Shown here: positions 1-52,759 of the stretch, piece by piece
Layout of the letters: every line of letters begins with the position of its first letter
How positions within the stretch are numbered: the first letter of the stretch is position 1
NCBI GenBank assembly: GCA_903844665.1
Contig: CAIMUS010000288.1
Span: 1-52,759, forward strand
Source: an uncultured Pseudomonadota bacterium
Lineage (GTDB): Bacteria; Pseudomonadota; Gammaproteobacteria; Competibacterales; Competibacteraceae
DNA: 52,759 bases
Direction: 5' to 3'
Made by a program: the position numbers and the translations under genes
Notes under the pieces: generated by a model
What the model saw: only the letters and a program-made list of their open reading frames with translations
What the model was told of the DNA's origin: nothing
The model's database searches: none

Positions 1-111
1 GGGCGGTTCGCGAACCGCCCCTACGGGGATTCCCTGGGAGCGCCGGCATTTTGCCGGCTGTTGACTGGCGTCGATGCCCTGAGGCCGGCGAAGATGCCGG
101 CGCTCCCAGGG
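1..111. repeat. REP-like palindromes at the window edge
   Basis: Positions 1-20 form a perfect 20-bp palindrome (GGGCGGTTCG and its complement). Positions 32-58 and 84-111 form a second, larger inverted repeat whose arms begin CCCTGGGAGCGCCGGCAT; they differ only near the inner ends. The same GGGAGCGCCGGC / GCCGGCGCTCCC core recurs at 22175-22201 and, degenerate, at 25829-25855. It is therefore a dispersed intergenic repeat family of this genome rather than a gene. The open frames crossing it are repeat artefacts. Confidence 0.75.
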
Positions 112-633
112 TCGGATTGTCCCGCCTTAAGTTGGTGGCCATCACCACGGAAGCGAGCCGGCGCGGGCGATAACGGCGTCTGGGCGGCATCTGGCCCGCT
201 CCCGCAGCCTTTCCCGAGACCAAGAACCAGACCGGGCGCAAGCACCTTATACCGCCGAACCGGTCAGCGCTCCAGCCGCTTCTCGAATACGCTCTAAATG
301 TACATAAAAAATATATATAAAATGCGCTAGCAAGAACACCAATTGAAGTGCTATTCTATTCAAGCAATTACCCTCTGGACCCTCTTGCAACCAGGTTTCA
401 TAAGGGGGATCAAGCCAACCACCATATCTAAACGTAAACGTAGACAACGATCGTAAAGAAACAGGCGCAACCTGTCGTTCGCGCTTGCCTGTCAGCGAGC
501 TTGCTCGCGAAGGGAGCGGTCGGCGGCAGACCGGTGCTGTACACGAGCACGCGATAAGCTATCGATGATCGATGCACAACCTTCGACTGGTTACACCCTA
601 AAGAAATTTATCTTTTTAATCAGGACGATCCAG
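112..633. other. Intergenic stretch without a supported gene
   Basis: No convincing gene is visible. A 66-codon minus-strand frame (247-447) has no recognisable family and no clear ribosome binding site. Base composition changes from GC-rich to AT-richer around position 296, which probably marks the left edge of the low-GC cluster that follows. A small palindrome (CGAGCTTGCTCG) lies near 496. The promoter for the following cluster should lie here, but I could not place it with confidence. Confidence 0.4.
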
Positions 634-2151
634 ATGACTTCTATAAATTCTCTAGTTGTTCCGACCTCCCAAAGGTACCCTCATATCGTGGCGACAGGCT
701 TCACAACAGCATACTTGGGCGATGAGCGAAGCCTCCGGGAGTTTATCGTCGGAGATTATATATGCAGTCAAATCGCTCAGTCTAAAGGGAATTGTCTGCT
801 TTATTTGATTAATGACAGCTATGATCCCCTAAAATATAGCCAGCTAAGGATTGCATTGAATAAAGACGAAAAAATGCTCGCACAGTTCGAACATTTTTGT
901 GGTTGTCCAATCGCCGAAGTTCCAGATCCTTTTGGGTGTCATGAGAGCTATTCCCAACATTTTAGCGACGCATTTCTCAAACGTTTACATCACCTTGATA
1001 TCCATCCGGTAATGCTGGATACCTATCAAGCATATCGGAGTGGATATTACAACCAATTTATTGAAACTACGCTTGAAAACTATTCACAAATTCAGGAGGC
1101 GATTGCAGGCGAATTTGATTCTCTCATTATTCATGATCTGTTACACATGAAATGCCCTAAATGCCACCATATGGATGCCACCCATATTCACCAGGTAGTG
1201 AACGGCAAGGTTCAACTCGAATGTAATCGTTGTAATACGAATCGATGGTATGACAGCAAGGAGCTTCAGGGAAAGCTGGGTTGGAAACTCGATTGCCCAG
1301 CACGATGGAATCTCTACAAAATCGATGTCGAGACTTTCTCTAAAATTCATCTCGCACCAAAAAGCACTTTCGTTGTTGCTCAATTCGTATCCAAACATTT
1401 TTATGGCGGCAACATCCCAGTACCTGTAAAATATGGCGTAGTACAGTTAGATAAAGAAATATCTTATAATCTCATTAAAATTCTACCTCCCATAATTTTG
1501 AAAAAATTATTCCTGGAACATTTTAATCGGGATATCAAGATTACTAAAGAGTCTGTGGAACACTTCTGCCACAGATTTCACATCCAACCAGGAATCAGCT
1601 ATATAGACTATATTCAGAAGGAACTTCCAAAACATGCCATTCGTACCGCGGCGCGAGAGAGCATGCAAGCAGAAGGTGTTTCCCACCCATCGGAAGAAAT
1701 ACTGGCTTTTTTTGGAAAACGCTTTGCCAAATTCTATTACAATAAAGATCACTTTATCGGCTTTCCAAATCTCCAGACACTGGCTACCGTGGACACCGCT
1801 ACCGCAAGGGCCGCGCGGGATATTATTGTTCATGTGCTTTCGGTCCGTGATGAACACCAAACCGAGGAAGCAAACACCCACGCCAGGATCGGCGAGTATT
1901 TAAAAGATCAACACAAGGCGCCGACCAAGGTGGTTCAATTTATCCGGCGGATACTCGGCCAGCCGCAAGGTCTGAGGCTTAGTATATTGCTCACCTTGTT
2001 TCCCATCGATTATTTGCGGATAATTCAGATAGCCCTTGATTTTTATACGAACAGTGCTTCCGATAGCATTGATGAAAACACCAAGTTAGCACTCAAGCTG
2101 AGCAAATCCAGCCCATGGGTGAACTTGACACCGAATTCAATCAGCCTGTAG
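634..2151 (+). CDS. Class I lysyl-tRNA synthetase-like protein, catalytically degenerate
   Basis: The 505-residue product matches class I LysRS end to end. It has the PDPFGCHESY block (about 98-107), a treble-clef zinc site with CPKC (175-178) and CNRC (198-201), the GKLGWKLDCPARW block matching GKLPWRVDWPARW, and an alpha-helical C-terminal half. The signatures needed for ATP use are altered. The HIGH region reads YLGDERS (about 27-33), the EPFGKDH block reads ETFSKIH (234-240), and no KMSKS is present where YGVVQLDKE occurs (268-276). It is therefore probably not a working synthetase, and may be an amino-acid-binding sensor or a diverted enzyme (inference). An in-frame ATG at 565 exists; I prefer 634, where AGGA lies upstream and homology begins soon after. 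The gene is AT-richer than the backbone and ends 6 nt before the binding-protein gene, suggesting cotranscription. Confidence 0.72.
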   Translation: MTSINSLVVPTSQRYPHIVATGFTTAYLGDERSLREFIVGDYICSQIAQSKGNCLLYLINDSYDPLKYSQLRIALNKDEKMLAQFEHFCGCPIAEVPDPFGCHESYSQHFSDAFLKRLHHLDIHPVMLDTYQAYRSGYYNQFIETTLENYSQIQEAIAGEFDSLIIHDLLHMKCPKCHHMDATHIHQVVNGKVQLECNRCNTNRWYDSKELQGKLGWKLDCPARWNLYKIDVETFSKIHLAPKSTFVVAQFVSKHFYGGNIPVPVKYGVVQLDKEISYNLIKILPPIILKKLFLEHFNRDIKITKESVEHFCHRFHIQPGISYIDYIQKELPKHAIRTAARESMQAEGVSHPSEEILAFFGKRFAKFYYNKDHFIGFPNLQTLATVDTATARAARDIIVHVLSVRDEHQTEEANTHARIGEYLKDQHKAPTKVVQFIRRILGQPQGLRLSILLTLFPIDYLRIIQIALDFYTNSASDSIDENTKLALKLSKSSPWVNLTPNSISL

Positions 2152-2157
2152 TAGATT

Positions 2158-2979
2158 ATGAAAACGATTACTGTGCTTCCGCTACTGCTCCTGTTTTTAT
2201 TAATGGCTTGCAAACCCAATAACGGGCCAATTAACGATAAAATAGTGAGCGATGACTCGCTGGAAAGTGTAAAGCGATCGGGTGTCATCAGATGGGGAGC
2301 AGATGTGGTCGGTGGTGAGCCCTATGTTTATGAGGACCCTAAAAATCCTGGTGTCTATATTGGTTTTGAGGTCGATATCGCGGCCAACATTGCTAAACAG
2401 TTAGGAGTAAAGCCGGAATTGGTAATCGATCCATGGGATAATTTGATACCCGATCTTCAGAAAGGTGATTTCGATATAGCCATGAATGGGATCGAAGGGA
2501 CGGAAGATCGTGCCAAGATTGTCATGTTTTCAGAGCCCTACTTCGTATATGCACAGCAGATTACCGTAAGACAAGAGACACAAGGGATTAATAAATTGGA
2601 GGATCTAAAAGGTAAAACAGTTGCAACTCTCTCGGGAACAGCCGCTGAAGATATACTCAGGAGTATTCCGCAAATTCTGGTTAAAATCAATCCTGAAATT
2701 ATTTATAGCTACCAGGATCTGGAAAATGGTAAAGTTGATGCCGTTGTTCTTGATTCCATCATAGCGGACGCTTATGGGATCACTAATCTGAAATTAAAAA
2801 ATACCGGCGAACCTTTTGGCGAAGGTTTCTATATAATTGCCTTTCGACAGAATCAAGTTGCACTTAGAGACGCCATCAATAACATACTCAAACGTATGAA
2901 AGAAAATGGAGAACTCAGAGCTATTTATGAAAAATGGAAAATTATGAATCCGCAGCAGGCATCGATAGGCATTCGATAA
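2158..2979 (+). CDS. Amino-acid-type extracellular solute-binding lipoprotein (family 3)
   Basis: The 273-residue protein starts with a lipoprotein signal peptide: a hydrophobic core then the lipobox LLMAC with Cys18. It should be anchored facing the periplasm. The rest is a family 3 solute-binding fold, as in polar amino-acid ABC transporters: RWGADVVGGEPYVYED near the mature N-terminus, GFEVDIAANIAKQLG, WDNLIPDLQKGDFDIAMNGI, the FSEPYF ligand-side motif, and LEDLKGKTVATLSGTAAE opening the second lobe. No ABC permease or ATPase gene is nearby, so a role in ligand sensing rather than import is plausible (inference). It follows the LysRS-like gene by 6 nt and precedes the ALDH-like gene by 81 nt, in the same low-GC run. 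Confidence 0.85.
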   Translation: MKTITVLPLLLLFLLMACKPNNGPINDKIVSDDSLESVKRSGVIRWGADVVGGEPYVYEDPKNPGVYIGFEVDIAANIAKQLGVKPELVIDPWDNLIPDLQKGDFDIAMNGIEGTEDRAKIVMFSEPYFVYAQQITVRQETQGINKLEDLKGKTVATLSGTAAEDILRSIPQILVKINPEIIYSYQDLENGKVDAVVLDSIIADAYGITNLKLKNTGEPFGEGFYIIAFRQNQVALRDAINNILKRMKENGELRAIYEKWKIMNPQQASIGIR

Positions 2980-3060
2980 TCAATTGGACAGTCAACTGAA
3001 ATCTGCTGAAACAATTAAACAGTGATATTCCATTGTGACTTGTTATAGAGAGAGCAATAA

Positions 3061-4473
3061 ATGGCCATCGAATATGAAGTCATATCACCAGTTACTGGGA
3101 AAACCACCACCCGCATACATTTGGCTCCAAAATCCGAAATTACAGAATCAATTTCGGCTTTGAACAGCCAGCACGATTACCTGGATTTTGACACTGTATT
3201 CAAATTTCTGCGGCGTCTGGCGGATCAGATAAATCTTCAGAAACAACTCTTTTTCGAGGCCACTTACCTTGAAACCGGCTTCATTGCCAGCGACAGCATG
3301 GAAATCATCGATGGCGCAATCGAATTTCTCGCCGATTTCGAGTCGTATGCCAAGGAGTTATCGAAAGAAAATAAAACAGCCTCTCTCATTCCGCATTCCT
3401 ACTCTGGAACCTCCCAGCGAACCATGCGTATCTTACAGCAACCCGCTCGTTGCGTGGCTGCCATCCTACCTCAGAATGCCGCTCTTAGCTTAGGGGTCAT
3501 CATCATAGCCTCCGCTCTTTATGGGGGATCACGGGTAGTCCTCCGCCCACCGTTGCAAAGTACGTCCACCAGTGTGCTACTCGCCGACGCGATCGCTCGA
3601 AGTGAACCTCCCATTTCCCGTATCGCCTTCGTCCACAGCCTGGCGGAAGATTTCCTTGAGGCATGCTATCTGTCTGATGAGGTCGATCTTATTCACTATA
3701 TCGGGAGTAGCCAATACGCCCCGGCTATCCTAGCAAGAGCCTTTGCCGCCGGGAAAAAATGCCTTATAGACGGCCAGGGAAATGGGATGCTTTATGTGGA
3801 CGATACCTTCCCAATAGATGAAGCCATTCGCATCATTACGACAGCCGGAACGCGCTTCAATGGCGAGACCTGTACCTCCATCAATGGTATTCTCGTCAAG
3901 GATAGCATTTATAATAATATCAGAGAGGGATTGGTCGATAGCTTCCAAAGGCTCCGGGTTGGGGAACCTTTAGAGCCAGAAGTTCAGGTTGGACCTCTTT
4001 TTAGCGGGCAACAGGCGACTCAACTCGCCAAAACAATACGCGAAACCGCCTCGGCACAGGTGCTTTGTGGCAACCAGGTTGCAGGCGCCTATTTCACGCC
4101 CGCCGTGGTGGAAGGCGTTAACCTCTATGATACTATCGTCCGCGATGGACTCTTCGGTCCCGCTATCTGGATCGCCCCTGTTGCCGCCGAACATCATGTT
4201 TGGAACTGGCTCCGGTCAAACCGATTCCCATTGAGTGATTCATTGCTAAGCACCGATGAAGCTTTGATTCAAGCTTTCATCCAAAACTCGAGAGCTCCCC
4301 GTATCTGCATAAACGTGGATCAAGCCATAGAATCCATGTTCGAGCCCTGGGGCGACTACCCTCCGGGTGGATTGAACGACGTTTCCATTTGGATTGAAAA
4401 ATACCGTCGCGCTTTCATAGTAGATGGTAATCCAAGTGATGTCACCCGCATCCCGCCGCATCTTGCTGCTTGA
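3061..4473 (+). CDS. Divergent aldehyde dehydrogenase-like protein
   Basis: The 470-residue product has the aldehyde dehydrogenase superfamily fold. The catalytic cysteine is recognisable in NGETCTSINGILV (Cys271) and the oxyanion asparagine in ILPQNAALSLG (Asn139). Other hallmarks are altered. The general-base glutamate of the usual LELGG block is Asp237 in LIDGQGN, the cofactor lysine position reads LRPP (Arg), and the usual EEIFGP reads RDGLFGP. It may retain thiol chemistry, but NAD(P) use is uncertain. It is preceded by an AG-rich potential ribosome binding site (agagagag) about 7 nt upstream and ends 7 nt before the kinase start. Its substrate is unknown; context links it to the LysRS-like and binding proteins. 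Confidence 0.72.
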   Translation: MAIEYEVISPVTGKTTTRIHLAPKSEITESISALNSQHDYLDFDTVFKFLRRLADQINLQKQLFFEATYLETGFIASDSMEIIDGAIEFLADFESYAKELSKENKTASLIPHSYSGTSQRTMRILQQPARCVAAILPQNAALSLGVIIIASALYGGSRVVLRPPLQSTSTSVLLADAIARSEPPISRIAFVHSLAEDFLEACYLSDEVDLIHYIGSSQYAPAILARAFAAGKKCLIDGQGNGMLYVDDTFPIDEAIRIITTAGTRFNGETCTSINGILVKDSIYNNIREGLVDSFQRLRVGEPLEPEVQVGPLFSGQQATQLAKTIRETASAQVLCGNQVAGAYFTPAVVEGVNLYDTIVRDGLFGPAIWIAPVAAEHHVWNWLRSNRFPLSDSLLSTDEALIQAFIQNSRAPRICINVDQAIESMFEPWGDYPPGGLNDVSIWIEKYRRAFIVDGNPSDVTRIPPHLAA

Positions 4474-4480
4474 AATCCCG

Positions 4481-6313
4481 ATGCCGACAACGCTCCATAT
4501 CGGCCTACGGTTCAAGCTGGTATGCATGGTAGCCGGAGCCTTGGCGATAGCCGCCATAGTCGCTGCCCTAATGCTGCGACAGATGCTGTATCAGAACATG
4601 ATTCAGGAAAAAAAGACTATCGTCGATATAGTAACGACCTCGATAGTTCACGATATTAAATATGAATATCTTCAGGGTAGAGAAAATCCGCTTTCTGGTG
4701 GGATTATCAGTAAATATATAACTTATTATAGGATCATAAAACGTATCTCACTTTATGACAGTCAACTTATTAACATCGCTGATTCCGAACCTGGTTATGT
4801 ATCCACGACTACTCAGGATCCCGATATCATTCAAGCCTTATCTATTGCAAAACCTACCGTGAAGGTTATAGAGTTAGATGAAAATAATCTCGCGATCTAC
4901 TCAATTGCTCCCATTCTGCGAGGATCGAAGATCAATGCCGCCGTTATTTTGGATATTTCTATCCAAGATATCCGTAACTCTTTAGCGGCTATCAACTACC
5001 GCATTGGACTTATTTTTATTATCACCGTTATAATATCTTCGATCTTTATCACCATTATGCTGCGCCGGAGCATACTTCCAAGATTGGAGCACCTTATAAG
5101 AATAACCAGGGAAATTGCCGCCGGTAATTATAAAATCCGGGTGAATGATAACCGCGGCGATGAAATCGGGCAATTGGCTCAAGCCTTCAACCAGATGACC
5201 GGTGATCTCCAAAAGTCGAAGCAGGCGCTGGAAGCTTACCATTCTCAGAACTTTGAGCAAAAAGTTCAAGAGTTACATCGGGCGTATAAAGAACTTGAAA
5301 ATACTCAAAGCCAATTGGTTCATAATGAAAAGATGGCCTCTCTGGGCTTATTGGTGGCTGGCATAGCACACGAAATCAATACGCCCCTTGGGGCAATCAG
5401 TAATGTATCCAGAAGTATTGGAAAACGAGCCAATCTCCTGCCTGACTTATTTAATACTTTTCTGCTACAGGAAAATCCATCGACTCCGCTTGCAGTGGAG
5501 TGCCTTCATGAACTGGTCAGCTTACCTGCATGTATACAAAATTTTCCTTCTTTCAAAGAAATTCAGGCTATCGAAAATTTACTTTGCCGAGCTGGAGTCG
5601 ATAACTGGCGGGAGGTGACGCGGGCTCTGGTAAATCTGAACTTAACTGATACAAGCAAGCTCGAAAAATACCTGGACTGCTTTCGGAATCCAACATTATT
5701 TCATCTTATAGAAGCGGTAGGAATCATCATTCAGGGAGTGAAAATTACCGAAACGAGTTGCACTAAAGTACAAGAAATTATCCGTGCTCTTAAATATTAT
5801 GCCTACCTCGATAAAGCTAAGGTTCAACCGATTCAGGTAAATGAATCCATTCAGACTGCCTTGGTTCTCTTAAGAAATAAATTAAAGTATAAAGTTAACA
5901 TAATAGCAGATTTAGATCCGGATATCCCGCTGATTCAGTGTACCAGTGAAATACATCAGATCTGGACTAATCTTTTGAACAATGCATACGATGCTATAGT
6001 GGAAATGGGCGACAACTATGCAGGGCAAATTGTCGTTTCCTCCTGCACTATCGATGACCATATTATGGTGACAGTGTCAGATAATGGAATCGGTATTCCT
6101 GAAAATAAGTTAGGAAATATCTTCGATCCTTTTTTTACTACCAAAGATATCGGCAAAGGAACCGGGTTGGGCCTATCTATAGTATCCGGCATTATACGAA
6201 GACACAATGGTACTATTAGGGTAAAGCAATTGCAAGGGCCAACTATCTTCGAGGTTCTGCTACCTTTGAAAGGGGAACCTGTTATAGAGAAAAATTTTAG
6301 TAAAATTAATTAA
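4481..6313 (+). CDS. Membrane sensor histidine kinase with HAMP domain
   Basis: The 610-residue protein (from ATG 4481) has a first membrane helix at about 9-31, a periplasmic sensor region at about 35-172, a second helix at about 174-196, a HAMP domain at about 197-250 and a coiled linker. The phosphoacceptor box is VAGIAHEINTPLGAI (His297). A long insert follows before the ATPase domain, with N-box LLNNAYDAI, G1 VSDNGIGIP, F-box FDPFFTT and G2 GTGLGLSI. This is the NtrB/DctB-like HisKA class. An upstream in-frame start (4424) would overlap the ALDH-like gene by 50 nt and add no hydrophobic signal, so 4481 is preferred. The likely partner is the REC-GGDEF-EAL regulator 60 nt downstream. Confidence 0.9.
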   Translation: MPTTLHIGLRFKLVCMVAGALAIAAIVAALMLRQMLYQNMIQEKKTIVDIVTTSIVHDIKYEYLQGRENPLSGGIISKYITYYRIIKRISLYDSQLINIADSEPGYVSTTTQDPDIIQALSIAKPTVKVIELDENNLAIYSIAPILRGSKINAAVILDISIQDIRNSLAAINYRIGLIFIITVIISSIFITIMLRRSILPRLEHLIRITREIAAGNYKIRVNDNRGDEIGQLAQAFNQMTGDLQKSKQALEAYHSQNFEQKVQELHRAYKELENTQSQLVHNEKMASLGLLVAGIAHEINTPLGAISNVSRSIGKRANLLPDLFNTFLLQENPSTPLAVECLHELVSLPACIQNFPSFKEIQAIENLLCRAGVDNWREVTRALVNLNLTDTSKLEKYLDCFRNPTLFHLIEAVGIIIQGVKITETSCTKVQEIIRALKYYAYLDKAKVQPIQVNESIQTALVLLRNKLKYKVNIIADLDPDIPLIQCTSEIHQIWTNLLNNAYDAIVEMGDNYAGQIVVSSCTIDDHIMVTVSDNGIGIPENKLGNIFDPFFTTKDIGKGTGLGLSIVSGIIRRHNGTIRVKQLQGPTIFEVLLPLKGEPVIEKNFSKIN

Positions 6314-6373
6314 ATTACCATCCCTATCAACAGTGCTTTTAATTTCTCATATCGACAGAGTAGGACTGATGCA

Positions 6374-8218
6374 ATGATAGATAGTAACCATGATTTATTG
6401 ATAACAAAATCATCTTCGGCTGAAGAAGAACAATATATAATCTGTATAGACGATGATCTTAACTTTCTTAAGTCATTGAGCTTTATTATTTCCGAGAAGG
6501 TGTCAGTAGACACTCAGGATAAAGTGTGGTATAAGGTTTTATATCTGGGAAACGTCATGGAAGCTCTTAGTACTCTACGCCATCTGTTATCCGAGAACCA
6601 GTCTGTTGCGATGGTGATAACAGACCAAAGAATGCCACAAATGAAAGGCACCGAATTTCTGGCTGAAGTAAAACAGCTCTCACCCGAAACCATCCTGGTT
6701 TTGTTAACTGGCTACGCCGGACTCGATTCTGCTATTGAGGCAATCAATAATAAGTTATTGGATAAATACCTGACCAAACCAATTGAGAATGAAGATGCCT
6801 TCATTCAAGATATTCGACATTTATTAAAAATGTATCAAATTAATAAAAAATTAAAGCAAATGGAAGAGAGAGCTCATTTCCTTGCCTATCGTGATAGCCT
6901 TACCAGCCTTTTTAATCGGGAAGCTTTTAAGGACCGCCTTAATAATACCTTAGCAATTTGCCTGGCGAATAACTCTTCCTGTGCCGTTCTTTTTTTGGAC
7001 TTAGACAATTTTAAGCAAATCAATGATACCCTTGGACACTCGGTGGGTGACTTGCTCCTTCAGGCAGTGGCAGAGCGCCTGCTCAGATGTGTACGGGCAA
7101 CGGATTATGTGGCCCAGATTGGCTACAACACCAGGGACGACAACATTGCACGCTTGGGAGGTGACGAATTTACCTTATTATTGTCGGACATCCGATGTGT
7201 GGAGGACGTCACTCTGGTGGCCCAGAGAATTCTTGAGACTTTTAAGCATCCTTTCAAGCTCGATGAGCACGAGGTAATCGTCACGACAAGTATTGGCATT
7301 TCCTTTTTTCCCCAGGATGGGCAGGATGTTGAGAGTCTTCTGAAGGCTGCCGATATGGCGATGTATCGCGCCAAGAAGCTAGGAAAAAACAGCTACCATT
7401 TTTATCATGAATCCATGGGAGAAGCTGCGCAGCAACGCCTGGCTTTGGAAGAGAAGCTGCATCGGGCTTTAGAACGTGGTGAATTCTTCCTGGTCTATCA
7501 ACCCCAGACCAATATTATTAATAACCATATCGTCGGTGTCGAAGCGCTGCTGCGATGGGATAATGAGATATTGGGAAGAATATCACCAGAAGTATTTATA
7601 CCCCTTGCCGAGGAGAATGGGCTGATTCTGCCCATAGGCGAATGGGTATTACGTACTGCCTGCGCTCAAATCAAAACCTGGCAGAAATCGGGGGTGTCAA
7701 TACCACGGATCGCAGTTAACCTGTCGGCACGCCAATTCTTGCAACCCTACCTGCCCAATCTGATTGCCCAGGTTCTACAAGAGACCTCGCTTGAGGCTGG
7801 CTCTCTCGAATTGGAAATCACCGAGAGCCTGCTGATGAAGGATCATAAGGTTACCGTTGAAATCCTACGTTCGCTCAAGGAAATGGGAATTCATCTGGCT
7901 ATCGACGATTTTGGGACCGGTTATTCCAGTCTCAGTACTCTGAAGCGTTTTCCAATCGATCGATTAAAGATCGATCGATCCTTTGTTGCCAATGTTACAT
8001 CGGATTCGAATGATGCGGCGATTACTATGGCCGTGATTGCCATGGCCGATCGCATGGGATTAGAGGTTACCGCCGAAGGAGTCGAAACCGCTGACCAATT
8101 GGCTTTCCTTAAAACCGAAGGTTGTAAGGAAATTCAAGGATTTCTGTTCAGCAAGCCCCTTCTGCCCGAGGAGATACCCGCCCTGGTGGCGGAGATCAAT
8201 AGGCCAAGCTTGGACTAA
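6374..8218 (+). CDS. Response regulator with REC, GGDEF and EAL domains
   Basis: The 614-residue cytoplasmic protein should control cyclic di-GMP. The N-terminal receiver has the acidic CIDDD pocket (about 24-28), phosphoacceptor Asp84 in VITDQRMP, LLTGYAG and KYLTKP. The diguanylate cyclase domain has LFLDLDNFKQIND, an intact GGDEF (262-266) and TTSIGISFF. I see no obvious inhibitory RxxD site directly upstream of GGDEF. The EAL domain retains EALLRW (390-395), NLSARQF, EITESLLM, DDFGTGYSSL (511-520) and LKIDRSF, so both synthesis and hydrolysis look possible. It follows the histidine kinase gene and is the predicted output of that system. A large hairpin starts about 45 nt after its stop. 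Confidence 0.93.
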   Translation: MIDSNHDLLITKSSSAEEEQYIICIDDDLNFLKSLSFIISEKVSVDTQDKVWYKVLYLGNVMEALSTLRHLLSENQSVAMVITDQRMPQMKGTEFLAEVKQLSPETILVLLTGYAGLDSAIEAINNKLLDKYLTKPIENEDAFIQDIRHLLKMYQINKKLKQMEERAHFLAYRDSLTSLFNREAFKDRLNNTLAICLANNSSCAVLFLDLDNFKQINDTLGHSVGDLLLQAVAERLLRCVRATDYVAQIGYNTRDDNIARLGGDEFTLLLSDIRCVEDVTLVAQRILETFKHPFKLDEHEVIVTTSIGISFFPQDGQDVESLLKAADMAMYRAKKLGKNSYHFYHESMGEAAQQRLALEEKLHRALERGEFFLVYQPQTNIINNHIVGVEALLRWDNEILGRISPEVFIPLAEENGLILPIGEWVLRTACAQIKTWQKSGVSIPRIAVNLSARQFLQPYLPNLIAQVLQETSLEAGSLELEITESLLMKDHKVTVEILRSLKEMGIHLAIDDFGTGYSSLSTLKRFPIDRLKIDRSFVANVTSDSNDAAITMAVIAMADRMGLEVTAEGVETADQLAFLKTEGCKEIQGFLFSKPLLPEEIPALVAEINRPSLD

Positions 8219-8263
8219 ATTTGTTGCGCGCTCACGTGAATAAAATCTCATAATTAATCCCGC

Positions 8264-8340
8264 GTAGGTTCAGGTGACGAACGAACCCCAACATTTTATA
8301 TGTGAGATTACGTTGGGGTTTCTTCGTCACCCTAACCTAC
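8264..8340. repeat. Long inverted repeat downstream of the GGDEF-EAL gene
   Basis: Two 29-nt arms (8264-8292 and 8312-8340) pair at about 25 of 29 positions around a 19-nt loop. The arms start GTAGGTTCAGGTGACGAA and end with the complement. The same family (GTTGGGGTTCCTTCGTCACC) occurs at 13593-13617, so this is a dispersed palindromic element. It could also act as a transcription stop, although no clear U-run follows. Confidence 0.7.
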
Positions 8341-8451
8341 GGGCTGCCAAAGTGGATTACACCCCTCCCTTCATCTTTATCGCCCCTGCCGTTGGTTTGG
8401 CAGTAAAATGACAACTCCGATCAAACTATAGCATTGAAATAAGGAGACATC

Positions 8452-8895
8452 ATGCCTAACATTACCTGGGTGGTGGTTGCCGACAGCAGTCGCGCGCGAA
8501 TCTTCAAGGCTGAAAGTGCCCACGGGCCGCTCCAGGAACTGGCCTCGCTGGCCCATCCTGAAGGCCGCCTGCATGCGCACGAGCTGACTTCCGACCTGCC
8601 TGGTCGCGCTTTCGACAGCAGTGGTCTGGGCGGCCGCCATGCCATGGAGCAGAATATCGATCCGAAAGAAAACGAGGCGCTGAAGTTTGCCCGGCAGGTC
8701 GCCGGGCATCTGGAAAACGGACAGAGCGACAATCAGTTCGCCAGGCTGGTGCTGGTGGCGGCGCCCAAATTTCTGGGCCATTTACGGCAAAACCTGTCCG
8801 ATCGGGTGGTTGCGCTGGTGTCCCAGGAAATTGACAAAAACCTGGTCCAGCAGAGCGCCGAGGATATTCGGCGGCATTTACCCGAGCGGCTGTAG
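8452..8895 (+). CDS. Host attachment protein family (PF10116-like)
   Basis: The 147-residue protein begins NITWVVVADSSRARIF, continues with HAHELTSDLPGRAFDSSG, and has a C-terminal RLVLVAAPKFLGHLR followed by DKNLVQQSAEDIRRHLP. This is the arrangement of the family named protein required for attachment to host cells. The fold resembles release-factor/Pelota-type domains, and the molecular function is poorly defined despite the name. AAGGAG lies about 7 nt before the start codon. It stands alone between the low-GC cluster and a convergent transporter gene. Confidence 0.8.
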   Translation: MPNITWVVVADSSRARIFKAESAHGPLQELASLAHPEGRLHAHELTSDLPGRAFDSSGLGGRHAMEQNIDPKENEALKFARQVAGHLENGQSDNQFARLVLVAAPKFLGHLRQNLSDRVVALVSQEIDKNLVQQSAEDIRRHLPERL

Positions 8896-8905
8896 CACCA
8901 CCGCC

Positions 8906-9778
8906 TCATAAAGCCAACAGCGTCACCCCGAACAACATCACCGCACCTGCCAGCAAATGCCGAGCCAGCTGTTTTTCACCGAACCACAGGGCGCCGTAAC
9001 CGATTCCGAACAGCAGGCTGGTGCGCTTGACGGCGATCATATAAGCCGCCTCTACCTGGGAAATGGCCAGAAAATGGGTGATCACCATGGCGCTCAGCAG
9101 GACGGCGATCGCTAACTGCGGACCGGGCCGGCGCCATAGCACCCGGCCGATGCCCGGCTGCTTGCAGGAAAACAATACGAGGGTGAGACCGCCCACCAGG
9201 GCATAGTAAAACGGACCGAAAGCCGGGACCGGAATAAAAGCCAGCAGTTTTTTACCCACCACCGAAGTCAGGCTGTAAATGGCCGCTACCAGCAGCATCA
9301 GGCGGGAGCCCGGCTCCCGCCCGATCGCCTGTAATGGCGCCAGCCAGGCGCGCCGGCTTCGACCGGCGCCGGCTTCCAGATTGAGCAGGTAGGCGCCCGC
9401 CACGACCAATAGAATACCGCCCAGCCCTTTGCCGGAGACCCGTTCGCCCAGAATGAGATATCCCGTCAGGGTGGTCAGCGCCGGCGTGAACGCCAGATAG
9501 GGGAGGCTCAGGGCCAGCGGGCTGTCACGGATGGCCCGCAGGTAGAGCAGCATGGCCAGAATTTCCAGCGGGACGGCGAGGGCAATCCATGCCCAGGCGA
9601 CCGCCGGCAGCGACGGCGGCGGTCGCCATAGCAGCAAAGGGGATAGCAACAGGCCGGTGCCGACAAAACGGACCAGCGCCAACTCCGGAGCGGTGTAATC
9701 GCCCAGGTATTTCTTGGTGAGGGCGTCCGCCGTAGCCAGACTGAAGGCGCACGTCAGAGCCAGCCAGAACCATTCCAT
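8906..9778 (-). CDS. EamA/DMT-superfamily inner-membrane transporter
   Basis: The 290-residue, very hydrophobic protein has about ten predicted membrane helices in two EamA-like halves. The first half includes ALTKKYLGDYTAPELALVRF and the LAFTPALTTLTGYLILGE segment that is typical at the end of the first repeat. The second half ends GYGALWFGEKQLARHLLAGA. Family members export or import metabolites; the substrate cannot be predicted here. It is convergent with the host attachment gene, only 10 nt between stops. Confidence 0.85.
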   Translation of the reverse strand: MEWFWLALTCAFSLATADALTKKYLGDYTAPELALVRFVGTGLLLSPLLLWRPPPSLPAVAWAWIALAVPLEILAMLLYLRAIRDSPLALSLPYLAFTPALTTLTGYLILGERVSGKGLGGILLVVAGAYLLNLEAGAGRSRRAWLAPLQAIGREPGSRLMLLVAAIYSLTSVVGKKLLAFIPVPAFGPFYYALVGGLTLVLFSCKQPGIGRVLWRRPGPQLAIAVLLSAMVITHFLAISQVEAAYMIAVKRTSLLFGIGYGALWFGEKQLARHLLAGAVMLFGVTLLAL

Positions 9779-9839
9779 GGCTATCTCCCCCCACCCCAGC
9801 CCTCTTTACAAGGCCGGGTATAGGTATAAAGTTAACAGG

Positions 9840-10065
9840 AAGTAAGCGTTCACCCCCCTCCCCCTAACCCCCTCCCACAAGGGGAGGGGGAATACGCTAA
9901 GTAGCTGTTTTGCAATAACTCCCTCCCCCCTTGTGGGGGAGGGTCGGGGAGAGGGGTCTGAACGGTTACAACAGGAACAAACTGTGGGAGCGGCGCCCTC
10001 GCCGCGATCACTGGCCGCACCCGTGGTGCTATCGGGTCGATCGCGGCGAGGCGCGCTCCTACAAA
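9840..10065. repeat. Cluster of dispersed intergenic repeats
   Basis: Between the transporter and hpf genes lie two C-rich/G-rich palindromic repeats (about 9847-9889 and 9921-9957, core CCTCCCACAAGGGGAGG and its complement). A further inverted repeat pairs 9984-10009 (GGGAGCGGCGCCCTCGCCGC) with 10039-10061. Copies of the first type also occur near 39866-39900. I see no gene. Confidence 0.65.
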
Positions 10066-10101
10066 AAGATCTGACGGCAAGGACAGATGGAAACAGGACG
10101 A

Positions 10102-10473
10102 TCAGCCGCCGGGTGGTAAGCCCGTCTGATTGGCGTGGGCTTTTACATCGCCCCGGCGCCGACGGACGTAGTCTTCCAATTGCCGGTGCAGCGCGTTGAA
10201 GGCATCGCGTATGACCACATAGGCATCTTCATGGGCGTGTTCATCGTGATGCTCGCGGCTGACTACCAGCTCTTCCTGGGGTACGGCAAGGTCGATGCGC
10301 ACATGGAAGAGATTGCCCTGATTGTGATGTCTATGGGGGGCTTCTACGATGACCCGGCAACTTATGATCTTTTCAAAGAATTTTTCCAGCTTGGCGGCTT
10401 CCTGCCGAATTCTGGCCTCCACGGCAGCCGAGGGCTGAATATGACGGAAGGTGATTTGTAATGGCAGTTGCAT
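10102..10473 (-). CDS. hpf: Ribosome hibernation promoting factor, HPF/RaiA family
   Basis: The 123-residue protein starts [20 protein letters not shown] and has [19 protein letters not shown], an acidic [17 protein letters not shown] helix and a basic [12 protein letters not shown] tail. This is the short HPF/YfiA beta-alpha-beta fold, which binds the 30S decoding centre in starved cells. There is no long C-terminal dimerisation domain, so it is the short form. It starts directly after an rtcB remnant and is in the same direction as the DksA/TraR-like gene, so the three probably once formed an operon. Confidence 0.88.
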
Positions 10474-10500
10474 CGTTCTCGTCTCTCCAAACGTGATTGC

Positions 10501-10882
10501 GGAAATACAACGCGGTCAGCTTTCCCATGGCTGGATCTACCGCCTCGACGTCGTCCCGACGGATACCGGTATGCAGGGTGCGGACCCCGCAGGAAATATC
10601 GAAACCTACCCCTCCGGCGGATACGACGCCTCCTGCCGCCGGGTCGAAAGCGGCCACCCCGCCGATCGGAAAGCCATAACCCCAGTGAGCATCGGGCATG
10701 GCGAAAGCGGCCTCGACGATGCCGGGCAGGGTGGCGACATGGGTGAGCTGTTCATAGACTTTTTCATCCATGGCCTGGATCAAAGCCTCGTCGGCATAGA
10801 TAACGGCCGGAACGCGCATCTTCCCGTGCGGCGGGATTTCCCATCTAAAATCCCCGGCTCGGCTAAACAGTGAGGTGTCTAT
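10501..10882 (-). pseudogene. rtcB: rtcB remnant: 5' part of an RNA 3'-phosphate ligase gene
   Basis: About 125 codons match the N-terminal third of RtcB, the GTP-dependent tRNA-splicing/RNA-repair ligase. Visible motifs are [30 protein letters not shown] and [18 protein letters not shown], the latter two carrying the metal-binding Asp and Cys. Homology stops near 10501, just before the hpf start, and the remaining two thirds (several histidine ligands and the guanylylated histidine) are absent. A good Shine-Dalgarno (AGGGGAGG) lies 7 nt before an ATA at 10882, where an ATG would be expected, suggesting that the start was also lost. A longer open frame reaches 11035, but that extension has no homology. 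Confidence 0.75.
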
Positions 10883-10980
10883 AGCGGCGCCTCCCCTCTG
10901 GTTGTCGCTCAGACATCCACCACGCATTGGGCCAGCCAACCGCCATCCGGCAACTGGCGGACGCCCAGCGACAGCCTGTC

Positions 10981-11376
10981 CTAGAGGCTCGCATGCCCCG
11001 GCTGGGCATACTGGCGCTCGTACAGGGTCTGACACCCGATGCAGCGCGCGGCCGCCGGATTGGCCTCCAGCCGCGGCGGCGGGATAGCGACACCGCAGTC
11101 TATGCAGATCCCGTAATTGCCTGCCTCGATCCGGTTCTGGGCGGCTTCGACCTGACGGATTTCCTTTACATGTCGGTCGATATCGGCCAGATTGAGATCG
11201 AGCAGCAAATCGGCAACCGATTCTTCCTCGGTATCGTGGACGGTGGTCGCGAGTTGCTGATAATCAGGATCCTCCGAGTTGAGCAATTCCTGGCGGATTT
11301 CCTCGCGCAGTTGCCTGAAGCGTTCCTCCAGGCTCTGCTTGCAATGCTGGAGCTGGTGTGCAGACAGGGTTGACAT
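10981..11376 (-). CDS. DksA/TraR-family zinc-finger protein
   Basis: The 131-residue protein has a long N-terminal coiled-coil ([18 protein letters not shown], then [20 protein letters not shown]) and a C-terminal C4 zinc finger (CIDCG ... CIGCQ). This is the architecture of DksA/TraR regulators, which enter the RNA polymerase secondary channel. The start at ATG 11376 ([10 protein letters not shown]) is preferred over the longer frame to 11424 because the extra 16 residues are not conserved-looking. It heads the former rtcB-hpf group, suggesting a link to stress or ribosome maintenance. Confidence 0.85.
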
Positions 11377-11628
11377 GGATGCTTCTCTTGGCCTCCTGGA
11401 GTGTAAGGGTGAAGTCCTGGCCACAAGGTTCGAGAACTATTGTACTCTAAATTACAGGCGCTGGTTTTCTTCCCGCCGGGCGGAAGAGGCGCGCGCGCAT
11501 TCTTTGTCGGAATCGGCAAAGGTTTGATCCGGCAAAAATTATTGTCCGGCCGCTGAAATTGTAGTCGGTACGGACAGGCAGTATCCGCCACGAATCGGGT
11601 GAGTAGCTTGCGAACGGCAGCCTGGCTG

Positions 11629-12411
11629 TCAGCGTCCCTTGAATTGGGCGGTACGCCTTTCGACAAACGCCTGCACCCCTTCTTTGACATCCTCGCTCTG
11701 CATGATGGGCATCAAGTCGGGGAGCAACCGGGCCAACGCCGCCTTGTCGCCTTGTATCCGGGCGATGCGGGCCGATTTCAGCGTGGCCTGTACCCCCAAC
11801 GGCGCCTGCGCGGCGACGGTGGCGGCGATGGCCAGGGCCCGTTCCAGTTGACTGCCCGGCTCGGCGACTTCCTGCACCAGTCCCAGCCGCAGGGCCTCGG
11901 CGGCGGGAATCTCGTCCGCGGTCAGCAGGTAACGCATGGCGTTACCCCAGCCGATCTCCTGGATCATCCGTACCGTGCCGCCGCCCACCGGATAGATGCC
12001 ACGCCTGATTTCGATCTGGCCCAGACGGAGATCGGCGGCGGCGACCCGGATATCGGTGGCGAGCAGCAGCTCGATGCCGATCGTGAAGCAGATCCCCTGT
12101 ACTGCCATGACCAGGGGTTTGCTCAGGCGATTGTCTTCGTCCAGACCCAGCGGCTCGATCGCACCTTCCGGCAATTCGGGAAAACGGCCCTGGGCGAAGC
12201 AGGGAGCCCATTGGACCAGATCCAGACCGGCGGTAAAGTGATCGCCCTGGGCGAACAGGACCCCGCAGCGCAACTCGGGATCGCGCTGCAACTGGCCATA
12301 GGCGGCGCCCAGATCGCGGTACATATCCAGATCGAAGGCATTACGTTTTTCCGGCCGGTTCAGGCCGATCAGCAGGATGTGATCACGCGCTTCGACAGTG
12401 ATTTTACTCAT
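11629..12411 (-). CDS. Enoyl-CoA hydratase/isomerase (crotonase) family protein
   Basis: The 260-residue protein has the crotonase fold: LNRPEKRNAFDLDMY near the N-terminus, the oxyanion-hole segment GDHFTAGLDLVQW, the second signature KPLVMAVQGICFTIGIELLLATDIRVAA, then LGQIEIRRGIYPVGGGTVRM. In classic hydratases two glutamates lie in the last two blocks. Here the first is in GIELLLA and the second position reads PVGGG, so the exact reaction (hydratase, isomerase or other acyl-CoA chemistry) is uncertain. It is a single gene divergent from menA. Confidence 0.85.
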   Translation of the reverse strand: MSKITVEARDHILLIGLNRPEKRNAFDLDMYRDLGAAYGQLQRDPELRCGVLFAQGDHFTAGLDLVQWAPCFAQGRFPELPEGAIEPLGLDEDNRLSKPLVMAVQGICFTIGIELLLATDIRVAAADLRLGQIEIRRGIYPVGGGTVRMIQEIGWGNAMRYLLTADEIPAAEALRLGLVQEVAEPGSQLERALAIAATVAAQAPLGVQATLKSARIARIQGDKAALARLLPDLMPIMQSEDVKEGVQAFVERRTAQFKGR

Positions 12412-12569
12412 TCAGTCATTTCTCCACAGGTTAAAAAAGGCTTGGATGGATCGATAAACAATAGCACAGTGGAATGAACTGCGCCGATCCTAGCAGTTGA
12501 CTGGCCAGCCGCGGTTAGGTCAAAGTTAGGCCCCTGGATAACTACCCTGAACAATCCCTGTTTCCCACC

Positions 12570-13454
12570 ATGCTGAAATACTGGCTGCTTGCCATTCGTC
12601 CCAAAACCCTGAGTGTTGCAGTCGTGCCGGTGCTGGTAGGTTGCACTCTGGCCTGGATCGATCGGGGTACCCTGGACTGGCTGGTCATGGGGGTGACCCT
12701 GCTGGCCGCCGGCCTGATTCAGATCGGCACCAATCTCCATAACGACGCCGCCGATTTCGAGCGGGGCGCCGATTGCAGCGCTACCCGACTGGGGCCGGCG
12801 CGGGTCACGGCCCAAGGCTGGTTGAGTGCGGCCCAGGTCAAGCGGGGCGCCGCGCTCTGCTTCGGCGCCGCGCTGCTCTGCGGCTGCTACCTGGTCTGGG
12901 TAGGCGGCTGGCCGATTGTGGGGATCGGGCTGGCGGCCATCGCCGCGGGACTGGCCTATACCGGTGGACCGCGGCCGGTGGCCTACAGCAGCCTGGGGGA
13001 GCTGTTCGTCTGGTTGTTTTTCGGTCTGGCGGCGGTGACGGGAAGTTATTATCTGCAAACCGGCAGGCTGAGCGGCGGAGCGGTGCTGGCTGGCGCGCTA
13101 TTGGGCATGCCGGCGGCGGCGGTGCTGGTCGTCAACAACTATCGGGATATGGATAACGACCGGCAGGTGGGCAAGAACACCCTGGCGGTGCGGCTGGGCC
13201 GCCGCGCCAGTCAGATCGAGTATAAGCTGTTGATGCTGTTGCCCCTGGCGTTGCTGCCGTTGTTTCAGGTGCTGGGTTTCGGCGGGTTTGCCTGGTTGCC
13301 GCCCCTGCTGGTGCTGCCCTGGGCGCTCAAGCTGGTCGGACGGTTTGGTATGGAACCCCCCGGACCGGTGTTCAACCGGCTGCTGGCGGCCACGGCGCAA
13401 TTCCAGTTGGTTTATGGTTTGTTATTTTGCCTGGGATTGTTGGGTTTTCACTGA
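12570..13454 (+). CDS. menA: 1,4-dihydroxy-2-naphthoate polyprenyltransferase
   Basis: The 294-residue integral membrane UbiA-family protein opens YWLLAIRPKTLSVAVVPVLVG, as in MenA. The two aspartate-rich prenyl-diphosphate motifs are visible: NLHNDAADFERGAD and NNYRDMDNDRQVGKNTLAVRLG. About eight to nine membrane helices are predicted. MenA joins a polyprenyl chain to DHNA in menaquinone synthesis, so this organism probably makes menaquinone, which fits anaerobic respiration. Other men genes are not in the window. Confidence 0.9.
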   Translation: MLKYWLLAIRPKTLSVAVVPVLVGCTLAWIDRGTLDWLVMGVTLLAAGLIQIGTNLHNDAADFERGADCSATRLGPARVTAQGWLSAAQVKRGAALCFGAALLCGCYLVWVGGWPIVGIGLAAIAAGLAYTGGPRPVAYSSLGELFVWLFFGLAAVTGSYYLQTGRLSGGAVLAGALLGMPAAAVLVVNNYRDMDNDRQVGKNTLAVRLGRRASQIEYKLLMLLPLALLPLFQVLGFGGFAWLPPLLVLPWALKLVGRFGMEPPGPVFNRLLAATAQFQLVYGLLFCLGLLGFH

Positions 13455-13592
13455 GTTGCTTTTTCTGGGCGCCATTGCAATGTTGCTGACCTCAATTAGC
13501 GTGACTATAGATTCATCAATGCTATCTTTTCATCTGTGTAATCCTTTAATCTGCGTCAATCTGCGGTTCAAATTGGGTGGCGGAGTTCAAAT

Positions 13593-13617
13593 GTTGGGGT
13601 TCCTTCGTCACCCCAAC
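13593..13617. repeat. Short palindrome of the 8264-8340 family
   Basis: GTTGGGG (13593-13599) and CCCCAAC (13611-13617) frame TTCCTTCGTCA, matching the right arm of the inverted repeat at 8312-8340. It sits between the convergent menA and nuclease genes. Confidence 0.6.
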
Positions 13618-13638
13618 CTACTAATTGCGCCTTTTATA

Positions 13639-14514
13639 TTACTGTTGCTCGACGGTAATGTAGGGTCGAATCTTTTCAAGTGTCTTGGGACCAATACCGC
13701 TGACATTCAATAATTCCTCGACATTTTTATAAGGACGTCCAGCGATGATTCTACCAGCAAGCACAGGACCGATACCGTTAATAGACTGAAGTTCAGTCTC
13801 ACTGGCTTTATTGATATCAATTATATTCGATGAAACTTGGCTTTTTTTAATCTCGCCCTGTAACTCTCTCAATATACGGTCTTGATCACGTTGCTTAGCG
13901 CGGAGTTGGGCGATTTGGTCAGGATCGCTCTCCGACCAGATACCGACCTTTTTCAAGATGGCCGCTAATTCAAGGTCACTGAGTCTTTTAATCATTTCAT
14001 CACGTGGTGTATTGTCCGGTGTTTCCCGGCCTATGCCATGAGTCCGTGCAAAACCATTCTTGACGAGCAGAGTGGCTAAATCATCGCCGCTGGCTGTAGT
14101 GATGAAACCATAGATCCGACCTTGAGAAGACCTTCCTGGCGCAGTTGCAAAACTCGTATGTAGGGTAAAATTTCCAGTCAGGATATTCTGGACGAAGGCC
14201 TTGGCTTCATTGCCAAAATAAACAATACGGGTAGCATCAGGCAGTCCGAAATAGCGTGCTTGCTCCTGTATCCTCTGGGCATCGACCTTCGAATTTGCGG
14301 AAGTTTCAGGACAGTCGACAAAATAAAGCCTGACATGCAGCGTTTTTCCATCGGCCTCCAAGAAGAAGCTATCTCCATCGTTGGATCGATGGTCAATTAA
14401 CTTCACATTGGAGAATTTTTGTAACTCGGCCGCATAGGAGACATAGCCTGTCGCATTGATTACGGCTATGGTTAATGCAAAAAGTAGTGTGATCAGCTTT
14501 GCTGATTTATGCAT
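13639..14514 (-). CDS. Exported staphylococcal-nuclease-like protein with C-terminal helix-hairpin-helix
   Basis: The 291-residue protein has an N-terminal signal peptide (MHKSAKLITLLFALTIAVINA, cleavage probably near YAAE). An SNase/thermonuclease-like domain follows, with DGDSFFLEADGKTLHVRLYFVDCPE as the metal and arginine motif, and RIYGFITTASGDDLATLLVKNGFA. A coiled linker leads to a ComEA-type helix-hairpin-helix pair (DINKASETELQSINGIGPVLAGRII and LLNVSGIGPKTLEKI) that binds DNA without sequence preference. It is probably a secreted or periplasmic DNase, possibly tied to DNA uptake or nutrition. Monocistronic and convergent with menA. Confidence 0.88.
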   Translation of the reverse strand: MHKSAKLITLLFALTIAVINATGYVSYAAELQKFSNVKLIDHRSNDGDSFFLEADGKTLHVRLYFVDCPETSANSKVDAQRIQEQARYFGLPDATRIVYFGNEAKAFVQNILTGNFTLHTSFATAPGRSSQGRIYGFITTASGDDLATLLVKNGFARTHGIGRETPDNTPRDEMIKRLSDLELAAILKKVGIWSESDPDQIAQLRAKQRDQDRILRELQGEIKKSQVSSNIIDINKASETELQSINGIGPVLAGRIIAGRPYKNVEELLNVSGIGPKTLEKIRPYITVEQQ

Positions 14515-14664
14515 ATTAGCTTGATATTACAATCACTCCGCAAAACTGACAATTTACCGTCGGTAAGGAGAACATAAGCATGCCCGCCAGCCGCCGTTCC
14601 ATTAGGCGACTGGCAGGCATTGATTATCCCACGATTCGTTAGCCTGAAAAGATCAGGCTAAGGA

Positions 14665-15915
14665 CTACAGCATCTCGATCGCGCAGGCCATGGAGACGCC
14701 ACCTCCACCGCAGATGGTGGCCAGTCCCAAGGTCTTGCCGCGCTTCTTCATCGCATAGAGCAAGGTCACCATGATGCGGCAGCCGGTCGAACCGACCGGG
14801 TGACCCAGACCGACACCGGAACCGTTCACATTGGTGATTTCCCGGTTCAGGCCCAGTTGCTTTTCGCAACCCAGGTACTGCGCGGCGAAGGCTTCGTTCA
14901 GCTCGATCAGCTCGAAGTCTTCCATCTTCAGCTTGCCGTCACGCTTGAACAGATCGTGCACCGCCGGCACCGGACTCAAACCCATGATCGCCGGATGGCA
15001 GGCGCCGCGACCGACGGAACGAATCCGGGCGATCGGCTTGATGCCCAGTTCCCTGGCCTTATCCGCCGACATGATGACCATCGCGCTGGCGCCATCGTTG
15101 ATGCCGGAGGCGTTACCCGCCGTGACCACGCCGGTCTTGGGAATAAAGGCCGAGGGCAGTTTGGTCAGATCGTCCATGGTCAGGCCGGGGCGGAAGTGCT
15201 CGTCCTTGTCGAAAATGATCGGCGGCTTCTTCCGCTGCGGAATCTCCACCGCCACGATTTCCTCCTTGAAATCCCCTTCCTTGGTCGCCCGCTCGACGTT
15301 GTTATGGCTACGCAGCGCGACCTCATCGACCTCCTGCCGGGTCAGTCCCAGCATTTGCACGATCCATTCCGCGGTAATGCCCATGATGTAGGGTTTACCT
15401 TTGAAGGCTTGGCCCAGCGCGCTGTCCTCGACCGGGCTGCCCTCGGTGCCAGGCACCAGGTGGGAACCGGCGTACAGCGCATGAATCATCGTGTCGATAA
15501 AGCCGGTATCCTGCAAGCGGCAGCCCCAGCGGGCGTCCAGCACGGCATAAGGGGCGCCGGACATGTGTTCGACGCCGCCGGCCAGAATGACATCGGCCAC
15601 CTCAGCCTGGATCATGGCCGCGCCCGATAACACCGCTTCCATCCCGGAAATGCAAACGCGGTTGACCGTAACCGCCGGCACGGAATTGGGAATGCCCGCC
15701 AGCAGGGCGCCGACCCGGGCGACATTCAGCGCATTCGGATGCTCCAGGCAGGAGCCCATCCGCACGTCGTCGATGATAACAGGATCGATCTTGGCGCGGT
15801 TGACAGCTTCTTTCAGCACGGTGCTGGCCAACTGTCCGATATTGACGTCTTTCAATGCGCCGCCGAAAGCGCCGACAGCAGTCCGACAGGCGGAAACAAT
15901 CACGACATCTCTCAT
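14665..15915 (-). CDS. Acetyl-CoA acetyltransferase-type thiolase
   Basis: The 416-residue thiolase begins MRDVVIVSACRTAVGAFGG. The acyl-accepting cysteine is in NRVCISGMEAV, and the C-terminal catalytic histidine and cysteine are in GLGHPVGSTGCR and ATICGGGGVSMAC. It catalyses reversible thiolysis or condensation of acyl-CoAs in fatty-acid oxidation or PHB-type metabolism. I start it at 15915, where GAGGG lies upstream; the open frame to 16053 adds 46 unrelated residues. It is the last gene of the block FadB-like, thiolase, thiolase. Confidence 0.9.
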   Translation of the reverse strand: MRDVVIVSACRTAVGAFGGALKDVNIGQLASTVLKEAVNRAKIDPVIIDDVRMGSCLEHPNALNVARVGALLAGIPNSVPAVTVNRVCISGMEAVLSGAAMIQAEVADVILAGGVEHMSGAPYAVLDARWGCRLQDTGFIDTMIHALYAGSHLVPGTEGSPVEDSALGQAFKGKPYIMGITAEWIVQMLGLTRQEVDEVALRSHNNVERATKEGDFKEEIVAVEIPQRKKPPIIFDKDEHFRPGLTMDDLTKLPSAFIPKTGVVTAGNASGINDGASAMVIMSADKARELGIKPIARIRSVGRGACHPAIMGLSPVPAVHDLFKRDGKLKMEDFELIELNEAFAAQYLGCEKQLGLNREITNVNGSGVGLGHPVGSTGCRIMVTLLYAMKKRGKTLGLATICGGGGVSMACAIEML

Positions 15916-16004
15916 AAAACCCTCACTATGGTTGGTATGCAGGGGGACAGGGAAAGCCTGAATAAAAAGGGGCGGCGTCACCGCCGCCCTGAGCGACTTT
16001 ACTA

Positions 16005-17198
16005 TTAAACGCGCTCGAAAATGCCGGCCGCGCCCATGCCGCTGGCCATGCACATGGTGACCATGCCGTAGCGCAGATTATGGCGCTTCAGCGCATGTAC
16101 CACCGTGGCGGTACGGATAGCGCCGGTGGCGCCCAGCGGATGGCCCAGGGCGATTGCGCCGCCCAGCGGGTTGACTTTGGCCATATCCAAACCGAGTTCG
16201 CGGATGACCGCCAGACTCTGCGAAGCGAAGGCTTCGTTCAGTTCGATCCAATCCATATCCTCCTTCTTCAGCCCCGCCATCTCCAACGCCCTGGGAATGG
16301 CCTTGATCGGGCCGATGCCCATGATTTCCGGCGGACAGCCGGTGACGGCGAAGCAGACGAAGCGGGCCAGCGGCGTCACGCCCAGTTCCTTGACCTTGCG
16401 CTCGCTCATCAGCAGCACCGCGCCGGCGCCGTCGCTCATCTGGGAGCTGTTGCCGGCGGTGACGGAGCCTTTGGCGTCGAACACCGTCTTCAGCTTGCCG
16501 ACGCTTTCCAGCGTGCTGGGACGCGGCCCCTCGTCGGTATCGACCAGGCGCCTGACGACCTGAACCGACTGGCCGTCGGGCGAGAGCAGATGCTCTTCGA
16601 TCTCGTAGGGCAGAATTTCATCCTTGAACTCGCCGGTTTTGATGGCTTCCAGGGCGCGGCGGTTGCTCTCCACGCTGAAGGCATCCTGATCCGCACGGGA
16701 AATGTTCCAGCGCTTCGCCACCTCTTCGGCGGTGGCGCCCATGCCGAAAGCGAGGCCGCGCAGGCCGGGCATCTCGAAGACCTTGGGGTTGACCGCCAGC
16801 CGCCCGCCCGGCATCGGCACCAGGCTCATGCTCTCGGTGCCGCAGCCGATCATGACCTCGGCATCGCCCAGACGAATCCGGTCCGCCGCCAGAGCGACGG
16901 CCTGCACGCCGGAGGAACAGAAACGGTTAAGGGCGAAACCGGGCACATCCACCGGCAGACCTGCCAGCAGCGCGGAGGTGCGGGCCACGTTCAAACCCTG
17001 TTCGCCTTCCGGCAGTGAACAGCCGCCGATCACGTCCTCGATTTCAGCGGGATTCAATTGCGGTACGCTGTTGACCACGCCGCGGATGCAGTGGGCCAGC
17101 AGGTCATCGGGACGGGTGTTGCGGAACATGCCACGCGACCGGCCCACCGGAGTGCGAAAAGCGGCGACGATATAGGCGTCTTGAATTTGCTTGCTCAT
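16005..17198 (-). CDS. Acetyl-CoA acyltransferase (FadA/FadI-type thiolase)
   Basis: The 397-residue thiolase contains all three signatures: FCSSGVQAVALAADRI with the nucleophilic Cys, the block starting GGAIALGHPLGATGA with the catalytic His, and MVTMCMASGMGAAGIFERV with the second Cys. It should cleave 3-ketoacyl-CoA, the last step of beta-oxidation. It lies 89 nt downstream of the previous thiolase's start and about 100 nt from the HAD/ECH fusion gene on the same strand, forming a beta-oxidation operon. Confidence 0.92.
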   Translation of the reverse strand: MSKQIQDAYIVAAFRTPVGRSRGMFRNTRPDDLLAHCIRGVVNSVPQLNPAEIEDVIGGCSLPEGEQGLNVARTSALLAGLPVDVPGFALNRFCSSGVQAVALAADRIRLGDAEVMIGCGTESMSLVPMPGGRLAVNPKVFEMPGLRGLAFGMGATAEEVAKRWNISRADQDAFSVESNRRALEAIKTGEFKDEILPYEIEEHLLSPDGQSVQVVRRLVDTDEGPRPSTLESVGKLKTVFDAKGSVTAGNSSQMSDGAGAVLLMSERKVKELGVTPLARFVCFAVTGCPPEIMGIGPIKAIPRALEMAGLKKEDMDWIELNEAFASQSLAVIRELGLDMAKVNPLGGAIALGHPLGATGAIRTATVVHALKRHNLRYGMVTMCMASGMGAAGIFERV

Positions 17199-17299
17199 CT
17201 TTAAGATTCTCCTGTGATCACGAATTCTGTTGCGGGGCGCACTTCCTGAGCCGGCAGGCCAGGAGAACTCGCGCCCGGCGAAAGTTCATGAACCTTGGC

Positions 17300-19738
17300 T
17301 TAGTTACGCAGCGGCTTGCCGGTCTGCAGCATGTGGATGGCGCGCTCCTGGCTCTTCGGATGGGCGGCCAGCTCGACGAAGGCGTCGCGCTCCAGCTTCA
17401 GCAGCCAGGACTCGGGCACTTCGGAGTTGGGTTCGATATCGCCGCCGCAGATAGCCATGGCGATCTTGCGGGCGATAAAGTAATCGTGCTCCGACATGAA
17501 ATGCCCTTCCAGCATGTTGACCATGCCCATCTCGATGGTGGCGACGCCGATCCGTCCGGCCACCTTGACCGGCTTGCGCAGCGGCGGCCGGTAGCCGGCT
17601 TCCGCCAGACCGCGGGCCGTCGCCTTGGCGACATACAGGATCTCGTTCGGGTTGAACACGACGATGTCGCTGGGCCGCAGGAAACCGAGATCCTGGGCCT
17701 CCTGCGCGCTGGTGGCCACCTTGGCCGTCGCCACGTTCTGGAAAGCCTTGAACAGGAAGGGATTGAAATTGTTGTCGGGGACCGCCTCGGAAATCCGCCT
17801 GGCGAATTCCATACAGCCGCCGCCGCCGGGCATCAGGCCGACGCCGATTTCCACCAGACCCATATAACTTTCCAGCGCGGCGACCGTTCGGTCGCACTGC
17901 ATGGCGATTTCACAACCGCCGCCCAGGGCCATGCCCTGTACCGCCGCGACTACGGGAATGAAGGAATGCCGCAGCCGGGAGTTGACGTCCTGGAAGCTGG
18001 ACACCACCTGTTCCAACTGCTTCCATTCGGCCTGCATCACGACCGGGGCCAGCCCTTCCAGATCGGCGCCGACGCAGAAGGGTATTTCGGTTTGCCAGAT
18101 GACCAGACCGGCGAACTTCTCCTCGGCGATGTCCATGGCCTTGTTAAGGGCCTCGATGACCGTTTCGCCGACCGCGTGCATCTTGGTCTTGAAGCTGATG
18201 ATGGCGATATCGTCGCCCTGGGTCCAGACCCGGGCGCCTTCGTTCTCGTACAGGGTATGACCCATATCCGGCGCCGCTTTGTCCAGCACCCCATACTTGA
18301 CGAAATCCAACTCGCTGCCCTCCAGGGTATGACCCATATCCGGCGCCGCTTCGCCCAGCACCCGCTCGGGATAGTACTGGCGCTTGTAGACCGGCAGGGT
18401 GGAACGGCCACGATAGGCTTTGGCCGCCGGCGACCAGGAGCCTTCCGGCTTGTGCACGGCGTCGATCTCCATCACCCAGCCGGGCAGCGGGGTATCGGAC
18501 ATGGTCTTGCCGGCGGCGATGTCTTCGGCAATCCAGCCGGCCACCTGTTTCCAGCCGGCGGCCTGCCAGACCTCGAACAGGCCCTGGCTCCAGCCGTAAC
18601 CCCAGCGCATGGCGAAATCGGCATCGCGGGCGGTGTCGGCGATTTTATCCAGCATCACGGCCGCGTAGTGCCACATATCGCGGTGAATGGCCCACAGGAA
18701 CTTGGCCTGAGGCGAGGTGGCGGTGCGCAGGGCCGCAAAGCGTTCGCCCAGGTTCTCCTTGGCCAGGATTTCCTTGACTTCAAGATCGAGGTCTTTGCTG
18801 ACGGGGACGAATTCACCGGTGTTGGCGTCCAGCACCAGACGGTCTTTTTTGGAAGCGCCCGTGCGATAGATACCGCCCCTGGTCTTGTTACCCAGCATGC
18901 CCTTGTCGACCAGACCCTGCAACCAGGCGGGCACATGATAATACTTTTGCCAGGGGTCGCTGGTGAGCACCTCGGCGGACTTGTTCAGGATGTTGGCCAC
19001 GGTGTCCAGACCGACCAGATCGGTGGTGCGGAAGGTGGCGGTGGAAGCGCGACCGATGGCTTTACCGGTTAAACCGTCTGCGATATCGAAGCCCAACCCC
19101 AGTTGCGCCGCGTGGTAAATGGTGGCCTGGATGTTGAACACGCCCAGCCGGTTGGCGATAAAGTTGGGGCTGTCCTTGGCGCGGATCACGCCCTTGCCCA
19201 GGGTGGTGACCAGGAAGGTTTCCAGCTTGTCCATAAAGGAGAGGTCGGTGGCGCTGCCCGGAATCAACTCCACCAGGGCCATATAGCGGGGCGGATTGAA
19301 GAAGTGAATGCCGCAGAAACGGCTGCGCAGTCCCTCGGGCATGGCTTTGGCCAGCACGTCGATGCCGATGCCGGAGGTGTTGGTGGCGAAGATCGCCTCG
19401 TCGTTGATATAGGGGGCGACCCGGGCGTACAAGCCTTCTTTCCAATCCAGCCGTTCGGCGATGGCCTCGATGATCAGGTCGCAACTCCGCAACGCTTCCA
19501 GATTCTGGTCGTAGTTGCCGCGCTCGATCAGTTTCAGTCGGTCCTTCGCACCCGCCGGCGCGGGTCTCATCTTCTCCATGCCCTTGACGGCCTTGTCCAC
19601 GATGGCATTCTTGTTATCGCCTTTATCGGGCAGATCGAAGAGTATGACCTCGACATCGGCGCTGGCCAGATGGGCGGCGATCTGGGCGCCCATGACGCCG
19701 GCGCCCAGAATGGCCACCTTATGTACGTACTTGCTCAT
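17300..19738 (-). CDS. 3-hydroxyacyl-CoA dehydrogenase / enoyl-CoA hydratase fusion with an internal 24-residue duplication
   Basis: The 812-residue protein has the HAD domain first: Rossmann motif AILGAGVMGAQIAAHLASA, FATNTSGIGI, FCGIHFFNPPRYMALVELIPG and NFIANRLG. The enoyl-CoA hydratase domain is C-terminal: SFKTKMHAVGETVIEALNKA, GADLEGL, VAAVQGMALGGGCEIAMQCD and GLVEIGVGLMPGGGGC. This order is that of FadN-type enzymes, the reverse of E. coli FadB. It carries hydration and NAD-dependent oxidation in beta-oxidation with the thiolases downstream. Between domains the nonapeptide AAPDMGHTL appears twice, 24 residues apart, caused by an in-frame 72-bp duplication. Confidence 0.92.
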   Translation of the reverse strand: MSKYVHKVAILGAGVMGAQIAAHLASADVEVILFDLPDKGDNKNAIVDKAVKGMEKMRPAPAGAKDRLKLIERGNYDQNLEALRSCDLIIEAIAERLDWKEGLYARVAPYINDEAIFATNTSGIGIDVLAKAMPEGLRSRFCGIHFFNPPRYMALVELIPGSATDLSFMDKLETFLVTTLGKGVIRAKDSPNFIANRLGVFNIQATIYHAAQLGLGFDIADGLTGKAIGRASTATFRTTDLVGLDTVANILNKSAEVLTSDPWQKYYHVPAWLQGLVDKGMLGNKTRGGIYRTGASKKDRLVLDANTGEFVPVSKDLDLEVKEILAKENLGERFAALRTATSPQAKFLWAIHRDMWHYAAVMLDKIADTARDADFAMRWGYGWSQGLFEVWQAAGWKQVAGWIAEDIAAGKTMSDTPLPGWVMEIDAVHKPEGSWSPAAKAYRGRSTLPVYKRQYYPERVLGEAAPDMGHTLEGSELDFVKYGVLDKAAPDMGHTLYENEGARVWTQGDDIAIISFKTKMHAVGETVIEALNKAMDIAEEKFAGLVIWQTEIPFCVGADLEGLAPVVMQAEWKQLEQVVSSFQDVNSRLRHSFIPVVAAVQGMALGGGCEIAMQCDRTVAALESYMGLVEIGVGLMPGGGGCMEFARRISEAVPDNNFNPFLFKAFQNVATAKVATSAQEAQDLGFLRPSDIVVFNPNEILYVAKATARGLAEAGYRPPLRKPVKVAGRIGVATIEMGMVNMLEGHFMSEHDYFIARKIAMAICGGDIEPNSEVPESWLLKLERDAFVELAAHPKSQERAIHMLQTGKPLRN
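18251..18365. repeat. In-frame direct repeat (72-bp offset) inside the HAD/ECH fusion gene
   Basis: CAGGGTATGACCCATATCCG begins at 18251 and again at 18323, and similarity continues for about 40 bp in each copy. The 72-bp offset equals 24 codons, so the reading frame is kept. Members of the family that I know have one AAPD segment here. Confidence 0.85.
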
Positions 19739-19938
19739 AGCGTTGTTCTCTCCTCGTGGGTTTGCTTGGAAGGTGTGGAGACACCCGTGGAGTCGTAACT
19801 GCTTTGGAGTCGGCTGAGTTGCCAGCGGTTCTCATTTAAGGCGAATTCTATAGTGTACCAGCTTTGTCAATCAGGGGGGACTCAATCCGGGACAGGGTTG
19901 CACGTTAAGGGTTAACACACGTCCTGTCAACGGCAAGC

Positions 19939-19976
19939 GGCAGGGTGGATCCGGTGCTTGCCCGATCCACCCTGCC
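19939..19976. terminator. Perfect 13-bp hairpin after fadL-like gene
   Basis: GGCAGGGTGGATC (19939-19951) pairs perfectly with 19964-19976 around a 12-nt loop. It lies about 40 nt after the fadL-like stop on the minus strand. No U-run follows, so a REP-like role is also possible. Confidence 0.5.
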
Positions 19977-20012
19977 GTAGCGGCCGTGACGCCGGGCGCC
20001 GTACTGAAATAC

Positions 20013-21413
20013 TCAAAATCTCCAGGTACCCTGGAGGCTGAAGATGCTGGAATCCGCTTCGTATTTACCGTTGACCGTATTGCCGACCGGGGCGCCATTA
20101 GCCAGTCGGCTGGTGCTCACCTCGGTATCGTTGATATCGTAGCTGGGGGTAAATAAATAAGTATAGGCAAAGTCGATGCCGAAGGTCTTGGTGGGTTCAT
20201 AGCCGAAGCCTACCACGAACCAGTAGCGGTCTTCGTCCGGAATTCGCGGGGTGCGGTATTTGGTCTTGACCGGAGTGGGGTCGAATTCGAAACCGCCGCG
20301 CAAGGTCCATTCATCGTCTAACTTGTAACTGGTACCGATGGCGGTGCGCCAGGTATCTTGCCAATTTTCCGGCTGTACCGAGTCGGGCTTGGCGCCATGT
20401 TCGTAATTGACCCTGATCTCCTTGAATGCGCTCCAGTCGGTCCAGGTAGTGCCCGCCATTATCGCCCAGCGGTCGGTGAGTTCATGAGAGGCGCCCAGTA
20501 TCAGCGTCGCCGGCAGGTTGAGGTTGACGTTGGCCCCCAGTTTTTGCGATACCGACAAGGCTCGCAGCGCGCCGGGAGCTGTAGCAAAGTTGGGGTTGCC
20601 CCGGATCCGGAGGTCCCCGTCCCCTTTAATATTGGTCTGGGAACGATACGCGAGGCCGAGGCGGGTGCCGGGACGGGGCTCGAACAGCAGGCCGGCGTTC
20701 CAGCCATAACCCCAGCCTTCAGCGGTCAGTTTGCTGAGGCCATCGTATTGCCGCGAGGAGGGAGTGGCGGGGTATCTTTTCAGGAAAGCGATGGTGCCGT
20801 AGTCCAGCGCGTTGGTCAGCCGGGCGTCGCCCTGCATGGCGTTGAAGCCGGCGCCGATGGAAAACTGTTCGTTGAACCGGTAGGAGACCGCCGGGTTGAT
20901 ATTGACCGTCTTCAGGTGCGATTCCAGGGCGTTGTAACGGCCTACCCAGTTCTTGCTGTAGTCGGTGGCCAGACCGTAGGGAATGTTGATGCCCAGGCCG
21001 GTCGACCATTGCTCGTTGATCCGCTGGCTGATAAAGAAAGTGGGCACCACCGCGCCCTCGCCGCCATCGTCGTACTGGCCGGTAGTGGCGGGAGCGGCGA
21101 ATCTGGAGAACGGCGGGGGACTGTCCCCGAAGGCGTTGGTGGAGCCTTTGTTTTTGAACTGGAAGCGGGGATCGATGTAATGCAGGTTGGCGTCGACTTC
21201 CCCACCCTGAAGCCGGCTCATGCTGGCGGGATTGAAATACAGCGCTCCGGCGCCGTCGACGCTGGATGCGGCCATGCCGGCATTTCTCACACCCTGGCAT
21301 TTGGCGCATACTTCGGTGATTTGGAAACCACCTGCCTGACCTGAATCGCTGTACGCCACGATCCCCGCCACGGCAAGACTCAACAAAGTTCTACTGAGGA
21401 TTGGTGTTGACAT
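20013..21413 (-). CDS. FadL/OMPP1-family outer-membrane long-chain fatty acid channel
   Basis: The 466-residue protein has a signal peptide ending near SGQAGGFQITE and the family N-terminus with NAGMAASSVDGAGALYFNPASMS. Many amphipathic beta-strands (DANLHYIDPRFQF, WSTGLGINIPYGLATDY, FEFDPTPVKTKYRTPRIPDEDRYW) end in a C-terminal FSLQGTWRF, with the terminal Phe typical of outer-membrane barrels. It imports hydrophobic compounds and lies upstream of the beta-oxidation block on the same strand, which fits fatty-acid use. A CAKC pair sits near the mature N-terminus. Confidence 0.92.
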   Translation of the reverse strand: MSTPILSRTLLSLAVAGIVAYSDSGQAGGFQITEVCAKCQGVRNAGMAASSVDGAGALYFNPASMSRLQGGEVDANLHYIDPRFQFKNKGSTNAFGDSPPPFSRFAAPATTGQYDDGGEGAVVPTFFISQRINEQWSTGLGINIPYGLATDYSKNWVGRYNALESHLKTVNINPAVSYRFNEQFSIGAGFNAMQGDARLTNALDYGTIAFLKRYPATPSSRQYDGLSKLTAEGWGYGWNAGLLFEPRPGTRLGLAYRSQTNIKGDGDLRIRGNPNFATAPGALRALSVSQKLGANVNLNLPATLILGASHELTDRWAIMAGTTWTDWSAFKEIRVNYEHGAKPDSVQPENWQDTWRTAIGTSYKLDDEWTLRGGFEFDPTPVKTKYRTPRIPDEDRYWFVVGFGYEPTKTFGIDFAYTYLFTPSYDINDTEVSTSRLANGAPVGNTVNGKYEADSSIFSLQGTWRF

Positions 21414-21524
21414 GGACTCACTCTTTGGGCGCTGCTGCGCGCAGAGCTATGCGAGCCGTGGGCAGAGCGTCATAATGGTTTATTCTTAAAGGTTATGACC
21501 CGGTGGCGGTTGCCGCAAGCGGGC

Positions 21525-21902
21525 TTATCGGCCTGTAAAATCCTGCTCCCGGCTGAGCCGGGTCCCCTCCCTGAAGGCCATTCCAAGCTGGTCCTGGCGA
21601 CCGCCGTCCGCGTCCTGCAAAGGATACTCCCAGTCGCCGGGAATATCCAATGTTGCCGGGGTGCAATTGAGTAGGTCAGAAAACTGTCGCGCGTCCGAGG
21701 CTCCGAAAGGCCAATCGAGCTCGGCGCCGGTAGCAGCGGCATGCCGAAGTACAGGAATGCGGAGGCTGTAACGCGCCAGCAGATCGGGATCATCGGCGAT
21801 TTCAATAACATCCAATCGGACGCCCAGCGCCTGATAGATCACCCTCTGGGCTTCTTCACACAGATGGCAGTCGGTGGTACCGTACAGAATCAAATGAGTC
21901 AT
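21525..21902 (-). CDS. Glutaredoxin-like protein (DUF836 type)
   Basis: The 125-residue protein starts MTHLILYGTTDCHLCEEAQRV, a thioredoxin-fold beta-alpha start with redox pair CHLC. RYSLRIPVL (the cis-Pro loop) and ELDWPFGASDARQFSDL follow, the pattern of small glutaredoxin-family proteins. The usual family length is 75-90 residues; the C-terminal 40 residues here are extra and unrecognised. Its redox partner is unknown. Confidence 0.8.
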   Translation of the reverse strand: MTHLILYGTTDCHLCEEAQRVIYQALGVRLDVIEIADDPDLLARYSLRIPVLRHAAATGAELDWPFGASDARQFSDLLNCTPATLDIPGDWEYPLQDADGGRQDQLGMAFREGTRLSREQDFTGR

Positions 21903-22174
21903 TATAAATCTCGGCTACCAACTTAAGGCGGGACAGTTCTCTTAACTATAGCTCCGCTAATGATTATCCAGACATTGCAGGGTGGTGGGTAGCCGCGCAA
22001 CTCCCACCCCCATCACCGTCACCCCCACCCCCCAAATTGTCGTATGATTCCGCTAAGGATTTTAACCGTTATAGCCACAATCATGCACACTGCTCACCAT
22101 GCCGATTTAAAAACTCTGCTGGAAGTTGCCCGACCGGCGTCGGTCCTGTTGCTCGACCCCAATCCTAAAGGGTT

Positions 22175-22201
22175 GCCGGCGAGGACGCCGGCGCTCCCAG
22201 G
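22175..22201. repeat. GGGAGCGCCGGC-family repeat next to a start codon
   Basis: GCCGGCGAGGACGCCGGCGC then TCCCAGG matches the right arm of the repeat at 84-111. The repeat ends 7 nt before the ATG at 22209, and its last bases (CCAGGA) lie at Shine-Dalgarno distance. Confidence 0.7.
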
Positions 22202-22208
22202 ATTAGCC

Positions 22209-23666
22209 ATGCGCAACCCGATCGCTCTTATCCTCTGCTTGCTGCTGGTCGCCTGCGCCGTCACGCCGTTGCGTCCGCCGGCGGACCCCGACGCGGCGCG
22301 CTGTCTGGCGCTGTATGAAACCGTCGATCGGGTTGTGGCCGAACAAGGTTACTCGCCCTCCTCGCCAGCCCGAATCGAAGGCTTTCCCTATCTGCGGGTC
22401 AATCGCTCTCTGGCCAGCTATCGCGAACAGTCCTTAAATCCGGCGCAACGCGCCGCCTGGCTGGCGCGACTGGCGGAACTCGATCAGGCCGCGCGACCGA
22501 TCGAGTTGGCCTCGTTACCACCGCCAGTTATGGAGGAACTGACAGCGAGGCAGACCGTAGCGACCACCCTGCCGGCTGCCCTACAGAGTTGCTCGCGGCA
22601 ACTGCAAACCGCGGACCTGGCCGACCCCAAACGCTTTGCCGCTTTACGGGAACGCGCCATCGTACCACCTGATTACCTCACCTGGCGGCAAATACTGGGT
22701 TTATATCCGCTGAGTTCCCTGCCCATCAGTTTCGGCGTGGCCCGCTGGCATCGCGAAACCTATCAGACCTTCGCCCAGCCCCTGGCTGCCTTGCCAGTGC
22801 AGGGCCGGTTACGCCGTTTCCGCCCGCCGGAGGAATCCAGCGGGCCGTTGCCGGCAACCCGACTGCCTCAGGATGCGCTGGGCATCCCTACTCCCGACAC
22901 CCGGCAACTCGCCGCCCTGTTCGCCGCCTATGCACCGGTCTGGGAAATCGACGTGGCCGGAACTTATGATCTGCCTGGCGTTCCTTACTGGCAGGCCGAC
23001 GGCAAGCCCGGCGTCAACAGCGCCAACTCCGTGGTCTATCGCTATCCTTCCTATACCCGCTGGCAGAATCAGACACTGCTGCAATTGAACTATCTCATCT
23101 GGTTCAGCGAACGTCCCGCCAGCGGTCCACTGGACATCCTGGCCGGTCCGCTGGATGGCGTGATCTGGCGGGTCACCCTGGCTCCCGATGGTCGACCGCT
23201 GGTATACGACTCCATTCACGCCTGCGGCTGCTATCATCAGTTCTTCCCTTCCGGTGCGCTCAGGTTGCACCCGGCGGCGTTGGAGTTGCCGGAACCGCCG
23301 CTGGTCCCGCAAGCGGCGCCGGCGCTATCTGCTGAAAAACGCCTGGTCATTCGGCTCAGTTCCGGCAACCATTACATTCAAAGAATGTATGCTGACACAG
23401 CTTCCGGGAGTAGCTATGCCTGGGAAGATTATCAGGCGCTCTATGCCGTATCCAATGGCGACCGAAGACGCAGTCTGTTCGGTTCGGATGGGCTGGTGGC
23501 GGGAACCGAGCGTTCCGAACGCTGGCTACTGTGGCCGATGGGCGTTCCCTCCCCCGGCGCCATGCGCGAACGCGGTCGCCACGCCACCGCCTTCATCGGG
23601 CGACGGCATTTCGATGATCCCGAGCTACTGGACAGCTTGTTCGAACCCGTGGAGACAAAACGATGA
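22209..23666 (+). CDS. Predicted lipoprotein of unknown function
   Basis: The 485-residue protein starts with a lipoprotein signal (ALILCLLLVACAV, lipobox LVAC). The mature part is proline- and arginine-rich and contains WEIDVAGTYDLPGVPYW, LNYLIWFSERPASGPLDILAG, DSIHACGCYHQFFPSGALRLHP and SYAWEDYQALYAV. I do not recognise a named family; it looks like a conserved hypothetical of proteobacteria. ATG 22209 is chosen because the signal peptide begins there; an open frame from 22044 only adds repeat-derived sequence. Its stop overlaps the next start by 4 nt, so it is translated with the DUF3047 gene. Confidence 0.7.
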   Translation: MRNPIALILCLLLVACAVTPLRPPADPDAARCLALYETVDRVVAEQGYSPSSPARIEGFPYLRVNRSLASYREQSLNPAQRAAWLARLAELDQAARPIELASLPPPVMEELTARQTVATTLPAALQSCSRQLQTADLADPKRFAALRERAIVPPDYLTWRQILGLYPLSSLPISFGVARWHRETYQTFAQPLAALPVQGRLRRFRPPEESSGPLPATRLPQDALGIPTPDTRQLAALFAAYAPVWEIDVAGTYDLPGVPYWQADGKPGVNSANSVVYRYPSYTRWQNQTLLQLNYLIWFSERPASGPLDILAGPLDGVIWRVTLAPDGRPLVYDSIHACGCYHQFFPSGALRLHPAALELPEPPLVPQAAPALSAEKRLVIRLSSGNHYIQRMYADTASGSSYAWEDYQALYAVSNGDRRRSLFGSDGLVAGTERSERWLLWPMGVPSPGAMRERGRHATAFIGRRHFDDPELLDSLFEPVETKR

Positions 23667-24298
23667 AAACCGCTTTGAGAGTGCTACTGCTGGGCTGGAT
23701 AAGTCTGCTGCTGGCCGCGCCGATGACCCTGCCGATAGGGCAGTTCTCCGCCGGCGAGTTGCAGGACTGGAAGGCCAAATCCTTCGCCGGCGAAACCCGG
23801 TATCAACTGGTGCAGCAGGACGGCCGCCGGGTCTTGCAGGCGGACAGCAAGGCCACGGCTTCCGGGCTGTATCGCGAGATCGCCGTCGATCTGGAACGCA
23901 CGCCCTATCTCAACTGGTCCTGGCGGGTCAACAATGTACTGAACGGCGTCGACGAGCACACCAAGGCGGGCGATGACTATCCAGCCCGGGTCTATGTGGT
24001 CGTCTCCGGCGGTATCGCCTTCTGGAAAACCCGCTCTCTGGTGTATGTCTGGTCCAGCAACCAGCCGGTCGGCAGCACCTGGGACAATGCGTTCACCGGC
24101 AACGTCAAAACCATCGCCCTACGTTCCGGCAACAGCAAGGACTGGTTCAGCGAAAAGCGCGATGTGCGGGCGGATTTCAAGCGCCTGTTCGGCGATGATA
24201 TCAAGCAGATCGACGCCGTCGCCCTCATGACCGATACCGATAACAGCCGCCAGGCGGCCACCGCCTGGTACGGCGATATCTTTTTTTCCGCGAAATAA
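23663..24298 (+). CDS. DUF3047 family exported protein
   Basis: The 211-residue protein has a Sec signal (MKTALRVLLLGWISLLLAAP). The body resembles DUF3047: YLNWSWRVNNVLNGVDEHTKAGDDYPARVYVV, LVYVWSSNQPVGSTWDNAF, WFSEKRDVRADFKRLFG and DAVALMTDTDNSRQAATAWYGDIFF. It is probably a periplasmic beta-sandwich protein of unknown function. ATG overlaps the upstream lipoprotein stop (ATGA), a sign of translational coupling and of a shared role. Confidence 0.82.
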   Translation: MKTALRVLLLGWISLLLAAPMTLPIGQFSAGELQDWKAKSFAGETRYQLVQQDGRRVLQADSKATASGLYREIAVDLERTPYLNWSWRVNNVLNGVDEHTKAGDDYPARVYVVVSGGIAFWKTRSLVYVWSSNQPVGSTWDNAFTGNVKTIALRSGNSKDWFSEKRDVRADFKRLFGDDIKQIDAVALMTDTDNSRQAATAWYGDIFFSAK

Positions 24299-24308
24299 CG
24301 TAATGGTC

Positions 24309-24908
24309 TCAGGGCTTGTCGTCGGTGCCTATCTTGTCCTCCGTGCCCGCCAGCAGATTGCGGATATTGGAACGATGCCGCCAGATCAGCAACGCCACCA
24401 TGAACCACAAGGCCAACTGGTAACTGCCGGGCAACCCGAACCACCAGCCATAGATCGGGGCCAGCGCCGCCGCCGTCAAGGCCGACAGTGAGGAAATACG
24501 GACGACGAAGGCCATGAACAGCCAGGTGGCCAGGGCCGCCAGGGCCACCCAGGGCGACAGGCCGAGGATGGCGCCAAGCGCGGTCGCCACGCCCTTGCCC
24601 CCTTCGAAGCCGAAGAACACGGGATACAAATGGCCCAGAAAAGCCGCCACCGCCGTAGCGTCCAATATCGGCGCGCCGGCGCCGACGGCCTGCGCCAGCA
24701 ACACGGGAATCAATCCCTTCAGAAAATCACCGGCCAGGGTGATCGCGGCGGCCTGTTTGCCACCGAAGCGGAGGACATTGGTGGCGCCCGGATTGCGGGA
24801 TCCTTCGGTACGTGGGTCTGGTAAACCCAGCACCCGACAGACGATAATGGCGGTGGATATCGAACCGAGCAGATAACCGAAAACAATCAAAACGATGGCG
24901 ATCGACAT
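24309..24908 (-). CDS. plsY: Acyl-phosphate:glycerol-3-phosphate acyltransferase
   Basis: The 199-residue integral membrane protein has the PlsY signatures: YLLGSISTAIIVCRVLGLPDPRTEGSRNPGATNVLR, LGHLYPVFFGFEGGKGVATALG and WRHRSNIRNLLAGTEDK. PlsY makes lysophosphatidic acid from acyl-phosphate and glycerol-3-phosphate, the first step of phospholipid synthesis. It is divergent from folB, a neighbourhood shared by many proteobacteria. Confidence 0.95.
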   Translation of the reverse strand: MSIAIVLIVFGYLLGSISTAIIVCRVLGLPDPRTEGSRNPGATNVLRFGGKQAAAITLAGDFLKGLIPVLLAQAVGAGAPILDATAVAAFLGHLYPVFFGFEGGKGVATALGAILGLSPWVALAALATWLFMAFVVRISSLSALTAAALAPIYGWWFGLPGSYQLALWFMVALLIWRHRSNIRNLLAGTEDKIGTDDKP

Positions 24909-24964
24909 AAGGATAGTGGACGGCTCCAGCGTGCAGGGTCGGAGTTAAGATTTCTTTTCATTCA

Positions 24965-25336
24965 ATGGCGGAATCCAGCGTGGATATTATCTTCATTCGT
25001 GAACTGCGTATCGAGACCGTAATCGGCATTTATGACTGGGAGCGCCAGATCAAGCAGGCCGTGTGCATCGACCTGGAAATGGGAACGGATATCCGCAAGG
25101 CGGCGGCCAGCGACGGTATCGAGGACACCTTGAATTATAAGGCGGTCGCCAAACGCCTGCTTCAGTTCGTCGGCGACAGCCAGTTTTTTCTGGTGGAAAC
25201 TCTGGGTGAGCGCATCGCGGAACTGGTCATGACCGAATTCGAGGTGCCCTGGCTGCGGCTCACCCTGAGCAAGCCCGGCGCGGTGCGCGGTTCCCGCGAG
25301 GTCGGCATCATTATCGAACGCGGCGAGCGGGTTTGA
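24965..25336 (+). CDS. folB: Dihydroneopterin aldolase
   Basis: The 123-residue protein begins DIIFIRELRIETVIGIYDWE, continues with the conserved block TLNYKAVAKRLLQFVGDSQF and LVETLGERIA, and ends with LTLSKPGAVRGSREVGIIIER. This is FolB, which cleaves dihydroneopterin in folate synthesis. The next gene, folK, starts 1 nt after the stop codon. Confidence 0.95.
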   Translation: MAESSVDIIFIRELRIETVIGIYDWERQIKQAVCIDLEMGTDIRKAAASDGIEDTLNYKAVAKRLLQFVGDSQFFLVETLGERIAELVMTEFEVPWLRLTLSKPGAVRGSREVGIIIERGERV

Positions 25337-25337
25337 T

Positions 25338-25826
25338 ATGGCCGAAGTCTATGTCAGTGTCGGCAGCAACATCGAGCCGGAACGGCAGGTACGTTCCTGT
25401 CTCCGCGCGTTGCGCGAGCGCTTCGGTTACCTGCGGGTTTCCACCATCTACCGCAGCAAAGCGGTCGGCTTTACCGGCGCCGACTTCCTCAATCTGGTGG
25501 TGCAATTCGACATCGACGAGGATGTAAGGCAAGTGGTCTCCAGTCTGCACGCGTTTGAGGAAGTTCATGGCAGACACCGCGACGGTCCGAAATTTTCCAA
25601 CCGTTCGCTGGATCTGGACCTGCTGCTGTACGACGATATAGTATTGGCGGAGCCCGGCCTGCGCCTTCCCCGCGAGGAAATTACCCGCTATGCCTTCGTG
25701 CTGCGACCTCTGGCGGAACTTGCCGGGGAACGACGCCATCCGGTACTGGGCCGGACCTTCAGCGAACTCTGGCAGGCTATGGCGGCGGACGGTGAGCCGC
25801 TGATTCCTATTAAACTGGAAGAGTAA
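25338..25826 (+). CDS. folK: HPPK, 6-hydroxymethyldihydropterin pyrophosphokinase
   Basis: The 162-residue protein has the HPPK motifs: YVSVGSNIEPERQVRSCL at the start, a variant of the usual E-x6-R-x4 block in EVHGRHRDGPKFSNRSLDLDLLLYDD, and LRLPREEITRYAFVLRPLAEL. It transfers pyrophosphate from ATP to the FolB product. It is cotranscribed with folB. Confidence 0.93.
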   Translation: MAEVYVSVGSNIEPERQVRSCLRALRERFGYLRVSTIYRSKAVGFTGADFLNLVVQFDIDEDVRQVVSSLHAFEEVHGRHRDGPKFSNRSLDLDLLLYDDIVLAEPGLRLPREEITRYAFVLRPLAELAGERRHPVLGRTFSELWQAMAADGEPLIPIKLEE

Positions 25827-25828
25827 TT

Positions 25829-26024
25829 CTGGGAGCGCTGGCGTTCTCACCGGCTAACGACGGCAGGGCCGGTTGGAACAGCCTCGGTGTTGGGTTACGA
25901 CGCGCCCGTAACGTCCCGGCTATTTCCTGGCTCGGTAGAGGGCGCGTCTAACCCAACCTACGGGGAGTTTCACAGTAACCCAACCCACGAAGATTTTCAT
26001 GGTAACCCTTTGGAGAAAGAACGA
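25829..26024. other. Repeat-rich spacer
   Basis: It starts with a degenerate copy of the GGGAGCGCCGGC repeat (25829-25855). Direct repeats of the type GCGTCTAACCCAACCTACGG follow (near 25945; a related copy is near 39905). No gene is supported; the open frame here belongs to the upstream extension of the next gene. Confidence 0.6.
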
Positions 26025-26576
26025 ATGGCCACTAAAACCCAAGCCAGCACCTACCAGATCAAGGTGACTCTGGCTGACAGCAAGCCCCCGATCTGGCGCC
26101 GGCTGCTCGTGCCTAGCACGATCACACTGGCAAAACTACACGATATCCTTCAAATCGCCATGGGCTGGACGGATTCCCACCTCCATCAGTTCATCGCCAA
26201 AAACCAGTCTTATGGTGTGCCGGATCCCGAGTTCTCTGAGGACATGCAGAATGAAGCACGGGTGAAACTGAGCGAGGTGCTGAAGCAGGAAAAGGATGCC
26301 ATGGTCTATGAATATGACTTTGGCGATAGTTGGCACCACAAGATAATCCTCGAAAAGGTGCTTCCCTACGACCCGAATGTATCGCTGCCCCGCTGCACGG
26401 CGGGCAAGCGCGCCTGTCCCCCGGAGGATTGTGGCGGCGTCTGGGGCTATGCCGGCTTTCTGGAGGCCATCGGTGATCCAAAGCATCCCGAGCATGAGGA
26501 AATGCTCGATTGGGTCGGCGGGGAGTTTGATCCCGAGCATTTCGACATCGCCGAGGTGAACAGCCTCTTCGGTTAG
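26025..26576 (+). CDS. Plasmid pRiA4b ORF-3 family protein
   Basis: The 183-residue protein contains YQIKVTLADSKPPIWRRLLV, TLAKLHDILQIAMGWTDSHLHQF, MVYEYDFGDSWHHKIILE and ACPPEDCGGVWGYAGFLEAI, all typical of the pRiA4b ORF-3/IS1096 TnpR-like family. The function is unknown; members are often carried on mobile or accessory DNA. The start is fixed by GGAGAAAG about 6 nt before ATG 26025. The open frame to 25887 is repeat sequence. Confidence 0.9.
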   Translation: MATKTQASTYQIKVTLADSKPPIWRRLLVPSTITLAKLHDILQIAMGWTDSHLHQFIAKNQSYGVPDPEFSEDMQNEARVKLSEVLKQEKDAMVYEYDFGDSWHHKIILEKVLPYDPNVSLPRCTAGKRACPPEDCGGVWGYAGFLEAIGDPKHPEHEEMLDWVGGEFDPEHFDIAEVNSLFG

Positions 26577-26612
26577 GTCGCCATGGGTTCCTCCCAGTAA
26601 GGTCAACAGCCA

Positions 26613-26659
26613 GGTAGGTACGCATTGCGTACCTTTTCCGGGCTTTGCCCGGTATGCCA
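26613..26659. repeat. GTACGCA-TGCGTAC repeat
   Basis: GGTACGCATTGCGTACC is followed by TTTTCCGGGCTTTGCCCGGT, two adjacent small palindromes. A close copy occurs at 35915-35960, with a partial inverted copy at 35989-36010. Confidence 0.7.
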
Positions 26660-26722
26660 CGGTACCGGTCTTACGTGGTCAATTCAATCGTACAAGTCGA
26701 TATTTTGCCCTGCCGCATTGCG

Positions 26723-27769
26723 TCACCGCATGCGGTAGAACGAAGCATCGTTGGGGCCGATATACTCGGGTCGCCACCATGTGGCCGGTTGCAGGGAGTC
26801 CTTCACCTGGTCTTCTACGCCCAAAACCATGCAGAACAGCGCCATGCGGACGGGAATACCGGCATCGGCCTGCCGGAAGATCGCAAGTCTGGGATCGCCG
26901 TCGATATCGTTGCTCAGATCGTTAGCTCCCGGACGGCTGTCGCGCGGCAGGGGATGCATGATGATGGCGTCATCCCGGCATACGCTGGCCAGGATCGATT
27001 TCTCGATCCGGAAATTGACACCTTTGTTGGCGGCCTTTTCGCTTTCCGACATACGCTCGATCTGAATGCGGGTGGCATAGATGAGGTCGCAGCCGGCCAA
27101 GCCTTGATTCAGATCATTGGTTTCGATCAACTCGTGCCCACGCTCGCGGGCAGCGTCGATGAAGTCGCGCGGAATCTCCAGCCCCTTGGGCGACAGCATC
27201 ACGAAGGTTAAATTCCGATACAGCGACAGCAACCGCACGAGCGAGTGGATGGTGCGGCCATAGCGCAGATCACCCACCATGGCGACCCGGCAGCCATCGA
27301 CGTGCTTGTTCAGGCGCTTGAATTCGGAGCGGACGGTATAGAGGTCCAGCAGGGCCTGGGTCGGATGTTCGCCCGCGCCGTTGCCGCCATTGATGACGGG
27401 AATGTTGGTGGAGGAGGCGAAGCTGTAGATGGCCTCCTCCTCGAAATGACGCACGACCAGTACGTCCGTGTAGCCGCCGACGACGCGCGCCGTATCCTCC
27501 AGTGACTCGCCTTTGACGATCGAGGAGAACTCCACGCCGGTAGTATGGGACACCGATCCACCGAGTCGCATGAATGCCGTGTCGAAACTGAGACGGGTGC
27601 GGGTGCTGGGCTCGAAAAAGATGCTGCCCAAGACGGCGCCACGCAGGACAGCCGTGGTCATCTGGCCACGCGCCACCGGGACGAGAGTGTCGGCGAGTCG
27701 ATACAGGTGATCCAGCAGGGGCAAATCGAACTGCGAACTGGAGAGGATGTGCTGTCCTGTGATGTTCAT
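26723..27769 (-). CDS. pyrB: Aspartate carbamoyltransferase catalytic chain
   Basis: The 348-residue protein has the carbamoyl-phosphate loop FFEPSTRTRLSF, SIVKGESLEDTARV (catalytic Ser/Lys loop), NGGNGAGEHPTQALLDL, VAMVGDLRYGRTIHSL and IMHPLPRDSR. It makes carbamoyl aspartate, the committed step of pyrimidine synthesis. It is longer than the 310-residue E. coli chain; the extra residues are mostly at the C-terminus (DSLQPATWWRPEYIGPND). It is divergent from the pyrC remnant at 27875, which suggests that an intact pyrC once lay there. Confidence 0.94.
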   Translation of the reverse strand: MNITGQHILSSSQFDLPLLDHLYRLADTLVPVARGQMTTAVLRGAVLGSIFFEPSTRTRLSFDTAFMRLGGSVSHTTGVEFSSIVKGESLEDTARVVGGYTDVLVVRHFEEEAIYSFASSTNIPVINGGNGAGEHPTQALLDLYTVRSEFKRLNKHVDGCRVAMVGDLRYGRTIHSLVRLLSLYRNLTFVMLSPKGLEIPRDFIDAARERGHELIETNDLNQGLAGCDLIYATRIQIERMSESEKAANKGVNFRIEKSILASVCRDDAIIMHPLPRDSRPGANDLSNDIDGDPRLAIFRQADAGIPVRMALFCMVLGVEDQVKDSLQPATWWRPEYIGPNDASFYRMR

Positions 27770-27874
27770 GGCGTCATCTCATATTGCCTTGGGGGCTGCC
27801 CGGTGCGCCGCTGGTGGCGGATCGAATACCTTGTACCATAAAATGCGCTGCCAACCCATGACTTTTAATCCGCG

Positions 27875-28247
27875 ATGAAACCTGTGCCTGCCGCTGCCCC
27901 TGTCCGCCTGACGCTACGCCGCCCCGACGACTGGCATCTCCATCTGCGCGACGGCGCCATATTACGCGCTGTGCTGCCGCTGACCGCCGCTGTTTTCGGA
28001 CGCGCCATTGTCATGCCCAATCTCAAGCCTCCTGTCACTTCTATGGTACACGCCCGTACTTACCGGGATGAGATCATGAGGGCCTTGCCAGCCGGTCACG
28101 GCCAAGGAAAGCGCCTGTGGCTGCGCCGGCATCTTTACCGCCGCCACGGCACTCGAACTCTATGCCGGGATTTTTCGAGGAAGACGCTGGCGCCTACAAC
28201 CAGAAGGACGCGGAAGGCTTCATCAAGCTGCATGCCTTGCGGCTGCG
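27875..28247 (+). pseudogene. Scrambled pyrC-argG remnant with two internal deletions
   Basis: Three pieces of the pyrC-argG pair found intact at 36681-39047 are joined here. Positions 27875 to about 28095 equal the first 221 bp of pyrC (about 90% identical by eye). About 28092-28177 equals pyrC 37464-37549. About 28173-28247 equals argG 38946-39019, ending 28 bp before the argG stop codon. The joints fall on microhomologies (CCGG at the first, TTCGA at the second), so the parent copy lost about 566 bp and 1.4 kb. The first deletion shifts the frame, so the 129-codon open frame is not a working dihydroorotase. Confidence 0.9.
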
Positions 28248-28284
28248 TATACCTGCTTACTTGAACAGGCTGGCTTGATAATTT

Positions 28285-29076
28285 ATGTCCGTTAACTCGA
28301 CAGTTCTAGACTTTTTCAGCCAGTGCGTCAATGCAATCCACGAAGGCAAACTTGTCCATCGCGAGAGCAGGCTGGACAAAGAATTTCATTTTCAGAATTG
28401 GGTTCGCGCTCGCTTTGAAGAAGCGGGCTTTAATTATGAAGTGGGTGGACGCAATAGCTATCCTGATTTTCGGATGGTTCACTTCGCTGAAGGTTACGAA
28501 GTCAAAGGATTGGCCTATCCAGGCCGTGAAGTCAGCTATGACAGCAATAGTCAGGTTCCCTCCGGTAACCACAATGGACGGACTATCTTCTATATTTTTG
28601 GACGTTATCCCGCTATACCCGATGGTGATACTTATCCAGTGTTGGATCTGGTGATTTGCCATGGTGATTTCCTGAACGCCGACCATGATTATGTTCATAA
28701 GAACAAAAGCATCAAGGGGTTTGGCAGCTACGGGGATATCATGATCCGGGATCGAAAGATGTATGTTGCCTTGACACCTTTCGGTCTGGTTTCCGGAGTG
28801 GCGCATACTCAGACGCTAATTCTTCCTGAAGATTTTCCGGTAACGGTCGGTTTTCAGCAAATCGGCATACTTATCCGTAAAGAAGCGGATAATTTGATTA
28901 TAGGCTACCATTTTGATCTCAGGCACAATACCTTGATACCTGAAACAGCCCCTAATCCATTTGCTGGCAAAGAACACGTTTTCCACGCATGGCGCTTGCA
29001 AGACGCATCCGTTGAACCCGTTATGATGCGTGATAATATTTCAGACGGCAAAATCGATGATGGCAAACAGGGATAA
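28285..29076 (+). CDS. Putative PD-(D/E)XK restriction endonuclease
   Basis: The 263-residue protein has a plausible PD-(D/E)XK core: HRESRLDKEFHFQNWVRARFEEAG (helix with Glu), then YPDFRMVHFAEGYEVKG, giving Pro60-Asp61, Glu72-x-Lys74. I do not recognise a named type II family. The assignment as restriction enzyme rests on this core plus its overlap with the methyltransferase gene: its stop (29076) lies inside the methyltransferase frame. Composition is nearer 47-50% GC, lower than the backbone. It starts 37 nt after the pyrC-argG remnant. Recognition site is unknown. Confidence 0.65.
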   Translation: MSVNSTVLDFFSQCVNAIHEGKLVHRESRLDKEFHFQNWVRARFEEAGFNYEVGGRNSYPDFRMVHFAEGYEVKGLAYPGREVSYDSNSQVPSGNHNGRTIFYIFGRYPAIPDGDTYPVLDLVICHGDFLNADHDYVHKNKSIKGFGSYGDIMIRDRKMYVALTPFGLVSGVAHTQTLILPEDFPVTVGFQQIGILIRKEADNLIIGYHFDLRHNTLIPETAPNPFAGKEHVFHAWRLQDASVEPVMMRDNISDGKIDDGKQG

Positions 29077-31264
29077 AAACATCTCTCAGCTTAACCCACT
29101 GCGACTAATTGAAACAGACGCATTCCCATTCGAATTTCTATCGGTAATCGCAGAAAAGGAGAGCTGGCGTAAGGAGATCTATCGACCGGTCTATCACGTT
29201 CATAAATGGTGGGCCAAGCGGCTTGGCTCCGTCTTCCGGGGCATTATACTGGGCTGCCTTCTGCCGGAGGATGGCAACCTGGAAGAGACTTTCTATCACA
29301 AGCAGGATTTCTCAGGAGTCTCTATCTTCGACCCTTTCATGGGCAGTGGCACTACAGTCGGCGAGGCGCATAAGCTAGGCTGCATTGCCTTGGGGCGTGA
29401 CATCAATTCTGTAGCTTGCGAAAGCGTGCGTGTCGCACTGGGTCCGCTTGACCGCAACCGCTTGCAAAAGGCCTTTTTGCAACTCGCCGCTACGGTTGGC
29501 GTGCGCATTAGGGATCTGTACCAATCTATGGATGAGCATGGGCGGTATTGTGACGCCCTGTACTATTTTTGGGTCAAACAAATAAAATGTCCGCATTGTG
29601 CTGCCGGTGTAGACCTCTTTCCCACCCGAATCATCGCGCGTAACGCCTACCCCGACCGCAAACCCGAAATTCAAGTCTGTTGTCCTCGTTGCGGTGATCT
29701 TTTCCCGGCACTGAATCACGATAAGCACGTACACTGCCGTTCCTGTCAACTGGAATTTGATCCGCACGTTGGGCCTGCCTCTGGCACTAAAGCAACCTGT
29801 TCCGTCTGTACTCATACTTTTTCGATTGCCGAGGCGGTGCGCGCTTCTGGCAAACCGCCTGTACACCGGCTCTACGGTAAACTCTTATTGACATCGGAAG
29901 GAAAAAAGCGCTATCTGCCTGCTACACCGACTGATATCCAGGCTTATAATGAATGTTCCGCGCTCCTTCAGGACGAATTAAGACGAGGTGCTATTCGCCT
30001 GCCTGAGACTGTATTAACAGATGGATTTAATACTCGCCAAGCGCTCGGCTATAATTATTGTAACTGGCGTGATTTCTTCAATGATCGGCAATTGCTTGTC
30101 CTGGGTTGGTTGCAGGAGGCAATAGCCGATTTATCGGATGTTCCGACAAGAGATGCTGTACTCTTGCTCTTCTCGGGTGTGCTGGAGTTCAATAATTTAT
30201 TTGCTTCCTACAAAGGCGAAGGTACTGGCGCCGTCCGGCACATGTTCGCCCATCACATTCTCAAACCGGAACGTACCCCTATCGAAGCCAACGTATGGGG
30301 TACGCCGAAAAGTTCCGGGTCATTCTCAAATCTGTTCAAAACCCGTTTGATGCGTGCTGTGGCTTATCGTAACGCTCCTTTCGAGGTAGCATTCAACAGT
30401 TCGACCAAGCATCAACTTGCCAGTGCCCCTTTTTCCGGCTGTGTGGAAAACGCTTGGCCGACACAAAGGGATTTCAAGCCGCGTGGTATCTATCTTTCAT
30501 GTGGCAGTTCCGATGAAACCGGCCTGCCGGATGGTTGTGTCGATTTTATTGTCACAGACCCGCCGTTTTTCGATAACGTCCATTACTCTGAATTGGCGGA
30601 TTTTTTCCACGCCTGGCAGCGCCTGCATCCAAGGGGCTTTATTAATGACACACCAACCACCCGCCATCCATACGAGGTACAGGATACCGATGCGAACGCG
30701 TTCGCCGCCAAGCTTCTTGCTGTTTTCAGTGAGTGCCATCGGGTGTTGAAAGACAATGGTTTACTGGTGTTTACCTATCACCATTCGCGGGCGGAAGGCT
30801 GGATATCTCTGCTGGAAGCCGTCGTTGGGGCGGGTTTTTCGGTTATTAACACCCATCCTGTTAAATCGGAGATGTCTGTGGCTGTGCCCAAATCTCAAGC
30901 TAAAGAACCGATTCAACTCGATGTAATACTGGTTTGTAAAAAAAGGGAACATGATTCTCGTACTGCCTTGGAGCCATCGCAGGCTCTTGCCGAAGCAACA
31001 CAACAGTCTACCCAAAAACTGTGCCGGCTTACAGGCGCTGGTCTAAAACTTTCGCGGAATGATCGGCGGATTGTTATTTTCAGCCAGTTTATTGCCGCTA
31101 TGGGTCCAGTGGTTTCAGCCGCGAGAGCAATTGATACTTTGCTGCAACAACAATCAAAGCTGGAGGAAATAGCTGAACACGTCCTTGTTGGGACAGGCAC
31201 AATGGAAGATTCAGAAAACATGCCCGAATCTATTGACAAGCAACAGATGGAGTTCACTTTTTGA
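29057..31264 (+). CDS. Zinc-ribbon-containing DNA methyltransferase (DUF1156/COG1743-like)
   Basis: The roughly 735-residue protein has the SAM motif I FDPFMGSGTTVGEA (numbering from ATG 29060, about 90-103) preceded by HVHKWWAKRLGSVFRGIIL, and motif IV TDPPFFDNVHYSEL (about 499-512), a DPPY variant typical of amino-methyltransferases. The insert between them carries zinc-ribbon cysteines CPHC (177), CPRC (208), CRSC (226) and CSVC (247). The order motif I then IV suggests a beta-like class. It overlaps the nuclease gene by about 20 nt (starts ATG 29057 or 29060; GTG 29030 is also open). Together they form a two-gene restriction-modification system. Confidence 0.82.
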   Translation: MMANRDKNISQLNPLRLIETDAFPFEFLSVIAEKESWRKEIYRPVYHVHKWWAKRLGSVFRGIILGCLLPEDGNLEETFYHKQDFSGVSIFDPFMGSGTTVGEAHKLGCIALGRDINSVACESVRVALGPLDRNRLQKAFLQLAATVGVRIRDLYQSMDEHGRYCDALYYFWVKQIKCPHCAAGVDLFPTRIIARNAYPDRKPEIQVCCPRCGDLFPALNHDKHVHCRSCQLEFDPHVGPASGTKATCSVCTHTFSIAEAVRASGKPPVHRLYGKLLLTSEGKKRYLPATPTDIQAYNECSALLQDELRRGAIRLPETVLTDGFNTRQALGYNYCNWRDFFNDRQLLVLGWLQEAIADLSDVPTRDAVLLLFSGVLEFNNLFASYKGEGTGAVRHMFAHHILKPERTPIEANVWGTPKSSGSFSNLFKTRLMRAVAYRNAPFEVAFNSSTKHQLASAPFSGCVENAWPTQRDFKPRGIYLSCGSSDETGLPDGCVDFIVTDPPFFDNVHYSELADFFHAWQRLHPRGFINDTPTTRHPYEVQDTDANAFAAKLLAVFSECHRVLKDNGLLVFTYHHSRAEGWISLLEAVVGAGFSVINTHPVKSEMSVAVPKSQAKEPIQLDVILVCKKREHDSRTALEPSQALAEATQQSTQKLCRLTGAGLKLSRNDRRIVIFSQFIAAMGPVVSAARAIDTLLQQQSKLEEIAEHVLVGTGTMEDSENMPESIDKQQMEFTF

Positions 31265-31271
31265 TTAATTT

Positions 31272-31511
31272 TTATGAGAGGGGACTAATAACCGTTGCTC
31301 CGTGACTTGGCGCCTGTCTTTCCCGGCCGATGGCCTGGAGAATGGCCAGATTCTCCGGCGATAGCAGTTTCACCAACGCTTCCGCCGAAACACCCCCCGT
31401 GTCTGCCTGTAACGCGGTTTCCTCAGAATCGAACCAGTATTTCGGAGCGCCTTTCGCTACCGCCGGGTCGCGAATGACCTGCTGCGTCCAGGCCATAAAT
31501 TCGCCAACAGT
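31272..31511 (-). pseudogene. Fragment of a predicted transcriptional regulator/antitoxin
   Basis: Read on the minus strand, TVGEFMAWTQQVIRDPAVAKG, then KYWFDSEETALQ and LVKLLSPENLAILQAIGRER, resembles the start and first helices of small winged-helix regulators of the HVO_A0114/antitoxin type. The remaining DNA-binding helices are missing; the frame ends at PLS. I therefore treat it as a truncated remnant convergent with the methyltransferase gene. Confidence 0.45.
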
Positions 31512-31526
31512 ACCAATCTTAATAAG

Positions 31527-31697
31527 TCATGGGGGAGCCCTTTCTCGTTCATGACTTGTTTGACTTCCTGCCAGAAGGTCCAGATCATCATTTCGGCCAG
31601 CCGGAGGAACCTGGATTACGCTTCGCAAGCTCCGCTCCATCCAGGCTACGCCGGCTATCCAGCGACCATCCTCTTCCCGTTCAATCTCGATAATCAT
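31527..31697 (-). pseudogene. HicB-like antitoxin start interrupted by a dispersed repeat
   Basis: The frame begins MIIEIEREEDGRWIA, the usual opening of HicB-type antitoxins. It then runs into the 52-bp repeat at 31601-31652 and continues as unrelated sequence to a stop after 56 codons. The normal HicB core is absent. Confidence 0.5.
31601..31652. repeat. 52-bp dispersed repeat, inverted copy of 39065-39116
   Basis: In the reverse direction it reads GGCGTAGCCTGGATGGAGCG and ends GGTTCCTCCGG. It matches 39065-39116 at about 48 of 52 positions. It interrupts the HicB-like frame. Confidence 0.8.
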
Positions 31698-31721
31698 CGC
31701 TTCTTATCTCAACGTGCGAGT

Positions 31722-31783
31722 GCCTAACGACTAAGCTCAGCGGCGCGCGCCTTTGGCGCGTCCGCTGGAGCGCCGTGTTGGGC
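31722..31783 (-). other. attC recombination site 1
   Basis: On the minus strand this 62-bp imperfect palindrome starts GCCCAAC (fits RYYYAAC) and ends GTTAGGC (fits GTTRRRY). The inner boxes CGCTCCAGCGGACGCGCC and CGCGCGCCGCTGAGCTTAGTC can fold on each other. This is the architecture of an integron cassette recombination site. It lies 33 nt after the stop of the ApeA-like gene, at the position expected for that cassette's own attC. Confidence 0.85.
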
Positions 31784-31816
31784 TTTGGCCATCTCTGCAA
31801 TAGTTGCAAAATGATT

Positions 31817-33325
31817 TTACTCCTCCTTCTCAGAATCTGTTGCAACGCGGATCGAATAAAATGCGGACTCGCCGACTTGCCCCGGTTTGGGGCTTACCGG
31901 ATTGTCCGAATTCCAGCGGAAATTATGAATACGGTGATTCCTTGCAAATAGCTGGGCGACTTTGTTGGAGGCGAAGCCTAATTCAATCAAAAGGCATGCA
32001 GCAATCAGATGCATCAGCGTCGTGCTGACGAAATAAAGGTCCGAGTGTGTAGCGGCTTTTTTTTGTTGCTTGCCATCCCAGTGAGTGAAGTAGTTTCTCG
32101 TATGTTTTACTGTCGTCGCAAAGCCTACTTTATCGGCGACAAGTAACGATGTTGTCGGCTCTAACGCTTCCAGCAGTTCTTCAAGGCGGTTTTGTAGCGT
32201 CGGGGAATTAGACCACGTTAGCTTTTCGCGGAGCCATTCCCTTTCACTTTCGGGTACCGCGTCAATAATGCGTCTGGTTCTATCTCTCCATTCATCCCGG
32301 GGCAGGATGGCGTTGTTGAAACGTGACCTATGATATAGCTCGGCCGCTTGCGCTAAGCTTAAAAATTCTTCTTCGAGATACTGTTCTCTAATGCTTGTCA
32401 CCGAGGAGTATAGGTTACAAACCATAGGAATATCTTTGATTATGCGGAACCAGTTGTTCACAAGTGGCCCCAAACTACCCCCCTCGATGTCTGTTTTTGC
32501 GAACAGCGTATCCTCAACAATCAGTTCTTTGTCATTTTCCTTTGTTTTTCTTCCCTTGAAGTAAACTCTGCATTCTTTGGGTTTCGTTGTCTCGCGTTCG
32601 TCAAAAACGCTAAATCGGGATATATCAATGGGCCTATCCATTGCGAGAGAGAACAAATCGCGCATGGGGCGAATAATATCAAGCCACCACTCAATGACCG
32701 ATTTTGGAGCGTTCGCAGCAATATCGAGATACGCCATCGGAGTTAATGTAACGGGCGTTAAAATACCTCCCTGAGTGTTGAGCCCAAACAATATCTTGAA
32801 TTCTAAGTCATTAGCCAAAAAGGTCTCTTCTGGGAGCGAGCGATACTTGTAAACTAGCTCATTTCCAATGGGCTTCCCCTTATCGTCCTTCCAGAATGTG
32901 ATGGTACGATCAACGATAATCTGCCTTAGCCACTCCGAAAAATGCTGAAACTGCAACCGAATTCGGCGGAAGCGGGCTTCGTCTTCTGACTCAAACAGTG
33001 CATCAAATATCAAGAAGTCGGCTTGGTTTTTCTGGAAGTTAATGAGAGTCGCGGGGCCGAGTTCGGTCCTTCCGCAGATGATCGGAAAGAACTCATTAAA
33101 GCTACGGTCTGTGTAGATGCCGTTTTCTGGCTTCGTGAGGAAGCCCAGATTATCGAATAGCTTTAGACAGGGACGTTCATCTTTTGAAACAAGTAGTACG
33201 CCGGGATGATGTGGCTGATCTCTTCCCGGCACCCACCATTTGCCTAAAACATCTATCTCCTCGGTTTCACCTAGAGGCATATAGTAGTCCTGCAGTAGAG
33301 AACTCCCATAACGATCACTTTTCAC
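31817..33325 (-). CDS. apeA: ApeA-type HEPN anti-phage defence protein
   Basis: The 502-residue protein has an ApeA N-terminal-like domain (VLGKWWVPG, then HHPGVLLV, FPIICGRTELGPATLI, RIRLQFQHFSEWL) and a C-terminal HEPN domain. The HEPN part runs from FLSLAQAAELYHRSRF to the RNase motif RNYFTH (Arg410-x4-His415). ApeA proteins stop phage by abortive infection, probably through HEPN RNase activity (family knowledge). The start is GTG 33325; the next Met is residue 16. It is flanked by attC sites 1 and 2, so it forms a 1.7-kb integron cassette with one gene. Confidence 0.8.
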   Translation of the reverse strand: MKSDRYGSSLLQDYYMPLGETEEIDVLGKWWVPGRDQPHHPGVLLVSKDERPCLKLFDNLGFLTKPENGIYTDRSFNEFFPIICGRTELGPATLINFQKNQADFLIFDALFESEDEARFRRIRLQFQHFSEWLRQIIVDRTITFWKDDKGKPIGNELVYKYRSLPEETFLANDLEFKILFGLNTQGGILTPVTLTPMAYLDIAANAPKSVIEWWLDIIRPMRDLFSLAMDRPIDISRFSVFDERETTKPKECRVYFKGRKTKENDKELIVEDTLFAKTDIEGGSLGPLVNNWFRIIKDIPMVCNLYSSVTSIREQYLEEEFLSLAQAAELYHRSRFNNAILPRDEWRDRTRRIIDAVPESEREWLREKLTWSNSPTLQNRLEELLEALEPTTSLLVADKVGFATTVKHTRNYFTHWDGKQQKKAATHSDLYFVSTTLMHLIAACLLIELGFASNKVAQLFARNHRIHNFRWNSDNPVSPKPGQVGESAFYSIRVATDSEKEE

Positions 33326-33426
33326 TACACCAAGGATGCGTACCGGATTACAGGATCATTTTTTCGGTTTTTCAACAAAATAATGGGTGGCCAGTTGTCT
33401 TGCCAGTTACCTTCTGGGGATGTTGA

Positions 33427-33484
33427 GCCTAACGTTCAGCATCAGCCGCGCGCGTAGCGCGTCGGCTGCATGCTTTTGTTAGGG
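33427..33484 (-). other. attC recombination site 2
   Basis: The minus strand of this 58-bp site starts CCCTAAC (first base departs from RYYYAAC) and ends GTTAGGC (fits GTTRRRY). The arms CAGCCGACGCG and CGCGCGGCTG pair. It sits 58 nt after the VapC-like stop and marks the boundary between two cassettes. Confidence 0.8.
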
Positions 33485-33542
33485 CTATCGGAATAAATCG
33501 AGCCTGGCTTCTTTTTCCTAAATTTCGCCAAATCCATCCGAG

Positions 33543-33971
33543 CTACCCTGGCTGATAATCGGACAGTAATTGGATATTGCCTATGTCTTTGGCTTTCCGA
33601 AAATACTGTTCATCAGCGGTTATCAACAAAGCGCCTGAGTGCAAAGCCACGGTATGGTAAAGGGTATCGAAGAGGTGATGGTTAAGGCGTATCGCTAGAG
33701 AACACGCGATCTTCCATAATGGTTGAGTTTCGGCCACGGAAATTATGCCCAATTCCTGCAAATCTGCAATGTCATCGACAATCGTGTCTGGCTTGAGGCG
33801 AACACCGACCGCCGCGACTTCGGCTAACCAATGGAAAGGCTGCCGCATAACTATTGTACCTGCCCGCAAAGCAGACAGCAAAGCTAAAGCCTCCGCTACG
33901 TTGTGTTCGTCGGGGTTTTCGGGAATCAGCCATTTGACAATCACGCTCGCGTCCAAGACATACTGGCTCAT
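33543..33971 (-). CDS. vapC: PIN-domain toxin, VapC family
   Basis: The 142-residue protein starts YVLDASVIVKWLIPENPDE with the first PIN acidic residue. Further acidic residues occur in LNHHLFDTLYHTVALHSGALLITADEQYFRKA, the C-terminal part of the PIN active site. VapC toxins are Mg-dependent RNases that cut tRNA or rRNA. The start overlaps the antitoxin stop (ATGA), so they are coupled. It is in the second integron cassette. Confidence 0.88.
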   Translation of the reverse strand: MSQYVLDASVIVKWLIPENPDEHNVAEALALLSALRAGTIVMRQPFHWLAEVAAVGVRLKPDTIVDDIADLQELGIISVAETQPLWKIACSLAIRLNHHLFDTLYHTVALHSGALLITADEQYFRKAKDIGNIQLLSDYQPG

Positions 33972-34198
33972 GGCCGTCCTGCCAAGCGGGCGGCCTGGAC
34001 TTCCTCCGCACTGACTGGCTTTGTAGCTGCCCGCCGAGCCAACAGCCTATCGACGGCTTCGGCGCGGCGACGCAGGGTTTCCTGCTCCAAAGCTTCCCGC
34101 AACAGCCGGGCAAGCATTTCTTCGATGGCTTGGCCGACAAAGATTTTCTCACAACGGTCTTTCACATCGTCGGGTATATCGATTGTTAGGGTCGCCAT
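33968..34198 (-). CDS. vapB: VapB-like antitoxin
   Basis: The 76-residue protein begins MATLTIDIPDDVKDRCEKI, a ribbon-helix-helix-type opening, followed by helices rich in Arg and Glu that would bind and cover the toxin (LLREALEQETLRRRAEAV). It is directly upstream of, and overlaps by 4 nt, the PIN toxin gene. Likely it represses its own operon. Confidence 0.8.
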   Translation of the reverse strand: MATLTIDIPDDVKDRCEKIFVGQAIEEMLARLLREALEQETLRRRAEAVDRLLARRAATKPVSAEEVQAARLAGRP

Positions 34199-34254
34199 GT
34201 CGGTTGTCCGTGGTTGGTTGTTGGGAACATTGTAGCGGTTTCTTGTGGTTTAGC

Positions 34255-34288
34255 GTAGGTAAACGATAGAGCCGTTTGCCCACCCTAC
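34255..34288. repeat. Small palindromic repeat inside the second cassette
   Basis: GTAGGTAAACG and CGTTTGCCCACCCTAC pair around ATAGAGC. It occupies the 100-bp gap between the antitoxin gene and the upstream gene, where a further attC site might once have been. Confidence 0.45.
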
Positions 34289-34300
34289 CGGGCTACCGGG

Positions 34301-34993
34301 CTATCTCTGAAGAAGATTAGTGGTATCAGTATTCATCTTTTGAATATAAATGCTATATCTTTTAAGAGGTTCTGGATTTGAGTTTATTAAAGCTTTTTTA
34401 ATATCAGCAATGATCTCTTTAGATGCTTTTGTTGTAGTTACAATAGATTGCGAAAGATCATTGGCTATAGTCATTTTATCCTTAACAATATCAATTTGTT
34501 CATTGTCCACAATTTTCTTAAGTTGGGCAACTCCAGGTACTTTTGCTAACAAGGGATTATGTATGACATCTTTTACGTTGTCGCGAACTTCTGTGGTCAC
34601 TTGAACATATTTATAAACAGATGTCATAACTTCTGCAACTTCGTTAGCATACTTAAATGCGAGAGCTTGAAGATTATTTGCTAACTCTGTCATTTCAATA
34701 GCTGTGTTTTGTACAGTGTCTATCATATCCTTATTGCTCTTTATATTTTTGTTTAGTTCGCTAAGCTTTTTTATATCTTTAAAATAAAATAGAATAAGAA
34801 CTGGGAATATCAAAAGAATACCAACTCCAGCGAGTAAATATCTCGGCCAATTATCTAAATTGAAAATAGCAGCTATCAGAAGAAATAAGCTACCTACAGT
34901 TAAAAAGGTGAGCCCATAACCTCCAGCTTTATATGCCCTTACAATAGGTGTAGATATACTGTCCGACAACTTCTTTACAGAAACCTCACTCAT
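34301..34993 (-). CDS. Membrane and coiled-coil protein of unknown function (cassette gene)
   Basis: The 230-residue protein has two adjacent membrane helices, about 28-46 (GLTFLTVGSLFLLIAAIF) and 53-71 (YLLAGVGILLIFPVLILFY). A long helical, probably coiled-coil, C-terminal part follows (LSELNKNIKSNKDMIDTVQ, then ANEVAEVMTSVYKYVQV). I know no family name. It is strikingly AT-rich compared with the genes around it, typical of integron cassette cargo from another host. It lies between attC site 3 and the toxin-antitoxin pair. A defence or envelope role is possible but unproven. Confidence 0.65.
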   Translation of the reverse strand: MSEVSVKKLSDSISTPIVRAYKAGGYGLTFLTVGSLFLLIAAIFNLDNWPRYLLAGVGILLIFPVLILFYFKDIKKLSELNKNIKSNKDMIDTVQNTAIEMTELANNLQALAFKYANEVAEVMTSVYKYVQVTTEVRDNVKDVIHNPLLAKVPGVAQLKKIVDNEQIDIVKDKMTIANDLSQSIVTTTKASKEIIADIKKALINSNPEPLKRYSIYIQKMNTDTTNLLQR

Positions 34994-35042
34994 TGCTAGA
35001 CCACCTTGCTTAACAGGTTCAATAAAGAAGGCAATAGTTGTT

Positions 35043-35102
35043 GTCTAACGCTCTAAGCTCAGCCGCCGGCGTAGCACGGTCGGCTGCAGCGTTCAGTTAG
35101 GG
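35043..35102 (-). other. attC recombination site 3
   Basis: The minus strand of this 60-bp site starts CCCTAAC (first base departs from RYYYAAC) and ends GTTAGAC (fits GTTRRRY). Inner arms GCAGCCGACCG and CGGCGGCTGAGCTTAG pair. The spacing to site 2 (1.6 kb) defines the cassette with the membrane protein and VapBC. Confidence 0.82.
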
Positions 35103-35431
35103 CGAACGTGGTTTTCAGAAACTCACCGTTTCCGAACCGCCGCCCTGCCTTGAAACAGAGCACAACGGGGTTCACGTCGCTACCGACCGGGTGCTCTTAT
35201 CGCACCCCACCCGCCGATTTTTACCACCCCAACAGTCGGTCGGGGTGGAGAGAAAAACCCACCCGCCCTAACGATAGGGGATAAGCTGCGAGCGGCAATT
35301 AGAACTTCAAGGTCTACCATGACGCTGAACGGTCCAAAGAATGGGGACCCTTCAATAACCACCTTCCCTGCCGCTCGTCAGCTTGATCCCCTGGTTCTTC
35401 CGCAGCCTGTGGAATTTTATCTTTGAAAAAT
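35103..35431. ncRNA. Structured non-coding segment upstream of attC site 3 (candidate RNA)
   Basis: No coding gene is supported in these 329 bp. A hairpin pairs CCACCCC (35224-35230) with GGGGTGG (35242-35248). A 21-bp stem with two single-base bulges joins 35277-35297 (GGGGATAAGCTGCGAGCGGC) to 35369-35391. Inside it GGTCC and GGACC (near 35331-35349) form a further hairpin. Such nested pairing looks like a folded RNA or a non-coding cassette. Strand and expression are unknown. Confidence 0.4.
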
Positions 35432-35553
35432 TGACAAAATCACAAAAATCCTTAACGAACGGGCGCGGCTACGGTCGCGTACACGCATCAACGCATGTTA
35501 TGCGTGTACGCGACCGTAGCCGCGCACTTTAGCCAATTTTTGTGATTTTGTCA
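35432..35553. repeat. 122-bp bipartite perfect palindrome
   Basis: An outer 18-bp stem pairs 35432-35449 (TGACAAAATCACAAAAAT) perfectly with 35536-35553. An inner 26-bp stem pairs 35463-35488 (starting GCGCGGCTACGGTCGCGT) perfectly with 35500-35525 around an 11-nt loop. Unpaired spacers of 13 and 10 nt separate the two stems. There is no terminal target duplication that I can see. It could be a MITE-like element, a cruciform-forming recombination site or a transcribed hairpin. Confidence 0.85.
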
Positions 35554-36117
35554 TTTTTTTCATTAGCTTATCCATAGGCTGTCGGAAAGAACCAGTGATT
35601 GAACAGTTCTATTTATCTCACCATCATCCCCCGTCACCTGTCAAGCAAAAATTCTCGGTTGACGGTAGCGGGTTGCCTTAAAAAGTTGTTTTTCTGCAAC
35701 AAACCGATGAGATTTTTTTAAATTTTATTCTATATCAATGTCTTAATAAATTTTAATAAAAAGTCACGATTGAGCAAGAACGCCTGCTTCACGACCGTTG
35801 GCTGTCTGTTTATCATTACCTACCGCAAGATAAACAGCTTCCGGATATCATGACATGCTTACCATCCCCCCTAAGCTGGGCCGTCGGTACGACACGTGGC
35901 TGGAGCGCAAGCCCGGTAGGGTACGCAGTGCGTACCTTTTCCGGGCCTTGCCCGGTATGGCGTGTTACCAGTCTTATGCAAGGAATGAGGGTACGCGGTG
36001 CGTACCCTACGCTGGGGTTGATGTGGCGGTATGATAGCCAAGCCCGGTAGGTTGGCCCCAGAATATATCCGACATGCACGACCACGACCTGGAAAATCAT
36101 CAGACAACACTTTGCTT
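35554..36117. other. Intergenic stretch with dispersed repeats
   Basis: No gene is supported. It is AT-rich to about 35800. It then holds a hairpin (CTGTTTATC near 35806 and GATAAACAG near 35829) and a copy of the GTACGCA repeat (35915-35960) with a partial inverted copy (35989-36010). The Rpn-like gene starts after it. Confidence 0.55.
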
Positions 36118-36684
36118 ATGAAGAAGAAATCAAATCGAACGACCGCTGACCTGACCAATCCACATGACAAATTTGTTCGGGAAGTCTGGGCGCGGGAGGA
36201 AGTCGCCTGGGATTTCCTCAGCCGCTATTTACCGCCAGCCATTGCCAGTCGGCTGGCGCCGGGGTCGCTGCGACTGCGGAAGGACTCGTTCATCGATGAT
36301 GCGCTGCGGGAACATCTCTCGGACCTGCTCTATCAGGTGCGTTTGCAAGGCGGCGGTCAAGCGTTGGTCTATGTCTTGCTGGAGCACAAGAGCTATCCTG
36401 ACCCCTGGCTGGAGTGGCAGCTACTGAATTACCTGGTGGAAATCTGGCGGCAGGAACGGCAGCAGAAAAAGCGGCGCTTGACGCCGGTGATTCCGCTGGT
36501 GCTGTACCATGGTCGGCGACGCTGGCGGGTCGTGCCCTTGCGCCGACTGTTCGAGGCGGCTGCAGGGCTGGAGGCTTACATTCCGGTAGTCCACTATGAA
36601 CTCTGTGATGTAGGGCAACTGGCAGACGAAGAATTACAAGGAATCGTTTTATTACACCTGAGCACGCGCACTGATCCGTCATGA
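36118..36684 (+). pseudogene. 3'-truncated Rpn-family (PD-(D/E)XK) recombination-promoting nuclease
   Basis: The 188-codon frame starts at ATG 36118 and contains NPHDKFVREVW, FLSRYLPPAIASRL, LRKDSFIDDALREHLSDLLYQV, LVYVLLEHKSYPDPWLEWQLLNYLVEIWRQ and VIPLVLYHGRRRW. These are the Rpn/transposase_31 core with active-site SDLLY and LLEHKS. Family members run to about 290-330 residues. Here homology breaks off at LADEELQGIVLL and the frame stops four codons after it meets new sequence, its TGA overlapping the pyrC ATG. It is therefore cut by the junction with pyrC. The nuclease core could remain, but I treat it as a broken gene. Confidence 0.75.
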
Positions 36685-37790
36685 AACCTGTGCCTGCCAC
36701 TGCTCCTGTCCGCCTGACGCTACGCCGCCCTGACGACTGGCATCTCCATCTGCGTGACGGCGCCATCCTACGCGCCGTGCTGCCACTGACCGCCGCTGTT
36801 TTCGGACGCGCCATTGTCATGCCCAATCTCAGGCCTCCTGTCACTCATACGGCGCACGCCCGCGCTTATCGCGATGAGATCATGAAGGCCCTTCCAGCCG
36901 GCATGCAGTTTCAACCCTTAATGACAGCTTATCTGACCGATGCGACGGATGCGAAGGATATCGAACATGGGTTCCACGACGGCGTGCTTACCGCCGCCAA
37001 GCTTTATCCCGCCAATGCGACCACCCATTCCGAACTTGGAGTCACCGACATCCGCAAGATTTACCCGGTGCTGGAGCGCATGCAGGCGATGGGCATGCCG
37101 CTCCTGATCCATGGCGAGGTAACAGAGGCCGATGTGGATATTTTCGACCGTGAGAACATCTTTATCGACCGGATACTGACGCCGCTGCTGGCTGCTTTCC
37201 CGGCGCTGAAAATCGTGTTCGAGCATGTCACGACGAGTGACGCCGTGGACTTCGTGAAAGCCCAGGCGGATGACGGCAGGTTGGGCGCCACGATCACGGC
37301 GCATCACCTGTTTCTCAACCGCAGCGATATTTTCAAGGGCGGCCTGCGCCCGCATCATTACTGCCTGCCCGTCGCCAAGCGGGAACGACACCGCCTGGCG
37401 CTGATCGACGCGGCGACCTCGGGGCATGCGGCCTTTTTTCTGGGCACCGACTCGGCGCCACATCCGGTCACGGCCAAGGAAAGCGCCTGTGGCTGCGCCG
37501 GTATTTTTACCGCCGCCACGGCGCTCGACCTCTATGCCGGGATTTTCGACGCGGCGGGTGCGCTCGACCGGTTGGAAGCGTTCGCCAGCCTCAACGGCCC
37601 ACGCTTTTACGGCCTGCCAGCCAACGCCGACTCTATCGTCCTGGAACGAGGCGGGAGCGTCGAGCCGGCGCCGGTGCGGACGGAGGCTGACGACACCATC
37701 CTCTCCTTTACGCCGCCCGGCGGCAGGCTGCATTGGCGCGTCGCGCCCCAAGCGAGCGAGCGGAGCCCCAGGCAGCCGCGTGAACGATAG
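36681..37790 (+). CDS. pyrC: Dihydroorotase
   Basis: The 369-residue class II dihydroorotase has the metal-binding [10 protein letters not shown] (HxH), the carboxylated lysine in TAAKLYPANATTHSE, MPLLIHGEV, IVFEHVTTSDAV, ITAHHLFLNRSD and the catalytic aspartate in FLGTDSAPH. It cyclises carbamoyl aspartate in pyrimidine synthesis. The C-terminus is about 20 residues longer than usual (SERSPRQPRER). Its ATG overlaps the stop of the cut Rpn gene, so its original promoter and leader are gone. A partial, scrambled second copy is at 27875-28247. Confidence 0.95.
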   Translation: MKPVPATAPVRLTLRRPDDWHLHLRDGAILRAVLPLTAAVFGRAIVMPNLRPPVTHTAHARAYRDEIMKALPAGMQFQPLMTAYLTDATDAKDIEHGFHDGVLTAAKLYPANATTHSELGVTDIRKIYPVLERMQAMGMPLLIHGEVTEADVDIFDRENIFIDRILTPLLAAFPALKIVFEHVTTSDAVDFVKAQADDGRLGATITAHHLFLNRSDIFKGGLRPHHYCLPVAKRERHRLALIDAATSGHAAFFLGTDSAPHPVTAKESACGCAGIFTAATALDLYAGIFDAAGALDRLEAFASLNGPRFYGLPANADSIVLERGGSVEPAPVRTEADDTILSFTPPGGRLHWRVAPQASERSPRQPRER

Positions 37791-37835
37791 TAGACAGCCT
37801 ATCCCTCAATGACTTACCTGCCTACGAGAAACCCC

Positions 37836-39047
37836 ATGTCAGAAATCAAAAAAGTCGTGCTGGCCTATTCCGGCGGACTGGATACCTCGGTCATCCTGAA
37901 ATGGCTGCAGGAGACCTATCGGTGCGAAGTCATCACCTTTACCGCCGATATCGGTCAGGCGGAAGATTTGGAGCCGGCGCGCGCCAAGGCCGAGGCGTTG
38001 GGCGTCAAGTCCATCTATATCGAAGATTTGCGGGAGGAATTCGCCCGTGATTTCGTCTTCCCGATGTTTCGCGCCAATGCGATTTACGAAGGCGAATATC
38101 TGTTGGGCACCTCCATCGCCCGTCCGCTGATCGCCAAGCGGCTGGTGGAAATCGCCCACAGCAGCGGCGCCGACGCCATTTCGCACGGCGCCACCGGCAA
38201 GGGTAACGATCAGGTGCGCTTCGAACTGGGCGCCTACGCCCTGATGCCGGGGGTCAAGATCATCGCCCCTTGGCGGGAGTGGGATCTGATGTCCCGTGAA
38301 AAGCTGCTGGCTTATGCCGAGCGACACAGCATTCCGATCGAGAAAAAGCGCGGCAAGAAATCACCCTATTCCATGGACGCCAACCTGCTGCATATTTCCT
38401 ATGAAGGGGTGGTGCTGGAAGACCCCTGGGCCGAACCGGAAGAAGATATGTGGCTGTGGACGGTCCCTCCGGAAAAAGCGCCGGATAAGCCGACCACTAT
38501 CGAATTGGACTACAGTCAGGGCGACATCGTCGCTGTCGATGGCGAGGCCATGAGTCCGGCTCAGGCGATGACCCGGTTAAATCAATTGGGCGCCGAGAAC
38601 GGCATCGGCCGGACGGATATCGTGGAGAACCGTTATGTCGGGATGAAATCGCGGGGTTGCTACGAAACCCCTGGCGGCGCCATCATGTTGCGCGCCCATC
38701 GGGCCATCGAATCGATCACGCTGGACCGGGAAGTGGCGCATCTCAAAGATGAATTGATGCCGCGTTACGCCAGCCTGATTTACAACGGTTACTGGTGGAG
38801 TCCGGAACGCAAGCTGTTGCAGGAATTGATCGACGCCTCCCAGATGCCGGTAAACGGCACCGTGCGGTTGAAGCTGTACAAGGGCAATGTGATGGTGGTG
38901 GGCCGCAAGTCCGACGACAGCCTGTTCGATCAGAATATCGCCACCTTCGAGGAGGACGCCGGCGCCTATAACCAGAAGGACGCGGAAGGCTTTATCAAGC
39001 TGCATGCCTTGCGGCTGCGGATCGCGGCGGGCAAGGGGCGGCGTTAG
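37836..39047 (+). CDS. argG: Argininosuccinate synthase
   Basis: The 403-residue protein begins [20 protein letters not shown] (ATP PP-loop SGGLDTS) and includes [50 protein letters not shown] and [23 protein letters not shown]. It joins citrulline and aspartate in arginine synthesis. The usual length is about 400. Start ATG 37836 (MSEIKK) is preferred over 37809 because it matches the family N-terminus. It is 45 nt downstream of pyrC. The 3' end is duplicated in the remnant at about 28173-28247. Confidence 0.96.
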
Positions 39048-39320
39048 CTGCTGGTGTGAGCCGCGGCGTAGCCTGGATGGAGCGAAGCTTGCGAAGCCCA
39101 ATCCAGGTTCCTCCGGCCATGATAATCGTTTCGGTCATAGCAATCTACAGGAGAGCCAGCTTGCCAAAATTGATAGCGATGCAAAGGAGGGTGCTGGCCG
39201 AAACGATAATCACGGCTGAGACTTGGTATAAGGTACGCAGCATACCCATCTGGCTAGCTGGCCACTTGGTTGGCGCCCTTGCATGCGGCGCAATACGCTT
39301 CGCTATTGCGCCCTACGACC
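39048..39320. repeat. Repeat-containing spacer after argG
   Basis: Positions 39065-39116 are the direct copy of the 52-bp repeat seen inverted at 31601-31652. A short repeat resembling GGCGCAATACGCTTCGCTATTGCGCC follows near 39289. No gene is supported; the open frame across it is repeat-encoded. Confidence 0.7.
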
Positions 39321-39842
39321 CTATTTGTTCTCATCATTCGGAATATAGGGTATCAAGCCTTTTTGATAGGCTATTTCCTGCACTTCTCTCGGCGCACTTC
39401 GAGCATCCATGATAAAACCATTAACTGTAATCATCCACGCCAGTGGGTTACTTTCCAATTTACTTGGCAGGCACCAGTTTGGATCGAACTGCGACATTTT
39501 CAGAGCATCACGAACGATTTTCGACTTGGCCTGTCCCGAAGAGACGCTCACACCGAATTTCTGGCATAATTCGGAAGATTGTATGTGAGGTTTCTGACTT
39601 TTGTCAGAAAGAAAATTCACCATACCCATAGCGTGAGTGATACCACAAGCCCAGGTTTTTGCTTCACCACTTACTAAAGGTGAAGGGCGTTTTCGGCACA
39701 GTGCCGCCGTTGCAAATCGAATGAGTTGGGCGTATTCCTTATTCAGATATTTTCCGCAAAACTCATTGGTTATTTTGACAATTTCATCGAACCTGTCCCG
39801 CATTTCCGCCGGGACTGTTTCCGACTTGTTAACCTTCGCCAT
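39321..39842 (-). CDS. DUF6398-family protein
   Basis: The 173-residue protein contains VPAEMRDRFDEIVKITNEFC, ALCRKRPSPLVSGEAKTWACGITHAMGMVNFLSDKSQKPHI, ELCQKFGVSVSSGQAKSKIVRD and FDPNWCLPSKLESNPLAWMITVNGFIMDAR. This fits DUF6398, whose function is unknown; the ELCQKFGVSVSSGQAK part looks like a helix-turn-helix. The family is widespread and often found near mobile DNA. It is a lone gene, convergent with argG and codirectional with acnA. Confidence 0.8.
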   Translation of the reverse strand: MAKVNKSETVPAEMRDRFDEIVKITNEFCGKYLNKEYAQLIRFATAALCRKRPSPLVSGEAKTWACGITHAMGMVNFLSDKSQKPHIQSSELCQKFGVSVSSGQAKSKIVRDALKMSQFDPNWCLPSKLESNPLAWMITVNGFIMDARSAPREVQEIAYQKGLIPYIPNDENK

Positions 39843-39925
39843 TATCTTTACTCCAAAACTTACACCCTCACCCTAACCCTCCCCCACAAGGGGGGAGGGA
39901 GTTTTTATACAGCGTCTAACCCGAC

Positions 39926-42676
39926 CTACGGGGATTCCGCCAAGTCCCTAAGCACATAATGCAAAATCCCGCCATGCCGGTAATACTCCCATTCCTTGGG
40001 CGTATCGATGCGCACCTGCGCCTGGAAGCGGATTTCCCGACCGTCGGGCGCCGTGGCCACCATGATAACCCGTTTGGCGCCCGGCTCCAGTCCCTCGATG
40101 ACATAACTCTCTCTGCCGGTCAGTTCCAGCATCTTGCGATCTTCGCCTTCCCGGAACTGCAAGGGCAGGACGCCCATGCCGACCAGATTGGAACGATGGA
40201 TGCGCTCGTAGCTCTCGGCAAGCACCGCCCGCACGCCCAGCAGGCGCGTGCCCTTGGCGGCCCAGTCACGGCTGGAGCCGGCGCCGTATTCCTTGCCGGC
40301 GATCACCAGCAGCGGTACGCCTTCTTCCTGATAACGCATGGCGGCATCGTAGATAAACATCTGCACCTCGGATGGCTGGTGCCGGGTCCAGCCGCCCTCG
40401 GCGCCGGGCGCCAGTTCGTTGCGCAGCCGGACATTGGCGAAGGTGCCACGCACCATCACCTCGTGATTGCCGCGGCGGGAGCCATAGGAGTTGAAATCCT
40501 GCGGACTGACACCCTGCTCCAACAAATAACGCCCCGCCGGGCTGTCCACCTTGATGGCGCCCGCCGGGGAGATATGATCGGTGGTGATAGAATCGCCGAG
40601 CACGGCCAGCACCCGGGCGCCGCGGACAGGCTGGATCTCCTCCGGCTCGCGGCTCATGCCGATAAAGTAGGGCGGATGCTGGATATAGGTGGAATCGCGG
40701 CGCCAGTGGTAGCGATTCCCTGCCGGCGCCGGCAGGGCGGCCCAGCGCTCGTCGCCCTGAAATACCCTGGCATAATTCTTCAGAAACATCTCCTGGGTCA
40801 GGGCGCCCAGCACCGTCAGTTGAATCTCGTGCTGCGAGGGCCAGATGTCCTTGAGAAAGACCGCCTGCCCCTGGGGATCGAGACCCAAAGGCTCCCGCTC
40901 CAGTTCGACAGTCATCGTGCCCGCCAGGGCGTAGGCCACCACCAGCGGCGGCGAGGCGAGGAAATTCATCCTGACTTCGGGATGGATCCGGCCTTCGAAA
41001 TTGCGATTGCCCGACAGCACTGCCGCTACCGCCAGTTCACCGGCGTGAATGGCCTGACTGATGGGTTCGGGCAGGGGACCGGAATTGCCGATGCAGGTGG
41101 TGCAGCCGTAGCCCACCACATTGAAGCCCAGCTCCTCCAGCGCCGGCAGCAGGCCGGCTTCCCGCAGATAGTCGGTCACCACCCGCGAGCCCGGCGCCAG
41201 CGAGGTCTTGACCCAGGGTTTTACCCGCAGGCCACGGGCGATGGCCTTGCGGGCCAGCAGGCCGGCCGCCATGATCACGCTGGGATTCGAGGTATTGGTG
41301 CAACTGGTGATGGCGGCGATGACCACAGCGCCATCCTGTAACAGGAACCCGGCATCGTGGTAACGCACCGGCACGCCGCCGCCATGCTGCGATTCCTCCG
41401 CCCCGATCGCCGTGGTTCCGCCTTCATCTTCCAGGCGCGCAATGTCCTGCCGCCTGGTCGGTTTTCCTTCCCGTTCCTCCTGAAATCGATGCAGATATTC
41501 CTCTGTAACTGGTTTTACGCGCTGTAATTCGATCCGATCCTGCGGCCGTCTGGGTCCCGCCAGGCTGGGCACCACGGCGCCCAGCTCCAGCTCCAGCACT
41601 GCACTGTACTCGGCCACGGGCGTGTTTTCATCGTGGAACAGGCCCTGGGCGCGGGCGTAGGTTTCCACCAGAGTGATATGATCGTCGTCACGGCCGGTCA
41701 GGCGCAGATAGCTCAGCGTTTCCCGGTCGATGGGAAAGATGCCGCAGGTGGCGCCGTATTCCGGCGCCATGTTGGCGATGGTGGCGCGATCCGCCAACGG
41801 CAGATTCGCCAGCCCCGGACCGAAAAATTCCACGAATTTGCCGACCACTCCGTGGGCCCGCAGCAACTGGGTGACGGTCAGCACCAGATCGGTGGCGGTA
41901 ACGCCTTCGACCAGGCCGCCGGTCAGCCGGAAACCGACGACCTCGGGAATCAGCATCGTGATCGGCTGGCCCAACATGGCCGCCTCGGCCTCGATACCGC
42001 CCACGCCCCAGCCCAGCACGCCCAGACCGTTGATCATGGTGGTATGGGAGTCGGTGCCTACCACCGTATCGGGACAGGCGTACCAGACGCCGTTGTTCTC
42101 CCCGCCGCACACCACCCGCGCCAGATATTCCAGATTGACCTGATGCACGATACCGGTCTGGGGCGGCACCACCTGGAAATTGGCGAACGCCTGTTGTCCC
42201 CAGCGCAAAAAAGCATAGCGCTCCTGGTTTCGGGTAAACTCCAGTTCGGTATTCTGCCGCAGGGCCTCCCGATCGCCGAAATAGTCCACCATCACCGAAT
42301 GGTCGATCACGAGTTCGACGGGAACCAGGGGATTGATGCGTCCGGGATCGCCGCCCAATTCACTCATGGCGTCGCGCATGGCGGCCAGATCGACCACCGC
42401 CGGAACCCCGGTGAAATCCTGCAGCACCACCCGGCCGGGGGTGAAGGCGATTTCTCTGACGACAGGCTGCCGGGGGTCGTACCGGGTCAGGGCCAGAATA
42501 TCGTCCCTGCTGACATTGACGCCGTCTTCGCAGCGCAGCAAATTTTCCAACAGAATTTTCAAGCAATAGGGCAGGCGCTTGAGATCGCCATATCCTTTCA
42601 AAGCGCTCAGGCGATAGATTTCATAGTGTTTACCCTTGAAAATCAGAGGGGAGCAGGCCTGGAAGCTATCTTTCAT
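39926..42676 (-). CDS. acnA: Aconitate hydratase A
   Basis: The 916-residue protein is an AcnA/IRP-type aconitase. N-terminal [18 protein letters not shown] and [44 protein letters not shown], the cluster cysteines in [15 protein letters not shown] and [20 protein letters not shown], and the swivel-domain [20 protein letters not shown]-like segment ([19 protein letters not shown]) are all present. It interconverts citrate and isocitrate with a [4Fe-4S] cluster. AcnA is the more oxidant-stable type. No other TCA gene lies next to it. Confidence 0.96.
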
Positions 42677-43111
42677 GAGGTTTTCCCGCTTGAAATACGA
42701 CTATGGATTGGACAGGTGGAAATGTTAAAACTCACCGTACATTCCATAATCCTAGCACGCCGGGCCGCCAAGTGCGGATGGGGAAGGACGGACGACTTCA
42801 ACGATAAGTACAGCAACCAGTGCTAGAGTGTTGCTGACCGTGGGGTAGGGTTGGTAAGTAGACTCACTGGATCACCCCGGTGAGTCTACTGAAAAAGGGG
42901 GGGACAAGGGGAATTTAGTGGCCACGGCAACCATTGTTCGCGGATGTTCTGCCGCTCGGTCGACACCAGCAACACGTTCGCCAGTTCGACACGTGTTGGG
43001 AGCCTCGGGAAGGACTACAGCGTACGTCGTCGCGATCAACCGCGCCGGCACCATCACGCGCCTGCGCGTGATGTACGCGTAAACTCCAACCGTAAGCGTT
43101 GCGCAGCACCG
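42677..43111. other. Intergenic stretch between acnA and cld with a hairpin
   Basis: It contains a strong inverted repeat: AGTAGACTCACTGG (42857-42870) pairs with 42877-42890 at 13 of 14 positions around a 6-nt loop. A small CAGCAAC/GTTGCTG palindrome lies near 42812-42837. The open frames across 42872-43115 have no recognisable product. The hairpin may end transcription of the respiratory island or mark its left edge. Confidence 0.55.
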
Positions 43112-43666
43112 TCAACGGCGCAAGCGGATGTCGACCTCACGCTCGACGTATTTCCACTCCTCCGTTGCGCGCAGCGTTACGACCAGCTCTTCAAATAACG
43201 CAGCGTGTTCGGGCCCGTACTCAAACCAGGTGAGGAAATCAAACGGCTCGCCCAAGTCGCGGCTGTGGTATAGCCGACGGGCAATGGCGGGAAGGTATTT
43301 CAGGCTCGCGGCAATGTGGTGCGATCTGGTTTCGAAGATTGTGCGACGTTCGTCCTGCGCCAGATCCCACCACGCATCCGACTTACGGATAGGAATCAGT
43401 GCGGCGTTTGTCGCCCCAACGCGGCCCAAGGCTTCCTGAACGGCAACCAGCTGCTCCTTCTCCAGCCGTTCTACGTAGCGCTGGTGCCCGGCGGTACCTC
43501 TCAAGGTCCACGTGATCGGGGTGGCGCTCGGGGCTGGTGTGTAGGCTGAGGAAACAGAGAGTCGCGCCGCGGATGGCAATAATGGGCCGACCACTGCATC
43601 AATACGCTCGATGTGCCACGCACCCGCGTCGCCGGCTTGAAACACGACCGGAATAATGGGCGCCAT
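43112..43666 (-). CDS. cld: Chlorite dismutase (short, lineage II type)
   Basis: The 184-residue protein strongly resembles the short dimeric chlorite dismutase of Nitrobacter winogradskyi: WTLRGTAGHQRYVERLEKEQ, AALIPIRKSDAWWDL, DERRTIFETRSHHIAASLKY, LYHSRDLGEPFDFLTWFEY and EWKYVEREVDIRLRR. The heme-ligand histidine is inferred as His117 and the distal arginine, needed for chlorite breakdown, as Arg130, thirteen residues later. HemQ enzymes have Gln at that position in Listeria, so this is a true Cld. It turns chlorite into chloride and oxygen. No signal peptide is visible. AGGAGG lies 4 nt before ATG 43666 and only 1 nt before TTG 43669, so ATG is chosen. Confidence 0.9.
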   Translation of the reverse strand: MAPIIPVVFQAGDAGAWHIERIDAVVGPLLPSAARLSVSSAYTPAPSATPITWTLRGTAGHQRYVERLEKEQLVAVQEALGRVGATNAALIPIRKSDAWWDLAQDERRTIFETRSHHIAASLKYLPAIARRLYHSRDLGEPFDFLTWFEYGPEHAALFEELVVTLRATEEWKYVEREVDIRLRR

Positions 43667-43669
43667 CAA

Positions 43670-44125
43670 TCCTCCTGTACTGGTTCAGCGTGAAATGAAC
43701 AAAAGGGGGTCTGGTTATAGTTCACAAAGGCCAAGATAAACCAGCGCTCCTGAACTGAGAGGGCTGGCAGGAAAAACGAGCTTAACTGTTGCCGCCCGAG
43801 GCAACATAACCATTGTGACACGGGCGGTAACGAGCGCCAAGGGGTCATGGCGACAGGGGCCCTTGGGGAGAAGCATGCTGCCTTGGCCACCGCGGTGGTA
43901 GGCTCAGGCTGGGAAGTACCCAGGAGAGCAGCCCATCGCATTTCTTCCCCACCCAGTGGTCGTTCGGACTGGAACTTAGGCTTGTAAAGCCGAGCAATCG
44001 CTGCCCTCGAAGGACGCGGGTTGCGGGCGTTGAACAGGACGATACATCGATCCGGACGCTGGCGCGAGTGTGCATCTTGACGAGCGTATCCATTGCGAAC
44101 CGATTCACACAGTCATTTGACTGGG
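43670..44125. other. Spacer between cld and the torD-like gene
   Basis: This stretch carries two minus-strand open frames (43666-43941 and 43845-44129) with no recognisable product, low-complexity composition and no good ribosome binding site. It may be decayed mobile DNA, but I see no transposase motif. A cld promoter could lie here. The cld gene is thus on the same strand as the reductase genes but not tightly coupled. Confidence 0.45.
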
Positions 44126-44851
44126 TCACGAACGAACTTCCATTTCATAAGTCGGGTCCGTTGGGCGACCAACACCCGGATATGCGAACTCCGCCTGGAC
44201 AAGTCTGAGATAGGTTCGCTCGGCGGCGACAAATTGGAGCAGCAATTGCCCCACGGCCTCGTAAAAACGGTCGCTGGTCGCTTCGATCAAGCCGCTGGCG
44301 AATCCGGAGGCCCATTGCCCGAGGTGCTCGCGAAAGAACTTCTCCTGCGCCGCCCGGCAGATTCGAGAGTGCTGCCACTGCTTCTGCACCACGGCGAGTG
44401 ACTGCTTGGCGGTCAAGAATTTCATGAAGTCGAGTTCGATGCCGATGTAATCTGGCCGTTCGCACGCGCCGGCCGCAACACGAACGCCGAAGGTCGCATA
44501 AAAGGCAGCGATGTCGGAGATGATGTGCACCGCTCGAAACGGATCGCCGCCGACGTGATCCGCCTCGTAATGCGGGCACATGAGCGCGGCGCCGTACAGA
44601 CGCGTGTACTCCACCAGCAGTCTATCGCGGGTCGCCCTCTCGCTGTCTCTCGAAGCCAGCGCCACTGTCTGGCTTGCGTCGATCATTCGCCGATGGGGGA
44701 GCGGAGCGCCATCGAACGCCGCTGCGACCGTTAGGCCCAACGATCCATCGCATATACCCCGAACCAACGCGTCGCTTGGCGACGACAACGCCTGGGCAAA
44801 AAAGGAATACAGTATGGCGCGGCAGCCCGCGACTCGTCCTTTCGACTTCAT
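44126..44851 (-). CDS. TorD/NarJ-like molybdoenzyme chaperone
   Basis: The 241-residue helical protein has the TorD-family pattern: AILYSFFAQALSSPSDALV at the start, LLVEYTRLYGAALMCPHYEAD, FRAVHIISDIAAFYATFGV and ERPDYIGIELDFMKFLTAKQ, where the family usually has ERPDHI and E-L-x-F-M. Such chaperones hold the catalytic subunit until cofactor insertion and Tat export. It follows the iron-sulfur subunit gene by 13 nt, matching the D gene of chlorate, perchlorate and related reductase operons. Confidence 0.88.
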   Translation of the reverse strand: MKSKGRVAGCRAILYSFFAQALSSPSDALVRGICDGSLGLTVAAAFDGAPLPHRRMIDASQTVALASRDSERATRDRLLVEYTRLYGAALMCPHYEADHVGGDPFRAVHIISDIAAFYATFGVRVAAGACERPDYIGIELDFMKFLTAKQSLAVVQKQWQHSRICRAAQEKFFREHLGQWASGFASGLIEATSDRFYEAVGQLLLQFVAAERTYLRLVQAEFAYPGVGRPTDPTYEMEVRS

Positions 44852-44864
44852 GCAATCATGCGGC

Positions 44865-46034
44865 TTAGGTGATATTCAGGTGGATAGACGGACGGATGTA
44901 AACTGGCTCATGGATCGGGACCCGGATAATTTCCTTGCCGTCCTCGCCGAAACCGATCGCGTCGTTGTCCGTGATCTTGTAGCTCCAGATTACCAGCTGG
45001 CTCGATCCGAACAACTGTAGAAGTCCGAGCAGCTCGGGCGACGGCTTGGTGTAGCGCTCGATCGCTTCCTCCACTCTTGGGCCGAACATTTGCTTCAGGT
45101 AGGGACGCGGCGCCCAGCGCGGCGGAATGTAATAGATGTTTGGCTCCGTGCCGAACTGCGGATAGAGGGGCAGCGCGACTTTTTCCTTGTGCACGAGGAA
45201 GTGCACTGGACTGTTCGGGTCATCCACCCATCCTTGCATGCGGATCTTTCCAACGCACGAGGAGTTGCAGCGCGAGATCATAGCCCGACCCTCACTGAGC
45301 GGATCCTTCCCTTCGAGTCTTGGATAGCACGCGATGCACTTCTCGGACGTGTGGCTCTGCGTGTTGTACATTGACTTCTTGTAAGGACACGCCTCCACGC
45401 ACGCGCGATAACCACGGCACCGGTGCTGATCAATCAGCACTACGCCATCGTCTTCGCGCTTGTAGATGGCCTTGTTCGGACAGGCGGCCAGACACAGAGG
45501 ATACGTGCAATGGTTGCAGATCCGCTGGAGATAGAAAAAGAATGTCTGATGCTCGGGCAACTCGGATCCCCGCGATGTGACCCCATCCACCATTGCGGGA
45601 TACTCGTTCGGCGTATCCTCGTTTATGTTCGGATAGCGCCATTCCTCTTCGGTCGGCAAATAACCCACCGCCACCTTGCCGCCCTCGCGGTCCTTGACGG
45701 CCTCGACGAGCGTCTCGCCGCGGTACACCCCGTACGGCGCCTTTTCGTCCTCCTTCTTTACTGCGTCCCAGCCGGGCTGCGGGCCGAGGGCCGCCAGTGT
45801 CTTCACATCCCAGCCCTGGGGATATCCGCCGAACGGCTTACTTTCAACGTTGTTCCACCACATCGCCTCCTGGCCCGGCGAATGCGTCCAAGTGCTCTTG
45901 CACGCCATCGAGCAGGTTTGGCACCCGATGCAGCGGTTGATGTTGTAGACCGCTGAGAACTGGCGCTTCGGACGCTTCTCCTTATAGGGAAACTCCATGT
46001 CGCGGTCGAGTTGCCAGTTATAGACTTTTGGCAT
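44865..46034 (-). CDS. Four-cluster iron-sulfur subunit, NxrB/NarH-like
   Basis: The 389-residue protein has four cysteine groups: CIGCQTCSMACKSTW, CNHCTYPLCLAACPNKAIY, CRGYRACVEACPYKKSMYN and CIACYPR followed by CNSSCVGKIRMQGW. It should carry electrons from the molybdenum subunit to the heme subunit. The segment EAMWWNNVESKPFGGYPQGWD is of the type seen in nitrite oxidoreductase beta subunits. The start is fixed by AAGGAG 6 nt before ATG 46034 (MPKVYNW); the longer frame to 46058 would overlap the small gene upstream. There is no own signal peptide, so it should be exported folded with the alpha subunit. Confidence 0.9.
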   Translation of the reverse strand: MPKVYNWQLDRDMEFPYKEKRPKRQFSAVYNINRCIGCQTCSMACKSTWTHSPGQEAMWWNNVESKPFGGYPQGWDVKTLAALGPQPGWDAVKKEDEKAPYGVYRGETLVEAVKDREGGKVAVGYLPTEEEWRYPNINEDTPNEYPAMVDGVTSRGSELPEHQTFFFYLQRICNHCTYPLCLAACPNKAIYKREDDGVVLIDQHRCRGYRACVEACPYKKSMYNTQSHTSEKCIACYPRLEGKDPLSEGRAMISRCNSSCVGKIRMQGWVDDPNSPVHFLVHKEKVALPLYPQFGTEPNIYYIPPRWAPRPYLKQMFGPRVEEAIERYTKPSPELLGLLQLFGSSQLVIWSYKITDNDAIGFGEDGKEIIRVPIHEPVYIRPSIHLNIT

Positions 46035-46054
46035 GACATTCTCCTTATGCCGGT

Positions 46055-46315
46055 TCAATTCGCCCGACGTTCGCTTCGAACCTGCTCCACCATCTCAACG
46101 ATGAAGGCTTCGCCTTTCGCGACGTATATGGCATGTGGTGCGCGGTAAAACGGATCGCGAAAGAGTTTCAAGACGGCATGGTTCGGATAGCCCATCCGTA
46201 GAAACTCATCGATGAACACCCTTCCCATGTCGATCATCATTTCATCGTTGGGCGCGTCGATCACCATCCCCACGAGTTCCATCGGGTCATCTTTCTCAAA
46301 TTCTTTTCCCACCAT
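46055..46315 (-). CDS. Small unknown protein encoded between the alpha and beta subunit genes
   Basis: The 86-residue protein contains DPMELVGMVIDAPNDEMMIDMGRVFIDEF, MGYPNHAVLKLFRDPFYRAPHAIY and EAFIVEMVEQVRSERR. It is mostly alpha-helical, has no cysteine and no signal peptide. I have only a vague memory of similar proteins beside oxidoreductase genes and no family name. AGGAG lies 7 nt before ATG 46315, which I prefer; another ATG at 46333 overlaps the alpha stop (TAATG). Its place suggests an assembly or maturation role for the complex. Confidence 0.7.
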   Translation of the reverse strand: MVGKEFEKDDPMELVGMVIDAPNDEMMIDMGRVFIDEFLRMGYPNHAVLKLFRDPFYRAPHAIYVAKGEAFIVEMVEQVRSERRAN

Positions 46316-46332
46316 GTCCGCGCTCCTGTCCA

Positions 46333-49300
46333 TTACGACTTCACGAAGGTGCCACGCAGATATAGCTTCATCACTTCACCTTCTTCACCAGGCATAAATC
46401 CCGACATCACTGGCGCCCATTTACCGCGGCCGTCGACGCCTCCGTTCTCGGCTTTGGTTATCTTGACCAGCACTTCCTTGTAAGGTGTGTTAACACCGTA
46501 GGCGTCATTCCCTTGTCCCTTTCCTATCGTCTGACCCACAGCATTTTTCCGCACGAGATCGTCGGACATCATCGTCGGTTGGCAGTATGGCCTTACACAG
46601 CTTTGTAGCGATCCACTGCGGAAGTTCGATTCGTAGCCGGTGTCGGTGAACGTCCGGCCGTCGCGCCGCGTTTTGTGCGAGTGCACGGTCTTCGGCGTGG
46701 CCGCCCAGGGAGCGTGGCGGGACATCACCATACCGGGGCGCATACGCGTGTCGTAACGCGCGCGCACCTTAAGACGGGCGGCCTCATATAGCGGATCGTC
46801 TGGCTTCCATCCCATGTAGGGCCGGTCATCACCGCTCGCATCCACCCACACGTAATCGCCGTTCTCGACCCCCAGCGCCTTCGCATCGTCCGGGTTGATC
46901 CGCAGCTCCGGTTCGCCCGGCCCGGGTGAGCGCTTGTCCGCGCGCAGGGGGTCGCCGAAGCTGCTAATCCAGAGTTCGTTCCACTCCGCCATTTGCCAGG
47001 ACGAGTGCGTGGAGTGACGCGTCTTGGTCGTGATGAACGAGAAACGGTAACCCTGCATCCACAGCGGATTCGGAGTCTGTTTCACCAACTCCCACTCCAT
47101 CACCGAGTTGCGCTTGGTCCGCGCGTCGACGCTCGTGGCGTCCACCGAGACGTCCGGCCGCTGCTCCGGCCGTAGTCCCTCTACGGGCCGGCAGACGGTA
47201 GCATTGGGCAAATAGGGGGTGTTCTCAATGGGCTCGCGATGGACGATAACATTCTCGCCCTCGCGTATGAACGTGTCTTCCTCTCGATAGAACTCCAAAC
47301 GACCGGTCTTGTTATAGAACGGCACGCTTTCGTGAATCTGCTCGTAGCCGGTCACTCGCGGGTACGTGCGGAAGTTCATCAGAACGGACTTACCAGACTT
47401 GAGTATCTCCTCGCAGTTGTACCCCTTGAGCGTGGACGACGCGTCCATAATACGCTGTATGTAAAATTCTGACTTGCCGTCGAAGATATACTTATAGTAT
47501 GCCTCACATCGCTTGTCGTCCAGCATAACGCCAAGTTTACGCGCGACACCCGCGACGATCTCGCTGTCCATCTTGCTGTCGTAAATGGGTTTGAGACCGC
47601 CTTTCCAAATACTGAAGAATGGATTGGATGCCGACCCGGTGATGTCCGGCAGCGTCGTCTCTAGCCAACTTGGAACTGGCAGCGAAATATCTGAGTATTC
47701 GCATGTCAGCGTGTGCTCCCAGTCGTTGTTGATCATCAGTTCGACTTTAGGTAGCTCATGCTTCAGCATGTTATAAAGCCACGGAGCGTTGTTAAGCATA
47801 TTGGTATTGGCTGTCCACACCATCTTCGTCGGTGTTGGCATGTGTGTCTTCCCAGTGGCCCACGTCGGACCGCCATTCAACCAGAAGATCGGATGCTCCT
47901 CGGTGAAGCACCGTCTGATCTTCGGCTTCGGTTCATTGGAGTGAAAGGGATCTTCGGCGGTGTATGCAGAGACCCCATCCATCGTGTTCACCTTGTAGTT
48001 GCCCGCCCAGGTGCCCGGCCCGGCGCCGAATTCACCGATGTTGCCGGTTAACGCGCAGAGCAAGATCGCTGCACGACCTTTCAAGTCGGCATGGTAGTAG
48101 TGATTGACTCCTTCGCCCGAGTGAATCGCGAACGGTTTTATGGTCGCGACGTCATTGGCCAGCCGGCGGATCAACTCGATTGGCGTAGACGTGATCTCGG
48201 AGACGCGCTCCGGGGTGTAGTAAGCGAGCACGTCGCGCTGGATGCTAAACCCCGTGCGGCATCGGATGCTCTTCCCGTCGTTCATGCGGATGTCGAACTG
48301 GCCTTCGAGCACTGGGTCAACGCCCTTCGCGACGAACTTCTCCCCAACCTCTTCGCGGGTGATCGCCACAGGTGCGTTCGTCTTCGCATCCCACACGACG
48401 TAGTCGCCCCATTCGGCCCTAAGTTCGGGCGTTATCGACTGTGGCGACAAGCTGTAGCCGGTGTTCGGCGCATTTTTGTAGTCCGGAAAGACGTCACTCG
48501 CGCGGAGCTTCTTGAGCGTGTCCATTCGCACCAGAAGCGGCAGATCGGAGAACTTTTTCAGGAACGCCGCATCGTGACGACCACTCTCGACCACTAGGTG
48601 CGCCACGCCAAGCAGCAGCGCCGTATCTGAACCCGGCCGAACTGGGATCCAGTAATCGGACTTTGAGCTCGTGGGATTGTAGTCCGGACCGATAGACACG
48701 ATGGTCGACTGACGTTCAATGCCTTCGACCATCCAGTGGACGTCGGCCATCTTGTGCTCGACCATGTTCTTGCCGAGCATGACGATCAGCTTGCTATGCT
48801 TCAGGTCGGACATGTCGATGTCGAAGGTGTTCACGCCGGTGACCTGTGGGAATCCTGGATCCATGTCCCCCAGAAATTCATATGTCGTCCAGTGACGTGC
48901 ACCGATTGCCTTTGCCTCTTCGACCTTGCGGACGTGGTGATCGACGATCGCCAGCATATTGGCGAACCGGACCAGCGAACCTTGTTTCGCGACCGGCCCG
49001 CAGGCGGTAATTGCGCTGCGCATTTTGATAGTCTGCGTCCCGACACCTCCCAGCTTTTCGATCATTGCCGCGGGATAGCCCTGACTTGCGAGGCGCTGCG
49101 CGCCCCTCTCGCCGCCATAGGCGTCGACGATGTTGAGGATCGCCTTCGCGATCAGCGTGAACACTTCGTCCCAGCTCACGCGGACGCGCTCGTCCTCGCC
49201 ACGAGTGGCGAAATACTTTTGGACGTAGTCGCCTTCACGCGGAAAGCCGGCCTCGACCCATTCCAGCCACCGACGGCGAACGGTCGGAAATTTAACCCGG

Positions 49301-49722
49301 TGACTCCCATAGACACGCTGTAGCAGCGTATACCCCTTCTGGCAACCCCGGGGTCCCCAGTTGGCCGATGCCTTGTTACCGTAGAGATCCGTGGTGTCGC
49401 CGAGGTCGTACGACTGCTCGATCCGCACCGGCATACCGGAACGAACAAACGCCGTCAAACGGCAGTTATGCGTGTCGTTCGGCAAGCATAGAAACTTGAA
49501 GGTTGAGTCGTACTCATATTGGTCGCGATAGATCTTCTCCCACGCGCGGTCCGGATAGAATTCCAGCGGGTTGTCGATGTTATCCAACGCTTCAAGGAGA
49601 CGCATTCCGCCTTGCGCGAAGCAGTTGCCGCTCAATACTGCGATGCCGCTTAACGTCAAGAATTGCCGCCTACTGATGCCGGCTCCTCGTTTTGCTCGGT
49701 CCTTCATGCCCCCCCCCAACAT
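46333..49722 (-). CDS. Tat-exported type II DMSO-reductase-family molybdoenzyme, NxrA-like
   Basis: The 1129-residue catalytic subunit starts with a Tat signal (SRRQFLTLSGIAVLSG). The first iron-sulfur site reads CLPNDTHNC then GPRGC, so ligands would be Cys79, Asp83, Cys87 and Cys127, where NarG has His-Cys-Cys-Cys. The inferred molybdenum-ligand aspartate is in DMSDLKHSKLIVMLGKN, the type II pattern. Further cofactor motifs are DYWIPVRPGSDTALLLG and TWAGNYKVNTMDG. The size and motifs most resemble nitrite oxidoreductases of Nitrospira and anammox type; perchlorate and chlorate reductases are relatives. Starts 49722 and 49707 (MKDRAKR) are both possible, with a run of nine G between them. 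The complex should work in the periplasm. Confidence 0.88.
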   Translation of the reverse strand: MLGGGMKDRAKRGAGISRRQFLTLSGIAVLSGNCFAQGGMRLLEALDNIDNPLEFYPDRAWEKIYRDQYEYDSTFKFLCLPNDTHNCRLTAFVRSGMPVRIEQSYDLGDTTDLYGNKASANWGPRGCQKGYTLLQRVYGSHRVKFPTVRRRWLEWVEAGFPREGDYVQKYFATRGEDERVRVSWDEVFTLIAKAILNIVDAYGGERGAQRLASQGYPAAMIEKLGGVGTQTIKMRSAITACGPVAKQGSLVRFANMLAIVDHHVRKVEEAKAIGARHWTTYEFLGDMDPGFPQVTGVNTFDIDMSDLKHSKLIVMLGKNMVEHKMADVHWMVEGIERQSTIVSIGPDYNPTSSKSDYWIPVRPGSDTALLLGVAHLVVESGRHDAAFLKKFSDLPLLVRMDTLKKLRASDVFPDYKNAPNTGYSLSPQSITPELRAEWGDYVVWDAKTNAPVAITREEVGEKFVAKGVDPVLEGQFDIRMNDGKSIRCRTGFSIQRDVLAYYTPERVSEITSTPIELIRRLANDVATIKPFAIHSGEGVNHYYHADLKGRAAILLCALTGNIGEFGAGPGTWAGNYKVNTMDGVSAYTAEDPFHSNEPKPKIRRCFTEEHPIFWLNGGPTWATGKTHMPTPTKMVWTANTNMLNNAPWLYNMLKHELPKVELMINNDWEHTLTCEYSDISLPVPSWLETTLPDITGSASNPFFSIWKGGLKPIYDSKMDSEIVAGVARKLGVMLDDKRCEAYYKYIFDGKSEFYIQRIMDASSTLKGYNCEEILKSGKSVLMNFRTYPRVTGYEQIHESVPFYNKTGRLEFYREEDTFIREGENVIVHREPIENTPYLPNATVCRPVEGLRPEQRPDVSVDATSVDARTKRNSVMEWELVKQTPNPLWMQGYRFSFITTKTRHSTHSSWQMAEWNELWISSFGDPLRADKRSPGPGEPELRINPDDAKALGVENGDYVWVDASGDDRPYMGWKPDDPLYEAARLKVRARYDTRMRPGMVMSRHAPWAATPKTVHSHKTRRDGRTFTDTGYESNFRSGSLQSCVRPYCQPTMMSDDLVRKNAVGQTIGKGQGNDAYGVNTPYKEVLVKITKAENGGVDGRGKWAPVMSGFMPGEEGEVMKLYLRGTFVKS

Positions 49723-49758
49723 GCCTTGTTCGATCTTTGTTTACTCGCTAAAACCACT

Positions 49759-51267
49759 CTACTTGCCTCCAATGTTCAGCCGATACCAGCTCGAAACTGC
49801 TTTCTGCCCGGCGCGATCGCGGTTGGCGCCATCCCACACGGCCAGCGCGAGCTTAATAGCCGAGCGCCGTGCCAGTTCGACCTCGTTACCGTCGAAGTCT
49901 CGGGACAGTACGACGTACCACACCCCGTCGCGCCAGATGCCGAAGCCCTTCGTGTGCTGTGTCTGGACCGGAGTCTGCGTCGCGAAGCCGACCGCGGTAA
50001 ACTCCTCGACTGAACTAGATCGCTCCGGATAAACATAAGGATTCTTCGCGTCGAACGCTGATAGCACGGGGAAAGGATATGGGACGTTGATCGCTGCGGG
50101 TGGTGCGGTTGGCGCGTGCATCTTGCGCTCGTCGACGTCCCGTTGCCAGTCAGCCTTCCAATGCCAGATCTGTACTGGAGCGGTTCGACTCCCCATGCCG
50201 AGAAATGTGTCGTTCGAACCCGAAATCCATTGTATCGCGACGCCATCTGCAAACGCTTCGACGCTTGAGGTACGGTCGTTGCGGGTTGCGTCGGCCCATT
50301 CGAGCCGGAACGCAATTGTTCGCTCGTCGTGCAGCGACCTGACAGTCAGCGGAGGCGGCGGGGATCGATGCGAGATCAGCGGAAAGACCGGCACGCGCGT
50401 GACTGGCGTCGTCTTCCATCGGGCCGAAAACGGATCATTGGCCAGCAGCCGTCCCGTGACGCGAGCTGAGACGATGACATAGGAGTCGTCGGTCGGCGCT
50501 ATACTGTTTTTGTTATCTCTCTCAATGAGCGAGGCGACATAAGCCGCCAAATGCCAGCGATCCTGGTCCGATGCGCTCGTAAAAGCGGGCATCGGCGTGC
50601 CGTCCATCCCGTTGGAGACGCGGAGATAGATATCGCGCACGCTCTCGCCACCCTTGTAGGGCTCCCGCACAAGATCCCTGGGCCGGATCGGCGAATGCCG
50701 GTCGTCGAATAGCGAGTCGGCTATCGGTCCGTCGCCGCGTCCTTGATCGCCGTGGCACGTCGCGCATCCCAGCTGCTTGTAGACGACCTTGCCAGCCGCG
50801 ATGGATGACCGCTTGTCAGTCCACGGCGGCGGTACATCGAACGTGGAAGCACGCGGCTTGTCCGCTAGCAACAACGACGGCGATAAGCCCTTGACATAGT
50901 CGATCACCGCGTTCCGCTCTTCGACAGTCAAAAATCGGAAGCCGGGCATCGGCGAGCCGGGAATGCCACGGATGAGCACCGACATGAGATCGGCGTCCGA
51001 CGGCGGCGTCTGCGCGGGGGTGGATCGCAGACGAAACTGCTGGTTTACGAAATCCCGCGGGCGCGGAAACAGCAGCGCGGCTGCAGGGCCGTCGCCGTTT
51101 CCCCGTTCGCCATGACAACCCAGGCAGTGCGTTCGATACGTCGTCTCACCAAGCGACGCCGGCTCGCTGATGACCGGGGCTGCGCCGCGGACGTCGTCGC
51201 CCGCAGCGAGCCCCCCACCCGCCAGAAGGAACAAACAGCCGACTTGCCAAGCGGGGAGTCGAAACAT
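49759..51267 (-). CDS. Diheme cytochrome c fused to an ethylbenzene-dehydrogenase-type heme b domain
   Basis: The 502-residue protein has a Sec signal (GCLFLLAGGGLAAG). Two class I cytochrome c domains follow: CLGCH (48-52) with Met in GSPMPGF, and CATCH (168-172) with Met in GTPMPAF. The C-terminal half resembles the gamma subunit of type II DMSO-reductase enzymes: FRLEWADATRND, FLGMGSRTAPVQIWHWKADWQ, GFGIWRDGVWYVVLSRDF and LAVWDGANRDRAGQKAVSSW. It would take electrons from the NxrB-like subunit by heme b and pass them through its own two hemes c. It ends 36 nt before the alpha start. Confidence 0.9.
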   Translation of the reverse strand: MFRLPAWQVGCLFLLAGGGLAAGDDVRGAAPVISEPASLGETTYRTHCLGCHGERGNGDGPAAALLFPRPRDFVNQQFRLRSTPAQTPPSDADLMSVLIRGIPGSPMPGFRFLTVEERNAVIDYVKGLSPSLLLADKPRASTFDVPPPWTDKRSSIAAGKVVYKQLGCATCHGDQGRGDGPIADSLFDDRHSPIRPRDLVREPYKGGESVRDIYLRVSNGMDGTPMPAFTSASDQDRWHLAAYVASLIERDNKNSIAPTDDSYVIVSARVTGRLLANDPFSARWKTTPVTRVPVFPLISHRSPPPPLTVRSLHDERTIAFRLEWADATRNDRTSSVEAFADGVAIQWISGSNDTFLGMGSRTAPVQIWHWKADWQRDVDERKMHAPTAPPAAINVPYPFPVLSAFDAKNPYVYPERSSSVEEFTAVGFATQTPVQTQHTKGFGIWRDGVWYVVLSRDFDGNEVELARRSAIKLALAVWDGANRDRAGQKAVSSWYRLNIGGK

Positions 51268-51279
51268 CGACGGGCCTGC

Positions 51280-52347
51280 TTACAGTGATTGCAGGAATGC
51301 GACTAAATCTTCCTTCTCGTCATCCGTTAGTCCCATAGCAAAACGCGTGTCGTAGAAGTTGACGACGTCGAGCAGCGTGGCCGCCGAGCCGTTGTGGAAA
51401 TAGGGAGCGCGCGCAGCCAGCGAGTGCAAGCTCGGCGCCTTCATGCGCCCGATGTGCTTCCAAATTCCGCTGATCAATCCTTTGCCCGGGTCGGTCGTTT
51501 TTACGAGTTCGCCGGTCACCTTGTTGCGGAACGTGTAGAGGGGTTCGTCCGGCATGCGGCGCGCTTCGGTCGTGATGCCCAAGTCAACCGGACCGGACTT
51601 CGAGTGGTTACCGCTGTTCGGTGTGTCGTGGCAGGTCGTGCAGGAGCCGACGAATTCCGGGACGCCCAGATCGTCGTTCACGCCCTTCACGCCGATCAAG
51701 TGGATCGGTCGGATGTTGAACAGGTCCTGTCCGCGAGACACCGACCCACGCGCCCCGTCCTTGCCATGCTGTGCGCCCTGAAGCGTCGACCATGCGTCGA
51801 AAACGTTGAACACGTGCGGGTCGAAGACCTTACCCGTCGGATCGCCGTTAGGGAACGGATCGTTGATGCCGATATAGAACGGCTCCGTGACGAGCGGCTC
51901 GGGTCCTCCAGTCGCACCTTTGGCATTCAGCTTCCCGGCGTCCTTGTCCCTGATCTGCGCGGAGAAGAGGCCGACTTCGAAAGTCACGATCTGCTGCTGC
52001 TCCTGCGCCGTGAGATGCAGTGCGGACTGGGCGTGGCCGGTCGTCGCGACGTCGGCTTGGTGCGCCAAGTCCTGGAGGATCGTCAGGCCGGGGAAGGTCT
52101 CGCGGCCGTCGATCATGATCGTCGCCTGGAAGCGCAGATTCGCAATGGGCGGCGGACGGCGGAACAACGAGAGCTCGCTCGCCGACGCAAAGTGATAGGG
52201 ATCGTCGACATCCACGAGGTCGAATTCCGAGACCGCCGGCATCGGAAGGCCAATGCGAATCACGCCGCGATTGAGCAGCATGCTGTAGGCCTCCCTACGC
52301 TTTTCCCGCGTGGAAACGTCGACATTCGGCGAGTTGCTGCCACTCGA
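51280..52347 (-). pseudogene. 5'-truncated MauG/CcpA-type cytochrome c protein
   Basis: From ATG 52281 the frame codes 333 residues of a diheme peroxidase-like protein: LLNRGVIRIGLPMPAVSEFD, FRRPPPIANLRFQATIMIDGRE, heme site CTTCH, and MKAPSLHSLAARAPYFHNG. Conserved family sequence continues upstream of that ATG: SNSPNVDVS and EKRREAYS fit the usual block before LLLNRG. It ends at a TAG (52348-52350). The first heme motif, the signal peptide and roughly 100-130 N-terminal residues are missing. The gene has been cut at the edge of the respiratory island. It lies 12 nt upstream of the cytochrome c/heme b gene. Confidence 0.82.
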
Positions 52348-52388
52348 CTATCAAGTTTTTTTCCCTTGACAGGACCAGAACATGCTGT

Positions 52389-52759
52389 TCATGCCGCCAT
52401 ACAAGCCTCCACCCGATATTTCAATGACGGTGTAGGCTCAAGCCGGCCCACGTCTCTGCCGTTCATATGCTTGGCCGAAGAGGTCAGGGGAAAGAGCTTT
52501 TTCGCTATCGCCACGATTTCATCTAACTTCTCGTGCGGATCCTGGGCGTTGACAATGCCACGAATTACCTCCACCAGCGCCTCCATCCGAGATTTCTGTT
52601 GCAGGCTGCCGACGGTGCAAGCGGGCAGATTGTTTTCCAGGCGGGCTCGTTGTTCCGGGTGAAGGAGGAGGGCGTGGTCCAACAGCAGACTCAGGGTCAG
52701 GCTTCGGCTTGACCCCTCTTCGTCAAACGGCGGGGCGAATCGCCCCCATCCTTCATGTA
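52389..52759 (-). CDS. Partial unknown protein running off the window
   Basis: The minus-strand frame is open from the window edge: RFAPPFDEEGSSRSL, then LLLDHALLLHPEQRARLEN, LPACTVGSLQQKSRMEALVE, and a helical end EKLDEIVAIAKKLFPLTSS. A TTG at 52682 is the first listed start, but the frame stays open upstream, so the true start is probably outside. I know no family. It lies on the far side of the junction that truncates the cytochrome gene and so may belong to another element. Confidence 0.4.
   Translation of the reverse strand, partial: HEGWGRFAPPFDEEGSSRSLTLSLLLDHALLLHPEQRARLENNLPACTVGSLQQKSRMEALVEVIRGIVNAQDPHEKLDEIVAIAKKLFPLTSSAKHMNGRDVGRLEPTPSLKYRVEACMAA

Follow-up and report, generated by a model that had tools for sequence, protein, structure and literature searches.

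A probable gene-less integron cassette with a self-complementary body beside attI in a Competibacteraceae genome

The window, a stretch of 52,759 nucleotides from the genome of a Competibacteraceae, wastewater-type bacterium, carries a cassette array on its minus strand (Table 1). The first cassette (35272-35591, minus strand) is inserted at attI and is followed by a second gene-less cassette and by the genes for three predicted proteins. The PIN-domain protein probably represents a toxin-antitoxin cassette, and proteins of the ApeA kind are known in anti-phage defence. The ends of cassette 2 are also mutually complementary (z -4.8). When the region of this cassette was searched against the genome, 48 matches were obtained, and several genome copies of cassette 2 were observed at 79-92%.

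On the other side of attI, the integrase-like gene of the window is present only as a remnant, and integrase fragments occur elsewhere in the genome. One related fragment matched PF13495 (integrase N-terminal domain) at E 6.4e-5, just below the curated cut-off, and another gave no domain hit. A putative Rpn/YhgA-like transposase or nuclease (PF04754) lies at 36031-36684 on the plus strand.

Table 1. Features of the cassette array and of the inverted repeat, in window coordinates.
Feature	Position	Strand	Remarks
Integrase-like gene remnant, start	35855-35911	+	About 19 codons left; unrelated repeat DNA follows
attI-like flank ...CAATCACTG|	35592-35650	-	Sequence shared with other array starts in genome
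Self-complementary cassette body	35394-35592	-	199 nt, from attI crossover G|TT (G = 35592) to attC R'' AAC (35394-35396)
Arm A, 18-bp AT-rich stem	35536-35553	-	Pairs with 35432-35449
Promoter-like pair ATGACA-17-TAAAGT	35526-35554	-	Reads down the array; 9/12 consensus; 3 such sites in region, 0.9 expected
Arm A, 26-bp GC-rich stem	35500-35525	-	Pairs with 35463-35488
Tip motif GCATAAC-ATGC-GTTGATGC	35485-35503	-	AAC/GTT pair, unpaired G
Arm B, 26-bp GC-rich stem	35463-35488	-	Partner 35500-35525
Arm B, 18-bp AT-rich stem	35432-35449	-	Partner 35536-35553
attC-like hairpin of cassette 1	35266-35400	-	AAC ... GTTAGGG; crossover after G = 35272; z -6.1
Cassette 2, gene-less	35049-35271	-	attC-like end near 35043-35103
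Next array gene, 230-aa predicted protein	34301-34993	-	No family above cut-off
PIN-domain (VapC-like) protein	33543-33971	-	Domain search
ApeA-like protein	31817-33325	-	ApeA_NTD1 and HEPN_Apea domains; within or adjoining cassette array

An earlier note on this DNA, made from the sequence alone, had described a bipartite perfect palindrome of 18 bp plus 26 bp. Both arm pairs are indeed exact: the 18-bp arms are inverted copies whose sequence has only these two occurrences in the 4.88-Mb genome (genome-wide search), and the 26-bp inner arms, read from the sequence, match throughout. The inner arms extend to 31 nt (35458-35488/35500-35530) at 94% in a repeat search. The feature is larger than first noted, as 35391-35595 matched its own reverse complement at 79%, and the four arms lie in the interior of a single inverted repeat of 199 bp. 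The DNA fold of this repeat reached -75.2 kcal/mol, compared with -25.3 ± 3.5 kcal/mol for 200 dinucleotide shuffles, none of which was as good (z -14.1); the claim that the palindrome is far beyond chance was thus confirmed. The search for more copies within the genome yielded this single full copy, together with a shorter piece of one arm on contig C203.

The 199-bp repeat is very probably the body of the first, gene-less cassette of the integron array on the minus strand. On that strand it starts at CAATCACTG|GTTC, i.e., at the attI crossover, and the homologues agree with a start at G|TT beside attI. The attI-like flank was also found on five other contigs (E 1.6e-7 to 0.023; genome search), where it adjoins cassette-like GTTAG starts or equivalents as well as integrase-like gene starts. 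At the opposite end, the attC-like hairpin gave z values of -6.1 and -5.3 in two fold tests; its outer AAC/GTT pair is absent from the minimum-energy structure in the window and is formed in two relatives. The longest ORF overlapping the cassette has 60 aa and extends beyond it. A terminator, already discounted in the earlier note, is not indicated either: the 26-bp stem was not reported by terminator prediction, which returned one weak site in arm B (35398-35414; 2 in the region, 1.0 expected). No known structured RNA of Rfam 15 matched the window at the gathering score.

Homologues were sought in 96 genomes, of which 11, the window genome included, matched at E <= 0.01. Convincing relatives were G021 and G033 with full palindromes, and G011 and G015 with one arm each. 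A further full homologue, in a Chromatiaceae MAG (CSSed11_194), was found among 28 loci matching a pattern in genome contigs, five of which were judged relevant by context and 23 attributed to chance. From crossover to AAC, the four full copies measure 199, 200, 201, and 197 nt; all have the attI-like flank before them and end on R'' of an attC-like hairpin. Since full homologues exist in three other assemblies, the structure is not a one-off assembly error; sequence error had been named in the earlier note as a possible refutation. In the Chromatiaceae copy, the stem sequence is mostly different and the pairing is still present. A small peptide, MDKLMKKMTKSQKLAKVRGYGRVHA, readable in arm A, was rejected as a candidate product: an extra base interrupts it in G021, and the Chromatiaceae copy lacks it. 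In the Chromatiaceae MAG, the region immediately behind the palindrome cassette (contig L094, 5494-7610) holds a XamI-like restriction gene and an adjoining frame that reads, by eye, as a DNA cytosine methyltransferase. With stricter filters, a covariance model run on 369 class genomes recovered the window genome only; no match to the palindrome was found in the plasmid search, and two patterns found none in viral contigs.

The tip of the palindrome may represent a collapsed attC, i.e., R'' and R' without L arms. Two single-arm copies bear on this point. In G015, arm A runs from attI up to CATAACAGGCG|TTAGGC and is followed by another cassette, and in G011, arm B begins with G|TTGATGC right after a large hairpin, read as attC. 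Both copies break exactly at the tip G|TT, the outcome that would be expected from IntI exchange at the tip, in two cases only.

A second group of palindromic cassettes emerged when 39 family genomes were searched with the covariance model and the tip pattern GCATAACN{2,6}GTTGATGC. The pattern gave 17 hits in 10 of the 39 genomes and none in the reversed control; three hits were assigned to the same type as the window palindrome and 11 to the second type, and three were judged by their folds to be chance. Weaker covariance-model hits on one contig were dropped as coding sequence. The second type occurs in G019, G011, G015, G034, and G004, with some copies cut by contig ends and one having a degenerate start. 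Its sequence is unrelated to that of the first group, with the same layout, a tip of GCATAAC-N2-4-GTTGATGC, a position at attI, and a length of 212-215 nt in the eight copies in which both ends could be set. At three second-type loci, a long IntI, aligned over 335, 335, and 316 residues, is oriented away from the palindrome, the one adjoining G019:C23 scoring 490 bits with TIGR02249; two loci carry IntI fragments of 50 and 59 residues, and the remaining ones gave no IntI match within the DNA examined around them. When the tip pattern was applied to 369 class genomes, 22 places in 19 genomes were obtained, five of them in the family, against seven genomes in the reversed control. The 17 places outside the family were counted as chance because their flanking arms agree in at most 11 of 30 positions.

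The first position was also surveyed across the integrons of the family. TIGR02249 matches were present in 23 of 39 genomes, above the cut-off in 18. Among 30 loci examined, six had too little upstream DNA, attI could not be placed in nine, and 15 were read by eye. The first cassette was self-complementary from G|TT in eight of these 15 readable integrons and not in the other seven. Three of the eight were second-type cassettes, and five began with a short hairpin (27 or 31 nt) and had a larger one behind it. Such short, perfect GTT...AAC hairpins, often at attI, were seen at L180, L184, L187, and L202, and also inside arrays or flanks at four further loci (L179, L198, L166, L182). The short hairpins could be this layout reduced to its minimum, or a different element. 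They are treated as a lead only, since no clear central spacer interrupts the pairing of the larger hairpins that follow, and these may not represent attC sites of the standard kind.

In the alignment of the four full sequences, both partners differed in 21 of 71 pairs and no pair had a change in just one partner, and 97.2% of 281 pairing cells were retained as pairs. None of 500 shuffles reached 21 double changes, and slid structures gave 0 to 4; the consensus structure is at an advantage here, having been taken from these aligned sequences themselves. The three close copies show four mirrored pairs and two one-sided ones. When each of the four sequences was folded singly, both-sided changes numbered 6, 5, 4, and 5, and one-sided changes 4, 2, 5, and 11. 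Paired columns varied less than unpaired ones in three of these four folds (16/156 versus 12/43, 12/146 versus 16/53, and 13/154 versus 15/45 variable columns; p 0.0001 to 0.006), and the fourth showed no significant difference (21/164 versus 7/32; p 0.18). Alignment columns 111-112 are mismatched in the relatives and perfectly paired in the window; on this alignment, part of the perfection of the window palindrome is local. Recent origin, which the earlier note had offered as one explanation of that perfection, is not supported, since homologues in other genera and in one other family keep the pairing by compensatory changes. Because palindromes with matching changes in both arms stand at the same place in the relatives, the folded shape seems to be maintained for the sake of some use.

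The best reading, which we put at an even chance, is an ORF-less cassette moved by IntI, with a self-complementary body that is maintained next to attI as a folded DNA element. According to parts of PMC8946536, recombination of attC takes place on a folded single strand, preferably the bottom one, with replicative resolution. IntI would move the cassette through the cassette's own attC. As a single strand alone is exchanged, the self-complementary strand could form a long hairpin directly against that of attC, and the single-stranded cassette would then be folded throughout; a tip of the collapsed-attC kind would still be cuttable at G|TT. The fold would then act at the DNA level beside attI, in capture, folding, or retention at the first position, and would be retained for this action; for such a DNA-level role the scales are level. 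The sequence evidence pointing to this reading consists of the boundaries, the attC-like hairpin, the attI position, the same-place homologues, the compensated stems, and the G|TT breakpoints. Further points in its favour are the second group, with its matching layout and tip at attI, the eight self-complementary first cassettes among the 15 readable integrons, and the lack of any overlapping ORF longer than 60 aa. The earlier note was right in raising a possible link to a recombinase or a regulatory hairpin.

Several observations count against the DNA-fold reading. The integrase gene of the window is a remnant, the single-sequence folds include the one-sided changes given above, and a promoter-like site lies within arm A. 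The cassette body pairs with R'' and could therefore compete with the folding of attC. Very stable hairpins can also be cut by SbcCD, according to the part of PMC8946536 drawn on here. Mismatch counts on the sense strand, from sums omitting three near-duplicate second-group copies, were G-U 6 and A-C 11 in the first group and G-U 44 and A-C 21 in the second. The G-U excess of the second group leans to RNA; the sense/antisense comparison did not separate DNA from RNA constraint.

This excess also speaks for a promoter or leader cassette, which is possible but rather doubtful. The promoter of arm A would read down the array, its transcript would open with a stable GC-rich 5' hairpin, and the role would mainly be downstream expression; arm B might in addition hold an antisense promoter directed towards attI and the integrase. 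Besides the promoter-like pair in arm A, TTGACA is retained in the Chromatiaceae copy, and TTGATT-17-TAAAAT or TAAAGT, similarly oriented, is present in the second group. Passages of PMC11014356 and PMC8876359 describe gene-less cassettes that carry promoters. However, G033 and the Chromatiaceae copy have a weaker -10-like hexamer, the variable stem pairs of the first group are without G-U in all but one pair, and a promoter leaves the pairing of the whole 199 nt and the exact extent from G|TT to AAC unexplained. A Frpo-type single-strand promoter was rejected, since the promoter-like hexamers point towards the tip.

Unlikely, too, is a gene-less cassette that is neutral or selfish: a cassette body duplicated in inverted orientation, without function, in which template-switch (quasipalindrome) correction maintains the likeness of the arms. 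Such homogenisation of arms is documented in the literature, as far as the sources drawn on extend, and both the adjacency of the mirrored changes at columns 76-78 and the repair of columns 111-112 in the window alone would agree with it. In contrast, the lower variability of paired columns in three of the four single-sequence folds, the arm-specific loops persisting across genera, and the repeated placing at attI speak against it. A MITE or other transposable element, suggested in the earlier note and matching the presence of inverted repeats without a gene, is most improbable, because all four full copies end at integron crossover points (G|TT and the attC R'' AAC) and no transposase or target duplication was seen, while the genome has one full copy and the plasmid search gave no match; a rolling-circle site, proposed alongside it, is likewise unsupported.

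Returning to the folded DNA element beside attI, a broader proposal can be advanced tentatively: a class of fully self-complementary, gene-free cassettes, each folding as a single strand from crossover to R'', with an IntI-cuttable collapsed-attC tip, placed repeatedly at attI and possibly controlling capture or retention. Little is understood of the gene-less cassettes of integrons. A conserved, compensated hairpin body at attI offers an example, open to testing, in which selection would act on the fold of a cassette and not on a gene, and it bears on the capture, first-place retention, or expression of single-strand cassettes. In the open literature on integron palindromes, hairpins, inverted repeats, ORF-less cassettes, Competibacter, and MITEs, no description of self-complementary cassettes was found.

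With the ORF-less cassettes of Vibrio superintegrons (PMC11014356) and of Treponema and others (PMC8876359), as far as the portions cited describe them, the window cassette shares crossover boundaries, an attC, and the lack of a gene. Its body differs in being a single inverted repeat from the crossover to R''; the portion of PMC11014356 used here mentions no hairpin, palindrome, or inverted repeat of cassettes. With attC sites, it has in common the imperfect palindrome, the AAC/GTT boxes, and the single-strand DNA fold. As the earlier note had held, the palindrome is nevertheless distinct from attC: its order is GTT...AAC and not AAC...GTT, its stems are continuous over about 200 nt without L boxes or the R''-L''-L'-R' arrangement with an unpaired central spacer, and a separate attC-like hairpin follows it. 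With quasipalindromes under template-switch correction, it shares the imperfection of the inverted repeat and the perfectly identical patches within it, but the window element is conserved over genera at one place defined by recombination.

Follow-up and report, generated by a model that had tools for sequence, protein, structure and literature searches.

A deep-branching periplasmic nitrite oxidoreductase-like operon next to a chlorite dismutase gene in a gammaproteobacterial genome

The window, i.e. the whole stretch of 52,759 nucleotides analysed here, is an entire contig of a 4.88-Mb metagenome-assembled genome (MAG) that is 98.9% complete, and carries an operon for a molybdoenzyme of the nitrite oxidoreductase (NXR) type together with a gene for a chlorite dismutase (Cld). 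Judged from its sequence, the catalytic alpha subunit belongs to a deep, uncharacterised lineage among those type II DMSO reductases that make up the periplasmic NXR/NAR group. Our reading of the locus as a whole, in which trust and doubt are evenly balanced, is that of a horizontally acquired periplasmic NXR/NAR-type enzyme that interconverts nitrite and nitrate and whose incidental chlorite would be removed by Cld. An association of Cld with pNxr-like enzymes has already been reported; new here are the host genome, the separate branch and two substitutions in alpha. Whether nitrite is oxidised outside the known clades decides the number of unrecognised nitrifiers, and the extent of (per)chlorate turnover outside the specialists hinges on whether the pairing with Cld is due to incidental reduction of chlorate. 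Both questions meet here in a single near-complete genome that encodes RuBisCO and aerobic oxidases and in which no competing nitrate reductase was detected.

Organization of the locus

All named genes are intact open frames at or very near the coordinates given in the preliminary description, and the family matches likewise uphold its picture of a minus-strand gamma-alpha-small protein-beta-TorD operon with cld beyond it (Table 1). The five genes run from 51267 down to 44126, and no gap or overlap between them exceeds 36 bp; cld follows on the same strand 457 bp downstream of torD, a gap across which cld and torD may or may not share a transcript. Family searches assign every gene except that of the small protein, while scanning the window for Rfam families and tRNAs gave no matches. 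By our own estimate, based on about 4,800 genes, the chance of one given gene adjoining the operon on the same strand is about 2e-4. The gene cluster itself is far beyond chance, since the same five-gene set recurs in about 80 genomes.

Table 1. Genes of the operon and its immediate surroundings, with the evidence for their assignment.
Feature	Position	Strand	Evidence
cld	43112..43666	-	PF06778; best PDB match 3qpi
TorD-type chaperone	44126..44851	-	PF02613, 63 bits; Nitrate_red_del; TIGR03482; same place in related operons
Beta (NxrB/NarH-like)	44865..46034	-	537 bits to 7b04_A; 4Fe-4S dicluster domains; Fe-S Cys motifs
Small operon protein, 92 aa	46055..46333	-	About 60 NXR-like operons have a homologue at this place, after alpha and before beta
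Alpha (NxrA/NarG-like, catalytic)	46333..49722	-	1110 bits to 7b04_B; molybdopterin oxidoreductase; Tat signal SRRQFL
Gamma	49759..51267	-	Two cytochrome c domains and EB_dh haem-b domain; Sec signal
Dihaem-peroxidase (MbnH/CCP-like) cytochrome c gene, apparently truncated	51280..52347	-	TIGR04039 match

The beta subunit is of the four-cluster type, and its best solved relative is the Kuenenia NXR. Its gene probably starts at ATG 46034 and not at the listed TTG 46058, a choice preferred because the relatives begin with MPKVYNW. In gamma, which carries a Sec-type signal by inspection, two c-type haem motifs (CLGCH and CATCH) are fused to an NxrC/EbdC-like haem-b domain that also matches NXR-C and retains the haem-b ligands Met358 and Lys489. 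A quinol-oxidising membrane subunit is not encoded in the operon. The MenA gene, cited earlier as a sign that menaquinone is available to the cell, is genuine, scoring 173 bits with TIGR00751 (cut-off 102), but has little bearing on an enzyme with a c-type/haem-b gamma and no quinol-oxidising subunit.

Across about 60 operons, the small protein hardly varies at certain Asp-Pro, Glu, Phe, Pro and Gly positions, and AlphaFold confidently predicts a four-helix fold (mean pLDDT 86). The window copy has no Pfam family match, and a PDB fold search returned nothing above background, which does not in itself argue for a new fold. That the protein helps in maturation or in assembling the complex is a guess. 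The cytochrome gene lies 12 bp upstream of gamma, and its alignment with a 547-aa Skermanella homologue begins only at residue 176 of the latter. The first haem domain is missing, and nothing similar is seen in the region upstream. Hence, the gene looks like a 5'-truncated remnant.

Chlorite dismutase

Translation of cld probably starts at ATG 43666, which lies behind an AGGAGG motif, the listed start being TTG 43669. The product is a short Cld of the lineage-2 type (184-185 aa). Its proximal His118 and distal Arg131 (numbered from TTG 43669) are present and align with His114 and Arg127 of NwCld in the comparison with the Nitrobacter winogradskyi-type structure 3qpi (246 bits). Inspection revealed no signal peptide, so that Cld is expected in the cytoplasm, whereas the Tat motif seen by inspection on alpha leads us to expect the active site of the molybdoenzyme in the periplasm.

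The gene is single-copy in the genome, and no cld was found in 58 relatives searched or in 36 family relatives searched. Synteny with the neighbouring acnA was considered as the origin of cld and rejected, as the acnA loci of five relatives contain neither cld nor nxr. Lineage-2 Cld is frequently encoded on plasmids, too, where no NXR-like enzyme is present.

Ligands and active-site substitutions of alpha

Alpha, which is likewise single-copy, matches Kuenenia NxrA over nearly its full length (47% identity over the aligned part shown), compared with 31% identity to PcrA and 27% to ClrA. The Kuenenia structure has a substrate-binding Asn70, an Asp as Mo ligand and a 3Cys/1Asp-coordinated FS0 cluster, and the enzyme runs in both directions (PMC8387239). 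In the alignment, the equivalents of these residues in the window alpha are Asn82 for the substrate, Asp286 as putative Mo ligand, and Cys79, Asp83, Cys87 and Cys127 as predicted 3Cys/1Asp ligands of FS0. The earlier view that alpha and beta are of the periplasmic NXR type and not a known chlorate reductase is borne out. A known Clr or Pcr operon was rejected on the grounds of the low identities, the Cys/Asp-type FS0 and the tree.

Two positions near the Mo ligand set the window alpha apart. At position 288, two residues after Asp286, Ala is found in crown NXRs and Pro in NAR-type rows, PcrA and NarG; only the window and two further sequences (L025 and L026) carry Asp. Position 298 is Gln in 103 of 108 rows and Asn in the window and L025. 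All 34 crown rows in the alignment have Ala288 and Gln298 without exception, and both are lacking in the window alpha. With Asp288 and Asn298, it deviates from practically all NXR, NAR and PcrA sequences, which may reflect a difference in substrate. They offer two natural, testable positions for substrate choice in the NXR/NAR family.

Phylogeny

The phylogeny of alpha, suggested earlier as a check, sets it apart from the PcrA and ClrA branches as a deep lineage of its own. The window alpha, L025 and L026 form one clade (99-100% support in trees of 57 and 28 rows; 100/100) outside the crown that holds Kuenenia, Anammoxibacter and Nitrospina (100/100). These trees were built without Nitrospira, Nitrotoga and Hydrogenobacter sequences and with partial Kuenenia and PcrA rows. 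In the best tree, the window clade also falls outside the NAR/Nitrotoga-type clade, a label that reflects our own assignment of rows. Forcing the window alpha into the crown was rejected marginally (p-AU 0.033); joining it to the NAR-type rows, among which Nitrotoga and Hydrogenobacter are not represented, was not rejected (p-AU 0.18). In the beta tree, the window sits just outside the crown with weaker support (94/86). L025 is 72% identical to the window alpha and derives from a Verrucomicrobiota MAG, a placement that is uncertain because its contig measures only 3.5 kb. L026 comes from a Thaumarchaeota MAG.

Distribution of the operon and its pairing with Cld

The gamma-alpha-small protein-beta-torD set occurs in two gene orders and in many phyla, among them Verrucomicrobiota, Elusimicrobia, Planctomycetota, Chloroflexota, Nitrospinota and Methylomirabilota. 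NXR-like alphas of crown-type or NAR-type branches are present in further gammaproteobacteria as well, and a periplasmic NXR-like enzyme is therefore not unique in this class. A scan of viral contigs with the window-clade alignment yielded one fragmentary match that looked unrelated.

The flanks of related operons contained no Cld, and a search of 30 genomes, almost all of which encode an NXR-like alpha, found Cld in one, the Thaumarchaeota MAG nzgw5, which is home to the third alpha of the window clade and encodes Cld on a different contig. The MAG with the 72% identical alpha gave no Cld in this search. Barnum and Coates (2022) described soil contigs on which Cld adjoins a pNxr-like enzyme, a recurring pattern that they interpreted as co-metabolic (per)chlorate reduction; in known (per)chlorate respiration, reductase and Cld are both periplasmic (PMC9751292).

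Host genome and origin of the genes

The rpoB tree, in which two rows on very long branches were disregarded as translated in the wrong frame, places the host among the Gammaproteobacteria, together with E. coli and beside relatives of its own family and order, in agreement with the host assumed in the preliminary description. The genome encodes a form I RuBisCO with an adjoining small-subunit frame, and a COX1-family search recovered only aa3-type and cbb3 oxidases (types assigned by eye from sequences and neighbouring genes) and no NorB. Besides alpha, PF00384 was matched only by NuoG and formate dehydrogenase-N, and no NarG, NapA or NasA was found. The host looks aerobic and is probably CO2-fixing.

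Alpha was not found in 38 family relatives searched. As neither alpha nor cld was found in relatives of the family, both were probably acquired horizontally. The operon has a GC content of 0.53-0.62 and a GC3 of 0.66-0.80, close to the host rpoB (0.60 and 0.78), and the neighbouring acnA is closest to that of a same-family genome (72%). Contamination by a foreign contig was rejected as the main reading on account of this kinship and composition. An older transfer of the operon would be compatible with the host-like composition.

Proposed function and alternatives

The enzyme would be periplasmic, soluble or membrane-associated. Alpha is predicted to bind Mo-bisMGD, loaded by TorD, and to be exported with beta via the Tat system. 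Electrons may pass along FS0-FS4 of alpha and beta to haem b and then the two c-haems of gamma, and from there to the cytochrome c pool; of this pathway, the ligand residues are observed, while the route itself is inferred. By analogy with the nearest characterised relatives, the reaction is most likely nitrite/nitrate interconversion. The aa3 and cbb3 oxidases, the form I RuBisCO and the failure to find another nitrate or nitric-oxide reductase make us lean toward an enzyme that oxidises nitrite for energy and hands the electrons to cytochrome c; its working as a nitrate reductase is a possible second choice. The nitrite oxidase proposed among three options in the preliminary description is possible, though the position of alpha outside the crown and the changed residues beside the Mo ligand keep this reading from being firm.

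Chlorate is an analogue of nitrate. It may be reduced to chlorite at the same active site in a side reaction, and chlorite entering the cell would then be destroyed by the adjacent cytoplasmic Cld. The combination of a periplasmic enzyme with a cytoplasmic lineage-2 Cld argues against (per)chlorate respiration and for detoxification of incidental chlorite. Among the three earlier options, incidental chlorite output thus fits best, given a cytoplasmic lineage-2 Cld, a Tat-exported enzyme and the like interpretation of the association on soil contigs (PMC9751292), and a new (per)chlorate respiration is disfavoured. The compartment of Cld is also wrong for direct contact with periplasmic chlorite, which counts against detoxification.

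Conceivably, the enzyme could instead be a periplasmic nitrate reductase for nitrate respiration or redox balancing, fed by the cytochrome c pool as proposed for neighbouring NAR-type members, which we consider unlikely but hold above the other alternatives. Grouping with the NAR-type clade was not rejected, the enzyme would be the sole nitrate reductase of a genome devoid of detectable NarG, NapA and NasA, and formate dehydrogenase-N is present. However, the operon lacks a quinol-oxidising membrane subunit, the c-type gamma suits high-potential electrons, no NorB accompanies the two oxidases, and the Pro288 of NAR-type enzymes is replaced.

Slightly less probable is an enzyme for another substrate, with cld as an unrelated, separately acquired neighbour. 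This would explain the clade-specific changes at otherwise conserved pocket positions, the Cld-free flanks of related operons and the 457-bp gap, and is in line with the occurrence of lineage-2 Cld on plasmids. Yet the core NXR/NAR ligands are all kept, cld and alpha occur among family relatives in this genome only, side by side on one strand, and soil metagenomes provide independent instances of the same association (PMC9751292). With a shade less confidence again, one may speculate that the window clade is a third functional class of the NXR/NAR superclade, in which an active site re-tuned by Asp288 and Asn298 has a chlorine or other oxyanion, and not nitrite or nitrate, as its physiological substrate and is coupled to the cytoplasmic Cld.

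Least probable of all is the independent evolution, within the NXR/NAR branch, of a reductase dedicated to chlorate or perchlorate, Cld then catalysing the second respiratory step: the adjacency of Cld, the two substitutions right at the Mo ligand, the more than one origin of chlorate reductases in the DMSO reductase family and the Cld of nzgw5, the nearest checkable genome of the clade, speak for it, but Cld is expected in the cytoplasm and alpha is Tat-exported whereas both are periplasmic in known pathways (PMC9751292), Cld is absent in 29 of the 30 genomes searched, including that with the 72% identical alpha, identities to PcrA and ClrA are low, FS0 is of the 3Cys/1Asp and not the 3Cys/1His type, and the host looks aerobic.

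Comparison with known systems

The window alpha shares the Mo, FS0 and substrate-Asn ligands with the Kuenenia NXR-ABC (7b04) and the periplasmic NXRs of anammox bacteria, Nitrospina and Nitrospira. A four-cluster beta, a gamma with Met/Lys-ligated haem b, and TorD are further features that the window shares with periplasmic NXR, as are their occurrence in one cluster and, by inspection, the Tat signal on alpha and the Sec signal on gamma. In contrast to Kuenenia NXR-C, however, the window gamma is fused to a dihaem cytochrome c, and alpha differs from crown NXRs by its position outside their clade and by Asp288/Asn298 in place of Ala/Gln. The NXR of Ca. Nitrotoga and its sister clade of periplasmic NAR (Kitzinger 2018, PMC6050957) resemble the window in their periplasmic alpha-beta, Tat signal, TorD and soluble gamma, and Nitrotoga also has a Cld gene. 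The window alpha is about 40-45% identical to the rows assigned to this clade (Nitrotoga NxrA not among them), which have Pro288 and Gln298.

The soil pNxr-Cld contigs likewise place a pNxr-like molybdoenzyme beside a Cld that is cytoplasmic in some cases (PMC9751292), a likeness drawn from their description; the window differs in belonging to a near-complete gammaproteobacterial MAG, from which the metabolism of the host can be read. ClrABDC and PcrABCD have, like the window, the architecture of type II DMSO reductases and a cld nearby, but their FS0 is of the His type and their Cld is the large lineage-1 form, whereas the Cld of the window is small, cytoplasmic and of lineage 2. The lineage-2 Cld of N. 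winogradskyi (3qpi) and Klebsiella are similarly short and possess the catalytic His and Arg. Compared with these, the Cld of the window is an ordinary member, set apart solely by its location at the side of the operon.

Accessory genes and related operons

The 92-aa protein encoded between alpha and beta, for which no Pfam family was found, is predicted to adopt a four-helix fold and occupies the same position in about 60 NXR-like operons from many phyla. At the head of the cluster, the MbnH/CCP-like cytochrome c gene is missing its N-terminal part, some 175 residues that would include the first haem; this may represent a remnant, a deletion joint or an end effect of the assembly.

Elsewhere, the beginning of the contig has a GC content of 40-47%, versus mostly 58-63% in the rest, and a second low-GC stretch forms an island encoding a DNA methylase and an antiphage protein (ApeA-type HEPN).

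In the Thaumarchaeota MAG nzgw5, the operon of the same clade as that of the window is followed by genes that, judged by eye from the sequence, resemble moeA, mobB and mobA; this genome also harbors Cld, on a separate contig (L176).

The NXR/NAR-like alpha on a plasmid of Natronococcus occultus (39-41% identical) is without annotation in the PLSDB table. On a conjugative plasmid of Alisedimentitalea scapharcae, a type II Mo operon is immediately preceded by a Cld-family gene; this operon, at 31% to the window alpha, is likely a chlorate reductase variant.

Coordinates of the features discussed
Stretch	Positions	Feature
Window	1-8300	tRNA-synthetase-like protein, histidine kinase, response-regulator GGDEF-EAL protein
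Window	29030-33325	DNA methylase, ApeA-type HEPN antiphage protein
Window	46055-46333	92-aa protein
Window	51280-52347	MbnH/CCP-like cytochrome c
L026, nzgw5	2498-12313	alpha-beta-gamma-torD
L138, N. occultus plasmid	6001-11604	NXR/NAR-like alpha
L143, A. scapharcae conjugative plasmid	3119-8648	Cld-family gene, type II Mo operon
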